Shown: positions 1 through 64,000 of the stretch, in pieces
Layout: each line of letters opens with the position of its first letter
Position numbering within the stretch: position 1 is the first letter of the stretch
Position numbers and translations under genes: made by a program
Notes under the pieces: model-generated
What the model was told of the DNA's origin: nothing
Seen by the model: only the letters and a program-made list of their open reading frames with translations
Databases searched by the model: none
NCBI GenBank assembly: GCA_001972305.1
Contig: BDDD01002385.1
Location: 91,991-155,990 of the forward strand
Source: Cephalotus follicularis
Lineage: Eukaryota; Streptophyta; Magnoliopsida; Oxalidales; Cephalotaceae
Direction of reading: 5' to 3'
DNA: 64,000 nt

Positions 1-674
1 TGCTTCAGCCATTCCTTCATCTCTTGTGTTGCTGCCGAACCTGTCATTGTGATTAGGCTATGTTTTATGTGTCTCTGGCTTCAACAGTAAGGTTTGTTTC
101 TTCATGGATTAATTGTAAGAATCATTTTACATTGTCTTGTATGGTGAGCAGGCTTTAAGTATATTATTTTCTTCCCTCTCATTTCGTTTTGAGCAGCTAC
201 TGTGTCCTCTGAATTGGTGTCTCTCCAACTGGTTTTGCCATAATTAGGTTGGTTTCCTCATGTTGTTATGTCATGGTGATTGGCTATGTGTTACTGTCTA
301 TCGAATTCTTATGTTATAGGCTGCTAGATTTTAATTCAGTTTGGTTCTTGCCTTTCATATTCTGTCAATCACTTTCTGTGTTGGTTAGCAAGCCTATTGT
401 CATCTCATATGTGTTGTATAATATGGTTTTGATGCATGTAATCGTGATTAATGGACAGAATTGGGTTATGCATTGGTATGCTATCGTTTAAGTCCCTGTC
501 ACTTTTAAATAATTCGATGTCAATATGTTCCTGTCAAATTCTATGTTATAACGTCATTCTACATGCCATACAAAGTTGTTTTTAATGATTGGTAATCTTC
601 TGGTGTTGAAAAATCTGAGTTTTGGCAACTAGATTTCACAAAACTACACAAAACTGCTGTTCTGTCACCCAGAG

Positions 675-880
675 CAGTCGACTGCCCATATGAACAGTCG
701 GCTGTTTAGTTTAAGTAGTTGGCTGTTTTGTGCAACAGTCGACTGTTTTGTGTTGAGTAGTCGGCTGGACCCCTGATTCAGTTGACTGCCTGCAGTCCAA
801 GTTGAGTAGTCGACTGGCCCTGTTGTGTAGTCGACTGCCACTCCTTGGACAGTCGACTGGATTCCTGAAACAGTCGGCTG
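675..880. repeat. Phased palindrome array in LTR C (10 sites)
   Basis: There are ten copies or close variants of CAGTCGACTG. The dyad centres lie at about 679.5, 699.5, 720.5, 740.5, 762.5, 783.5, 811.5, 832.5, 854.5 and 875.5, giving steps of 20, 21, 20, 22, 21, 28, 21, 22 and 21. The sequence between sites differs from gap to gap. The single 28-bp step falls between sites 6 and 7, as in the 5' LTR of F. Confidence 0.9.
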
Positions 881-2048
881 GTTTGTCCTGTAACTTTCTG
901 TTTTCATCCGTTTACTCTTCCGATGAATCCGGGTCTGTTTTAAACATCTTTATGATTCTCTTTTATGCCCAAAATGAATTATGGTCCCTTCTTTGAATAT
1001 TGTTATGTTGTATAGATTATTGTGCTACGTGGGGCAAATTAAGTTTACCGGATATTCGTAAGTTAGTCTGTGATCGCAAAAGGTACGGATCATCGTTTCT
1101 TGATACACTCTTACTGATTTTATTAGAGTACAAATTCAGTTTCATTTTGAGAATAAAATACGGATTCTTTGTTCGGTTTTATCTGAATGAGATGTACGGA
1201 TATTCTGCTCTTTGCTACTCTCTTCGATTTTAGTGAAATAAAAATCGATTCGGGACATCTGAATTATTTGAAATAAATTCTGTTTTATGAACATGTTAAA
1301 GTATATTTTTCGTATGCTTCGGAATAAAGTCAGTTGATATTTTATTGAAATGAATATTTTCTGGCTTAATGAATTCAGTTATGTTATGTTACGAAATGTT
1401 ATGCAAATGTCTCTTTATTGTGAAAATTAAAGAGTTGCCCTTTTGATTATGAAAGTATACGTTATGTGGAACTATATCGTTTGAGAACGATTTATGATTA
1501 TGTTTGGGAAACCTTTTTATGTATTTTAAATTGATTTGATGAAATCAAGTTTTTGAAATGGTGAAATACTGAGCTTTTATAACCACCTATGGGGGTACCA
1601 TAGGCATGTTGGGGGCCTGGCACGGGGGCATGACACTTTCCGTAACGGTGTGATTAGTTTACGGCGTCTCTCTGGGATATCCTTGGATAGGATTTGTGAT
1701 AGAGGCATATGGATCGATCCTAATTATATGTTTTGGGATATGTTATGATATGGGAATTGCATGTGTAGTGCCGTACACTGCAATTTTATTTGGCAATGTG
1801 GATGTCGCGAATCCCTTGCTACTATGTGAGTCTGATATGTTATGGGTTTCGGTGATCAGTTATGGAACCTATGTTTTGGAAAGGTATGCTTTATGGTTTC
1901 AAGGTTATGAACTTGGTTTACATGTTTTTCTGTGGGCATTTACAAAGTACATTTTAACTGTTTTATTGCTTAAGATTTCAGTTTTAAGGTACTTTTGAAA
2001 TCTTCTTGCTTTAAAATATCGTTTACTGTTTTACATTCTATATTCGTA

Positions 2049-2086
2049 CTGAGGTTTGCTCAGCTGCGTTTTTGTTTCCATGCGGC
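2049..2086 (+). other. Double inverted repeat near the end of LTR C
   Basis: CTGAG-GTTTG-CTCAG is followed at once by GCTGC, a loop of about 14 bases, and GCGGC. It lies 304 bp before the LTR end. The same pair of stems occurs in both F LTRs and, weakened, in H. Confidence 0.6.
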
Positions 2087-2390
2087 AGGTTTTCCGGAGC
2101 GACGGGGTAATGTGTGATGAGAGTGACTCCCTTATGTCTGAGGATCATCCAAGAGCTGATCCCTTTATGTTTATGTGGTCATAGTGGACCCGCGTAATAA
2201 ACAATGTGTTAAATTTAGTTTATGACTTTTGAATTATGAATAAGTTTCAGTTTATGATCAGTTTCAGTATGTTATTGGTTATGCTGTAAACCATCACGTT
2301 TTAATAAAGATGAACGTTTCTAGTATGATATAGTGTGTTTAGTTTTGTTATATGCACCTGTAGCGACTCCCACAGCTGGGGGGTGTTACA

Positions 2391-3542
2391 CCCTTGCTTT
2401 GAACTGCGCCAGCTCACAGCTCCACCATTAAGTACAAAAACGTACCTAGAGACAGATTTGTGATCATCCGGATCACTATAAAAACTGGAGTCTGTAAAAC
2501 CCTCCAGTTTTAGATCACTATCTTTTCCATAGATCAAGAATATATCCTGAGTCCTCCTAAGGTACTTCAGGATTCCCTTGACCACTTCCCAGTTCTTCTC
2601 ACCAGGATCAGACTGAAAACGACTTGCCATACCCAGGGCAAGTGCGATATCAGACCTAGTACATAACATGGAATACATGATCGACCCTACTGCCGAAGCA
2701 TAAGGTATCCGACTCATGCGTGCTCTCTCTCCAGATGTCTGAGGAGACATATTTCGAGAAAGATGAATTCCTTCGCCTATCGGCAATAGGCATCTCTTAG
2801 AATTCTCCATGCTAAACCTCTTCAGCACCTTGCTAATGTACTGGCTTTGGGAAAGCCCAAGCAACCTATTGGATCTATCCCTGAAGATCCTGATACCCAG
2901 TATATAGGTGGCTTCTCCCAAATATTTCATGGAAAAATTCTTAGTTAGCCATATCTTTGCAGACTGCAACATCCCTACATCATTCCCAATGAGTATAATG
3001 TCATCTACATATAGCACTAAGAAAGTGATACTAGGTCCCTCTTGCTTTTGATAAACACAGGGCTCATCTACATTTTTAACGAAGTCAAAAGCTTTGACTG
3101 CTTCATCAAAACGTAGATTCCAGCTACGAGATGCTTGCTTTAGTCCATAGATGGACCATTCGAGCTTGCACACCATGTGCGGGTGCTCGAAATATGTAAA
3201 CCCCTCGGGTTGGGACATATAAATTTCCTCTTCAAGAAGCCCATTTAAGAATGCCGTCTTGACATCTATTTTCCATATCTCATAATCATAATGATCGGGA
3301 AAAGCAAGCAAAATCCTAATGGATTTAAGCATGGCGACAGGTGAGAAAGTCTCAGTATAGTCGACCCCATGTCGTTGCCTATACCCTTTTGCCACTAATC
3401 GAGCTTTATAAGTCTCGATTTTTCCATCTGCATTCATCTTCTTCTTGAAGATCCATTTGCAGCCAATAGGCACTATACCTTCGGGTGCTTCAACCAAATT
3501 CCATACTTGGTTGGAGTACATGGAATCCATCTCAGATTTCAT
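2391..3542 (-). pseudogene. Copia reverse transcriptase / RNase H remains (element B)
   Basis: Part of the copia polyprotein. The RT start is typical (WNLVEAP, KWIFKKK, YKARLVAKGY, DYTETFSPV), and the polymerase motif LYVDDIILIGND is visible. The RNase H part begins with GFTDSSF and runs to VSWRSSKQG, where LTR C begins. In the intact family RT copies element RNA and RNase H removes the template strand inside virus-like particles. Here the stretch is part of a broken element and is cut off by another element. Confidence 0.9.
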
Positions 3543-4173
3543 GGCTCCTAGCCATGCTTCAGATTCAGTGCTTTGTACTGCCTCTAAGTAGCTGGCAGGC
3601 TCGTCATCTTCAATAACGTTTATCTCATCAGTATCATCAATGAGGAAACCATACCTCTCAGGTGCTAAAGGGATTCTGCCTGATCTCCTTAAAGGAGCTC
3701 TGCCTAACTGAGAACTATTCTCAGCCTGAGATCCAATCTCAGCTGTGTCTGTTGAAGGTCTAACTCCAACTCCTCCATTTCCTGTGTGGTTTCTACCTGT
3801 GGCAAATCTTTGAGTTCCACCTTACTCCCACTATTTCCTTCAAGAAGGTATTCCTTCTCTAGGAACACAGCATTTCGCGAAACAAATACTTTTGTTCGCT
3901 AGAGTGATAGATGTAGTATCCTTTTGTTTCTTTAGGATACCCCACAAACCTGCAGCGGTTCGACCGCGCTACCAGCTTATCTGTGTCAAGCCTCTTAACA
4001 TAAGCAGGACAACCCCAAACCTTCAAATAGCTCAGGCTGGGTTTCCTCCCTGACCATACCTAGTATGGAGTAGAAGGCACAGATTTTGAAGGAATCTGAT
4101 TCAAGATATAAGCAGCTGTATCAAGGGAATAACCCCAGAGATAGGTAGGAAGGTCAGTAAAAGACATCATCAA
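3543..4173 (-). pseudogene. Degenerate copia integrase C-terminal / linker region (element B)
   Basis: This stretch lies between the integrase core and RT, where copia elements carry the poorly conserved integrase C-terminal part. Translated fragments keep recognisable copia wording (such as AWLGAMKSEMD next to the RT start). It holds no sustained open frame of its own and is decayed sequence of the same element. Confidence 0.6.
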
Positions 4174-5769
4174 TCAAACCATGTCTAACAAAGTCCGATT
4201 CCTCCTTTCGGATACACCATTATGCTGAGGTGTTCCAGGAGGAGTCCACTGAGATAGAATTCTGTTATCTCTAAGATAACCTAGGAATTCAGCTGACAGG
4301 TATTCTCCACCTCGGTCCGACCGAAGTATTTTAATGGATTTACCTGTTTGTTTTTCTACCTCAAGTCTGAAATCCTTAAATTTCTCAAAGGATTTCGACT
4401 TGTGTTTCATCAGATACACATAACCATACCTAGATAAATCGTCGGTAAAGGTTATGGAGTAGATATAACCACCTCGCGCACTGACTGACATAGGACCACA
4501 TACGTCAGTATGGACTAAGCCCAGTAAGTCCATAGCCCTTTCTCCTTGACCAGAGAAGGGTGATTTGGTCATTTTTCCCAATAAACAGGATTCACAAGTT
4601 GGATAGGACTCTAAGTCCTGGATATCAAGAAGATCATCCTTAACCAACTGTGATAGTCTAGCATCACTAAGATGACCAAGTCTACAATGCCAAGTATAGG
4701 TTTTATTTAACTCTGTTTCTCTTTGTCTTTTCTTATTATTACTTTGCTCAATGGACAAGATATTTGATTGTGAAGTATTTAAGACATATAATCCATTGTC
4801 GATAACACCATTACCAACATAAACATTGTTTGAATATATAAGACATCCAGTGTCTTGGAACCTAAGCTCCAAGCCCAAACTACATAAGTGAGAAACACTC
4901 ACAATGTTCCGAACAATATTCATAACATAATAACAAGGATCCAATGTCAAAATAAAATTATTACACAAACTAATATCATAAACACCAACAACTTGAGCAA
5001 TGATCCTAGATCCATCGCCAAGCCTCAAGTCCAGGTCTCCAGCTCCAAGCTTTTTAACTTTTCTTAGTCCCTGCAATGAATTGTAAAGGTTAGTTCCACA
5101 TACAGTATCTAATACCCATGAAGAACTACTATTCAAAGCTAGATTAAGTTCAATCATGAACATACCTAATGTACTCGCACCATGCGGGTTACCAGTAGAG
5201 ACAACAGCAACAGCAACACGACAATCCTTTTTCCAGTGCCCGGTCTTACCGCACTTGAAACAAGCACCTTCAGCAGCTAACTTCTTCATCCGATCTTTGG
5301 CAACATTCCCACTAGCTCCAAGCTTCCCCTTCTTCTTCTTTTGCTTCTTCTTACCCTTGCCTTTTGTATTGACAGGCATTAGCACGCCCTTCCCTTTACA
5401 GGAAGATGAGGCACTACCCTTTCCTTGGGCAGACCTAGAAGAAGGAAGAAGTAGGGAGTGGGTCTTTGACTTCCCAGAGTCAAAATCGGCCTCAGCCGTC
5501 CTCAACATAGCAACCAGCTCAGATAGAGTTACCTCTATCTTGTTCATGTGAAAGTTCACCAAAAACTGTGAGAACGACTTAGGAAGTGACGTCAGAATAA
5601 GATCTACATATAGATCATGGTCCATGACAAACCCTAATTGAGCCAGCTGCTCAATCATGTCTATCATCTTTAATCCATGCTCATGGACTGAAGCTCCCTC
5701 TTGCATATGAGCCTTGAAGAGTTTGCGAGATAGATTAAACCTTTGAGTCCTAGACTCAGCTCCATACAT
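4174..5769 (-). pseudogene. Copia gag C-terminal part, protease and integrase remains (element B)
   Basis: The open stretch is 531 codons. In order it holds the gag helical region (about residues 1-95), a lysine-rich segment, one CCHC zinc knuckle (CFKCGKTGHWKKDC, near residue 170), a protease-like region around WVLDT, and integrase. The integrase part starts with the HHCC zinc region (HCRLGHL, CESCLLGK) and continues into the catalytic core (HTDVCGPM, DDLSRYGYVYLM, SDRGGEYLS). In the family gag packages RNA, protease cuts the polyprotein and integrase inserts the cDNA. It is one piece of a broken polyprotein. Confidence 0.9.
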
Positions 5770-5772
5770 CTC

Positions 5773-6072
5773 CTAAAGTTGGAGTAGTATAGCAGAAAAG
5801 GTCTCAATCTTTTCATTCTGACGCTGAAGCTCAGGTGTCATCCCGAGAAGGGCAATACATCTAGCCTTCTCGTCATCCTCTAGCCACTTGGCTAGTCGCT
5901 CACTCTCTTCGGGCATCGGATCTTCACCCAGTGAAGGAGACCCCCCAGTCATCACATAGGCCATTTTATTGGCCATAAGGACGATCTTGAGGTTGTGGTG
6001 CCAATCGTTGAAGTTGGGCCCCTCAAGTTTGTTTGTCTCAAGTATACGGGACATTGCATTTGATAAAGCCAT
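5773..6072 (-). pseudogene. Copia gag N-terminal remains (element B)
   Basis: The first 99 codons begin MALSNAMSRILETNKLEG and continue FNDWHHNLKIVL. This is the usual copia gag N-terminus, in which an LxGxNFxxW-like block precedes the gag helices. The start is chosen because it follows the long leader and matches the family pattern. It belongs to the same broken polyprotein as the neighbouring stretch. Confidence 0.8.
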
Positions 6073-7880
6073 TCTAGCAACCTAGATAAGGAAATATAAG
6101 CATGAGTTAGCATTTATTCTAATTTTAATATATGATAACCATAACACTTGGTCTTTAGTGCTTATGGTTCCTCCCACTATTCTAATCGTATCCCATACCC
6201 CCATATGGAACTCGAGAAGTCTAACTTCCTAGTGGGGATTGGAATCCATCGCAATCATATTATAGCCTCAGCTAGCGCATGACAAACTATAATATATCCA
6301 ATGGGTAGGCTATCTTTCCAATTTGTATCCAATACAAGATGCAATCATAGTATTCGGCCTTAGATTCAATATGGCCGCAGCTAGGGCATGACAAACCATC
6401 AGAATCTTAATAAGTCAAGTACCCACAATTTTCATTGGAATGCACTAGTTTTAACATCCACACGTAGGCATGTCCAAGTGCTAAAACATAGACACCCTTT
6501 GCGGTGCCCAACACCGACGTTGACATAATATTCCCAAGTCATCAGCCTCAGCTAGGACATGACAAACCAAGAACCCAGGAACACTACTCAACGAAAATTG
6601 TGGAAGGCCACGGGGAACCACTCCATGGGTTCCTACGTTAAGACTTATTATTAAAGTGGGGGAATTTGTGGTCTCATGTTTTAATTACCAAGCCATTAAT
6701 TAATTCATTGGTTGTATTAGCCAATTCCAATTAATTATGGCTTATCAAGCAAGACATGTATCTTATGCACCTTTGACATATTTCTAAAATATGTCAATGG
6801 ATTGGCCAGGACATTATTAGTAGTGACATGAGCCCAAAGTCACTACTAGGTCTTCCTAGGTGTAGCGATTTAAATCTATTTATTACAACAATAACCATGC
6901 ATACATGGCCTTCAAAAGTCTTGTGCTCCATTTCTCCTTTCCTCCATCTCTCCTTGTAAGGTCTTCTTTTACATAAAGAACTTTACATTTTTGAAAGAAA
7001 AATTACATTTAAAAATACAAGGAAAAATTACAAATGAAAGGAAAAATAAATGGTGCACGTAGGCACCTTATTACAAACCTTTAAAATAATAAATAAATAA
7101 ATCCATCCACACAAGAAAAACCACAAACTAGGTCTACGTCCTTATTGGGCCATCCATTGTGCATAAGACTTATATAATATCCAATATTATAAAGCACAAA
7201 TAAAACAAATGCCATAAATAATAACCAATCATACAATTTAATTTAAGGATTGTTAACTGATCAAAACTCCCACTAAATCAAGCATTGATATTTGATTTTC
7301 TAAGTGCCAAAATGTATAAAATCCAATTTTATTAAAAACCGTTTTTTTATAAAGACGTCGACGCTTCCCAGAAGGCGGCGATGCATTTTATGAAAACTAC
7401 TGAAAAAGGCGTCGATACATAACACGAGCATCAATGCGTTTCTCAAGAACTGTTTGAAAAAGGCGTCGACGGTAATCAAAAACAACGACGCTTTTCCTGG
7501 AAACGATGAACAAGGCATCGACGTCTATCAAGAACGTCGACGCGTTTCCTGGAAAGATGAACAAGACATCGACGTTTATTAAGAACGTCGACGTCTATAG
7601 CCCCCTGGACAGTTTCTGCATTTCAAAAAATGAAGAAAAATAATGGTTTAGACTTTGGCATTCCTATCTGGTAATCCAAACTGCACTATGCATGTTTCAA
7701 ACATAATTCTAAACACATTATATCCAAATCACTAGGTCAAAAACACAATGAAATCCAATTTCATGCAATTTTCACTAAGGCACTTTGAAAATCTATTTTG
7801 ATCATAAAACACATCCATTAATTAAACCATTAATCAGTACATCATCCAAGGCATAAATTCAATCAAGGATGATGTGGGAC
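6073..7880 (-). other. Leader of copia B between primer site and gag
   Basis: About 1.8 kb without a coding signal. It contains three loose copies of a motif like CAGCTAGGGCATGACAAACC (near 6270, 6375 and 6548) and a block at about 6160-6245 that is strongly similar to the leader of copia M near 50800-50883. A phased palindrome array lies at 7355-7594. A leader of this length is long for copia. Packaging or translation signals are possible but not shown. Confidence 0.65.
7355..7594. repeat. Phased palindrome array in the leader of copia B (10 sites)
   Basis: The sites are variants of GACGTCGACGC. Centres lie near 7359.5, 7379.5, 7413.5, 7432.5, 7467.5, 7486.5, 7519.5, 7538.5, 7570.5 and 7589.5. 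Steps alternate: 20, 34, 19, 35, 19, 33, 19, 32, 19. The sites therefore come in pairs about 19 bp apart, with a pair-to-pair period of 51-54 bp. Confidence 0.85.
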
Positions 7881-7892
7881 GCTCTGATACCA
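7881..7892 (-). other. Primer-binding site of copia B (initiator tRNA-Met)
   Basis: Read on the minus strand this is TGGTATCAGAGC, the standard plant complement of the initiator tRNA-Met 3' end. It lies one base from the LTR end and fixes the strand of the element and the LTR boundary at 7894. Confidence 0.95.
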
Positions 7893-7893
7893 C

Positions 7894-10053
7894 TGAAGGA
7901 ATCGGATGAACCGAATCCGGAGCCATAAATGGACTATGGTGTGTAGGGTGCAGAACAAAACAAAAACATATAAACATGGCAGCGGAAGAACACCCAATAA
8001 AACAAATGTAGTCCATTATGGCATGTCCACAGACCACATGGATCACCACATCATCAACAGAATTGAATTGGTGACACCATAGCATACAATGATGACACAC
8101 AAGCATGGCAAGAAGAGAAGGACCAAGAGATATACCAGTCGGTGAAGGCTCCTTCTTTCTTTGCTGCTACACGCTTGAGTAGATCCCCTCTTTAATCTTC
8201 TCAAGTCACCGGAATAGCAAGCAATCCAACCAGCAGTAACCGAGAACCAAGTATAAGAACTCTCTCTCTCTCTCACTAAGCTTAGAAAAGGTAAATTGAT
8301 ATTGACCAATGAAGTCAATAATCAATCCACCCTAGATAAGCACTTGCTTGGTGTATGACAGATGAAAAGAACACACTCTACAGAGAAGAATCGAAAGTCA
8401 CTTGCCCAGCAAAAACTCTACTCCTCTCACATACCATTTTCTGCAGAAAATGTTTATAACTAGCCTCCTCCTTCTCTCTCCCACTCTCCTATTCACTTAG
8501 GATCATGGTCCTCACTCCTAGGGAGTCTGTGGCCATGATCCCCACGTTCCCATAACATGCAAGAATGGGAGATGGCTGTTGGAGATGGGAGATAAAATGT
8601 GCCCACGAAGTGAGCTCGTGCACAGGTTGCACGTTCTGCTCAAAGACGTCGACGCCTTCTAAAGGACATCGACGCTTATGCAATGTGGTGCTAAGAACAT
8701 TGACTCTTTGTAAAAGACATTGATGCCTATAAAAACGTTAAGCATCGACGTCTTTCTAAAAGACGTCGACGCTTTGTCTGGCCAGTGAAATATCAAGAGT
8801 CTAACTCTTTTAGTGATCTTATGTACCCTTTGAATATTGGTTAAGTAAGATCAAACATATGTCTTTCCACAAAATGCAAAATCCACATAACCGATATTTG
8901 ACACCAAGACTTAATATGTCAAACATATTAAAGATCTAATCATTATAAGGCAGGGACCCTTCAAAATCTTGGTTAAGACAAGGGGTGTTCATAAATTACT
9001 GAAATACCCCCTGGGTCCGGTTTAGCCATTCTAAATGGTCCTCGACCAATTTAAATGCTATTGGAATAATATCAATATAATATCCAGATGGAAAAATTGA
9101 TCCAATTAATTTTCCCACACCTCAATAACTAAAGATTTTCTAAGTCGTCGGTTCGCGTGTACTATAATCCCTTGTCATGCTTGGCCCCGATGGAGGTCTA
9201 GGGTAAGGATATGTGTCAACCCTAGATAATACCTCAATGGCTAAAATATCTGATCATTACTAGGACCTTTGGTAAACTCTCCGGAAATCTAATTTCAAGT
9301 TTACCTCAACCTTGGCCAAGGATTTCATAAGTCCAAAGTATAATCAGATCATAATAGAGCCGATCGCCTTCGCTCAGGTGTGACAATCCCATATTGTGCA
9401 CTCACTTATATTCGTATAGATTCTATCATACCCAAAGACCACCCGATTGCTAGCCCTGCGCAAGGACTAGGTAAGGTGGAGATCAAAGCATAACCGTCTC
9501 CATACAATATAGAGCAGTCGCTCAGGTCTAAGGATCAGACGAGTTTAAGAAGTTGCTAAGTGATCATCACTTATACACAACCGCAACAAGTAGGAGTCAC
9601 TATTGACAAGAGAACAGCGACTATCCAAACAGTGTCTCCTACGCGGGTCCTGTTAATTGTACACACTCCCAGCGCACACCCCGTATTTGCCCTAGTGTCC
9701 AACACAGATGGTAGTGAGAGAATCCATCCTCGAATTCCATGAGCAGGCAACATGCGCCCAAGTCTATCCGATTCACTAATGCCCACAAAGTGAACCTATG
9801 ACTTGGAACAAATTTGACATAAGGAATAAGGTAACCAGTCTAACAGCCTCCATGCCAGGCATCCAACCTTATGTCAGGGCATCACAAGTATAAGTAAGTA
9901 ATTAATAAACTACTTCAATTAAGTGATAAAATACAAGTGATATAGCCATAACAAATTAGCACGCATCATATATAAGGAATAAGATTGTTTCATACAAGAT
10001 AAAATATAATGTGACAACCCTTCTAATGGCTTGTCAAGTCACTATATCTAACA
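7894..10053 (-). repeat. 5' LTR of copia B (2,160 bp)
   Basis: On the minus strand the LTR starts TGTTAGATATAGTG at 10053 and ends CCTTCA at 7894, next to the primer site. The first bases resemble the TGTTAGAGATGAAGTG end of solo LTR Q, so both belong to related copia families. It carries a short palindrome array at 8646-8772. Right of 9560 nothing coding is convincing. Confidence 0.85.
8646..8772. repeat. Palindrome array in LTR B (6 sites)
   Basis: GACGTCGACGCC and decayed forms have centres near 8650.5, 8670.5, 8701.5, 8721.5, 8746.5 and 8767.5 (steps 20, 31, 20, 25, 21). Confidence 0.75.
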
Positions 10054-10294
10054 GTCAAAATGGAAGATGTTAGAAGACTTCCAAGAGTGGTCTCCTTTTA
10101 ATCATTCACTTTGGATTTTTGTGGCCGACATGCGAGTTCGGCCTGTGTTACTCGACCACATAAGGGATGCACAACCACATGATGCTGAATTGCAACGGAT
10201 TCGAGAGAATCTGGATTCGGGGTCCGATTTTTGAGTACACGCTGATGGTATTCTGAGATTTCAGGGATGGGCGCGTCTTCCGAATGATAGCGAG

Positions 10295-10747
10295 TTGAAG
10301 AGTGAGTTGCTTTATGGGGCTCATAATTCTCGGTACAGTATCCATCCCGGTAGCACCAAAATGTACCAAGATATGATTAAGACTTACTGGTGGCCCGACA
10401 TGAAGAGCGAAATTGCCGAATATGTCGCAAAGTGTTTGACTTGCCAGAGGGTCAAGGCCGAACACCAGAAACCGACAGGACTGTTACAGTCATTACCAAT
10501 GGCGGAGTGGAAATGGGAACACATCACGATGGACTTTGTTTCTGGATTTCCACTGACTAGGCACCATCATAATGTCGCGTGGGTTTTTGTTGATAGACTC
10601 ACCAAATCAGCAAACTTTTTGCCTACACACGTCACTGATTCCGCAAGCAAGTTGGCTCGATTATATGTGAAGGAGATTGTGAGACTGCACGATGTTCCGG
10701 TGAGCATCGTTTGCGATAGGGATTCAATCTTCACTTCCAACTTCTAG
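10295..10747 (+). pseudogene. Gypsy integrase remains: zinc region and core start (element A)
   Basis: The stretch contains [20 protein letters not shown] and [14 protein letters not shown], the HHCC zinc-binding part of gypsy integrase. It continues into the catalytic core ([38 protein letters not shown]). In the family this enzyme inserts the cDNA into host DNA. Upstream from 10054 there is related RNase H/integrase linker sequence. Confidence 0.9.
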
Positions 10748-10777
10748 AAGAGATTCCAGACAGCCTTCGGAACAAGA

Positions 10778-11569
10778 TTGAATCTAAGTACTGCTTTTCA
10801 CCCTCAAACAGATGGACAGTCAGAGTGTACCATCCAATCCTTGGAGGATATGCTTCAGGCTTATGTGATCGATTTTGCTGGGACCTGGGAAGACCATATC
10901 CCTCTGATAGAGTTTTCTTATAATAGCAGCTATCACGCGAGTATTGGTATGGCTCCATATGAGGCACTGTATGGGAGGAAGTGTAGGTCACCCGTCTGTT
11001 GGGACGAGGTTGGTGAACGACCATTGCTTGGGTCAGATTTGGTGAAGGAGACTTCGGAGAAAGTCAAGTTCATCAAAGAGAAGTTGCTAGCAGTAAAGAG
11101 TTGGCTGAAGAGCTATGCCGACAGTGTGAAGAGAAGGCCTTTAACCTTCAATGTTGGAGATTACGTGTTTTTGAAGGTATCTCCGTGGAAAGGGGAGCAA
11201 AGATTCGGGAAGAAGGGCAGGTTAGCGCCATGCTATATTGGTCCTTTTGAGATTCTAGAGAGGGTTGGGGAGGTAGCTTATCAGCTAGGCTTGCCTCCTA
11301 CTTTGTCGGGCGTACATGATGTCTTCCAGGTATCGATGCTACGAGGTTATATCCGAGATCCATCACATTTCCTGGATTGTGACTCGGTTACGATGAGGGA
11401 TGATCTTTCCTACGAGGAGTCACCTGTGAGAATCTTGGATTTGAATACACAAGTATTGAGCAACCGGACCATTCCGATGGTAAAGGTTCAGTGGCAATTT
11501 CATCAACCGGATGAAGCAACTTGGGAACGTGAGTATGATATCCGAGAACGTTACCCGCATTTGTTTTAG
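10778..11569 (+). pseudogene. Gypsy integrase core end and C-terminal domain (element A)
   Basis: The stretch begins [14 protein letters not shown] and continues with LIEFSYNSSYHASIGMAP and YGRKCRSPVCWDEVGE, the second half of a gypsy integrase core. Then follow the GPFEILERVGEVAYQL module and a C-terminus ending in ERYPHLF, typical of plant Del/Tekay-type chromoviruses. It is part of a broken element. Confidence 0.9.
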
Positions 11570-11601
11570 TATTGTGTTAATTTCGAGGACGAAATTCCTT
11601 G

Positions 11602-11614
11602 AAGGAGGGGTGGA
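11602..11614 (+). other. Polypurine tract of element A
   Basis: AAGGAGGGGTGGA lies directly before TGTAACG at 11615. This is the plus-strand primer site that defines the 3' LTR start. Confidence 0.9.
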
Positions 11615-11915
11615 TGTAACGTAGGGGATTTTCGTTATTGTAATATTTCGTTTTAAGATGTAATCTTATTATTGAATTAATGAGAATGGCATAATTTCTG
11701 ACTTGGATGATGCTTTCCAAAATTTAAAAGGTTGGGTTTTGGAAGAGGGAATGTTTGAAATGTTAAAGAAATGTTAAATGATGCAATTAGAGGTTGATAA
11801 CCAGTAGCATGTCTTACACGGTGAGAGAACGATATTGTTTGTATGAAGGTTTAAGGGTCGGATTCTTCCCCCTAGAATCAAGATTCACGAACTGATACCT
11901 CCTGGTATCATAAAG

Positions 11916-12034
11916 ACATCGACGTCTTTGGAAAAGCATCTATGTCTTTGTTCCAAAAACACCTGGGCATAACTGCACAAAATGTTGGTGCCTTAGGGTA
12001 AAGACGTCGACGCCCTGGGGATAACCATCGATGC
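11916..12034. repeat. Palindrome array in LTR A (about 5 sites)
   Basis: GACATCGACGTC, GACGTCGACGCC and decayed forms have centres near 11920.5, 11940.5, 11986.5 (weak), 12008.5 and 12029.5. Most steps are 20-22 bp. Confidence 0.65.
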
Positions 12035-12828
12035 TTATTCCCCTGTTTGGAGAGGTTTTACTCGAATGGGACCCGTTACCCCGAAACAACTCTAGAAACG
12101 ATCCTAGACGCATTCTGAGCATATGTTTGCATTATTACTGTACTATGAATTGCATTGTGGTTGATTGCTAAAAAGTGTTACCATTTTGAAAATCTTGTAT
12201 GATTATTATAATCATTAATTGTACGAAAATGTATATTTGCCAAATATATATATTTTTTCAAATGATCGGGGAAAGTATTTTCCAAAGATGGAGAAATGTT
12301 TAAAGGATTGGTTACACAATCAAACTGTATTGTTTTAAGTTTTATAACTTATCACAACCTGAGAACGGAGTAATATATTTTAAACAAATATGTTTGATCA
12401 AGTAATTATATTTTATTGCTTGACTTGTACTGTACGATGTTTGTGCTTGTTGATTATTAGCCGCTGTGCTAATAACCTGTTGATTGTTTAGCCGTCGTGC
12501 TAAGCAACCTGTACGGAGGACTTGACCCAAACCGTTTGCAAACGGGGATGGGGTAAGAGTGCATGACGTTGGGGCCAGGAGGTGGCGACGGGCATGACGA
12601 CTTGTTTGTCTGGTACCTTTTGGGACATACTTACTGCTTGTGTTGATGTAGCCTTATGAGGTTATACCTGTACTGTGAACATGCATACATTTTACTTATG
12701 TATACACTGCGATATATATACTGTGATATATGTATACTGTGATATATATATACTGTACTGCATCATAATGCATTCATTCATGATACTCATTATCATATAC
12801 CTCGAACTGTATTTATGAGTTTATTCAC

Positions 12829-12853
12829 TTAGCCGACTGAGGACAAAGGCTAA
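12829..12853 (+). other. Conserved inverted repeat in LTR A
   Basis: TTAGCC, 13 bases, GGCTAA. The same structure, in part decayed, is seen in G (27653-27677), K (60538-60562) and J (45407-45427, minus strand). Confidence 0.6.
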
Positions 12854-13276
12854 CCCCTACTGTAACAGATTGATGGAGTGGGATTTGATATGGAGCACGC
12901 AAGGAGACTTAAGGAGAAGATCGAACTGTTTCTCTTATTTTATGTGCTGGAATTAATGAACAATGACTATGTTAATTGGGTTATTGTAACATGGTTTTCA
13001 TATCTGTCATATATTGATGGATACCGTGGTTTATTTCATTTCGTACTATTTTATCACGCTCCGTTTATGGGCGATAGACAATGATGTTGGATTTTATATA
13101 AACTTTTGGGTATCACATAGTATGGGATGCGTGATACATATTTAAATTTATCTTTTCATGTTATTGCTTCCGCCATTGAAAGTTTTTGTTTATACGTAAA
13201 ATCGCATAAGCTGAATTTTGTTGTGTTGATTGCATTACCGCTTTCATGTTGTCAGCTTGGAAAACGGGGTGTGACA

Positions 13277-13489
13277 ATTAGCGACAATCTATCATACGAA
13301 GAAATGCCAACGAGGATTCTGGACATAAAGGAGAAAGTCTTAAGAACAAAAGACCATTCCTATGGTGAAAGTTCTATGGCAGTTTCACGGAGCTAAAGAA
13401 GCTACATGAGAACGTGAAGCTGAAATGATGGAAACATTCCCTCATTTGTTTGATATGTAAATATTTAAATTCGAGGACGGATTTTCTAT
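13277..13489 (+). pseudogene. Gypsy pol C-terminal remains (element D)
   Basis: Translated pieces (DNLSYEEMPTRILDIKEKVL) match the last part of A's polyprotein (DDLSYEESPVRILDLNTQVL), so this is the C-terminal tail of a related gypsy pol. It is decayed and ends shortly before the purine tract. Confidence 0.75.
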
Positions 13490-13502
13490 AAGGAGGGGGG
13501 AA
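13490..13502 (+). other. Polypurine tract of element D
   Basis: AAGGAGGGGGGAA sits directly before TGTAATAACCG, the start of D's 3' LTR. Confidence 0.9.
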
Positions 13503-13798
13503 TGTAATAACCGTAATTTCAATTTTAATGTATATTGTATAAATGATGAATAAATTGTACATTGAATTGAAATTTATGCTTAATTATTCATTGATTAAGC
13601 TAATAGTTGTTATTGGGTTAAGTTAAGGTCTTAATTGAATGGCATTAAGTTGAATGGATGACTAAATTGAATTAAATTGAAAGTTAATTGGATGAAACTT
13701 GGAGAAGCTAAAGTCTGGCGCATAAACGTCAACGCCAAAGATAGTCGTCAACGCCTTGAGCCAGATAAGTGTGCTGATACGTGTCAATTGAAAGAGAA
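13503..13798 (+). repeat. 3' LTR of D, first segment
   Basis: Starts TGTAATAACCG. It contains two GTCAACGCC-type palindrome variants near 13730-13758 and ends with GAGAA (13794-13798), the target duplication of E. The LTR continues at 42772. Confidence 0.8.
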
Positions 13799-15208
13799 TG
13801 TAATGCCCGAAATTTCATAAATAATTACTATGAAATTGGCACAGTATATGGCCGTAATGAGCTGATGAAGGCCGAATCAATAAAAGGCATTGCTTATTGG
13901 AGCCCGCAATTATAAGGCCCAAAATGGCCAATAAAGATTATTTTTAATGCGCGACAGTAAGACCCTATGTTCACATTATTATTCCTATTATTTTAGTGGC
14001 TGTTTGAATAATTAATATGGCAATATACGAAATAAACGAGACCCAAGCCTTAATATTTTATTTGTAAATACTAATAAAGAAAGGGGGAGAAGCAAATAAG
14101 AAGAGAGAGAGAGGGGGGGAGCACAGGCGCATAGCACACCTGTGTGAAAGAAGAATGAGACGGGAGCACGAGAGAGAGAAAGGGAGAGTTGTGGCGCCGG
14201 AGATGACGCCGGAGCTAGCCACTGGACTAGGAGAGGACGGCAAGCAGCCCAGGACCTCCACCTGATGGTAACTCCTTCTTCCTCTTCTCTTTTCCTTCTT
14301 TTCTTCTCTTCTCTATCCTGGACTCTGTGCGCTTCGGCCTTGCGATTTCACCACCTTTGGCGTCGCGGATGGAGCGGGTCTTTGTTTAGAAGGCCAGCTC
14401 TGCCCGTTTTAACCACTGTTGAGGTGTTTCTCGGCCTGAATCCGTCAGAATCAGTCGACTGAGTCAACTCAGCCGTTCTAAATTATTTTCGCTTGTGACA
14501 CGGTTTTTGGCTCTGAGTCATGCCGAGTCTGGACCACCAACGGATTAATTGCAAGATTTGGTGGCGAACGGTGGCATGATCAGAGCTTCAATGACCTGGC
14601 CAGAGCTCCGGCGAGGCGAGTCAGGGCCGATTCTTGGCGGGTCTCAATCAGAGACATGTTGAACGGGCCTTGTGGATGCTTGTTTGTGAAATGGCCAGAA
14701 TTGTGGATGACCGACTAGTCGACTCAGTGAGTCAAACTCACTGCCGACCGTGACAGCGCGTTTCACGGCGAGTCACGGCGAGTCTCCGACTGAATTGTAT
14801 AGATCGGTCAAATTGGAGCCTGTTAATGGCTTGGCCGGAACTCCAGGGTGTTGGAAGAATCTGGCAAAAGCTCTGGTGATGGCAGTGTTCACACCCTATG
14901 TGTAGAGTGTAACAAAAATATGTTGTATATGCAGGGGGAAGAAAATGGCCAACGATAAAAGGTTTCCGAGCTCAATTGCTAAGAGGTAGGTTGTACTATT
15001 CCTTGCATTGATGCATTTTTAATAGATAGTATGAACATGACTGTTCATTGATGATTGAGTGCTAAATGGATGGTTATGGTTATACATGATTTCATGGTTT
15101 ATGGCACAGGGTAGGGTTAAACAGAGGGAAATGGAGATTGAAAGGAAATCGGAGAGTATGGGACTTTTTACCCATTCCCATTTTCTCTCAATCTGAGGGT
15201 TATGGATA
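13799..15208 (+). repeat. 5' LTR of E, first segment
   Basis: Starts TGTAATGCCCG. It contains a purine-rich tract (GA repeats, 14080-14190), pyrimidine-rich stretches after 14265 and GAGTC/GACTC-rich sequence at 14450-14800. No gene is convincing. It is interrupted by G at 15209. Confidence 0.8.
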
Positions 15209-15567
15209 TGTAACGCCCCGAATTTCATAAATAATTATTATGAAATTGGTGCGTGTACGATCGTAATAAAATCGATAGAGGCCCGGAGTAATGAAAAGGC
15301 ATTACACATTTAAGTCGTAATTGTGTTAGCCAAAACAGCTAATAAAGCCAATTTTTAATGCGCGACAATAAAGCCCAAATGTTCGAAATATTATTGCGAT
15401 TATTTTGGTGGCTGTTCGGATAAATTATGTCGCGATTCGCGGAAAAATCGGGACCCAGACCTTAGTATTTTGCCAGTAAATACTAAAGAGAAAGCAATTT
15501 GCATAAAGTGAGGGAGAGAGAGACACGGGCGCATCACGCGCCCGTGCAAGAGAGAGGCAGCGGGCGC
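15209..15567 (+). repeat. 5' LTR of G, first segment
   Basis: Starts TGTAACGCCCCG. It ends with GGCGC (15563-15567), the target duplication of F, and continues at 25205. Confidence 0.85.
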
Positions 15568-15816
15568 TGTAATACCCTGCTTGTTCGTAAATGTTTTTAC
15601 GGACTTTTTATGTGTTCGTTTCGGGATTTTAATTCGTTTAATTTTAGGTCCGGTTGCCCTACGTTTTCGGCCTATGTGATTTGGGCTGTCTTATATCAGC
15701 CTAAATATTTTGATATGTTATTGCTATGTGGGTTGGGCTTATAGTTATTAATTCTATTTTATCAAAACTTTATTTCAATTTTATAACTTTTTAACATTAT
15801 TAAAACAATTCATTTC

Positions 15817-15843
15817 ATTATTATTATTATTATTATTATTATT
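15817..15843. repeat. (ATT)n microsatellite in F 5' LTR
   Basis: About nine ATT units. The matching site in the 3' LTR (22967-22987) has about seven. Confidence 0.9.
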
Positions 15844-16701
15844 TTCTTTATCTTTGTCTTTTATTCTTTCCATTTCTTCCTTCTTTCCTTTCTTTCTTCT
15901 TCTTTCTCCTGAACTCTCTTCTCCCTTCATTACTTCCACACGGCAACAACCATTCTTTCCTTTCTCTTTCCCTGGAAATCCTCTCTTCTTCCCTTTTTGG
16001 CAGATTTTGTCTCTTTGTTTCCTTTTTGTGAGAGACATTGTCATTATTATATGATTGCCTCTCCCTTCTGTGAAGTCACTGCCGAAGTTAGAAGTGAGAA
16101 TTTCTGTGTTCTTGTGGTTGCTGTGTTCTTCATCAAATCAGGTTTGATTGTTATCCCTTGTTGTCTTTTGATCATATTTCCTTGGCAAGCTTTGAGTTGT
16201 GTTGTTTGCTTTCTTTGATTTCTTGTTGTCCAGCCGTTTTACAACTGTTTCGTAGTGTTCTTCCTGCCATTACAGTATCTATTAAACCATTGAAGGTTAG
16301 TTAATTCGTTCCCTACAGTGATGGTTTTGTTTCAAAGTTATAATGTCAGTTTTATATTCCTACTGTTCTTTGGTTTCAATTCCTAAGTTAATATGTTCTG
16401 TCATTATGTTGTTAAGACTGTCAACATGTTTTATACACCTTGAACATGTCATAATATAGTTTTAAGGTCTGCAAATTATAGTGGACAGAAATCTGGACAT
16501 ATATGTATGCATGTTTTCTTGTCTTCCTTAGAAGTTAAGCCACTGTCTATCTGTTTCTATGTCAATTATGTGTTCCTGAATCACCTAAATGCCATATTAT
16601 GTCTTATAATTGTGTCCATGTGTCTCTGGTTTAGTGTTGTACTCGTTTGAATCAGTTTCTATATCAAAATTATCATGTTGCTGTTGTTCTGTCATCCAGA
16701 A

Positions 16702-16907
16702 CAGTCGGATGTTCTTGTGGACAGTCGACTGGATTGGATGTGCAGTCGACTGCCATATGAACACAGTCGACTGTCTTGGGTTGAGTAGTCGACTGGATCT
16801 ATGAACCAATCGACTGCCTGCATTCTGGTTTGAGTAGTCGACTGGCCCTTGTGATTTGTCGACTGCCAAGCTTCCCCAGCCGGCTGGTGCTCTGTAATAG
16901 TCGACTG
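16702..16907. repeat. Phased palindrome array in F 5' LTR (10 sites)
   Basis: CAGTCGACTG and variants have centres at 16706.5, 16726.5, 16747.5, 16768.5, 16790.5, 16811.5, 16839.5, 16860.5, 16881.5 and 16902.5. Steps are 20, 21, 21, 22, 21, 28, 21, 21, 21. The gaps between sites have no common sequence. The layout matches array C, including the one 28-bp step. Confidence 0.92.
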
Positions 16908-17656
16908 TTTTGCCCAGAAATGTACTGTTTTCAATTGTTTTGATCCGTTTGTTCCTCAAATCGATCCGAGTTTCTTCTAAACACTGTTACGATCACCTCT
17001 TTATAGCGAAGTATAAATGAGTTGATGATTTGGGTTATGAAATGTATGTTATGATACCGTTGTGAGTGGTTTTCCGATATGTTTTGTGAAAGCATACTTT
17101 ATGTGGTTTTAAATCGATGTTTTCGCAACGATTGAATACTGAGTATTGTACCCACCTATGGGGTGTACCATAGGCACGTCGTAGGCCTGGCACAGGGACG
17201 TGACACTTCCGTAGCGGTGTGATTAGTCTACGGCGTCTCTGAGTGTTATGAATAAATCCCATGAGGTGGATTTATGGATCCGCTATGTATGATAGAGGTG
17301 TATGAATCGATTATAGTATATGATATGTGATCTGAGGTGTGATCAGATATGTGATATGTGAGAATTGACTTGTGTAGTGCCGTACACTTCAATTCTAGTG
17401 GGCATGTGGAATTAGCGCCTCCCTTGCCAAATATATGTTCTGTGGTATGTATGTGGCTCAGTATGACCTATGATTCGTAAATGATTTTGTGAAATGTTTC
17501 GTAAATGTTTCAAAGGTTATATGGACTTATGAAAATTACAAATGTGATTTTATGATTATTTAATTTTTTTAATTACTTAAGATTTCTATTACGTTATTAT
17601 TGGAATCTTACTGTTTTTAAATTTATCGTTTACTGTTTTTATTTCCCTTATCCGTA

Positions 17657-17694
17657 CTGAGGTTTGCTCAGCCGGGTTTTTGTTTCCATGCGGC
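17657..17694 (+). other. Double inverted repeat in F 5' LTR
   Basis: CTGAG-GTTTG-CTCAG is followed by a second stem closing at GCGGC, 308 bp before the LTR end. The 3' LTR copy is at 24854-24891, also 308 bp from its end. Confidence 0.6.
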
Positions 17695-18007
17695 AGGTTA
17701 TCGGGAGCAGCGGGGGAATGTGTGAACGAGAGATGACCACCCTATGTGTTTGGATCCCTAGGAGTGTGATCCCTATGTTATCTCTAGTGGTTATAAACAA
17801 TGATACTTAAGTTTTTATGTTTTAATTTAGAACTTGAATATGTTTTAAGTCTTTCGGGAAATATTTAATTGCTAAGTTTTAATGTTTCAGTTATGATTAG
17901 ACTGCCACGTTTTTGGATAATAAAGTAATGATTTGATTATATATGTTATGATAGGTTCCGTATTATGACCCGTAACGACTCCTGCCGTCCGGGGGTGTTA
18001 CAGATTT

Positions 18008-18018
18008 TGGTATCAGAG
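18008..18018 (+). other. Primer-binding site of F (initiator tRNA-Met)
   Basis: TGGTATCAGAG lies five bases after the LTR end at 18002. Confidence 0.9.
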
Positions 18019-18171
18019 AATAGGTTTTGTTTCCTTAGAAGACCTAACTAGGTTTGACCTGTGAGATTGGGTAGACACTGGGTTAGGCTTTTCCGTTATG
18101 GTTTTATGATATGTTTTCTGTTTCGGTTTTTATTCCTTGTGATATTTTATGTTTTGGGTGCCTTTTCGTAG

Positions 18172-19250
18172 ATGGCACGTACAAGGAACGCTGCTCGAAG
18201 GACTGCACCCGTGGAGGCTCAGGGAGTCAGAAATGAGCCTACTATGGAGGAATTGGTACGTCAGGCAGTCGCTTAGGAGGTACGACGCGTGTTAAGTGAG
18301 CAGAATCGGGATCAGGGCCGTAGGGAGCCGGTTGTTAAGGCGGATGCTCCAGCTGATGTTCAGATGGGAAGTGAAGCTGGGGGCAGGACTGACACACCTA
18401 CTTATATTTGGCCTGAGCGGTTCCAAAAGCAGAGACCGCAGTCTTTCAGCTCAGCCATGACTCCTGTGGAGGCTGAGCACTGGATTGCTCATATGGACAA
18501 GATCTTCGATGTGCTTGGATGTAGTGACGAGCAGAAGATTAAGCTAGCTGTTTACAAGCTTGAGGGTGATGCTCAAAAATGGTGGAAGGCTGTGGATTTG
18601 GCTAAGGGTGGTAGTTATGTGGAGACTTTGACCTGGCCCGAGTTTCGCGAAGTCTTTTATCAGCAGTACTTTCCCACCGCTGATAAGGAGGCTTATGCCA
18701 GGGAGTTCATCAACACCGGACAGAAGGATGGAGAATCGGTCACGGAGTTTTTGACCCGATTCACTAGGCTTGCTGGTTTTGCTGGGTCCACAGCGGGGAC
18801 AGCATTGGAGCAGGTAGAAAAGTTCAAGTGGAAGTTACACTATCAGCTCTGGGGTAAACTGATCAACACCAGGTTTGCTGATGTTTCTGAAGTGGAAAAT
18901 GCAGCGAAGAACATAGAACTGGAAAGGTTAGATTTCTAGGAAGCCCGTCAGGAAAGTGACAGGAAGAGAAACAGAGGAGATTCTCAAGGGCAAGGTTCTG
19001 GACAAAATTATAAGAATAGAAATGGCAAGCGTGGGAAGAGGAATGATAACTGGGGACAGCAACAGCCCGGTAATGACCAGAGGCAGACACAGGGAGCTGC
19101 GGATGTACAGATCGCCAAGTGTGATGTTTGTGGTAAACAGCATCCGGTGGGAGTGTGCTACAAGGCTATCGGGGCCTGTTTTGTGTGTGGTCAGAAAGGG
19201 CATTTCGTGAAGGATTGTCCTGACCCTCGTGCGAAGGAAAGGAAGGGGAA
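18172..19250 (+). pseudogene. Gypsy gag remains (element F)
   Basis: The likely start is the ATG at 18172 (MARTRNAARRTAP). The gag core has LGCSDEQKIKLAVYKLEG, the DAQKWWKA motif and EFREVFYQQYFPTADKEAYAREF, which is the plant chromovirus Retrotrans_gag domain. Zinc-knuckle sequence CDVCGKQHPVGVC and CFVCGQKGHFVKDC follows near 19,110-19,220. In the family gag forms the particle and binds RNA. It is broken; H carries a close relative (40440-41604). Confidence 0.85.
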
Positions 19251-19268
19251 CAATGCAGACAGCGCAAT

Positions 19269-19694
19269 ATGGGAGGTCGTGTTTTTGCTATCATGACTCA
19301 GCAGGCTGCTAATACACCAGGTACTGTTTCAGGCTTTATTTCTGTTGGTAACCGTAGGGCTTATGTTTTGTATGATACTGGATCGACCCACTCGGTTGTA
19401 GCGAGGTCTTTTGTTCGGCACCTTGGGATGTCTTCACAGTTGCTTGATCCAGCTTTGGTTCTTTCGACCCCTACGGGTTCTTCTGTTGTCATATCTGAGT
19501 GTTTTTATGCTTGTCCTCTTGTTTTCGATGATCGGGTTCGTGATGCGGATCTTTTGCCTATCGATATGTATGACTTCAATATGATTCTGGGTATGAACTG
19601 GTTGGATCGTCATCGGGCTACGATTGACTGCTATGCTCGGAGGGTTCTGTTTGGGGATGTGAACAGTCCTGATTTTGTTTATCAGGGTTCATGA
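19269..19694 (+). pseudogene. Gypsy aspartic protease remains (element F)
   Basis: YDTGSTHSVVARSFV near residue 37 is the aspartic protease active-site motif, and ILGMNWLDRHRATIDC near residue 105 is the conserved second half. In the family it cuts the polyprotein. It directly precedes RT, as in gypsy elements. Confidence 0.88.
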
Positions 19695-19706
19695 CTGAGG
19701 AAAGAA

Positions 19707-20978
19707 GTGAAGGTTATATCTGCTCTGAAAGCTCAGAAATTGGTAGCTAAGGGCGCTAAAGGTTTCTTAGTTGTTGTGAAGGATGTCTCAAAGGTAGAGC
19801 CTTGCCTTGAAGACTATCCTGTGGTTAGAGAATTTTCTGATGTGTTTCCGGAGGTGTTACCGGGTTTGCCACCACAACGGGAAGTGGAGTTTACCATCGA
19901 ACTCATTCCTGGGGCGGCATCTTTATCTAAGGCACCTTACAGAATGGCACCGTTGGAACTGCAAGAGTTGAAGGAACAGTTGCAAGAGCTGTTGGATCGG
20001 GGTTTCATACGGCCTAGTGTTTCGCCGTGGGGTGCTTCGGTTCTTTTTGTGAAGAAGAAAGACGGGTCTATGAGGTTATGCATAGACTACAGAGAATTCA
20101 ACCGGATTACTGTTCAGAATAAATACCTGCTACCTAGGATTGATGACTTGTCTGATCAACTCCAGGGTGCTCGGTGTTTCTCTAAGATCGATTTGAGATC
20201 GGGGTATCATCAGCTTCGTATAAAGGATGAAGATGTGCCTAAAACTGCTTTCCGTACTCGGTATGGGCATTATGAGTTCCTGGTGATGCCTTTCGGACTC
20301 ACTAATGCACCGGTAGTTTTCGTGGACCTGATGAATAGGGTTTTCCATGAGTACTTGGATCAGTTCGTGATTGTCTTCATAGATGACATCCTCGTGTATT
20401 CCAAGTCGAAAGAAGAACATGAAGAACAGCTTCGCATTGTATTGGGTATTCTAAGAAAGAATCAGTTATATGCGAAGTTTTCGAAGTGTGAGTTCTGGTT
20501 GGAACAGGTGGCGTTTTTGGGTCATGTGGTTACAACTGAAGGTATCAGTGTGGATCCTGCTAAAGTTGAGGCTATTACTAAATGGCCGAGACCTACCACA
20601 GTGACGGAGGTTCGGAGTTTCTTGGGTTTGGCTGGATATTATAGGAGGTTTGTGGAAGGCTTCTCCTCTATAGCCTTACCACTAACTCAGCTTATGAGAA
20701 AGGGAGCTAAGTTTGAATGGAACGCAGAGCGTGAAGCAAGCTTCGAGAAACTGAAAAATGGTCTTGTGTCGGCACCGATTCTTCGTTTACCATCTGGGTC
20801 TGGTGGATACCATATTTACAGCGATGCTTCTAAGAAAGGTTTGGGATGTGTTTTGATGCAACACAGTCATGTGATAGCTTATGTTTCGAGACAGTTGAAG
20901 CCTTATGAGGTAAACTATCCTACGCATGATCTTGAGTTGGCAGCAGTAGTGTTTGCATTGAAGATCTGGAGGCACTAG
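19707..20978 (+). pseudogene. Gypsy reverse transcriptase and RNase H start (element F)
   Basis: Conserved RT blocks appear in order: [35 protein letters not shown], the [12 protein letters not shown] block, the polymerase motif [11 protein letters not shown] and [15 protein letters not shown]. RNase H then starts with [15 protein letters not shown] and [18 protein letters not shown]. The length and order are as usual for chromovirus pol. The stretch is one piece of a broken polyprotein. Confidence 0.9.
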
Positions 20979-21530
20979 TTGTACGGAGAAACTTGTGACG
21001 TCTTTACTGATCATAAGAGTCTCAAGTACATCTTTACGCAGAAGGAGTTGAACATGCGTCAGAGAAGGTGGTTGGAACTTCTGAAAGACTATGACCTGAA
21101 CATTCAGTACCATCCTGGTAAAGAAAATGTGGTAGCGGATGCTCTTAGTCGGAAGAGTTCTGGGAGTGTAGCGGCTTTGCTTACTCAGCCGCAGTTGATA
21201 GCTGATATGGAGCGGATGGATTTACATCTATATGTTCGGGGTTCTGAAGGTTGTGTTGCTGCAATGAATGTTGAGCCTACTCTTATATCTCAGATTAAGA
21301 CATCTCAGAGTGATGATGGTGAGCTGTGGGCCTTAGTCCAGAATGTTGAAAAGGGTAAGCAATCAGAGTTTCGTATGGATGACCATGGCGTGATATGGCT
21401 GGGTAATCGGTTGTGTGTTTCGTCAGATTCTTCTATCAGAGATGCTGTTATGTCTGAGGCACACAGTTCTCCATTTTCTATACATCCGGGTTCTACGAAA
21501 ATGTATAGAGACTTGAAGAAGAACTTCTAG
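20979..21530 (+). pseudogene. Gypsy RNase H end and integrase zinc region (element F)
   Basis: [20 protein letters not shown] and [16 protein letters not shown] are the end of RNase H. After a linker, [19 protein letters not shown] is the integrase zinc-binding start. It belongs to the same broken pol as its neighbours. Confidence 0.88.
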
Positions 21531-22717
21531 TGGAATGGAATGAAAAGGGATGTAGCAGAGTACGTTGGGAAGTGTTTGATCTGCCAGCAGGTAAAGATTG
21601 AGCACTAACGTGCTAGTGGTTTGTTACAACCCTTAGAAGTACCGGTATGGAAATGGGAGAGTATTTCGATGGACTTTGTGACGGGTTTACTGAGAACTTT
21701 CAGGAGGAACGATGCTATCTGGGTAGTAGTGGATCGATTGACTAAATCGGCTCACTTTTTGGCTATCCGAGAGGACTTTTCTGTTGATCGTTTGGCTGAG
21801 GTGTTTCAGCAGGAGATAGGGTGACTACATGGGACTCAGGTATTAATTGTTTCGGATAGGGATCCTCGTTTCACTTCATGGTTTTGGAAAGGGTTCCAGA
21901 AAGCTTGGGGTACTAGGCTCAGTTACAGTACAACTTTTCATCCACAGACAGATGGGCAGACTGAGAGAACCATCTAACCATCTAGACCTTAGAGAATATG
22001 TTGAGGCCTTGTACCTTGGAGTGGACTGGGAGATGGGATGAGTATTTGAGCTTGGTAGAGTTTTCCTACAATAACAGTTGGCATGCTAGTATCGGTATGG
22101 CTCCGTTTGAAGCTTTGTATGGGAGGAAGTGTCGTGCTCCGACATGTTGGGATGAGGTTGGAGAGCGAGTTATTGAGGGACCCGAGCTAGTGCAGGTCAC
22201 TACGGAGAAAGTGGCTATAGCAAGGGAGAGACTGAAAGCGGATCAATCTTGACAGAAGAGTTATGCGGACAGACATCGGAGGGACTTGGAGTTCAAGGTA
22301 GGTGAACATGTGTTTTTGAAAGTTTCACCTTGGAAAGGAGTCCGACGTTTTGGGCTGAAAGGAAAGTTGAGTCCGCGGTTTATCGGGCCTTTCGATGTTC
22401 TGGAGAAGAGTGGCGCGGTTGCTTATCGGTTAGCTTGGCCTCCGCAGTTAGCACATGTCCATAACATGTTCCACGTGTCTTTGCTGAGAGGTTATCAGTA
22501 TCATCCCCTACATGTGGTTCACTATCCGTTGGACCGTATTTGAGAGGACCTATCTTGTGACGAGGAGGCCGAGGCTATTCTGGATTGACAGGAGCGAGTT
22601 ACGCGTAACAAGACCATTTCTTTTGTGAAGGTTCTGTGGAGGAATCATCCCGAATGTGAGGCTACTTGGGAGCTCGAGAAGCATATTCGGGAGCGTTATC
22701 CGCACTTATTCGGGGGA
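21531..22717 (+). pseudogene. Gypsy integrase core and C-terminal remains (element F)
   Basis: Several stretches carry integrase blocks: [62 protein letters not shown], then SPWKGVRRFGLKGKLSPRFIGPF and a chromovirus-like end ERYPHLF. The 3' LTR begins almost at once after this end, and no clear purine tract is seen. It is decayed, with several breaks. Confidence 0.85.
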
Positions 22718-23535
22718 TGTAATACCCTGCTTGTTCGTAAATGTTTTTACGGACTTTTTATGTGTTCGTTTCGGGCTTTTAATTCGTTTAATTTTAGGTC
22801 TGGTTGCCCTATGTTTTGGGCCTATGTGATTTGTACTGTCTTATATCAACCTAAATATTTTGATATGTTATTGCTACGTGGGTTGGGCTTATAGTTATAA
22901 ATTCTATTTTATCAAAACTTTATTTCAATTTTATAACTTTTTAACATTATTAAAACATTTCATTTCATTATTATTATTATTATTATTTTCTTTTATCCTT
23001 TTCTTTTATTCTCTCTATTTCTTCCTTCTTTCCTTTCTTTCTTCTTCTTTCTCCCGAACTCTCTTCTCCCCTCATTACTTCCACACGGGAACAACCATTC
23101 TTTCCTTTCTCTTTCCTTGGAAATCCTCTCTTCTTCCCTTTTTGGCAGATTTTGTCTCTTTGTTTCCTTTTTGTGAGAGACATTATCATTATTATATGAT
23201 TGCCTCTCCCTTCTGTGAAGTCACTGCCGAAGTTAGAAGTGAGGATTTCTGTGTTGTTGTGGTTGCTGTGTTCTTCATCAAATCAGGTTTGATTGTTATC
23301 CCTTGTTGTCTTTTGATCATATTTCCTTGGCAAGCTTTGAGTTGTGTTGTTTTTGTCTTCCTTAGAAGTTAAGCCACTGTCTATCTGTTTCTATGTCAAT
23401 TATGTGTTCCTGAATCACCTAAATGCCATATTATGTCATATAATTGTGTCCATGTGTGTCTGGTTTAGTGTTGTACTCATTTGAATCAGTTTCTATATCA
23501 AAATTGTCATGTTGCTGCTGTTCTGTCATCCAGAA

Positions 23536-23720
23536 CAGTCGGCTGTTCTTGTGGACAGTCGACTGGATTGGATGTGCAATCGACTATCTTGGGTTGAGTA
23601 GTCGACTGGATCTATGAACCAGTTGACTGCCTGCATTCTGGTTTGAGTAGTCGACTGGCCCTTGTGATTAGTCGACAGCCAAGCTTCCCCAGTCGGCTGC
23701 TGCTCTGTAATAGTCGACTG
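23536..23720. repeat. Phased palindrome array in F 3' LTR (9 sites)
   Basis: Centres lie at 23540.5, 23560.5, 23581.5, 23603.5, 23624.5, 23652.5, 23673.5, 23694.5 and 23715.5; steps are 20, 21, 22, 21, 28, 21, 21, 21. Compared with the 5' LTR there is exactly one site fewer, and the phase of the rest is kept. Confidence 0.9.
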
Positions 23721-24853
23721 TTTTGCCCAGAAATGTACTATTTTCAATTGTTTTGATCCGTTTGTTCCTCGAATCGATTCGGGTTTCTTCTAAACACTGT
23801 TATGGGTCTGTATAATGTTTCTGATGTGTCTTAGACTCTTATACGTATGGCTTTGGTGTCTTTTAGATTGTTGTGCCTCAAGTGGAGTTTGTTTTAAATC
23901 ACCTATCCGTAAGTACATTGTGAACGCATAAGGTACGGATCTTCGTTTCTTGATACCCTCCTATCAGTTTTACTGTAGTAAGTAAAAGATATTTTTACTT
24001 TGTGAATAATGTACGGATTTCTATTGTTTCCTTGGCTATCTAATATTTCGAACTGAAAACAGTTTTGCTATGCTTCTTCGTTTATGAAATTGATAATGTT
24101 TTTGACATGTTTCAAAAATGAAGTTGGTTTGACATTTTTAAATGATTCTGACTTTATGCATATGATATGAAATGATACGATATGTTACGATCACCTCTTT
24201 GTAGCGAAGTATAAATGAATTGATGATTTGGGTTATGAAATGTATGTTATGATACCGTTGTGAGCGGTTTTCCGATATGTTTTGTGAAAGCATACTTTAT
24301 GTGGTTTTAAATCGATGTTTTCGCAACGATTGAATACTGAGTATTGTACTCACCTATGGGGCGTACCATAGGCAAGTCGTAGGCCTGGCACGGGGACGTG
24401 ACACTTCCGTAGCGGTGTGATTAGTCTACGGCGTCTCTGAGTGTTATGAATAAATCCCATGAGGTGGATTTATGGATCCGCTATGTATGATAGAGGCGTA
24501 TGAATCGATTCTAGTATATGATATGTGATCTGAGGTGGGATCAGATATGTGATATGTGAGAATTGACTTGTGTAGTGTCGCACACTTCAATTCTAGTGGG
24601 CATGTGGAATTAGCGCCTCCCTTACCAAATATATGTTATGTGGTATGTATGTGGCTCAGTATGACCTATGATTCGTAAATGATTTTGTGAAATGTTTGGT
24701 AAGTGTTTCAAAGGTTATATGGACTTATGAAAGTACAAATGTGATTTTACAATTATTTAATTCTTTTAATTACTTAAGATTTCTGTTACATTATTATTGG
24801 AATCTGACTACTTTTAAATTTATCGTTTACTGTTTTTATTTCCCTTATCCGTA

Positions 24854-24891
24854 CTGAGGTTTGCTCAGCCGCGTTTTTGTTTCCATGCGGC
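24854..24891 (+). other. Double inverted repeat in F 3' LTR
   Basis: CTGAG-GTTTG-CTCAG, then GCCGC, a 14-base loop and GCGGC. Both stems are perfect here. Confidence 0.65.
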
Positions 24892-26272
24892 AGGTTATCG
24901 GGAGCAGCGGGGGAATGTGTGAACGAGAGATGACCACCCTATGTGTTTGGATCCCTAGGATTGTGATCCCTATGTTATGTCTAGTGGTTATAAACAATGA
25001 TACTTATGTTTTTATGTTTTAATTTGGAACTTGAATATGTTTTAAGTCTTTCCAGAAATGTTTAATTGCTAAGTTTTAATGTTTCAGTTATGATTAGACT
25101 GCCACGTTTTTGGCTAATAGAGTAATGATTTGATTAGATATGTTGTGATAGGTTCCGTATTATGACCCGTAACGACTCCCACCGTCCGGGGGTGTTACAG
25201 GCGCTCCGTGCGCCTGCGCCAGAGAGAGAGCGAGAGAGAGTGGGAGAGAGATCGGAGCAGAGGGAGAGAGAGCGCGCCAGAGCCAGCCACCGGACCGGGA
25301 GAGCACAGCGGTCAACCCAGGCATGCCACCTACCGGTTACCTCCTCCCCTTTCTTCTCTTTTCTCTTCTTTTTCTTCTTGTCCCCCGCCACTGTCGCGCC
25401 TCTTCCCGGCATTTCCCGGTGCCGTTAGCGTCGCGGATGGAGGGGGTTTTCATCTAGAAGACACGCTCTTCCCATTTTGACCACCGGTGAGGCGTGATTC
25501 GGCCATATTCCGCCGGAATCAGTTGACTCAGTTGACTCAGTGACTCGACTCACTGTCACCTGAGACCGCGTGTTTGGCGCCGAGTCTCGGCGAGTCATGG
25601 GCAGTGACGCGTAGGATTGGTCAATGTGTGACATTTTTGGGTGGTGATCGGACTTGTTGAGGTCCGGCGAGTCGACTCAGTAAGTCGCAACTCGCTGCCG
25701 GCCATGGTGCGACATTCAGCGCTGATTCCTGGCGAGTCTTGACCGGTTTTGAGTAGACCATTCAATGTGGAACCCATTGATGGGTGTTTCACCGCCTGGT
25801 TGTGTCGGTCGGAATCCGGCCGGCGTTTCGGCGACGGAAATGTTTTGTGTGTCGAACATAATGGAAATGTGTTGTATGTGCAGTGTGTGAGTGGCAATTG
25901 GATTTGGTATTGAGGGACTTGATTAATCGATAAGAACCAGCTTTGGTTCAACGGTTATAGAAAAGGTTCGGCAATTGAACGTGCAGCTCGACTGTACGGT
26001 TGTTACTGCTGTAACAGGTAGGGGATTTTATAAATGTTGTTTGAGTTCAATTATAATAAATGTTCCTTGATGAAATGCGTGCATATCGTGTCTTGGAATG
26101 ATTGTGGGCTGTGCATTGTGAATTGTGTGACTGTGTTAGGGTTGCTATGAATAGTTAACCCGCTATGCATATTGTGTTTTACGATGATTGTAGATCGGAT
26201 TGCATCTATTGTATGCCTTGAACTTGATCGGTTTTGAGACGTGTCGAAGGAACCATGTTTTGGTTCGCTTAA

Positions 26273-26764
26273 CCGTCGACGCTTAGGAAAGAAGCGTCAA
26301 CGCTATAGATTGTTATACAGAGAATGAGTCCTGGTTCACAATAAATGTCGACGCTTTGAGATAACGTCGACGCTATGATTCGTTGTGTTTTAGAATGGAT
26401 CGTTGTGAGTTGTGGCTTTGTTTTGCTGTTGTTTTTCTACACTCTCTGCTGAATCCAGCCGACTGTCCAAGAGGACAGCTGACTGCTCGAGTGCGCCAGT
26501 CGACTGTTCGGTATGAACAGCCGACTACTCAATGGATCCAGCAGACTGTGCTTGGGAGCCAGTCGACTGTCCATGTGTGTTACTGAGAAATGCCTGCAGA
26601 TGCTTGAGTAGCCGACTGCTGTAGGCCAGCGGCCGACTGTTGGGTATAAACCGCCGATTGTCAAGGATGACAGCCGACTGTCGAGTGTGGGCAGCCGACT
26701 GCCAGTTTAGGATAGCCGACTGTTGAAGGAAAACAACCGACTGTCAGTGAGGGACAACCGATTG
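26273..26764. repeat. Phased palindrome arrays in LTR G (4 + 14 sites)
   Basis: First set (GTCGACGC type): centres 26277.5, 26298.5, 26349.5 and 26368.5. Second set (AGCCGACTG / CAGTCGACTG type): centres 26460.5, 26480.5, 26501.5, 26522.5, 26543.5, 26564.5, 26613.5, 26634.5, 26655.5, 26675.5, 26696.5, 26717.5, 26738.5 and 26759.5. Steps are 20 or 21 throughout except one of 49 (28+21) after site 6, the same place where C and F have their 28-bp step. Confidence 0.9.
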
Positions 26765-27534
26765 TTTGTGTCTGTCTTGCATTGTGGGCATGTGTATGCA
26801 TCTTGTACTGTGATGAACTGTGAATTGTGACTGGGTATTGTTGATTGTGAATTGCGATTCGTGACTGTATATTGTTGATTATGAATTGTGACTGAGTATT
26901 GTTGATTCTGAACTGTGGTGAACTGATTGTGCATCGCGATAACTGATCGTGAACTCTTGTATCATTCTTTTGGAAGTGCATTCATGATCATTATAAATCA
27001 TTATTTTACACAAAAATGTATGTTCAAGCAAATATATATTTTTGAAGGACTGTGAAAATGGCTTCCAAACATCGTGAACTGAGTTTTGTAAACATCGTGA
27101 ACTGGGTTTTGTAACATCGTGAATCGAGAACCGTGACATCGTGAAAACGAGTTTGTTTTCAAGTATCTTTGTTTTATAAATTTACTTGGGAAACTGTTTG
27201 AACATCGAGATGTTCGTGATTGTGGTGATTGACTGTGATATTGATTGTGATTGTCATTATGACCGTACTAGTTGCGTGGCGGAGATGCCAGCGATGACTA
27301 GTGGTCGGGTTAACCCAGGGGCCTGGAGATGGCTGGGTAACTCACTGCATCGTGACCTACATCGTGCCGTCCAGAGTCGGGGACGATGACGGGATGTACG
27401 ACGTTGGGACCAGGAGTTGGCGACGCTCTTCGTACCCATCGAGATTTGTGTAGTCCTTTTTGGGACGTGATTGTGAACTGTGACATGTGATAATGTGCTA
27501 TTGTGACATCGTGAACTGTGACATTGCGGTTGGG

Positions 27535-27570
27535 TATATATATCTATATATCTATATATATATATACATA
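27535..27570. repeat. TA-rich microsatellite in LTR G
   Basis: An imperfect (TA)n run of about 35 bases. Confidence 0.85.
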
Positions 27571-27652
27571 CATCGGGATATAGTATTTATTTCATCATGT
27601 TGCATTCATTACATAGCATTCTTTATCACTGACCCCAAATCATGTTTATAAC

Positions 27653-27677
27653 TTAGCCGAGTGAGGACAAAGACTAA
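27653..27677 (+). other. Inverted repeat in LTR G
   Basis: TTAGCC, 13 bases, GACTAA. It is the G counterpart of the stem in LTR A and lies 323 bp before the LTR end. Confidence 0.5.
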
Positions 27678-28004
27678 CCCCCTACCGTTGAGTTCCGTGG
27701 AGCAAAGTGGAGTTTATGTTGTTTCTACTTTGAGAAACGTTAATGGATCTTTGTAATGAATGAATCGATGTATTGATGAATATTGTTCACGCTCCGTTTA
27801 AGGGCAGTTAACTTTGATGATGTTTATTGTTGTAGCATGTAGTATGGGATGCATGTTACGTTTTAATTCGGCTTATATTTAAATGCTTCCGCAAGTTGTT
27901 TATGGCATTGGAAAGTTTTAAATTTATGGTAAATTGCATAAGCCGGATTTATATGTTGATTGCCACCACTTTTTTGTTGTTATGGGAACGGGGTGTGACA
28001 ACAG

Positions 28005-28016
28005 TGGTATCAGAGC
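28005..28016 (+). other. Primer-binding site of G (initiator tRNA-Met)
   Basis: TGGTATCAGAGC lies four bases after the LTR end. Confidence 0.95.
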
Positions 28017-30525
28017 ATATATCCATTTATATGCTTAGCTTGGATAAGTTCCTTGGCAATTAACGATTGTTTCCTCGAGATGAACCATGACATCTTTCCT
28101 TATAGGAAACAAAATGGATGGAAGGAGAAAACGCAGAAGGCCTTGAGCCGCTAATGGAATTGTTCCTGAGGAAGTAAATGGCAGAATGGACCTTATGAGC
28201 CATATAGCAGATTACTTCCAGCAGCAGATGGCTGCGGATGCTGCAAACATGGTGGATACGCGTGGATTGTACGCTCAAGCTCACCCACAGCACATGGTTC
28301 CTGGCCATGGTGCACGTGATGATGAAAATCAGTTTGGAAGGAATCTTGACAGATTCATGGAGCATAATCCTTCTAGTTTCAATGGGGAACTTGATGCGAC
28401 TATTGCCGAATGATAGTTACAGGATATGGGGAAGATCTTTACTGTTATGGCTTGCCCGGAAGGCTAACCTTAAGATGGCAGAGCTCCTGAATCCTACGGG
28501 ATACATCGAATGAAGAGATAGTGAGGGCTTTGATGTCCGGAATGGTCAAGTGACCAACCGAGTAAGTTGTAATGGCTAAGTGGTCGATTGAATAGGTCGA
28601 AAGGCGTAAGTGTTGTCGGAGAAGTTTTCCGTATCGAATAGTGGTTGATCGAGATAGGATATGAATGGTCAATGCAAATGGCTAGTGTATCGTCATCGAT
28701 CGTATCGTATCGTTATCGATCGCATCATATCGTATGGGCCGTTGTTGAAAGGATGGTGATCGTTGGAACCGTCGTTGAGCGGTTAATGATCGAATGGGTC
28801 ATTATCTATCGGATAGTTGTCGAATGGACTATTATCGAATAGATGGGCATTGCTTGGATGCTCGAAATAGGTTATGAATGAACTGATATGACGGCCGACT
28901 ACTTATATATGCTGGTATGGGACAGTGTATGTAATTAGTCAACCGTTAGATGACAACTACATATGTTGTTAGCCTCTAGATTCCTGGTAGAGGGTAAACG
29001 GATATGAATTGTGAATGGATATGGACCGTAAACGGCTATGGACCGTGAACGGATATGAAAAGGGATGGATATAGCACGGTCATGGGTCGATACAGGACGA
29101 AAGGCCCCGGATGATGGTATATGGTAGAGTTACTGATGACGTATTGTGTTATGACTTACGTAGATGTGAAATGACATTGTTTATATTGCTTATGCTATGT
29201 ACGCATCTCACATGATTGACATTACACATATATCTGCTATACCCTGGCACGCATTCATTACATATGTATATTGTACACAGCCATTGGCTGCTGATCTGTT
29301 TCATTGAAATGAAGTGGGTCAGGTTTAAGTTCAGGTTCAGGTGGACACGTCAGTGATTAGACAGTCCAAGTGCAGGGTAAGAATCTATATTCTTTGATCT
29401 ATGGTTGTATAAGGTAATTGCTATGGATGAACAGTATATTTATATTATATGACCTGCCGGCTTGTGGCAGTGCGAAAATATAAATGTGTGTTGATGTATT
29501 GGACCTGCCGGCATGTGGCAGTGCATCGTTTGATCGGTGTATGATATTATTGGATATGATCAAAGCCATCATAGAGGGTATTGAAAGGATTGTCCTTTGC
29601 ATGCAAATGATATATTTGGATTTAATTGAGATGTAGTCTGGTGTGGGCGGAGCCCCCAGCATATAGATTGTGATGAGATATGAGGGTTAAACCCCAAAAC
29701 ATATAAACTGTGGTTTATCAGGTGGCATGGAGTCCGATAAACGAATACTTCATGCCGAAATTTCGAGAAATCTTAAGAGTTTGATTTTAATGGATTCATC
29801 ACTTGAGGTTCTAGAACGATGTAATTCTATTGAATTGTGGTTTGATGAGGGCTGAGCCCATTTGTGAACTGCTGATTCCTCCTTCGGGAGTGCGGATATA
29901 AATTGTGTTTTCTTTATAGGGGGCATAGTCCTGTAAACGAATACTTCATGCCAGTTTTTTGGGAGATTATAAGAGTTCAAATGTATTCAACTGATTATTC
30001 CGCTGACATGATGTGATTGTTTAAAGTTCTAGCTTATAGCACTTTTGAGTATGATTGATGTATGATTGTTGCGGAACTGTGCTGGATATACCAGTGTAGG
30101 ATCCTTACTGTTGGGAGATTGAAAGTGATTAACTGAATAATTGCTAATTGGAGTTATTTGGAGTTACGGAATAATAATGGGTAAGATGTTGGGTTCTTGG
30201 AGACCTAGTGATATGGATATAGTATGGTTACAGATTGAACGGATACAGATTGTGCGGTTACGGAACGTGCGGTCATAAGCCATATGGTTATGGATCATAT
30301 GCTTATGAATTGTTTGATGTGGATGAGGTGTGGTCGCAAGCCTATCGCTCCAATTTCTCCGTACATCCGGCGATTAGCAAGATGTATCGAGATTTGAAGC
30401 TCGATATTGGTTGAAGTGTGATGGTAATACCATGGGCTTGGAAAGCCACTTGGAACGAGAGGAAGAAGTGAAGGCATTCTACCTTCACATGTTTAATCTA
30501 GGGAATCTCGAGACGAGATTTCTTT
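28017..30525 (+). pseudogene. Interior of G: gag-like start and degenerate sequence
   Basis: A gag-like stretch (28186-28413, with MDLMSHIADYFQQQMAADAAN) is the only recognisable coding start. Beyond about 28540 there are short repeated GATCG/CGAATGG phrases, then sequence resembling the late LTR of E (29280-30060, with GACCTGCCGGC and GGGCTGAGCCC). Near 30330-30400 there is a decayed integrase zinc-region trace similar to the one in E. No pol domain is open. This fits a non-autonomous derivative with scrambled content. Confidence 0.65.
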
Positions 30526-30538
30526 AAGGAGGGGAGGA
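30526..30538 (+). other. Polypurine tract of G
   Basis: AAGGAGGGGAGGA directly precedes TGTAACGCCCCG. It is identical to the tract of E. Confidence 0.92.
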
Positions 30539-31054
30539 TGTAACGCCCCGAATTTCTTAAATAATTATTATGAAATTGGTGCATGTACGATCGTAATAAA
30601 ATCGATAGAGGCCCAGAGAAATAAAAAGGCATTACGCATTTAAGTCATAATTGTGTTAGCCAAAACGGCTAATAAAGCGTATTTTTAATGCGCGACAATA
30701 AACCCCAAATGTTTGAAATATTATTACGATTATTTTTGTGGCTGTTCGGATAAATTATGTCGCGATTCACGGATAAATTACTTTTGAGAAACGTTAATGG
30801 ATCTTTGTACTGAATGAATCGATGTATTGATGAATATTGTTCACGCTCCGTTTAAGGGCAGTTAACTTTGATGATGTTTATTGTTGTAGCATGTAGTATG
30901 GGATGCATGTTACATTTTAATTCGGCTTATATTTAAATGCTTCCGAAAGTTGTTTATGGCATTGGAAAGTCTTAAATTTATGGTAAATTACATAAGCCGG
31001 ATTTATATGTTGATTGCCACCACTTTTTTGTTGTTATGGGAACGGGGTGTGACA
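30539..31054 (+). repeat. 3' LTR of G (short form, 516 bp)
   Basis: Its start and end match the two ends of G's 5' LTR, but it is far shorter. It ends GGGGTGTGACA, followed by the duplication AGATA. Confidence 0.85.
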
Positions 31055-31191
31055 AGATATGGTTTTTAAAGGGTTTTAAAGCTGGTTTTGTGTTTTAATT
31101 GATGGCTGAAGCTTATAGCTTCCTTTGATTTGAATTTTAACAGATTTAAACAAGTTTTCATGGATTTTCACAGTGTTGACTACGGCCCAGG

Positions 31192-31484
31192 GCATCAACG
31201 TGTTCTTCGTGAGCGTTGATGTGTTCTTGAGTGCCCAGAGCGTCGATGCCATATGTCTTTCTTCAAGTTTGCGTGCTCACTACCATGCTGCGTGAAAGCG
31301 GTAAGGGGAAAATGGACATAAGCGTCGATGCTTTCGGTAAGCGTTGACGCCTTATGTGTTATGATCAGTTAATGCTTAGCGCATGCGTCGACACCTAAGG
31401 CAAAAGCCTTAACCGTCGACGCCTATCGTAAAGTGTCGACGCTTAGGCTTTACGCGTCGATGCCTAGACTTTACGCATCAACGC
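31192..31484. repeat. Palindrome array in E 5' LTR (about 11 sites)
   Basis: GCGTCGACGC variants have centres near 31196.5, 31217.5, 31244.5, 31326.5, 31345.5, 31370.5, 31389.5, 31417.5, 31437.5, 31458.5 and 31479.5. Most steps are 19-21 or 27-28. The counterpart in the 3' LTR is at 36114-36410. Confidence 0.8.
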
Positions 31485-32206
31485 CTAAAGCCCCTGTTTC
31501 GTTTAGCCAAATTTTATGGTTTTCAACCCAAATGACTTTCTTTCCAAATGGATTCCATGGGAAGCCTCCCTAAGGCTTCGTAGCCTATGGAAATCCTAGT
31601 TTAACACTTTTAAACTACGGATCAATCTTCAAAATGAATCTTTTAGAGAGTTTCATAAAAATGGGGTTTTATACAAATAGTTTTCAAGAATTATTAGGGT
31701 AGCTCAGTGGGGACATCCGAACGTGGACATCCGAATTAGACTTCCTTTCCATTGTTTTGTGGATTTTGAAATGGTTTTCAATAAATGGTTAAGACAGCTC
31801 ACCTGGGACATCTGGACACGGATATCCTAATTAGACTTGTTTTACAACTCCGGTAGGGACCAACAAAAAGGGAAATGGTTTATGGTTATGGAAAGGGTTA
31901 TGGCTATGGAAAGGGATTTTAAATGGTTTTGACCGATGGATCCTATGTGGTCCTTTATGGTAGGTCCCTATCTTTTAAATGGAATATGGTTGGATTATGG
32001 GTAGGGTACGGCTATGGCTATTGGTTGTTATGGTTTGACACCTTACAGGATAACCCATTCATAATCTTCATTCCGTCATGAAGAATTTTGGATGTAGGCC
32101 TCATGCTAGGGTATCCTCCTTTGCTAGATGACCTCCAGGCATCACTGCATTGTTGAGTGACATGGTTAGGGTAGACCTTGCTGAGCTCCTTCCGGATTGA
32201 CTAGCG

Positions 32207-32410
32207 GGTCCCCTCCGGGACTAGTACCTTCGGGACTAGTATTATCAGGTGGATCGTGTAGGTCTCCTTCGTGGTAGATCGTACAGGTCCCCATCAGGGG
32301 CTAGTACCTTCGGGACTAGAATTATGGTTATCGATGGATCGTACAGGTCTCCTTCGCGGTAGATCGTACAGGACCCCTCAAGGGCTGGCACCTTCGGTTG
32401 TAAGAATTAT
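32207..32410 (+). repeat. 84-bp tandem repeat with TTCG-loop hairpins in LTR E
   Basis: Units carry GGATCGT...CAGGTCTCCTTCG and CTAGTACCTTCGGGACTAG. The latter is an inverted repeat closed by TTCG, a loop that is very stable in RNA. The copy in the 3' LTR is at about 37125-37335 with the same 84-bp spacing. Confidence 0.7.
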
Positions 32411-32826
32411 GGTATGGACATGTGGCCGGTGTTATCCTATGCTCCACCTGGCACGTGGCACGGAGAGTGCATGGTCGGTGGAGGTACTATCTCGGGCCGG
32501 GGAGGCAGAGAAGTACTTGAACCTATGGATTGATTGTTCCCATTGTATGGTTATGGATGGTTTTATGGAGTTTCTGCAGGCCTATGGCCTTTGATGTGCT
32601 ATTAGGACTAGCTAAGTATACCACTGCTTAGGGACGATTGGTATACGGGAGCAGTCCACACTTGGCATCATGCATATGACATGCCATGCATACAGGGTTA
32701 TACTATTGCACGCATAACATATTATTATGTTGTTGCATTACATGGAATTCTATTATACTATTGCACACATACGTTGTTATACTGTTGCATGCATAGCATA
32801 TAGTATACCTACCCGACTTTATGTCA

Positions 32827-32858
32827 CTGACCCATATCATTCTAGTGGAATGGGCCAG
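32827..32858 (+). other. Long inverted repeat in E 5' LTR
   Basis: CTGACCCAT ... ATGGGCCAG. The 3' LTR version (42194-42225) is better paired. Confidence 0.6.
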
Positions 32859-33423
32859 GCACCGGTGATGGATAACAATGAGACAGGCTGAGACGGATTG
32901 GTTCTCTATAGCAGGTTTCGTTAACCATGTTGTAATTGGTTGTGTTATGGTTTTGTATATGAACTGTATAAAAGGACTTTGTGTTTATTTCTGATCTGTT
33001 ATGTAAAAGAGAAAAATCTAAAGATGAGTTAGAGCTATGCTTTATTCAGCTATCGACCTGTCGACTTGTGGCAGTGCTTTATTTATGTGAGTGTTGATGC
33101 AAAGGATATGGATGGGTCCTTCTATTGTGATTATTTCTTGATTCCTCCTATGGGAGTGTGGTTGTTGAGGGCTGAGCCCATATTATATGAAATGTGTTTT
33201 CTTTACAGGAGGCATATGTCCGATAAACGATGCTCGACTTTTGGGAGATTATAAGAGTTAGTTTTATATGGATTGTTATTTCGCTGATGTTATATGGTTT
33301 ATTTAAGTTTTAAATTTATAGCACTTTTTGCAGTATGTTTTTATGATATAGATGGATTGAAGGGAAGGTATATCACTTGTCGAGTCGTGGGGGTTTCCTC
33401 ACAGTCCGGGGCGTGACATTCTT

Positions 33424-33435
33424 TGGTATTAGAGC
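33424..33435 (+). other. Primer-binding site of E
   Basis: TGGTATTAGAGC, one base away from the initiator tRNA-Met complement, lies five bases after the LTR end. Confidence 0.88.
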
Positions 33436-34547
33436 TGGCCTATTCTGGATACACCGGGATAAGGTCCTTGGCTATGGGAAGTGAGAATGATTGATAGAGA
33501 TAAAGTGCTATTTGGAGTTGATTGGAGATGCGGAAAAATAATAAGTGTTATATGGAGTTTCTCGGAAGTATGGTCATGAAAAGTCAATAGCTGATTCTTT
33601 TGTCTCTTATACAAGGTAATTATGGAAGGAAAAAGGAGGGAAGCACGAGGGCAGGCATTTGACCTAGTCCCATGGTTTTATGGTATGGGTTGATGGAACA
33701 GTTACGGAATGGTACGATGGTTACGGAATGGTTTAGTTAGAAATGGTATGTGGTTAACTACTTATATATGCTGGTATGTGTCAGTATGTGTATTTAGTTA
33801 ACCTTTCTATGGTTATGGAACGAATGGATATGGGAAAAATCGTTATGGAACGGATCGATGGTGAATTGCTTAGGGCTGCATTACATTATCAAGACAAATT
33901 CAAACCCAAATCCTTGATTCATGGTGCTGAATCGATAATATCCCATGGCAGAGCTTGTATCCTTTATAATAAATGGTAGAAGGATGAGCTGTGGTTGCAG
34001 TCCTATCGCTCTAGTTTCTTAGTACATTCGACGATTAGCAAGATGTACCGAGATCTGTAGCTCAATTTGGTGGAATGACATGAAGAGGGAGTACGTGTAG
34101 TTGCCTATAGGCTTGCCTTACCACTCAACCATCGGATTGGCACCTACCTTGTAAGGTAGAGTATATAGATAAAATCAAAGTGGTGTAAGAGAAAACGTAA
34201 TGGATTGGGATGGCAGTCGGAATGAACATTACCGTTAGTGGAATTTCCAATGAGAGATCATGTAATACATGATGTGTCCATGTCTCAATACTCAGAATGT
34301 ATTATCCATATCCTTCTCGCGAGCTACAATGTGATCCGTTAGATCTAAGGACGAATATGAGTTTGAAGAGATACCCATCCGGGTGATCGATCATCGAATC
34401 ACACAGTTGAGTAAGGAGGACATTTCATTGATGAAGTGATATGACAATGTTATGGGCTTGAGAAATCCACATGGGTCATGAGGGAGAAATGAAGGCATTG
34501 TACCCTCACATGTTTTAACCTAGGGATTCTCGGGACGAGATTTCTCT
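33436..34547 (+). pseudogene. Interior of E: short, with integrase traces only
   Basis: About 1.1 kb. Near 33990-34060 there is a decayed integrase zinc-region trace (YRSSF...ISKMYRDL), and from about 34280 a decayed pol C-terminal trace. Gag, protease and RT are not recognisable, so E could not have supplied its own enzymes in this form. Confidence 0.65.
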
Positions 34548-34560
34548 AAGGAGGGGAGGA
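34548..34560 (+). other. Polypurine tract of E
   Basis: AAGGAGGGGAGGA directly before TGTAATGCCCG. Confidence 0.92.
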
Positions 34561-37500
34561 TGTAATGCCCGAAATTTCATAAATAATTATCGTGAAACTG
34601 GCACAGTGTATGGCCGTAATGAGTCGATGGAGGCCGAATCAATAAAAGGCATTGCGCATTGAAGCCCGCAATTATAAGGCCCAAAAAGGCCAATAAAGCC
34701 TATTTTAAATGTGCGACAGTAAGACCCTATGTTCTTATTATTATTGCCATTATTTTAGTGGCCGTTTGGATAATTAATATCGCAGTGCGAGGAATAAACA
34801 GGTCGCGGGCCTTAATATTTTGCTGGTAAATTCTAATAAAGAAAAGGGCGAGAAGCAAATAAGAAGAGAGAGAGAGGGAGAGGGAGCACGGGCGCATAGC
34901 GCACCCATGTGAAAGAAGAAAGACACGGTAGTGCGAGAGAGAAAGGGAGAGGCCCTGAAGATGACGCCAGAGAAGACGCCGAAGCTAGCCACCGAACCAG
35001 GAGAGGATGGCGAGCAGCCCAGGACCTCCACTCAACGGTAACTCCTTCTTCCTCTTCTCTTTTCCTTCTTTTCTTCTCTTCTCTCTCCCCGACTCTGTGC
35101 TCTTCGGTTGTGCGATTTTGCTACCGTTGGCATCACGGATGGAGCGGGTCTTCGTTTAGAAGGCCATCTCTACCTGTTTTGACCATTGTTGAGGTGTTTA
35201 TTAGCCTGAATCGGTCCGAATCAGTTGACTGAGTCAACTCAGCCATTCCGACTCACTGTCGCCTGTGATACAGGGTTTGGCACCGAGTCATGGCGAGTCT
35301 CGACCACCAACGGATTAATCGCAAGATTTGGTGGTGAACGGTGGCTTGACCGAAGCTTGAGCGACCTGTCCAGTGCTCTGGCGAGGCGAGTCAGCGCCGA
35401 TTCTTGGTGGGTCTCCGTTAGAGTCATGTCGAATGGGCCTCGTGGATGCTTGTTCATGAAATGGCCAGAATTGTGGATGATCGACGAGTCGACTCAATGA
35501 GTCGAACTCACTGCTAGCCGTGACAGCCCGTTTCGTGGTGAGTCACAGCGAGTCTCCGACAACATTATATAGATTGGCCAATTCATAGCCTTTTTATGGC
35601 GTGGCCAGAACTCCATGGTGATGGCCGGAATCTGGCCTGAGCTCCGGTGATGGTAGTGTGTTACTGCCTATGTGTAGAGTGTAACAAAAATATGTTGTAT
35701 ATGCAGGGTCAAGAAAACGGCCAAAGATAAAAGGTTTTCGTGCTCAATTGCTAAGACGTAGGTTATACTATTGGTTACATTCATGCATTTTGAATGGATT
35801 GTATGAACTTGACTGTTCATTGATGATTGTGTGCTAAATGGATGGTTATGGTTATGCATGATTTCCTGGTTTATGGTACAAGGTAGGGTTAAACGGAGGG
35901 AAATGGAGATTGAATGGAAATCGGAGAGTTTGAGATTTTTTACCCATTCTCCATTTTCTCTTAATCTAAGGGTTATGGATATGGTTTTTAAAGGGTTTTA
36001 AATCTGGTTTTCTATTTTAATTGATGGGTGAAGCTTATAGCTTCCTTTGATTTGAATTTTAACAGATATAAACCAGTTTTCATGGATTTTCACATTGCTA
36101 ACTGTGGCCCATGGTGTCAACGTGTTCTTCGTGTGCGTTGACGTGTTCTTGAGTGCCCAGAGCGTTGACGCCATATGTGTTTCTTCGCTTTCGCGTGCTC
36201 ACTAGCATGATGCGTTAATGCGGTAAGGGAAAAAGGGACATCAGCGTTGACGCTTTCGGTAAGTGTTGACCCCTTATGTGTTATGAGCAGTTGACGCTTA
36301 GAGCATGCATTGACGCCAAGGCACAAAGCCTTAACCGTCGACGCCTAGCGCAAAGTGTTGACACTTAGACTTTACGTGTCGATGCCTAGACTTTATGCAT
36401 CAACGCCTAAAGTCCATGTTTTGTTTAGCCAAAATTTATGGTTTTCAACCCAAATGACTTCCTTTCCAAAGAGATTCCATGGGAAGCCTCCCTAAGGCCG
36501 CGTTGCCTGTGGAAATCCTAGTTTAACACTTTTAAACTACGGATCAATATTCAAAATGAATCTTTAATAAAGTTTCATAAAGATGGGGTTTTATACAAAT
36601 TGTTTTCAAGAATGGTTAGGGTAGCTCAGTTGGGACATCCAGACATGGACATCCTAATTAGACTTCCTTTCCATCGTTTTATGGATTTTGAAATGATTTT
36701 CAATCTCAGTTGGGATATCTGGACGCGAATATCATAATTAGACTTGTTTTACAACTCTGATAGGGACCAACTAAAAGGGAAATGGTTTATGGTTATGGAA
36801 AAGGGTTATGGAAAGGGTTATGGCTATGTAAAGGGTTTTTAAGTGGTTTTGACAGATGGATCCTATGTGGTCCTTTATGGTGGGTCCCTATATTTTAAAT
36901 TGAATATAGTTATGGATTATGGGTAGGGTACGGCTATGGCTGTTGATTGTTTTGGTTTGAGACCTTGCGGGAAAACCCATTCATAATCTTCATTTCGTCA
37001 TGAAGAATTATGGATCTAGGCCACATGTTAGGGTATCCTCCTTTGCTAGATGACCGCCGGGCATCACTGCATTGTTGAGTGACATGGTTACGGTAGACTT
37101 GCTGAGCTCCTTCGGGATTAAGTCGTGGGTCCGTTAAGGAGCTAGTACCTTTGGGACTAGTATTATCAGGTGGATCGTCCAGGTCTCCTTCGTGGTAGAT
37201 CGTACAGGTCCCTATCAGGGGCAAGTACTTTCCTGACTAGTATTATGGTTATCGGTGGATCGTTTAGGTCTCCTTCGTGGCAGATCGTACAGGTCCCCTC
37301 AAAGGCTAGCACCTTCGGGTGTAACCATTATGGTATGGACATGTGGCCAGTGCCATCCTATGCTCCACCTGGCACGTGGCACGGAGAGTGTATGGTCGGT
37401 GGAGGTATTATCTCGGGCTGAAGAGGTAGAGAAGTACTTGACCCTATGGATTGATTGTTCTCATGGTATGGTTATGGATGGTTTTGTGGAGTGTCTGCAG

Positions 37501-37603
37501 GCCTATGGCCTTTGATGTGATGTTAGGACTAGCGAAGTATGCCACTGCTTAAGGACGGTTGGTATACTGGAGTAGTCCACACTTGGCATTCATGCATATG
37601 ACA
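34561..37603 (+). repeat. 3' LTR of E, first segment
   Basis: Matches 13799-15208 and 31060-32690 of the 5' LTR. It contains the palindrome array (36114-36410) and the 84-bp tandem repeat (37125-37335). It ends with TGACA (37599-37603), the target duplication of H. Confidence 0.85.
36114..36410. repeat. Palindrome array in E 3' LTR
   Basis: Same array as at 31192-31484, with more sites in the GTTGAC form, as expected from deamination of methylated CG. Confidence 0.78.
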
Positions 37604-38964
37604 TGTAATACCCTGATTTTCGTGTGCATATCTTTTTGGACTTTTTATTTGTTTTGTTATATGTTGGCTTATTTTGATTTATGGGCTTTGGTGCTTTAGG
37701 TTATATGATATTATTTTTGGGCTTTTATGTTTTGGGCTTTATAATACCAATTATGTTGCCTTTTGGATAATTGATCAAATGTAATTATAGATAAGTAATA
37801 ATTGTTGTTTGGTATTTTAAATTGATTAAAATTATTTTTAATATAAACAAGGTAAAAAGGGTTTTATTAGGAAACAAATATTGTATTTTGGCAAAACTAT
37901 TTTTATTTCTTATTTTCTCTCCCTCTCCTGCACGTTTTCTTCTTTCTTCCCTCCCAAACCGATTCTTTCCTTTTCTTTCTCCCTAGCAATCCCAAAAATT
38001 TCTGCATTTTTCCTTATCCTATCAGTTTTGGATTCTTCTTCCTTTATCTAGTCGAATATGGCTTTATATTTTCTGTTTATGTACACAATTGCTCTTTATA
38101 TATGCCTCCATTATTTTCTTGAGCCTGGTAGCCGAATCTGCAAAGCATGGAATCTGTTTTGTTCCTCTTTGTTTCACGAAAACATGTTTGTTTTCCTCTA
38201 TTGATATGGTTTAGCAGTGAGTTTTGCACGGTCCGGATGCTGTACGGATACCATGGAGGTATCCATCCTTTATAGAGACACATATAGGAATAAAGTTTTT
38301 GTAACGAAATAAAGATTTTTGTTAAATTTTTGCATTTGTGTAAAAGATTTGTAAAAGACCTGTATCGTTTTAGTAATGTATCGTAGTTGAGTAAATAAAA
38401 GGTGACATTTCTCTACTAGCATAGTATAAAGAATTGTACAGTATCGTATTTCAGTTCTTGTAATTTAAGCGTTTTACAGTTGACTGAAAATAAAAGTTTT
38501 AGCATAGCTTAGTATTTTGTATCGGTTCAAGTATTTTGTCTTCCTTAGTGTAAACTTAAGTAAAGTCATTTTGGCATCCTTCTCTGGTTCTTGCTTCTTA
38601 GCCATGCAATAGGTATTTCATTTTGATAGAAAAATGATATTTTTGTCATACTCCCATAGTTCCTTGCTTTGTAGGCATGAAATTAGTATTTTTCACTTTG
38701 CCCTATCAAGGTTATTTTAGTCTATCGGTTTCTCGTCTTTTAGGCATGGAATTCGCTAGTGTTGTTTCTATCTGCTTAACTAGTTGTTAAAATTTTCAGG
38801 GAGCTTCGTGTTTTTAGATTTTCTATGTTATAGTAAGTATATTCCTAAGTTTTTAGTGAAGGTTTGTAGTTTGTCATTAAATCGTCACAGTTTTCGTATG
38901 AGGTTTAGTAATGTTTTGGTTTGCCTATTGTTTTGAACTTTGGTCTTTTAAATGACCTGTCTTG

Positions 38965-39167
38965 GTCGGCTGACATAGTTTTAGGTCAGCTGACAAGTTC
39001 ACCGTCAGCTGACATAACGTATCCGTCGGCTGATGAGTTTGACCCAACTTAGTTCAGCTGACACTGTCCCCAGGTCAGCTGACACGTTCCGTTTTGTCAG
39101 CTGACAAAGTGTTCCGTCAGCTGATGAGTTTCGGACTGTCAGCTGACAAATTTACCTGTCAGCTGAC
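38965..39167. repeat. Phased palindrome array in LTR H (10 sites, GTCAGCTGAC type)
   Basis: Centres lie near 38969.5, 38989.5, 39008.5, 39029.5, 39057.5, 39078.5, 39100.5, 39120.5, 39142.5 and 39162.5. Steps are 20, 19, 21, 28, 21, 22, 20, 22, 20. The palindrome differs from that in F, but the spacing rule, with a single 28-bp step, is the same. Confidence 0.9.
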
Positions 39168-39538
39168 AAGACGAGCTGTCTTGTCGGTTTTAGATTGTTT
39201 GGATACGGTTAAAAGACAGTTTTAGTAAAATGGTGTAATGGTCTACTAGAATTTGTGAATGTATCCTGAATACACTGAATTGATAACGTAAGTTTGTGTT
39301 CCTTAGTACGGTACCACTAGTATGAATATCTCTGTTAAAAGGTTAAGTAACATATGAATTAAGGTAATAGTTTAAAGACAGTTTGTGGTTAATAATATAA
39401 GTCTTGGACAAAAGATAGTAATGTTCTGTGAAGTACTGAAAGATTGTTAGAGTCTTTGTAATTGGTTTGTATGTACCGTCCCTAATTTTTGTTTTGTGTG
39501 ATCGTCGGATATACTTGTACGTGACCTATGATATTTGC

Positions 39539-39563
39539 NNNNNNNNNNNNNNNNNNNNNNNNN
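39539..39563. other. Assembly gap (25 N)
   Basis: A run of 25 N inside the 5' LTR of H. Its true length is unknown. Confidence 1.
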
Positions 39564-39841
39564 TGCACTTTGGATCTCTGAGATGAGATTATGGAATCGG
39601 ATAAGTCTCTGTTTGTTTTTCGTTTTGAATATGTTTTTGGATTTTGAACTTGGATTATGTTTTGAAATTGAATAACGCTATGAAAATTGGATATTCGTTT
39701 TGAATTGATTGTATGACTACTTACCTTCGCTTTTGAAAATAATGTTAAATTATTTTATGCATAAGGTATATGATATTTAAAGATTCACGTATTTTCTATC
39801 CTTTAAAGAATCGTTTTATGTTTTATGATTCTCTATCCGTA

Positions 39842-39880
39842 CTGAGGTTTGCTCAGCCGCATTTTTGTTTTCCATTCGGC
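39842..39880 (+). other. Double inverted repeat in LTR H
   Basis: CTGAG-GTTTG-CTCAG is intact; the second stem is weakened. It lies 384 bp before the LTR end. Confidence 0.5.
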
Positions 39881-40268
39881 AAGTATTCTGGGACAACATT
39901 TGGGATTCGTGTGATGAGAGTGATGTCACAAATGTCTGAGGATCGCTTAGGAGATGATCCATTTATATTTTATTGCCGTTTGGTTATATTAGGATCTGCC
40001 TTTGAACGATGTTAGGACTTTTTATTCACAACTTTGGATTATGATGTTCTTAGTTTATGTTTAAGTTATTCAGACTACGATTTCAATTTCAGTTATGAAT
40101 ATGTTTTAGATCGTTAATGTTTTGTTCAGACTATCATGCATTTTGAATAAAAGATAAGTTAATAATCTGATAAAAGGAATAAAATTGAGTTATATTTCAT
40201 GATAGGTTATGTTTAGTTTCAGACTATGAACCGGTAAGGACTCCCGCCGTTCGGGGATGTTACCGAAA

Positions 40269-40279
40269 TGGTATCAGAG
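40269..40279 (+). other. Primer-binding site of H (initiator tRNA-Met)
   Basis: TGGTATCAGAG lies four bases after the LTR end. Confidence 0.9.
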
Positions 40280-40439
40280 AATAGGTTTTCTTTCCTTAGA
40301 AGACCTGTCTAGGTTTAACCTGTGAGATTGGGTAGACATTGGGTTAGGATCTTTTGTTGTGATCTTTCTGACGTGTTTGTTGTTTCGACCTTGGTTTTTT
40401 TGTTGTTGTGTTATGATTTGGATTTATGTTTCGTAGATG

Positions 40440-41604
40440 GTACGAGCAAGGAAAACCCCACAAGGAAACGAACCAACTTAGGCTCATGAAGAAGTACGAA
40501 ACGAGCCTACGGTTGAAGAGTTAGTGCGACAGGTAGTTGCTCATGAAATAGATCGACTGATTCAAGCTATGCAAAATCAAGGGCAAGGACGCCAAGAGCA
40601 AGTCGCGGCAGAAAATGCACCAGCTGATGTTCAGGTTGGTAGAGAAACTGGGGACCGGCCCGACACTCCTGCATATGTCTGGCTCGAGCGGTTCAAAAAT
40701 CAGAGGTCGCAGTCATTTAGTTCGGCCCTCACACCTGTAGAGGCTAAACACTGGATTGCGCACATGGAGAAAATTTTCAATGTGTTAGGATGTGATGACG
40801 AACAGAAGGTAAGGTTGGCAGCTTACAAATTTGAAGGAGATGCTCAGAAGTGGTGGCAAACTTTGAAGTTAGCTAAGGGAGGAGATTACATTGATGCCCT
40901 GACATGGTTTGAATTCTGTGAAGTTTTCTATCAGCAGTATTTCCCCACTGCTGACAAGGAAGCTTACGCAAGGGAGTTTGTTAACACTAGGCAGAAGGAT
41001 GATGAATCAGTCACCGAGTTTTTGGCCCGGTTCACTAGGTTAGCGGGTTTTGCTGGATCCGCTCGAATGGAAATTGCAGTACCAGCTAAAGGGAAAACTG
41101 ATAAACTCAAGGTTTGCTGACGTGGCAGAAGTAGCAAATGCTGCGAAGAATATTGAATTAGAGAGGTTGGACTTTCAGGAAGCTCGACAAGAAAAGGAAA
41201 AGAAGCGAAATAGGAGTGATTCTCATGGGAAGAATTCTGAACAACAAGGTGAAGGCAAAACACATAAAAAGGATCACAATCAGAATAAGGATGGGGGTAA
41301 CCCCAATGTTAAGATTTCTTTGTGTGATACGTGTGGGAAGCGACATCCGATTGGGACATGTTACAAGGCCACTGGGGCGTGTTTTGCTTGTGGACAAATG
41401 GGTCATCTTTTTAAGAATTGTCCAATTCCTCGTACACGGAATAAAGGAGGAAATGGAAATGATGTGGAGCAACGTAATGTGGGAGGTAGAGTTTTCGCCT
41501 TAACAACGCATCAGACTGCGAACGCACCAGGTATTGTTTCGGTTTTGTTTTATTTTGGTAACTGTAAGAAGTTTTATTTGTTTATAAGTCAACTTATTAT
41601 GTGA
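40440..41604 (+). pseudogene. Gypsy gag remains with protease start (element H)
   Basis: The gag core (LGCDDEQKVRLAAYKFEGDA, QKWWQTLKLAKGG, EVFYQQYFPTADKEAYAREF) is close to that of F. It is followed by CDTCGKRHPIGTC and the knuckle CFACGQMGHLFKNC, then GGRVFALTTHQTANAPG, the start of protease. It is preceded by the expected MVRARKTPQ-like gag start near 40438. The reading is broken in at least one or two places, and nothing of RT follows. Confidence 0.82.
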
Positions 41605-41694
41605 TAACTGCGTTATTTTGTTATGCATATTGAGTTGTCCTTATGCTATTGATTCGGATTGGTTTATGATTAGATTTCGGGACGAAATCTTTTT

Positions 41695-41707
41695 AAGGGG
41701 GGAATGA
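41695..41707 (+). other. Polypurine tract of H
   Basis: AAGGGGGGAATGA lies before TGTAATACCCCG. Confidence 0.85.
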
Positions 41708-42044
41708 TGTAATACCCCGATTTTTGTGTGCATATCTTTTTGGACTTCTTATTTGTTTTGTTATATGTTGGCTTATTTTGATTTATGGGCTCTTGTGCTT
41801 TAGGCTATATGATATTATTTTTGGGCTTTTATGTTTTGGGCTTTATAATACCAATTATGTTGCCTTTTGAGTTATGAATATGTTTTAGATCGTTAACGTT
41901 TTGTTCAGACTATCACGCATTTTGAATAAAAGATAAGTTAATAATCTGATAAAAGGAATAAAATCGAGTTATATTTCATGATAGGTTATGTTTAGTTTCG
42001 AACAATGAACCGGTAAGGACTCCCGCCGTTCGGGGGTGTTACAT
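41708..42044 (+). repeat. 3' LTR of H (short form, 337 bp)
   Basis: Its start and end match the 5' LTR of H, but it is far shorter. It ends GGGGTGTTACA, followed by the duplication TGACA. Confidence 0.85.
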
Positions 42045-42049
42045 GACAT

Positions 42050-42766
42050 GCCATGCATACATGGTTATACTATTGCACACATAACATATTATTTTGTTGT
42101 TGCATTGCATGGCATTCTATAATGTTGTTGCACACATACATTGTTATACTGTTGCATGCATAGCATATAGTATACCTACCCGACTTTATGTCACTGACCC
42201 ATTTCATTGTAATGGAATGGGTCAGGCCGAGGTGATGGATTGCAATGTGACAGGCTGAGACGGATGGGTTCTCTATAGCGGGCTTCGTTCACCATGTTGT
42301 ATATGGTTGTGTTATGGTTCTGTATATGAACTGTATAAAAGGACCTTATGTTTATATCTTATCTGTTATGTAGAAAAGACAAATCCAAAGATGAGTTAGA
42401 GTTATGCTTTATTCAGCTATTGACCTGCCGGCTTATGGCAGTGCTTTATTTATGTGAGTGTTGATGTAAAGGATATGGATGTGTTATTCTACTGTGATTA
42501 TTTATGGATTCCTCCTACGGGAGTATGGTTGTTGAGGGCTGGACCCATATTATATGAAATGTGTTTTCCTTATATCATGCCCAATTTTTGAGAAATTATA
42601 AGAGTTAGTTTTTATATGGATTGTTATTCCGCTGATGTTGTATGGTTGATGTAAGTTTTAAATTTATGACACTTTTTGGAGTATGTTTTTAAGATATAAA
42701 TGGATTGAAGGGAAGGTATATCACGTGTCGAGTCATGGGCGTTTCCTCACCGTTCGGGGCACGACT
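42050..42766 (+). repeat. 3' LTR of E, last segment
   Basis: Continues LTR E after H, with the strong inverted repeat at 42194-42225. It ends near GGGGCACGACT at 42766, before the GAGAA duplication (42767-42771). Confidence 0.82.
42194..42225 (+). other. Long inverted repeat in E 3' LTR
   Basis: CTGACCCATTTCATT, two bases, AATGGAATGGGTCAG: arms of 15 bases with one imperfect pair, able to form a strong hairpin. Confidence 0.7.
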
Positions 42767-42771
42767 GAGAA

Positions 42772-43200
42772 CAACGTAGACATTGATGGTAAAGAAACGC
42801 GGCGACGCCTTGAACCCAGATAAGAGTTCTAATACCTGTTGATTAAAAGAAGAACAAAGGTGATGCGTGGCTTCAACTTGGACATGTGTTTTGATGATTT
42901 TAAATGGAAAAGGAATGTGGCAAACAATGGCGAATTAAACAGCATGTAGTGCTAGCTGCTAGTTACTGAAGACATCGGTGTCTTACACCTGCAAAACTGA
43001 GAGAAAATCGGTGAGTTCAGTGGAATTAGAGAGAGAAGAGAAAAGGTTTTGAATTTAAGTTAGGGGAATAAACATACTTTTGCAAACGAAATCGTTTATA
43101 TCAAACTGTTGTGAGTTGAGTTGAGAGTTAGAATCTTCTGGAAAGAGAGAAATTAATCTGGAGTAAATTGAGATGTGCATGTTGAAGGAAAATGGAGTTC
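42772..43200 (+). repeat. 3' LTR of D, second segment
   Basis: Continues D's LTR after E. It begins with decayed GTCGACGCC-like sites (42776-42815) that resemble the last part of the first segment. It ends with AGTTC (43196-43200), the target duplication of J. Confidence 0.7.
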
Positions 43201-43560
43201 TCTCACACCCCGTTCCCAACATACATTTACGACTCGGAGGTCACGGCAATTAATATATATAAATATCGAGCTTATACGATTCCATGAAAAATTTAAACTT
43301 TTCAAAGCATTTCATTTCATTTCGTTGCCGAAGCATATCATATTATAAGTTGAATTGAAACGTAACATGCATCCCATACTACATGTTACCAAATTGATAA
43401 TCAACAATACAATATCCATCGTTTATTGCCCATAAAACGGAGCATGAACTATATTCAGTCAATACATGATTCCATTAATACAATATCCAAATCAACATTT
43501 CTCAAAAGAAATACAGTTTAAACCCCTCTTCGTTTCCCCAAGCATAAGCGGTATCGAATC

Positions 43561-45374
43561 TGTTGGAGCCTTATGGCGATTTAGGCAATAAAATATCTAT
43601 ATGTATAAAACCCTAAAACATATATTGTGTTATCATCTTATGAATATCAAGCCATATGGTTCGTTTCCAGGATATTTTGAGCATACATATATAGTTAGAT
43701 ATAAATTAACAGGGTGGAGCATGCAGAATTACTCACATGAATGGAGCGGCTCCTTCCTCCCTCCTATGTGTCTTCTTGCTTCCAAAAGCACAGCTACTTG
43801 TTGAATGTTTGAAACGGTTCTAGCTTCCAAGTACAGAAATCCTCCAAGGTATCCACACCAAACTTCAATCTCCAACACTATTACTTCGCAAGCAATCAAC
43901 ACTTGATTTTATGAGATAGAGAAAGAGAGAGGCGGCTAGGGTTTTGAAAAATATAGCAAAATTTCTCTTTGTGAATAGGGATATGTGTTTATATATTAGC
44001 TGGTAGACTAATCCTATTTAATCACAATATCCTATTAAGCCAGCCCTTTATTTTAAAAGAAATTCTTTTCTTTTAAATTTCTTTCTTTCTTTATTATAAT
44101 TAATCTAATTAATTATATTTATATATTTAATCTCATTAAATATATTTATATTTTTAATCTCATTAAATATATTTATATTTTTAATCTCATTAAATATAAT
44201 TAAGAAATAACATCCCAATTATTTTTTTCTCATCACATGTTGGAAATATCAGCCCGTATTGTGTGTGACCCTATGGGTTCACTATTACGCTAACCGTAGG
44301 ATTAATATTGTGATGCTCACAATTATCCAATTAAATATTTATTATCACACAAAAAATATTCTCTTGGACATTTCGAATTAAAACTCTTTTAATTCTTTTC
44401 TTACAAAATTAGTTTATCAATTTAATCACGGGCATCCCACTGGTCGACATCGACATCTAGCAACGCATAACGACCCCCAGGTAATATGAATAATGTACGA
44501 ACAACTATTTACAGGTACATGCACGTATAGTCCTTCCATTGACAATGCTCTAATTAAATCTACGGTATGGATTATGTCAGACCCCAAAATTTAATCTTTA
44601 GCCTCGTGACTATCTTTCATTAGCCTAAATAATATTAGAGGTGCCCCTCTGATATTCAACCAATTATATCACACTCTTGATATCGTGGCTAGCCTGGCTA
44701 GGAGTTTAATCGCTAACGAAAATCATCCGGAGCATAATATTCTTTTACTAGAAGCAATGGATTCATTTTTTCCAGTTCACATGCCTCCATACATAAGCGT
44801 ACTATGTCCAACTAATGCCTGTATGCACTTCATAGAATATGTATTGAAGTATCATCAAAACAAAGCACCCTATGCACAAGACATCCAGTGACGGCTCATG
44901 TCCAAGGACCACATGCACTGCTGTAAAACTAGAATTCAGTCTGACATGTAAGTAAAACTCCATACATATATTCTATCAACAGTCACCTTTAGTGAACTCA
45001 TTAAATGAGCACCCATGTAATTGTCATAGCATCATCCATGCGAGTGAGTGTGAGATCAGTCTCGCTCTGCTTACCGATCTGACAGTATATGCTGGTCTAT
45101 CTGGATTGATCATACCCTGAGTGTCAATCCTATGACCAGGAAGATTCGAAATAAAGTACATCGAGATTCCAAATCACACATCATGATCTCATCATTAACT
45201 TGGTTCTCTAACTTTATTCCAGGACATTCATTTACAATTAATTAAGCATGTATTAATGAAACGAACTCATAGCCATTGATAAAACATAAACATCTTTATT
45301 GAATTTATAAATCGTTTATACCTGATAAAGTAAATACAAGCTCAACACTGGCTCACAACACTTCATCTCTAACA
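43561..45374 (-). mobile_element. Element Q: solo LTR, copia-like (1,814 bp), inside J
   Basis: It is bounded by GAATC on both sides (43556-43560 and 45375-45379), with ends TGTTGGAGCC and CTCTAACA. Read on the minus strand it begins TGTTAGAGATGAAGTG, like LTR B, which favours the minus orientation. There is no interior. It contains AT-rich sequence with repeated ATTAAATATA phrases (44100-44200). One GTCGAC occurs near 44453, but no phased array. Confidence 0.82.
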
Positions 45375-45406
45375 GAATCCACTGCATCAATCTGAAATTG
45401 ATAGGG

Positions 45407-45427
45407 TTAGCTTAATCCACTGGCTAA
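45407..45427 (-). other. Inverted repeat in LTR J
   Basis: TTAGC ... GCTAA, the J counterpart of the stem in A, G and K. Confidence 0.4.
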
Positions 45428-45674
45428 GTAGAGAAAATAGAAGTGTTGTTTGGGATCAACGATAACAATGTCATGAAATGAATGCATCGTGATGCAATAC
45501 ATAACATATTCATAATACATATGTATATCCATATTTATATATATACCAATATACGAGCAACCATGCAAAGTGGCTACAACCATGCAATCCATCAATCATG
45601 TCACAAAGGACCAATCAATCCAATCCGAGTTTGATATCTACCACCTGAAGGTTGGTAGTATCTCATATTGATAC

Positions 45675-45790
45675 TAACCGACACGTAGCCGGGGGAAAGC
45701 TCGATCAAACAAATGAGGTTAACTGGCACATAAGCGGGGGAAAGCTCAATCAAACAAATGAGGGTAACCGGCACATAGGTGGGAGAAAGG
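45675..45790. repeat. 45-bp tandem repeat in LTR J (about 2.6 copies)
   Basis: Units at 45675-45719 and 45720-45764 and a partial one from 45765. Each contains TAACCGGCACATAG-like sequence and GGGGGAAAGCTC. Confidence 0.85.
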
Positions 45791-46277
45791 TCATAGTTTG
45801 GTGTCCTTACCATATCCTGGCCCCCAAGGTAGAACCTGCCATTAGCGTAAGTGAAAACCTCCGTCACCGCACTAATAGCGTAACAATCACAATCAATCAA
45901 TCAATTCATTCAATTATGTTCCAAGTAGTTTACAAATTCATAAATGCTTGAAACCATATACACATTTGGATATATATAAAATAACCCTTTCCAAAATCAT
46001 CATCAAGTAGTTTATATGTAATAAAATACTTGCCAAACATATATATTCAAAGTATGTGTCCACCTTTTCAAACCTCATTTCAATCTATCAAAATATAATA
46101 TTTCGTGCAAAACATCAGTTGTAATAACCATAATTACAATCATTTAAAATTTTAAAACACTTTAGAAAACATATACATTTCAATCCACAATCCAGTTCAT
46201 AGCGATATGCAATGCAAACATATGCTCAATGCAACCATGTTCTTGGCGTCGCACATATGTCTACCACTTTTCTCTAA

Positions 46278-47062
46278 GGGTCGATCATTTCCTTTAACAG
46301 TCGATTGTTTCCTCTAGCAGTCGTCTATCTCCTAGAGCAGTTGTAACACCCGGTGTTTTTCTGTATGTAATATTTCGAATTATGATGTAATCTTAAATTT
46401 GGAATAATGAGAATGTTGAGTTTTGGACTCAAAAGTATGCTTAAAACCCTATTTATGGTCTTTGAGCACGGAGGTTTAAAGAGAAGACTTATTATTTTCT
46501 CTTATTTTAGGTTATGGAACATTTATCATGTTATTTGGTTTTTGTAACATTGGATATTTGTTATCTTGTACCGTATTGTTTCACGCTCCGTTTTGGGCAA
46601 TCGACAGTTGTACCTGGAGATATTTATATTTGTGGGCATCACGTAGTATGGGATGCGTGATGTGTTTTACTTCGGCTTATTTTTGTATGCTCCCGCAAAT
46701 TGATGAAGGATTTTGAAAGTTTTAAATTTATGAATTGTATAAGCCGGATTCATATGTTGATTGCCGTACCACTTTCTATGTTGTTTATGTCCTGCGGAAA
46801 CGGGGTGTGACAGCAGTCGACCGCTTTCCTTCAGTAGTCACTGTTCTGGGCTGAGTAACATACGAGCAGTCAACTATTTTCCCTCAACAGTCGACTGTCT
46901 CTATGAAACAGTACATAAACGATTCTCCCAGTAGTATCTTCCGGTCGTATCTAGGCAAAATAATAGATGCACAGTCGACTGTTTTCCTTTAACAGTAGGC
47001 TATCTACCGTGAACAATCGGCTATTTTCCTCCAACAGTCGGCTATTCTGAGGAACAGTAGTA
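46278..47062. repeat. Palindrome array in LTR J, split by R
   Basis: CAGTCGACTG variants have centres near 46282.5, 46302.5, 46322.5 and the site split by R (46341/46818). They continue at 46839.5, 46871.5 and 46892.5, and again at 46976.5, 46997.5, 47018.5, 47039.5 and about 47060. Most steps are 20-21 bp. Confidence 0.8.
46342..46812 (+). mobile_element. Element R: short solo LTR of the A/K family, inside J's array
   Basis: It starts TGTAACACCCGG and ends GGGGTGTGACA, flanked by GCAGT (46337-46341 and 46813-46817). Its first 90 bases resemble LTR K (59413 onward) and LTR A. At 471 bp it is a short form. The target duplication is itself half of a palindrome site of J's array. Confidence 0.85.
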
Positions 47063-48002
47063 TGCAAACCATTCTATTTTATCTAGACAGATTATCGTAA
47101 GCTAATCAACCATATTCATGTAACAGAATATCATCAATGGTCATCATATGGTCTACAGAACACAACCATCATGCATGCATTTCACCAAATGAACCATTAC
47201 TATAATGGAACTCAAATTATAATTATAAAGTCCCTACCTTAGATTCCAAGTTAGGAATCGAAGTCCACCGCTTTAAGCTTCACGACCAGTAGCTTTTGAG
47301 CTCCCCAGGTTCAGTACTGCAAGCTCCAATCCCGTCCAACTCCAAGCTTTCCAACAATGGATAATGGTTTCTCTCTTTCTCTCCCTACTTTTCTGGTTTC
47401 CATTGTGTTTCTCTTTAACTCCCTGTTCTTTTCTTTGTCAGGTGTTGGGTGAGAGAGATAAGGAAGAGAGTTTTATGCAGATGGTCTTCTCTCTCTTTCC
47501 CTCCCAACTCGTTTTCATGGCGCCCAATTGCCATACTCTTCCTTTTTCCATCAGTTTGCATGCGCCACATGGTTCAACTCCACTTCCATCCCGCCTGAAT
47601 GGAGCACAAGTGGCATTTTCTTTCCTTTCTTTGGTGGCATGACGCACAGGTGGCATCCTCTTCCTTCCCCTCAGTTGCTGCATGTGATCACGTAACATGT
47701 TGTTCGGACAGAGTGTCATCCAGTCGACTGTTCTTCTCTAACAGTCGACTGTTTACTCAAACAGTCTCTCAGTCGACTGTTTTATTCGACAGTCAGTTGT
47801 TTCCCCCAAGAATCGATGCTTTACCCTTGGCGTTGATGCTTTAGGCGCAGTCTTCCATAATTCAACTCATTATAACAGTTCTCAATACTTTTCACTCAAG
47901 ATTAAACATTTCAAGATGGGAAATTTATAATCTTCATTTACTCATGATAAATTTACATTGAGAATTACAACAATACAATGAAGAAAGTTTCCGTGCATTA
48001 CC
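46818..48002 (-). repeat. LTR J, right-hand segment
   Basis: LTR sequence between R and the right end. It includes pyrimidine-rich sequence around 47360-47640, in which open frames are chance, and a second palindrome set at 47721-47799 (centres 47725.5, 47746.5, 47774.5, 47794.5). No gene is seen. Confidence 0.7.
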
Positions 48003-48007
48003 AGTTC

Positions 48008-49728
48008 AAAGTTGAAATTGAAGCTTAAATTGAATTGGTAAGCTTCTAGTTGAATTTGGTTGCTAGTATTATAGTTACTCCGTTTATGTATATACTGATT
48101 TGTGCATGTATCTGATATAACATGCAACATAGATTTATTTCTGGAATTATTGAAGATTGAGTTGAATTGAAGGAGTATTAAAGTTTAAAGAGAAGAATCA
48201 ATGCAAATTGATTCTGGAATAGCTACTGAGGTAGGGTTTATGATATGTATATGAAAATATAACATGTATATTGTGTTATGGTAGTTTATATGTGGTTGCA
48301 TGCTAATGTTAGACTGAATTACAATAGTAAATTCATGCTCTGGTTTGAAGTAGTATACTGTGTATTTGGTTATGCTGAGAACGACGCACAAACCTAGGAT
48401 AAACGTCGACGCCTAAAGGAGATAACGTTGACGCTTAAAGCTATTGTCTTAAAAGACATCAGCGCCTAAGAGGAAAACGCTGACGCTTAAGGTTCCAACC
48501 TTAACGCGTCGACCCCAATGTTGAATATCGACGCCAATGTTGAATGTCGAAGCCTAAGAGAAATGTCGGCGCAAATAAAAAGAAAACGTGGACGCGTAAG
48601 GTTCCTACCTTAATGCGTCGATGCCAAAGATAAACATTGACGCCTAAGAGATATACGTTGATGCCATACTGAAACAGTAGATATTTTTCTCCTGTTTATA
48701 ATTGCTTCTCATGATATTACACTGGCTTCCACATTGTGAACTGTTATGTATCATTACTGTTTTGATAGTGATTGTACTATTGTGCAAATTGCATATTACT
48801 AGAACGTATTCACTGTGATACATATATTATATCTACCAAAGTATTTTATATAAATACTACTGTTTCAAGGATTTGAAGAACTATGTGCTATATGCACAAC
48901 TGAATATTTACAACACTACTATTTTCTCAAATGAGAACCTACTGTTAATGTTATAATGTTTTCTCTACCAATGAGAATTACTGTTTATAGTCTGTTAGTC
49001 TAGTGATCGGAGTGTATCACAGACTACGGAGGTGGGCCTAGGTGTCTGGAGTTGGCTACAGCTTATACACGAAACTTATATGTATCGCAGATCTTGACTG
49101 TTAATTGCCCGCTAAATGCCGGCAATATTGTTTACCTTTTTTGTCATCATCGGTGTGTATGGTGATAGTTAGGTGGTGCATCATTGGGGCTAGGAGGTAG
49201 CGACGTGTGACACCCATTGGTCTTCGGACAACTCTACTGATTGTACCCTTTTTGGTATTCTTGATATCTGATTGTTTGTAACCACTTGGCATGGTTTCTT
49301 ATATATATATTGATTTATATATATATACCTTTTGAAACATAAACTGTCATGCATGATTACATTTATATATTCATCTTCAAGCATATTTCCTACTTAGTCG
49401 AGTAGACAAAATTCTAATACCTACAAATTTCATATTGACAAGCAAGGGATCGGGACAAATGATGTTGAAGCTTTACTTTGAAGGTTTTCATTAAGGTTGT
49501 AATTTGTAATTAAGTCGTACCCGTGTTATAATTACATTATCAACATGTAATATATAACTTTGAATTGTATAAGCTTAAGCATGTAGTATGGGCTACATGT
49601 GTATACTATTTGGAAAATCCAGTATTTTTAATGCTTCCACAAAAGTTAAGAAATTAAATAAATTGGTAAATTGGTAAATACTGGATTAATTTGATTAACC
49701 TTGTGTTAATAAAAATCGAGGTGTGACA
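48008..49728 (+). repeat. 3' LTR of D, last segment
   Basis: Continues D's LTR after J. It holds a 13-site palindrome array (48378-48664), AT-rich sequence, a stretch (49010-49210) with the GGGGCTAGGAGGTAGCGACG-like text shared with A, G and K, and the end GAGGTGTGACA. No gene is seen. Confidence 0.78.
48378..48664. repeat. Palindrome array in LTR D (about 13 sites)
   Basis: ACGTCGACGCC variants have centres near 48382.5, 48407.5, 48429.5, 48460.5, 48481.5, 48510.5, 48529.5, 48548.5, 48567.5, 48590.5, 48619.5, 48638.5 and 48659.5. Steps cluster at 19-23 and 29-31. Confidence 0.82.
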
Positions 49729-49850
49729 CATGTAATAAATAAAAAGCTCTCCGGTTTACAAAATATACATTGGACATGCTAATCAAAGTTTGAAACAGAA
49801 GTTCTTTGCAATGTTTACAAGGGTTAACTCAATATTCAAAATCCACATGG

Positions 49851-49851
<1 letters not shown>

Positions 49852-49893
<42 letters not shown>
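49852..49893. repeat. (TA)n microsatellite
   Basis: A perfect TA run of 42 bases within M. Confidence 0.97.
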
Positions 49894-49895
<2 letters not shown>

Positions 49896-50070
49896 AATCA
49901 AAATTTCCTACAACACTAGTGTAGATCCCCGATCATCATGTCGTAGGTCCATTACATCCACAGCTCCCAACTGCCTAGCTCCTCTTAGCATCTGCAAGGA
50001 GTGTTAGTCTCACAACCTGAGTCCTATACCCAAGTTAAACTTACATTGTAAGCTAGATGGAATAAAAAAG
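49894..50070 (-). other. Intron-like and terminal-exon-like signals downstream of gag in M
   Basis: On the minus strand, GTACGT (50081-50086) is followed about 95 bp on by CTAAC (50003-50007) and TTGCAG (49992-49997), a plausible short plant intron. A short open stretch then ends in TAG near 49911. Spliced short gag messages are known in Ty1/copia elements, and this may be such a site. The region could equally be unrelated captured sequence. No pol is seen here. Confidence 0.35.
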
Positions 50071-50693
50071 TTATGAAGGTACGTACCCCGAGGCACCATT
50101 TGCAATGGAAGCAAGGAATTGCTTACAATTTCTCTTCCAGTGCCCTAGCTTCCCACAAAAGAAGCAGGCTTTCTCCTTTGTAAGTTGTTTAATCCTCTTA
50201 TGAATGGCATCCCCAACCACTTGTACAGGTGCCTTTTCTTTCTTCCTTATGGGCGCCTTGCCCTTGGAACTTGATCCTCTCAATCCACCCTTCTCAGAGG
50301 TTGTTCCAGAAGAAGGAATAGACATCACAGTTTGTTTTGACCCAGCTTGGTCTAAAACTACCTTATCAGTCCCCGACTATGTGCCAAACAACTTCTCGAG
50401 CTGTATTAACATGGCACGTAAGGTATGTGAAGACATGGATAGCATTTGGCAATATGGCTTTATGCCAACAATCTCCATGTGACAGGCTCTATGATCGTCA
50501 TCCCATCATCGAGCCACCCTAGCCTTTTGATGGTCAGATCAATGATCCCTAATGTGGGGGGTATCTGAGTTATAACATAAGAAATTCTCGTGCTTGTGAA
50601 TACTAAGCGCAATTTGCTCAACCACTGAATAAAACGTCGACTTTGTAGCTTGAGAAAATATAAATCGTGCCATGTTATAATGGTGTCTGCCAT
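50071..50693 (-). pseudogene. Copia gag remains (element M)
   Basis: The left part (50071-50328) carries one CCHC knuckle, CFFCGKLGHWKRNC, after a lysine-rich segment, much like B. The right part, up to 50693, keeps decayed gag N-terminal text such as MADTIITWHD and RLGWLDDGM. It is broken, with several interruptions, and pol is not in view. Confidence 0.75.
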
Positions 50694-52145
50694 TTGAGTA
50701 TGTAGAATATGTTATCTAGCAACCTATAAGAAGAAACAAGAGAGTAACTTAGCAGATCATTCAATTTTATGTTATTACCAGAACCCTTGGTGTTTAGAGG
50801 TTATGGCTCCTCCCAGTATTCTAATCGTATCCCACACCTCCTAGGTGAAATTCGGGAAGACCCGCTTCCTAGTGGGGATTGGAATCTATCCTGCCTATTA
50901 TGGTCTCAACTGTTGGCATGCCAAACCATAATATCGAAATAGTTAGGAATAAATGCCTTATTTGCATTAGAGCCTCGCCCTTGAAATGCAAGATCCGATA
51001 CAATATTTGGCCTGCCGGCCCATATTATCCACAGCTGGGCTGTGCCAATAATATAAACCTGGTATAAGTCAAAACCCATAATCCCTCAAAGAAATGAACC
51101 AGTTTTGATATCCACAAGTGTGCTTATCAGAACACCAAAACTAAGTTATTTCCTTCCAGTGCACCTCACACTGAAATTCAGTAGAAATGGTCATACGAGG
51201 GACCTCAGTTATGGGCATGACAATCCCCAGTATATCCATACTAGTAAACAAGGGCGTGGAAGGCCAACGACAGGACACCCTAGTGCCCCACAGCTTATGG
51301 ACTTATTATTTGCAATTGGATGAATTAGAGGTCTCACTTTATTTATTTAGCCAAAAACGTTATTAGATTAAATTTTAATCTTCCAATCCATTTGGTAACG
51401 GTTTATTATGCTTGACGTGTTTGGATTGTTTGCAAAAAGAAATCATCCATTTCATACAACCTATGCCCACATAGAAATTAAAATGGCCTGGCTAGAGATT
51501 AAATCTATGAGAGATCACACGAGCGTATGTGATCACTCGGTCTCCTAGGTGAACTATTCAAAACTACTTTATTACAAAATGTACCATGCATACATGGCCT
51601 TCATTTGGTCTTGCAATTTCATTGATCTACCTCTTCAAGCTCCTTTGTGATTCCTCTCTTCTTTGTTTACAAAATGAAATTTTAGAATACATTTAAAAAA
51701 TAAAGAATATAATACAAATTGGAGGGAGAGAGAATTAAAGAAATAAGGAAATAATTGTGCACGCAAGAAACCTTATTACAGACAAAATAAAGTACAAGAT
51801 AATAAAGCAAATTAAACCATCCATAAAAGAAACCAAAAGATAGGTCCAATCCCATAGCCTACCATCATGCATAAGACATTTAAAATCTACATCCACAATA
51901 GACTTTAAATAAACACAAGCAATTTCAATTTTCGATAACCAATAGAAATAATTTCAATAAGTCCGCCAAAATTCCAGCAAACCTCCCATTAGATTAATTA
52001 AAACCTAATTTCCCTTGGTTTAAGAAAAAATATGTTTTATAAAACAACCATGGCAAGGGAATCAAACTAGAATTTTAGCTACTTTAATCATTCCAAAATA
52101 GTCACCAAAACCGAAATTAAAGTCTAATTGCAATTAAAACGGATC
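50694..52145 (-). other. Leader of copia M
   Basis: Non-coding. At 50800-50883 a block is about 80% identical by eye to the B leader at 6160-6245 (TTCTAATCGTATCCCA and CTAGTGGGGATTGGAAT). Weaker copies of the GGCATGACAA motif occur near 50915 and 51215. The rest is AT-rich and holds no gene. Confidence 0.65.
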
Positions 52146-52157
52146 GCTCTGAGAGCA
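52146..52157 (-). other. Decayed primer-binding site of M
   Basis: At the place where B has its primer site, next to an LTR end, stands a diverged version (GCTCTGAGAGCA on the plus strand). It supports the LTR start at 52159. Confidence 0.55.
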
Positions 52158-52158
52158 C

Positions 52159-53871
52159 TGTTGGGAAAGCTGGAAGGTTCCCGGTCGATTTTGGGTCTAG
52201 GATGGTAGTGTGTATAATTTTCATTTTTAAAACACAAAGACTCACAAGTCTAGGTTCACACAGACATCTTACTACCATAATCAATATGCCAAGGATCTCC
52301 ATTTAATGTTCAATCGAACTAATAAAATTGTCAAGCATACATCCACTAAACCAAAATCCATTTTGGTAACAATAAATATAAAAGGGTAGGAACCATACCA
52401 ACGTTGTAGGCTCCATCACTTTGCCGCTATGCGCTTGCAGCAGTAAATGCTGATCATCGAAGCCACTGCTGGATTATTGCCAACTTGCCAGAGGTCTGAC
52501 CACAACGCCATCAGACTCCAAAAGCGCTGATCTATCCGTTGGTGGCGGAGACTCGGCAAGAGCCTCCCCGGAACGCACAGGCGTAGCCGGTAGCGATGGT
52601 GACTCACTGAGTTGGATTCAGTGATCCTGTTCAACGTGCCATGGACCGGCCATGCCATCACTGGTCACCAAAACTTCTAATATGCACGCAGGAGGCTGAG
52701 AATCACTGTGACTCGCCATAGAACAGACGGTCATAGTGGTGGCGACTAGAAATCACCCGGATCGACTCGCTCGTCAAACACAGGTCCGACCCCGATGTCA
52801 CCATGCCATAACAGACCATTAAATCTTTTGATCTTCTAGTTGCCTCCCAAGACCCGATGTGACTCGGCCTGAAACGCCAAGTCACAGCCGACAACGCATC
52901 GACTCGACAGAGCTGACTCACTGTCAAAATCTGGCCAAAAACGCAAAGAAAACACCTAGACTAGAATCAAAGTAGATAGAGCCAAAGATTGGCTCCACCT
53001 ACTGTTATAACCGGCGGTGGAAGAGAAGCCAGTAGTAGGAGACACGAAACGGATCACGGAAAAATGCAGAGAGAAAGGAAAGAGAAAATGGGGAGAGAGA
53101 GAGAAGAGGTGTACCGTGGATGAGAGTTCACCTCTTTTCCCGGCCACCGGGGCCAAGCGTCTGTCTTCTCCAGCCGAGACATGCGCCCTAGGCGCTGACA
53201 AAGGTAAAGTGTGCACTCTCTCCCTTAGCGCGCCCAGCGCCCGTTTTGGCATGAGAAATGGATTATGTGTTAAGCCAAAATTATCTCTTTCTTTATTTTT
53301 ATAAAACATGTTTCTCTATTTTGTTTATTATGTGCCCCGCACAATATATGTATGAACATATTCCCACTGTGGCTTCTCTTAATATATTAATAAGACAATT
53401 CGGTGGGGAAAAATAAACCACTAATTTCAAATTAATATATACTAGTTAAAAACTAGATTTTCCACCAAGTTAGCATATGTGCAGCATGCATCACTTTTCC
53501 AATAATCAGGCAGGACCCAAAAACCCTGATGGATTCTAGTACGATGATAAATTTCTCAGAACATCCCGGAGTTCTGGTACGACCACCGTAATAGTCCCCG
53601 ACTATCAGAATGACCCCGGTATGATATCCAATCATCCCCCGGATCCACGTACACCACGTATATCATCCGTTAACCGATTAACTAGCACTTTATCCAATCA
53701 TCGGCATATGTGTCATGTATCCTACGTCATTCTTGGATCCAACTATGACCTAGGGTTTGGAATAATTTCACCCCTAGACACGATAACGATAAATTCATTG
53801 ACGCATTGAGATTATCAGTAGACCTCCCCGAAAATCCCATTTCCAGTTGCCTTTACCTGATCAGGGTTTTA
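52159..53871 (-). repeat. 5' LTR of copia M, first part in plus coordinates
   Basis: Begins TGTTGGGAAAGC next to the primer site. The stretch at about 53720-53871 aligns by eye with LTR B near 9180-9330 (CCTAGGGTTTGG, GATTATCAGTAGACCTCCC), showing common descent. GC-rich sequence at 52410-53260 gives chance open frames on both strands. No palindrome array is seen. The LTR breaks off where N begins. Confidence 0.65.
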
Positions 53872-53882
53872 TGTAAGCCCGC

Positions 53883-53904
53883 AATATATATATATATATA
53901 ATAT
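53883..53904. repeat. (AT)n microsatellite
   Basis: About 21 bases of AT repeat at the start of N. Confidence 0.9.
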
Positions 53905-55014
53905 GTTACCAAAAAAAAGGAATCATGGGCGCATAGCGCCTGTGTGAATACAAGAGGGAGAAGAGAGACAGAGTGAGACACGGGAGAGAGAAGGCAGAGC
54001 AATGGGAGAGAGAGAAAGTGAGAGAGATGCTGGCAAGGCGTGACGCTGGAAAGGGAGAGCGTTGGTCGGAGTGCACTGCCAACGATAAGCTTCTTACTCC
54101 TTCCTTATTCACTTTTCTTTTCCATTTCTCCGGTGCCTTGTGCCACTGTCACACACTGCTGTGCGTGCCTCCACTGGGAACCATCACGGGTAGAGCGGGT
54201 TTTTGTTGTGAAGACTAGATCTTCCATTTTTGGTGTTGGCTGAGGCGTATTTCGGCCTGAATCAGCCGGATTGTGGTTGCTGAGTCAACCCGGTGAGTCC
54301 ATCTTGTTGTCGCCTGTGACACGGCGTTTGGCGCTGAGTCACGGCGATTTACGATCCCCAATGGGTTGGTTGAAGGTTTTTTATGCCGGTTATGGCCTGA
54401 CCAGAGTTAGGTGAACTGGTCGGGGCTCCGGCAAGGCGCGTCAGTGCCGATTCCTGGTGAGTCTCGGGGAGAGACATGACGAGCAGGCCTCGTGGATGCT
54501 TGTTTGTGAAGTGGCCAGAGTTGTGGAAGTCCAGTAAGTCAACTTAGTGAGTTTGACTCACTGCCGGCTGTGACTGTACGATTCGCGGTGAATCACAGCA
54601 AGACACCAGCAGTATTGAATAGATCATCCAATGTGTAACCTATTTATGGGTGTCGCCGGAGCTGAGCGAGTGGGACGAAAACTGGCCGAAGCTCCGATGG
54701 CGACAGTATTGTGATTCCGATGTGTAAAGTGTAACGAAATGTATTATGTGTGCAGTGTGAAGAGATTGGCTGAGGATAGGAGGTTCGCTAGCTAAATCGC
54801 TAACAGGTAGGTTATACTATTTGCCACATTTCTGCATTTGTATGGATTATTGCTGCTGTTAAGTGATTGTTGATTCCTTACATGTTAAATGGAAGGAATG
54901 GGGAACTGGGTATATGTATATTCTGTTTTACTGGTCTTAAAATGGATTTCATGGATTTTGGACATAGTTCCTTTTATTTGAGAACTATTTTTTAAACTGC
55001 ATTTTCTATCAAAA

Positions 55015-55174
55015 CCGTCGACGCTTTATGCTTTCAAAACCAAACCCGTCGACGCTTTCATATTTTAAACTCAGTAGTCGATGTTTTATACTTAGGCTTT
55101 CTAACACCGTCGACTCTTTTGTGTGCTAACTGAATAGTCAACACTTTACGTTTTTAAACTAAACTAATCGACGC
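55015..55174. repeat. Palindrome array in first LTR of N (6 sites)
   Basis: CCGTCGACGCTTT variants have centres near 55019.5, 55050.5, 55079.5, 55111.5, 55139.5 and 55169.5. Steps are 31, 29, 32, 28, 30, close to three helical turns instead of two. Confidence 0.82.
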
Positions 55175-55398
55175 TTAGTGCCTGTTTTGCGAAATGTCAA
55201 TGTTTCTCGCAGTTTTCAATTCCATACTATTTCGTCTTTAAATGGATTTCATAGGAAGCCTCCCTAAGGCCTTTTAACCTATGGAAACCCTTTTAACACT
55301 TGGATTTGAAAGATAAAGTTTCAAAGAAGAAGTTAAGAAAGTTCCTAACAAAAGAGTTTACACAATGGTTTACGAAATGATTTCCAATGAATGGATGG

Positions 55399-56453
55399 TG
55401 TTGACTTTTAGTCTCAATCCTAAGTTTTAATGATTACAAATTTGCATTTAACTTTGCTACTTTATGTGCAAGAAACTTTTTGCGCAAGAAAAGATATAAG
55501 CAAAACAAAGAAGTACAAAAACAGAGCAAAGCATCGACTCTTTGATCAAAGCGTCTGCTCTTAGAGGTACAAAGCATCTGCTCTTTGTTCAAAGCGTCTA
55601 CCGTTTGTGGCAGAGAACAAAATGGCAATTACAAAACTGACAAAGCGTCGACTCTTAAGGCTAAACGTCGACTCTTTAAGTCTGGCAGTCGACTCCAACA
55701 TGTTGACGTCTGCGCTTTGAGCTGAAGATTCAAATTGAGATCCCCAATGATCACATGACCATCGACGCTTAAGGCTACTTCGTCGACGCTTTGGACTGCT
55801 GGAACAATATCAGAACTTGTTTTAAAGAGCCATTCTTTATGCAACAACTTCCAACACTTCTCCAACGGCTCTATTTCTTCACCAACGGCTATAATGTGAA
55901 GAATACTATAAATACAAGCCAAGAAACAAGATTCAAGGGACTTGAACACAACACTTGAACATCCAATCTCAAAATCTCCACTTGCACATCTACAAACAAA
56001 AGAGAGAGACAAGAAGCTAGAATTTTACACTTTCATACCCAAAGCTTGTAACTAGTTTACACTTTCATATCCAACCTTTAAGAGGTTATTGTAAACACAA
56101 CACAAATCCTTTTCTATCATTCATTGTATTTGAGGGGAGTGAACCCTTGTAAGGTGTTTATTGATTTGCACCCGGAACCCAAAATCAATTGTAAGGTGGT
56201 TTGTTTGATTTGCACCCGTAAGCCAAAAATCAAAGGTTGCTAGGGGATTCTAGTGGAAACTCAAGGGATTCTTGAGGAAGTGGACGTAGGCACGGATTTG
56301 TCGAACCACTATAAATTCGTTTTCACTTTCTATCCCTTAACTCTTTAATTGTTATTATTTAATTGTGCTTGTGTGATTGTTTATTTTCATTGCTTAATTT
56401 GTATTTTCCGCATACATTGTTTGTTAGTTTAAAGGTTGCCATACATTCCAACA
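55399..56453 (+). mobile_element. Element P: solo LTR, SIRE/Maximus-like copia (1,055 bp), inside N
   Basis: It is flanked by GATGG (55394-55398 and 56454-56458), with ends TGTTGACTTT and ATTCCAACA. The late part, with a doubled TTTGATTTGCACCCG-like phrase (56160-56225) and GTGGACGTAGGCACGG followed by CGAACCACTATAAA, is typical of SIRE-type LTRs. It carries a phased array at 55531-55789. No interior is present. Confidence 0.85.
55531..55789. repeat. Phased array in copia solo LTR P (10 sites)
   Basis: AAAGCGTCGACTCTT and variants have centres near 55535.5, 55555.5, 55578.5, 55598.5, 55649.5, 55669.5, 55690.5, 55710.5, 55763.5 and 55784.5. Steps are 20, 23, 20, 51, 20, 21, 20, 53, 21. Confidence 0.85.
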
Positions 56454-56852
56454 GATGGGATAGCTCCATTTGCGGGATATCTGGACGCGGATATTCTCCA
56501 TTTGACTTCCCTTTCATTCATTATAACTTCTATAGGGACCAACTAATTTATATATGAAAAGTTGATTACAAAACGGATTATGAACACGAAATGGCCATTG
56601 GATATGAAAAATGACTTATGATTACGAAATGATCTTTATATGATTTGACGGATGCGGATCCTATGAGATCCTTTATGAAATGGTCCTTATCCTTTAAATG
56701 AATATATGTTATGGGTTACGAGTATTACAAGGTACGACTATGATATATATTATTGTTTGAGACCTATGAGATAACCCATTCGTAATCTTCGTTTCCGTCA
56801 CGAGGATTATGGATGTTTGATCACATCATCATTGGAGGTTACATGGCGCCTA

Positions 56853-56995
56853 TGGGTTCTAACCGTTTTTACGGCTTTACCACTATACTTATGGGTTTTG
56901 ACCATTTTTACGGCTTTACCACCATGCTACGGTATCTGAACGTCTTTACGGCTTTACCACTATACTTACGGGCTCTGACCGTTTTTACGCCTAAG
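56853..56995. repeat. 38-39-bp tandem repeat in LTR N (about 4 copies)
   Basis: Units contain TTTTTACGGCTTTACCAC, with the A of TTACGG at 56871, 56910, 56948 and 56987. E has an unrelated 84-bp tandem repeat at the comparable place. Confidence 0.85.
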
Positions 56996-59169
56996 CCATG
57001 ATGTGATCAGCGTTATCTCATCCCCACTCGGCTATGACCTCAAAAGGGTAGGTAGTCGATGGAAGTACTATCTCAGGCCGGAGGGGCAAAGTAGTACTCA
57101 GACCTACGAATTGTTTGTCCCTACGTATGATTTCTGATTGTTTAAAGAGTGTCTACAGGCCTATGGCCTTTGATGTGATTAGGACCAGCCAAGTATACCA
57201 TTGCTTAGGGACGGTTGGTATACTGACGCTGTCCACAATTTTCATTCATACTCATGACATTATATGACACATGATACACATTGTTCACTACATGACATAT
57301 GATTATATTGATTACATGCATAGCACATTACTACCATGTGGCATGCATGACATATTGTTATATACCTATTGCACTACATGGCATATAGTATACCTACATG
57401 ACATTATGTCGCTAACCCATTTCCCCTGTATGCGGAATGGGTCAGGCTCAGGCCCAGGTGATGGACTGCAGTGAGGTAAGCTGAGAAGGACGGGTTTTCT
57501 ATAGTAGATTTTGTTAGCCAATTGTGTATGGAGTTGCTTATGAAGAGTTGTATAAAAATGGGCCTCATGTTTATGGTTTACTTATATGAGACGTATAAAA
57601 GGACTTGTATTTATATATGATTGCACGGATGTATAAGACTTGTAATGTATAGGAGACAAAATCTAAAGATGTATAAGAGTTGTTTTATTTCAGCTATCGA
57701 CCTGTCGACATGTGGCAGTGCTTATGATATGTGTGTTGATGTATTAGACAGGGACAGGTCCATCATTCGAGTTGTTGTTATGATATAGTTTTTAGAATGA
57801 TGTAATAATGAGCTAAGTTGTGATTGCTGAGGGCTGAGCCCCATATTTATATAAACTGCTGATTCCTCCTTCGGGAGTGTGAATATATATAATTGAGTTT
57901 TTCTTTACAGGGGGTTAAGTCCGATAAACGAATACTTCATGCCTGATTTTTGGGAGATTTTTAAGAGCTAGTTTTTATTCGAATTGATTATTCCGTTGAT
58001 GTATTATGACTTTGATTTAAAGATATATATATGTATATAGCACTTTGGAGTATGATTACGATATAAATGGATTAAAGGGAATGTATATCACGCGTCCGAT
58101 GTTGGGGTTTACTCCCGCGGTTCGGGGCGTGACACGCATAGCGCCCGTGTGAATAAAAGAGGGAGAAGAGAGATAGAGTGAGACACAGGAGAGAGAAGGC
58201 AGAGCAGCGGGAGGGAGAGAAAGGGAGAGAGACGCCAGCGAGGCGCGACGCCAGAAAGGGAGAGCGTCGGTCAGAGTGCACTGCCAACGGTAAGCTTCTT
58301 CCTCCTTCCTTCTTCTATTTTCTTTTCCATTTCCCCGGTGCTTTGCGCCACTGTCACGCACTGCAGTGTGTTCCTCCACCGGGAACCATCATGGGTAGAG
58401 CGGGTTTTGGTCATGAAAACTAGCTCTTCCATTAATTTTTGGTGTTGGCTGAGGTGTATTTCTGCCTGAATCAGCCGGATTGTGGTGCTGAGTCAACTCG
58501 ACGAGTCCATCTCGCTGTCGCCTGTGACACGGCGTTTGGCGTCGAGTCACGGTGAGTTACGGTCCCCAGTGGGTTTGTTGAAAGATTTTGATGTCGGTTA
58601 TGGCATGACCGGAGCTAGGCGAATTGGTCGGAGCTCAGGCAAGGAGCGCCAGGGCCGATTCCTGGCGAGTCTCTGGCAGAGACATGACGAGCAGGCCTCG
58701 TGGACGCTTGTTTGTGAAGTGGACAGAGTTGTGGAAGTCTGGCCAGTCAACTCAGTGAGTTTGACTCACTGTCGGCTGTGACTGAATGATTTGTCGTGCG
58801 TAACGGCAAGACACCGACAGTATTGAATAGATCATACAATGTGGAACCTATTTATGGGTGTCCCCGGAGCTGAGAGAGTGGGCTGGAAACTGGCCGAGCT
58901 CCGATGGCGACAGTATTGTGATTCCGATGTGTAAAGTGTAACGAAATGTATTGTGTGTGCAGTGTGAAGAGATTGGCTGAGGATAGGAGGTTCGGTAGCT
59001 AAATCGCTAACAGGTAGGTTATACTATTTGCCACATTTCTACATTTGTATGGATTATTGCTGCTGTTAAGTGATTGTTGATTGCTTACATGTTAAAACGG
59101 ATTTCATGGATTTTGGACATAGTTTCACTGATCTGTGAACTATTTTGTAAACAGCATTTTCTATCAAAA

Positions 59170-59330
59170 CCGTCGACACTTTATGTTTTCAAAACCAAAC
59201 CCGTCGACGCTTTCATATTTAAACTGAGTGGTCGATGTTTTATACTTATGATTTCTAAAACTGTCGACTCTTTTGTGTGTTAACTAAATAGTCGACACTT
59301 TACATTTTTAAACTAAACTAATCGATGCTT
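59170..59330. repeat. Palindrome array in second LTR of N
   Basis: Same array as 55015-55174: CCGTCGACACTTT, CCGTCGACGCTTT and decayed forms about 30 bp apart. Confidence 0.78.
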
Positions 59331-59587
59331 AGTGCTTGTTTTGCGAAATGTCACTATTTCTCACAGTTTTCAATTCCAAAATGTTTCTTCTTTAAACTGA
59401 TTCCATAGGAAGTGTAACGCCCGGTATTTTCCTGAATGTAATATTTTGATTTATGATGTAATCATTAAACTTGACTTAATGAGAATGTGGAGCTTTTGGA
59501 CTCAAAAGATGCTTGCAAACCCTAGTTATGGACTTAAAGATGGAGTGTGTATGTTAAAGCATGAAACGACGCTGTTTTGGCCAAAAG

Positions 59588-59735
59588 ACATCGACGTCTT
59601 TTGGAAAGACGTCGACTCCTTTGTGAGCTAGGGCACACGTGAATGCATGGGCATGCACGTCGATTCGGGAAGGAGGCATCGACACCTTCCTACGAATGGA
59701 CAAAGACATCGACATCCAAGGAAAGACGTAGACGC
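59588..59735. repeat. Palindrome array in LTR K (6 sites)
   Basis: AAAGACATCGACGTCTTT and variants have centres near 59592.5, 59613.5, 59661.5, 59680.5, 59710.5 and 59730.5; steps are 21, 48, 19, 30, 20. Confidence 0.78.
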
Positions 59736-60537
59736 CTTTGTATGAATGGACATCACGTTCTTCGTCTGCAGAAGTAACATGCACGGGGAATTGTTTAAAG
59801 GCTTACCTAACGCCTTTTTGAGTGCTATGTGGAGTGTTGTGCATGTGGGTGGATTGCCAGAACATGCCCTCACATGATTCATGCAAGGGGAATCCTCACC
59901 TGCTACCTGCAGTGTAAAGAATGGTTAAAGAATGTAAAACAAATGCAGAAAGGGAGTAGGTGAGAGAGAGTTGGAAAATAACTGCCTGTTATTGATCAAA
60001 TCGATCATCACTGTTTACTGTACTGTTACTGTTTAAATGCACTATTTCCTCTGTGAATTGTTTGTGATTGTGTTTGAGCTGCTAGTTGCGTGGCGGAGGT
60101 TGCCAATGATGACTAGTGGTAAGGGTGGGCCTAGGGGCCTGGAGCATGGCTAGGTGTCCCACTGTACTGTTGCCTCACCCGGTTGCCCGATGTGGGGATC
60201 GTCGTGGGAGTGTAGCGTGGGGCCAGGAGTTGGCGGCGCTATAACTGTTATTGTGGTCCTTTGTGGACATACTGACTGTTGTGGTCCTATGCGGACATAC
60301 TGTACTGTACTGTTTACTGGTCCTTTACGGACATTACTGTGATTGTTGACGTAGCCCTGGCCGGGTTACTACTGCACTGTTACTGTACACATATATTTTC
60401 ATATATGTAACACTGATATTTTACTGTACTGATATACGTATTTTTATATATGTATAAATTGGGTCTCCACTGCACTGCATCATTTATGCATTCATATCAT
60501 GACATGTATTATGTTAATCCCGATTTACTGTTATAAC

Positions 60538-60562
60538 TTAGCAGAGTGAGGACAAAGGCTAA
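60538..60562 (+). other. Inverted repeat in LTR K
   Basis: TTAGCA, 13 bases, GGCTAA. K version of the stem in A and G. Confidence 0.5.
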
Positions 60563-61034
60563 CCCCCCTACAGTTTTAGATTGATTTCAGGTTGATGCAG
60601 CGGTTTGCTACCGTTGAGCTCCGTGGAGCTAAGTGGAGTTTATGTTGTTTCTGCTTTTGAGAAACGTTATGGATCATTGTAATAATTGAATCGATGTATT
60701 GATGAATAATGTTCCATTGTTATGGTTCTGTTTCTGAAGGAATTTTATATTGTACTGTATTGTTCACACTCCGTTTTATGGGCGATTAACTTTTATGACC
60801 TGTATTTGGGTAGCGTGCGGTATGGGACGCACGTTACGTGATGACAGCTTATGTTCTTTTATGCTTCCGCGACTGTTATGCTTGGAAAAGTTTTAAATTT
60901 CACGGTTTCGCATGAGCTGTATTATATGTTAATTGCCTTTACCGCTTTAATGCTGCGTTTATTGTAAACGAGAGTTCCTGGAGACATACGTTCCTGACAT
61001 TGAGCATGAGCGACGAGAGACCGAGCTCTTAGAG

Positions 61035-61400
61035 TTGCGGCAAGGAGAGATGACTATTGCTGAATATCAAGCAAAGTTCATGGAGCTAGCCAGACATTTA
61101 CCGTACCTGGTTGCTGATGAAGCAAAGAAGATACGGAGATTCTTGAGGGGACTGCGACCGGATTTACGGTCGAGAAATAGAGCCATGGGACTAAAGATGT
61201 ATGTGGAAGTTGCCCAGAAAGCCAGACTACTGGAGATGATATCTAATGAGGACCGAGCTGAGAGAGCTCGCGCGAAGGAGAGTAAGCAGAGTCCTGTACA
61301 GTCCAGACTGGCACCGTCGAGATGGCGAGATGGTGGTTCTCCGACGAAGTCATCGAAGAACAGAATTCAGCAGACTGCTTCTCAGGGTACTCCCAGCTAG
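61035..61400 (+). pseudogene. Gypsy gag remains (element K)
   Basis: The stretch EMTIAEYQAKFMELARHLPYL, followed by KKIRRFLRGLRPDLRSRN, is the end of the chromovirus gag domain, followed by a basic, polar segment. Related sequence begins near 60,968. The N-terminal half of gag is not seen. In the family gag forms the particle. Confidence 0.85.
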
Positions 61401-61418
61401 GGGAGTGATGCTAGATCT

Positions 61419-62897
61419 GTGACATGCTTTTACTGTGGTCGCGCTGGCCACCAACAGAAGGATTGCTGGAAGTACAATGGATGGTGTTTGAGGTGCGGAG
61501 CACCGGGACATTCAGTGAAGGATTGCCCAAAGATTTCTTCTACAGCGCCTACTAGGCCGGGGAGCAGCAGTGGTGCGGCTGCGGGGCCATCACAGAGGAG
61601 AGATACTGGCAAGGGAATCGCAAAAGGTAGAGTCTTTGTACTTGCTCAGACTGAGGTTCCAGAGTCGACTTCCGTTGTTGGAGGTACTCTGTATATATGT
61701 GGTTATTCTGCTAGAGTACTGATGGATTCAGGTGCATCGCATTCATTTATATCTGCATGTTTTGCATCTTGTTTAGATGTTACCCCTGACTGCTTATCTT
61801 ATACACTTGATGTGAGTACACCGACTGGGACTTCTATGTATACTGACTCGGTATATAAGAGTTGTGAGATGTCTATGGCAAGCATTCCTCTATATGCAGA
61901 TCTGATTGTACTGCCTATCCGTGACTTCGATGTGATATTGGGGATGGATTGGCTATCGGCGCACCGTGCTCGTATGGACTGTTACCACAAGACTGTGGAT
62001 TTTTGTCTACCCGACGGAACGACCTTTCAGTTCAAGGGAGACAAGGGATTTTCAACACCGATCATATCTTTTATCCGAGCATCGAGATACCTGGAGAAGG
62101 GATGCGAAGGATTTTTGGCCTATGTTGTTGATCAAAGGAAAGAGAAAGGCTTGAGCTTGGAGGAAATTCCAGTAGTGTGCGAATTTCCAGATGTGTTTCC
62201 TGATGACTTGGGATCCTTACCACCCAAGAGGAGTATGGAGTTCGTTATTGATCTTGTTCCTGGAACGGCTCCTATCTCTAAATCACCCTATCGGATGGCT
62301 CCAGCTGAGTTACGAGAGCTGAAACTACAGTTACAAGACCTGATTGATAAGGGTTTTGTAAGACCCAGTGTTTCTCCATGGGGTGCACTGGTGCTGTTCG
62401 TTAAGAAGAAGGATGGGTCGATGAGACTCTGTATCGATTACCGCATGCTGAACAAAGAAACTATTAAGAACAAGTATCCTTTGCCCCACATTGACGATTT
62501 ATTTGATCAGTTGCAAGGATCGAGGGTGTTTTCTAAGCTCGATTTGAGAACGGGTTACCACCAGTTGCGAGTGAAGGAAGGGGACATTGAGAAAACTGCC
62601 TTCCGAACACGGTATGGTCACTACGAATTCTTTGTGATGCCGTTTGGTGTTACCAATGCACCGACAGCTTTTATGTCATTGATGAATGACGTATTTCGAC
62701 CGTACTTGGATCAGTTTGTCGTGGTATTCATTGATGATATATTGGTATACTCGAAGAGTGAGGAGGAGTACACTCGACATTTGAGGATAGTATTACAGAT
62801 TCTCAGAGAACACCGACTGTACGCCAAGTTCGGCAAATGTGAGTTTTGGCTGGACCATGTGACTTTTCTTGGTCACATAGTATCTGGAGAAGGCTGA
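61419..62897 (+). pseudogene. Gypsy zinc knuckles, protease and reverse transcriptase (element K)
   Basis: Open for 492 codons. Two CCHC knuckles ([14 protein letters not shown] at residues 3-16, [14 protein letters not shown] at 23-36) precede the protease ([13 protein letters not shown] near residue 100; [16 protein letters not shown] near 175). RT follows, with [51 protein letters not shown], and the polymerase motif [11 protein letters not shown] near residue 440. The order and spacing are those of a Del/Tekay-type gypsy pol. It is part of a longer, broken polyprotein. Confidence 0.92.
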
Positions 62898-64000
62898 CGG
62901 TGGATCCGTCAAAGACTGAAGTGGTTAAAGACTGGCCGCAACCAAAGAATGTGACGGAGGTGCGTAGTTTCCTTGGTTTGGCGGGATATTACCGGAGGTT
63001 TATCCAGAACTTTTCAAGGATAGCCGAACCCTTGACCAGACTGACTCAGAAGAAGACTCTGTTTGTCTGGGATGAAAACTGCGAGGCTAGTTTTCGCGAG
63101 CTGAAGGGCCGGATGGTTTCCGCTCCTATCTTGGCATTACCTGAGGGTAATGAAGACTTCGCGGTGTACAGTGATGCATCGGGTAAAGGTTTGGGCTGTG
63201 TATTGATGCAACGAGGCAGAGTGATTGCATATGCCTCACGGAAGCTTAAACCATACAAAGAAAATTACCCAACTCATGACCTTGAGCTTGCAGCTATCAT
63301 CTTCGCCCTTCAGAAGTGGAGGCACTACCTTTATGGGGCGCAGTTTGAGATCTTTACCGATCACAAAAGCTTGAGGTATCTGTTTTGTCAAGATACACTG
63401 AATATGAGACAGCGCAGGTGGGTAGAATTCTTCAATGATTATGACTGCAGCGTACAGTACCACCCGGGGAAAGTGAATGTGGTCGCTGATGCCTTGAGCC
63501 GCAAGGCTATGCTTGCTAGTACCATGGTGTCACAATGGAAGATGTTGGAAGACTTCCGAGAATGGTCTCCATTCAATCAGTCACCGGGGATCTTCCTAGC
63601 CGACATGCGGGTAGAACCAGTGTTACTACATCGCGTCAAGGAGGCACAACCACATGATCCTGAGTTACAGAAGATTCGAGAGAATCTAAATTCGGAGTCT
63701 GATTTCAGGGTACATGATGATGGTATTCTGAGATATCGGGGACGAGTATGTCTTCCGAATGAACCAGAATTAAAGGGTAGATTACTCCACTGTGCTCATA
63801 AATCTACGTATAGTATACATCTTGGTAGTACCAAAATGTATCAAGACATGAAGAAGTGTTACTGGTGGCCCGGTATGAAGCGAGAGATCACTGAATATGT
63901 TGCAAAGTGTTATACTTGCCAGACAGTTAAGGCCGTGCATCAGAGACCGGCAGGGTTGCTGCAACCCTTGCCCATTCCAGAGTGGAAGTGGGAACATGTT
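62898..64000 (+). pseudogene. Gypsy RT end, RNase H and integrase start (element K, cut by window edge)
   Basis: The thumb of RT ([17 protein letters not shown]) is followed by RNase H ([61 protein letters not shown]), a linker, and the integrase zinc region ([33 protein letters not shown]). The last bases in the window enter the integrase core (PEWKWEHV). A carries the matching part from 10054. Confidence 0.9.

What the first reader, a model, noticed from the sequence alone, without database searches (positions are those of the whole stretch)
16702..16907. 21-bp-phased palindrome arrays in LTRs: an undescribed-looking cis element
In F's 5' LTR ten CAGTCGACTG-type dyads have centre steps 20, 21, 21, 22, 21, 28, 21, 21, 21, while the gaps share no sequence. 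A classic tandem repeat would conserve the gaps; here only the dyad and the spacing of two helical turns are kept. All sites thus face the same side of the helix, as expected for cooperative binding of a dimeric protein, nucleosome placement or a methylation-reading platform. Tandem enhancer motifs are known in the LTRs of tobacco Tnt1 and Tto1, but I know of no array with this palindrome, length and phasing.
Basis: partly seen in the sequence, partly recalled or inferred. Interest (0 to 1): 0.88.

Follow-up and report, generated by a model that had tools for sequence, protein, structure and literature searches.

The report
Two-turn palindrome arrays in plant LTRs
Several plant retrotransposon families carry, inside their long terminal repeats, rows of about ten 10-letter mirror-symmetric DNA words set about two turns of the double helix apart; the words are kept while the DNA between them drifts, which points to a protein-docking array and resembles a feature already described for another retrotransposon group.

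Summary
Window-wide, 58 of 103 adjacent dyad steps up to 60 bp are 19-22 bp, against a mean of 0.26 in 100 shuffles; nine are 27-29. F is a Ty3/gypsy element with a chromodomain match. Its 3' LTR and the E1, G and C LTRs carry the same design; C has another palindrome, GTCAGCTGAC, in an LTR otherwise related to F's. Between E1 and F3, dyads are 90% identical, gaps 58%, other LTR sequence 60%. Between F's own two LTRs dyads changed most: 8/90, gaps 1/95, rest 71/1912. So dyads seem kept by selection during retrotransposition, not by slow mutation. Unit gain or loss and weak gap homology in E1, G and C indicate growth by tandem duplication. Most likely: a docking array for a dimeric DNA-binding protein; that protein is unknown and binding untested. 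Family-specific palindrome clusters are published for Sireviruses (Ty1/copia; PMC2829016). Newer here are the Ty3/gypsy setting, the two-turn spacing and palindrome exchange. The 28-bp step means that not all sites share one helix face.

The parts
15568..18002 (+). 5' LTR of F (Ty3/gypsy element 15568-25199)
   Evidence: TG..CA ends, target duplication GGCGC 15563-15567 / 25200-25204, primer-binding-site match at 18008, LTR pair 80 of 2097 aligned bases different
16702..16907 (+). F 5' LTR array: ten CAGTCGACTG-type dyads, steps 20,21,21,22,21,28,21,21,21
22718..25199 (+). 3' LTR of F
23536..23720 (+). F 3' LTR array: nine dyads, steps 20,21,22,21,28,21,21,21; one 21-bp unit fewer than the 5' LTR
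675..880 (+). E1 LTR array: nine dyads with at most 2 mismatches plus one degenerate site (3 mismatches, about 720); 28-bp step between the same units as in F
26456..26764 (+). G LTR array: 14 sites, mostly CAGCCGACTG variants (position 4 T>C in 12 of 14), one 49-bp step where a site is lost, otherwise 20-21-bp steps
38965..39167 (+). C LTR array: ten GTCAGCTGAC-type dyads (6 exact), steps 20,19,21,28,21,22,20,22,20
31240..31484 (.). GCGTCGACGC-type cluster in the first copy of the H repeat pair (presumably an LTR); looser spacing, includes 19-21-bp and 28-bp steps
   Evidence: 8 sites, 4 steps of 19-22; layout
36135..36406 (.). GCGTCGACGC-type cluster in the second copy of the H repeat pair; only 1 step of 19-22 by the two-mismatch scan
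7355..7594 (.). CGTCGACG-type cluster (steps 19, 32-33, 51-54), partly a 52-bp tandem repeat; position relative to an LTR not settled
46867..47044. CAGTCGACTG-type cluster, five of six adjacent sites at 21-bp steps apart from one 84-bp step
47721..47779 (.). three exact CAGTCGACTG dyads at steps 21 and 28

Best explanation
Each dyad is a binding site for a dimeric, sequence-specific DNA-binding protein, probably of the host. Spacing of two helical turns lets neighbouring dimers sit side by side and bind together, and the array acts in cis within the LTR to drive the element's transcription or keep it open. Copies with intact arrays leave more offspring, so dyads are kept over cycles of retrotransposition, while an inserted copy loses them quickly. 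The array grows and shrinks by whole units; after duplication the gap drifts and the dyad is kept. Shown here: presence, spacing, dyad conservation between E1 and F, divergence of dyads after insertion, a one-unit difference between sister LTRs. Inferred: that selection is the cause, that a protein binds, that it is dimeric, that it acts on transcription or silencing.
For: Spacing class 19-22 bp far beyond shuffles. Dyads 81/90 identical between E1 and F3 against gaps 55/95 (P=7e-7) and other LTR 1232/2053 (P=7e-10); E1-F5: 86/100, 61/105, 1005/1672. Within F, dyads 8/90 changed against 72/2007 for gaps plus other LTR, so they are not slow to mutate; the two comparisons together reject equal constraint, P=2.3e-5. 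Same layout with a different palindrome in C, whose LTR start, an interior block and end match F's. Dyad symmetry strongest at positions 1, 3 and 4 from the centre, pooled 0.93, 0.91, 0.93 of 43 sites. Gap sequence adds nothing to sense-strand RNA folding in the four arrays tested, and two-turn spacing has a plain meaning in DNA. Host factors acting on LTR sites are known in ONSEN and Tnt1 (passages of PMC3907296 and PMC3316501).
Against: No binding, expression, methylation or nucleosome data. The 28-bp step (and C's 19-bp step) break a strict one-face rule; coherence at 10.5 bp is 0.30-0.63. In G the palindrome is broken at one position in 12 of 14 sites, always on the same side, which a symmetric dimer does not predict. 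Dyads can align to dyads by likeness alone, so E1-F identity may be raised. Only one LTR pair and one family pair carry the rate argument. No TATA box at a constant distance from the array, so a promoter-proximal role is not shown.
Confidence: 0.52

Rival explanations
1. The dyads work in RNA: neighbouring palindromes pair into hairpins, which feed small-RNA production or mark the transcript, as proposed for maize Sirevirus palindromes.
For: F5, E1 and C fold far below dinucleotide shuffles (-90.3, -95.5, -99.6 against -63.4, -60.2, -57.0 kcal/mol). Dyad changes in E1, F and C lean to C>T and A>G, which keep G-U pairs in the sense strand. PMC5311732 (passages) calls the palindrome-rich LTR regions of maize Sireviruses small-RNA hotspots with rapid evolution. 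G's antisense strand folds about 2.3 SD better than gap-shuffled controls (-125.9 against -114.9+/-4.7).
Against: Any self-complementary word repeated ten times folds; sense-strand energies of all four arrays equal those of gap-shuffled controls. G's prevalent form puts a C-A mismatch into the sense stem in 12 of 14 sites and G's sense strand is only about 1.8 SD below shuffles. Spacing of two DNA turns has no evident meaning for RNA. Whether the array is transcribed is unknown.
Confidence: 0.16
2. An ordinary decaying minisatellite without function: a 21-bp unit amplified and the dyad part is simply what is left.
For: Whole-unit difference between F's LTRs, unit differences between E1 and F; residual gap homology in E1, C, G; Tandem Repeats Finder reports parts of the E1, G and C arrays.
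Against: Neutral decay would wear dyads as fast as gaps; dyads stay at 0.82-0.91 identity between units while flanks are at 0.30-0.38 against 0.26 expected, and in F's sister LTRs dyads mutate more, not less. Bacterial 21-bp tandem repeats fetched as a contrast keep their gaps (flank identity 0.71-0.97 in six of the ten scored loci; the other four, rumen Bacteroidales hairpins, 0.33-0.40).
Confidence: 0.13
3. A DNA-shape or chromatin element: regularly set words place or exclude nucleosomes, or are read through their methylation, with no dedicated dimer.
For: Mean step of 20.86 bp is two turns at 10.43 bp; array spans 193-196 bp in F5, E1 and C; dyads in F are rich in CHG positions (31 of 90).
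Against: Nucleosome placement does not need a 10-bp palindrome kept letter by letter; C's dyad has no CG and H's has no CAG/CTG, so no methylation context is common to all.
Confidence: 0.12
4. The dyads are contact points for dimerisation or template switching of the genomic RNA during reverse transcription.
For: Palindromes can pair between two RNAs (general knowledge of retroviral dimer signals, recalled); unit differences between copies are seen.
Against: One or two palindromes would do; two-turn DNA spacing has no meaning in RNA; G's form pairs poorly with itself. Whether the array lies in the transcript is not known.
Confidence: 0.05

Closest known systems
Sirevirus repeated motifs (RM), Ty1/copia (Bousios et al. 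2010, PMC2829016: section 9 read whole, other passages seen)
   Same: Palindromic words, one per family, at least eight copies per element, clustered in the LTR; function proposed as cis-regulatory and untested; one (Tnd-1 ACAATCGATTGT) and another (Vitis CGGTCGACCG) have a TCGA centre.
   Different: Host lineage is Ty1/copia; most RMs have a CGG-CCG core; a TATA box follows the cluster in most. No fixed spacing is given in the text seen; 300-500 bp for clusters of mostly 8-14 LTR copies suggests a usual mean above 21 bp (my arithmetic).
Palindrome-rich LTR regions of maize Sireviruses as small-RNA hotspots (Bousios et al. 2016 Genome Res, not held; known to me from passages of PMC5311732)
   Same: Palindrome clusters in the LTR regulatory part that evolve fast between copies, like the dyads of F's two LTRs.
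   Different: Ty1/copia; spacing not described in what I saw; no small-RNA data here.
VANC target arrays of VANDAL DNA transposons (PMC5735166 and PMC10398659, passages)
   Same: Short motifs at high density in non-coding TE DNA, differing between related families, gained and lost by tandem repeats.
   Different: Motif is not palindromic and lies in one orientation; read by an element-encoded VANC protein. F's frames of 150 aa or more outside the LTRs are gag, protease, RT-RNase H and integrase parts; one 180-aa frame in the 3' LTR has no Pfam match.
Short interrupted repeat cassettes, SIRC (PMC10342631, passages)
   Same: Short repeats with unlike spacers, common in mobile elements, some with palindromes.
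   Different: 2-8 repeats of 10-29 bp, mostly without palindromes; no helical spacing in the passages seen.
Host-factor sites in LTR promoters: Tnt1 BII boxes (PMC3316501, passages), ONSEN heat element (PMC3907296, passages)
   Same: Cis sites in an LTR bound by host stress factors.
   Different: Ty1/copia; no ten-fold palindrome array in the passages seen.

Membership tests
Sirevirus RM | Host is a Sirevirus (Ty1/copia) | tested here: not met
   F has Retrotrans_gag, RVT_1 ahead of the integrase, SH3_Tf2-1 tail and a Chromo match (22.8 bits, below Pfam's 25.1 cut-off): Ty3/gypsy, chromovirus-like
Sirevirus RM | Palindromic word in at least eight copies, specific to the family | tested here: met
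   10 (F5), 9 (F3), 9 plus a degenerate one (E1), 14 (G), 10 (C) sites; C has its own word
Sirevirus RM | CGG-CCG core | tested here: not met
   Core is TCGA in F and E1, CCGA in most of G, AGCT in C; the published Tnd-1 also lacks it
Sirevirus RM | TATA box shortly after the cluster | tested here: inconclusive
   TATAAAT 110 bp after the last dyad in F5 but 495 bp in F3, none in E1 600-1300, no TATAAAT in the C stretch scanned
Sirevirus RM | Cluster borders a CpG island | not tested
   no call
VANC-type anti-silencing target | Element encodes the reading protein | tested here: inconclusive
   No frame of 150 aa or more in F outside gag-pol except a 180-aa frame in the 3' LTR without Pfam match; shorter or spliced genes not excluded
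VANC-type anti-silencing target | Motif arrays that change together between related families | tested here: met
   F and C: related LTR ends and interior block, different word in all sites of the array
Ordinary tandem repeat | Gaps homologous between units | tested here: inconclusive
   F5 1.4 SD above chance, E1, C, G about 3, 5 and 8 SD above chance but low
Array bound cooperatively by a dimeric protein | Palindromic sites at whole helical turns | tested here: inconclusive
   58 of 103 adjacent steps at 19-22 bp, but one step of about 28 bp per main array and low whole-array coherence at 10.5 bp
Array bound cooperatively by a dimeric protein | Demonstrated binding | not testable with these tools
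   Needs EMSA, DAP-seq or pull-down

The most novel reading that the evidence does not exclude
Different plant LTR retrotransposon families share one architecture, about ten 10-bp palindromes two helical turns apart with one 28-bp step, whose letters can be exchanged as a set while the layout stays. It would be a general docking platform that follows a fast-changing protein: a Ty3/gypsy counterpart of the VANC anti-silencing arrays, read by a host factor or by the element's own gag or chromodomain integrase.
Probability: 0.13. Interest if true: 0.85.

Novelty: new variant of a known kind. Interest (0 to 1): 0.52.

Why it matters
What lets plant retrotransposons with long LTRs be transcribed in spite of silencing is largely open. 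A countable, family-specific array gives a direct handle: the bound protein can be fished out, the helical-phase rule tested with half-turn inserts, and genome-wide LTR sets scored for array integrity against activity. It would also widen a feature that its describers called Sirevirus-specific (PMC2829016).

Tried and rejected
Relatives elsewhere: F's reverse-transcriptase frame in viral contigs gave no relative; a three-dyad pattern in viral contigs gave 0 hits; the same pattern in genome contigs gave 42 stretches, all titled as bacterial. That pattern allowed only 19-23-bp steps, so those hits say nothing about spacing.

RNA structure as carrier of the conservation: gaps add no sense-strand folding energy. 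Protein-coding repeat: steps of 20, 22 and 28 break any 7-codon frame. Methylation context as the shared feature: C's word has no CG, H's no CAG or CTG. TATA box close behind the array: its nearness in F5 goes with a 385-bp difference to F3, where E1 aligns with part of the F3 form. A likeness of the 28-bp-step gap in G to that of E1 and F (CCTGCAG, TTGAG) was seen by eye and not borne out by the gap comparison. A host-motif match (RCCGAC-like half sites in G) is recalled, from no call.

Rows handled specially: E1's third site (3 mismatches) was set at 719 and at 720, and was left out. G's lost site was set at 26592 and 26585 and left out. In one search, H5 was given as 8 of the 11 sites and H3 as 7 of the 12 sites that one search lists; M as 8 sites. 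In one search, 10 of the 42 bacterial loci were scored.

Full report
What is there. The window is packed with nested LTR retrotransposons of plant type; the species is not known to me. F is an element at 15568-25199: LTRs 15568-18002 and 22718-25199, TG...CA ends, target duplication GGCGC on both sides, primer-binding-site match at 18008, Ty3/gypsy gag, aspartyl protease, reverse transcriptase and RNase H, SH3-like integrase tail and a chromodomain match just under Pfam's cut-off. Stops break its frames. The two LTRs differ at 80 of 2097 aligned bases and by indels of 5, 311, 21, 385 and 1 bp.

The array. Number and spacing exceed chance. Window-wide the 19-22-bp class holds 58 of 103 adjacent steps up to 60 bp, with 9 at 27-29, and only 6 at 23-26 and 6 at 30-40. 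A search over all palindromic 8-mers that are not pure A/T returned seven clusters, all of these kinds; the H clusters did not pass its threshold.

More than one family. E1 and both F LTRs carry CAGTCGACTG-type dyads with the 28-bp step between the same units. G carries mostly variants of CAGCCGACTG (position 4 changed in 12 of 14 sites, three exact) at the same spacing. C carries GTCAGCTGAC (6 of 10 exact). C's LTR matches F's 3' LTR at the start (53 bp, 79%), at an interior block (76 bp, 86%) and at the end (78 bp, 72%), but no match falls in the array. F5 and C each have ten dyads spanning 196 and 193 bp with one 28-bp step, at different places in the order (6th against 4th step). So the words were exchanged as a set, or the array was rebuilt from another seed with the same layout. 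The GCGTCGACGC clusters in H are looser: 4 steps of 19-22 in one copy and 1 in the other.

Selection or mutation. Since insertion F's two LTRs drifted apart more in the dyads than elsewhere: 8 of 90 dyad bases against 1 of 95 gap bases (P=0.016); 71 of 1912 in the rest of the LTR (dyads against gaps plus rest P=0.019). Five of the eight lie in CHG context, where the rest of the LTR is also fast (14 of 122), so base context explains much of the excess (methylation not measured). Between E1 and F3, by contrast, dyads are 81/90 identical, gaps 55/95, other LTR 1232/2053; with F5 86/100, 61/105, 1005/1672. The within-F and E1-F3 tables together reject equal constraint (P=2.3e-5). The counts are small, from one LTR pair and one family pair, and dyads can align to dyads by likeness alone; but low mutability cannot be the cause of their conservation.

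How arrays grow. F5 has one 21-bp unit more than F3, and E1 and F differ in their first units. Gap similarity between units is marginal in F5 (0.267 against 0.242+/-0.018), weak but beyond chance in E1 (0.287 against 0.233+/-0.016), C (0.306 against 0.215+/-0.018) and G (0.355 against 0.261+/-0.012). The arrays look like old tandem duplications whose gaps were free to drift and whose dyads were not.

Helical phase. The mean of 37 steps of 19-22 bp in E1, F5, G and C is 20.86 bp, two turns at 10.43 bp. The 28-bp step turns the second block by about a third of a turn against the first, and whole-array coherence at 10.5 bp is 0.63, 0.62, 0.59, 0.30 and 0.36 in E1, F5, F3, G and C; with the period left free it rises to 0.84-0.91, near 10.3 or 22 bp. 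Two coherent blocks, then, not one face.

RNA. Dyads make strong predicted hairpins in E1, F5 and C, but gap-shuffled controls fold as well in all four arrays on the sense strand, and G's sense strand is only about 1.8 SD below full shuffles. Against my reading, G's antisense strand folds about 2.3 SD better than its gap-shuffled controls. Dyad changes in E1, F and C lean to C>T and A>G, which keep G-U pairs in the sense strand; G shows twelve T>C instead. I take the former for the T- and G-rich strand bias of the LTRs, without proof.

Where in the LTR. The first dyad lies 822, 1138 and 1365 bp from the LTR start in F3, F5 and C. A pyrimidine-rich stretch some 300-400 bp into the F and C LTRs, and a conserved block near the LTR end of F, E1 and C that resembles a branch point and splice acceptor, suggest that transcription may start upstream of the array and that it may lie in an intron (inference). 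It may instead be upstream of the start. This is open.

Known kinds. Section 9 of PMC2829016 (read whole) lists 13 Sirevirus elements with palindromic repeated motifs, 8-32 copies in all, one consensus per element, and calls the feature Sirevirus-specific, with its function untested. The kind is therefore known. Membership fails here on host lineage and on the CGG-CCG core; the TATA relation is inconclusive. VANC arrays (passages) change together between families as these do, but are read by an element-encoded protein for which I found no candidate gene of 150 aa or more outside gag-pol in F's internal part.

Verdict. A real cis array that the data here suggest is under selection; most likely a docking platform for a dimeric DNA-binding protein; a new variant of a known kind. 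Main weakness: a single window and no functional data.

Noticed in passing
L031:1969-2087, L038:6704-6844, L042:4412-4530, L012:3622-3740, L024:97-171, L011:955-1051: Rumen and gut Bacteroidales contigs carry 4-7 AGTCGACT words, mostly at 22-23-bp steps, with unlike gaps; five of the six fold into long hairpins around a central gap and L011 into a shorter one. Neighbouring frames tested are secreted-protein, SecA and peptidase genes. Not related to the plant arrays by anything shown.
   Followed up: partly
L002, L022 (Treponema MAG): 16 and 19 AGTCGACT words, nearly all at 21-bp steps, in ordinary tandem repeats with partly varying gaps.
   Followed up: partly
window 31394-31411, 36316-36333, 48486-48504, 48595-48613: In GCGTCGACGC-type clusters the 28-29-bp-step gaps are themselves inverted repeats, such as ctaaggcaaaagccttaa and ttaaggttccaaccttaac.
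   Followed up: no
window 17655-17712, 2035-2095, 39835-39890: Most conserved interior block shared by the F, E1 and C LTRs, like a branch point plus splice acceptor near the LTR end.
   Followed up: partly
window 26456-26764: In G the dyad is broken at position 4 (T>C) in 12 of 14 sites, always on the same side; in E1 and F the common single change is A>G at position 7, the other side.
   Followed up: partly
window 16208-16518 and 23798-24183: F's two LTRs differ by a 311-bp and a 385-bp stretch besides the 21-bp array unit.
   Followed up: no
window 22830-23372, plus strand: Open frame of 180 aa in F's 3' LTR with no Pfam match; not in the list of frames of 150 aa or more for the 5' LTR.
   Followed up: no
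window 2304-5772, minus strand: Ty1/copia element with RVT_2, integrase and gag domains next to E1's LTR end at about 2390.
   Followed up: no
window 39539-39563: Run of N (25 bases) inside the C LTR, an assembly gap or masked stretch.
   Followed up: no
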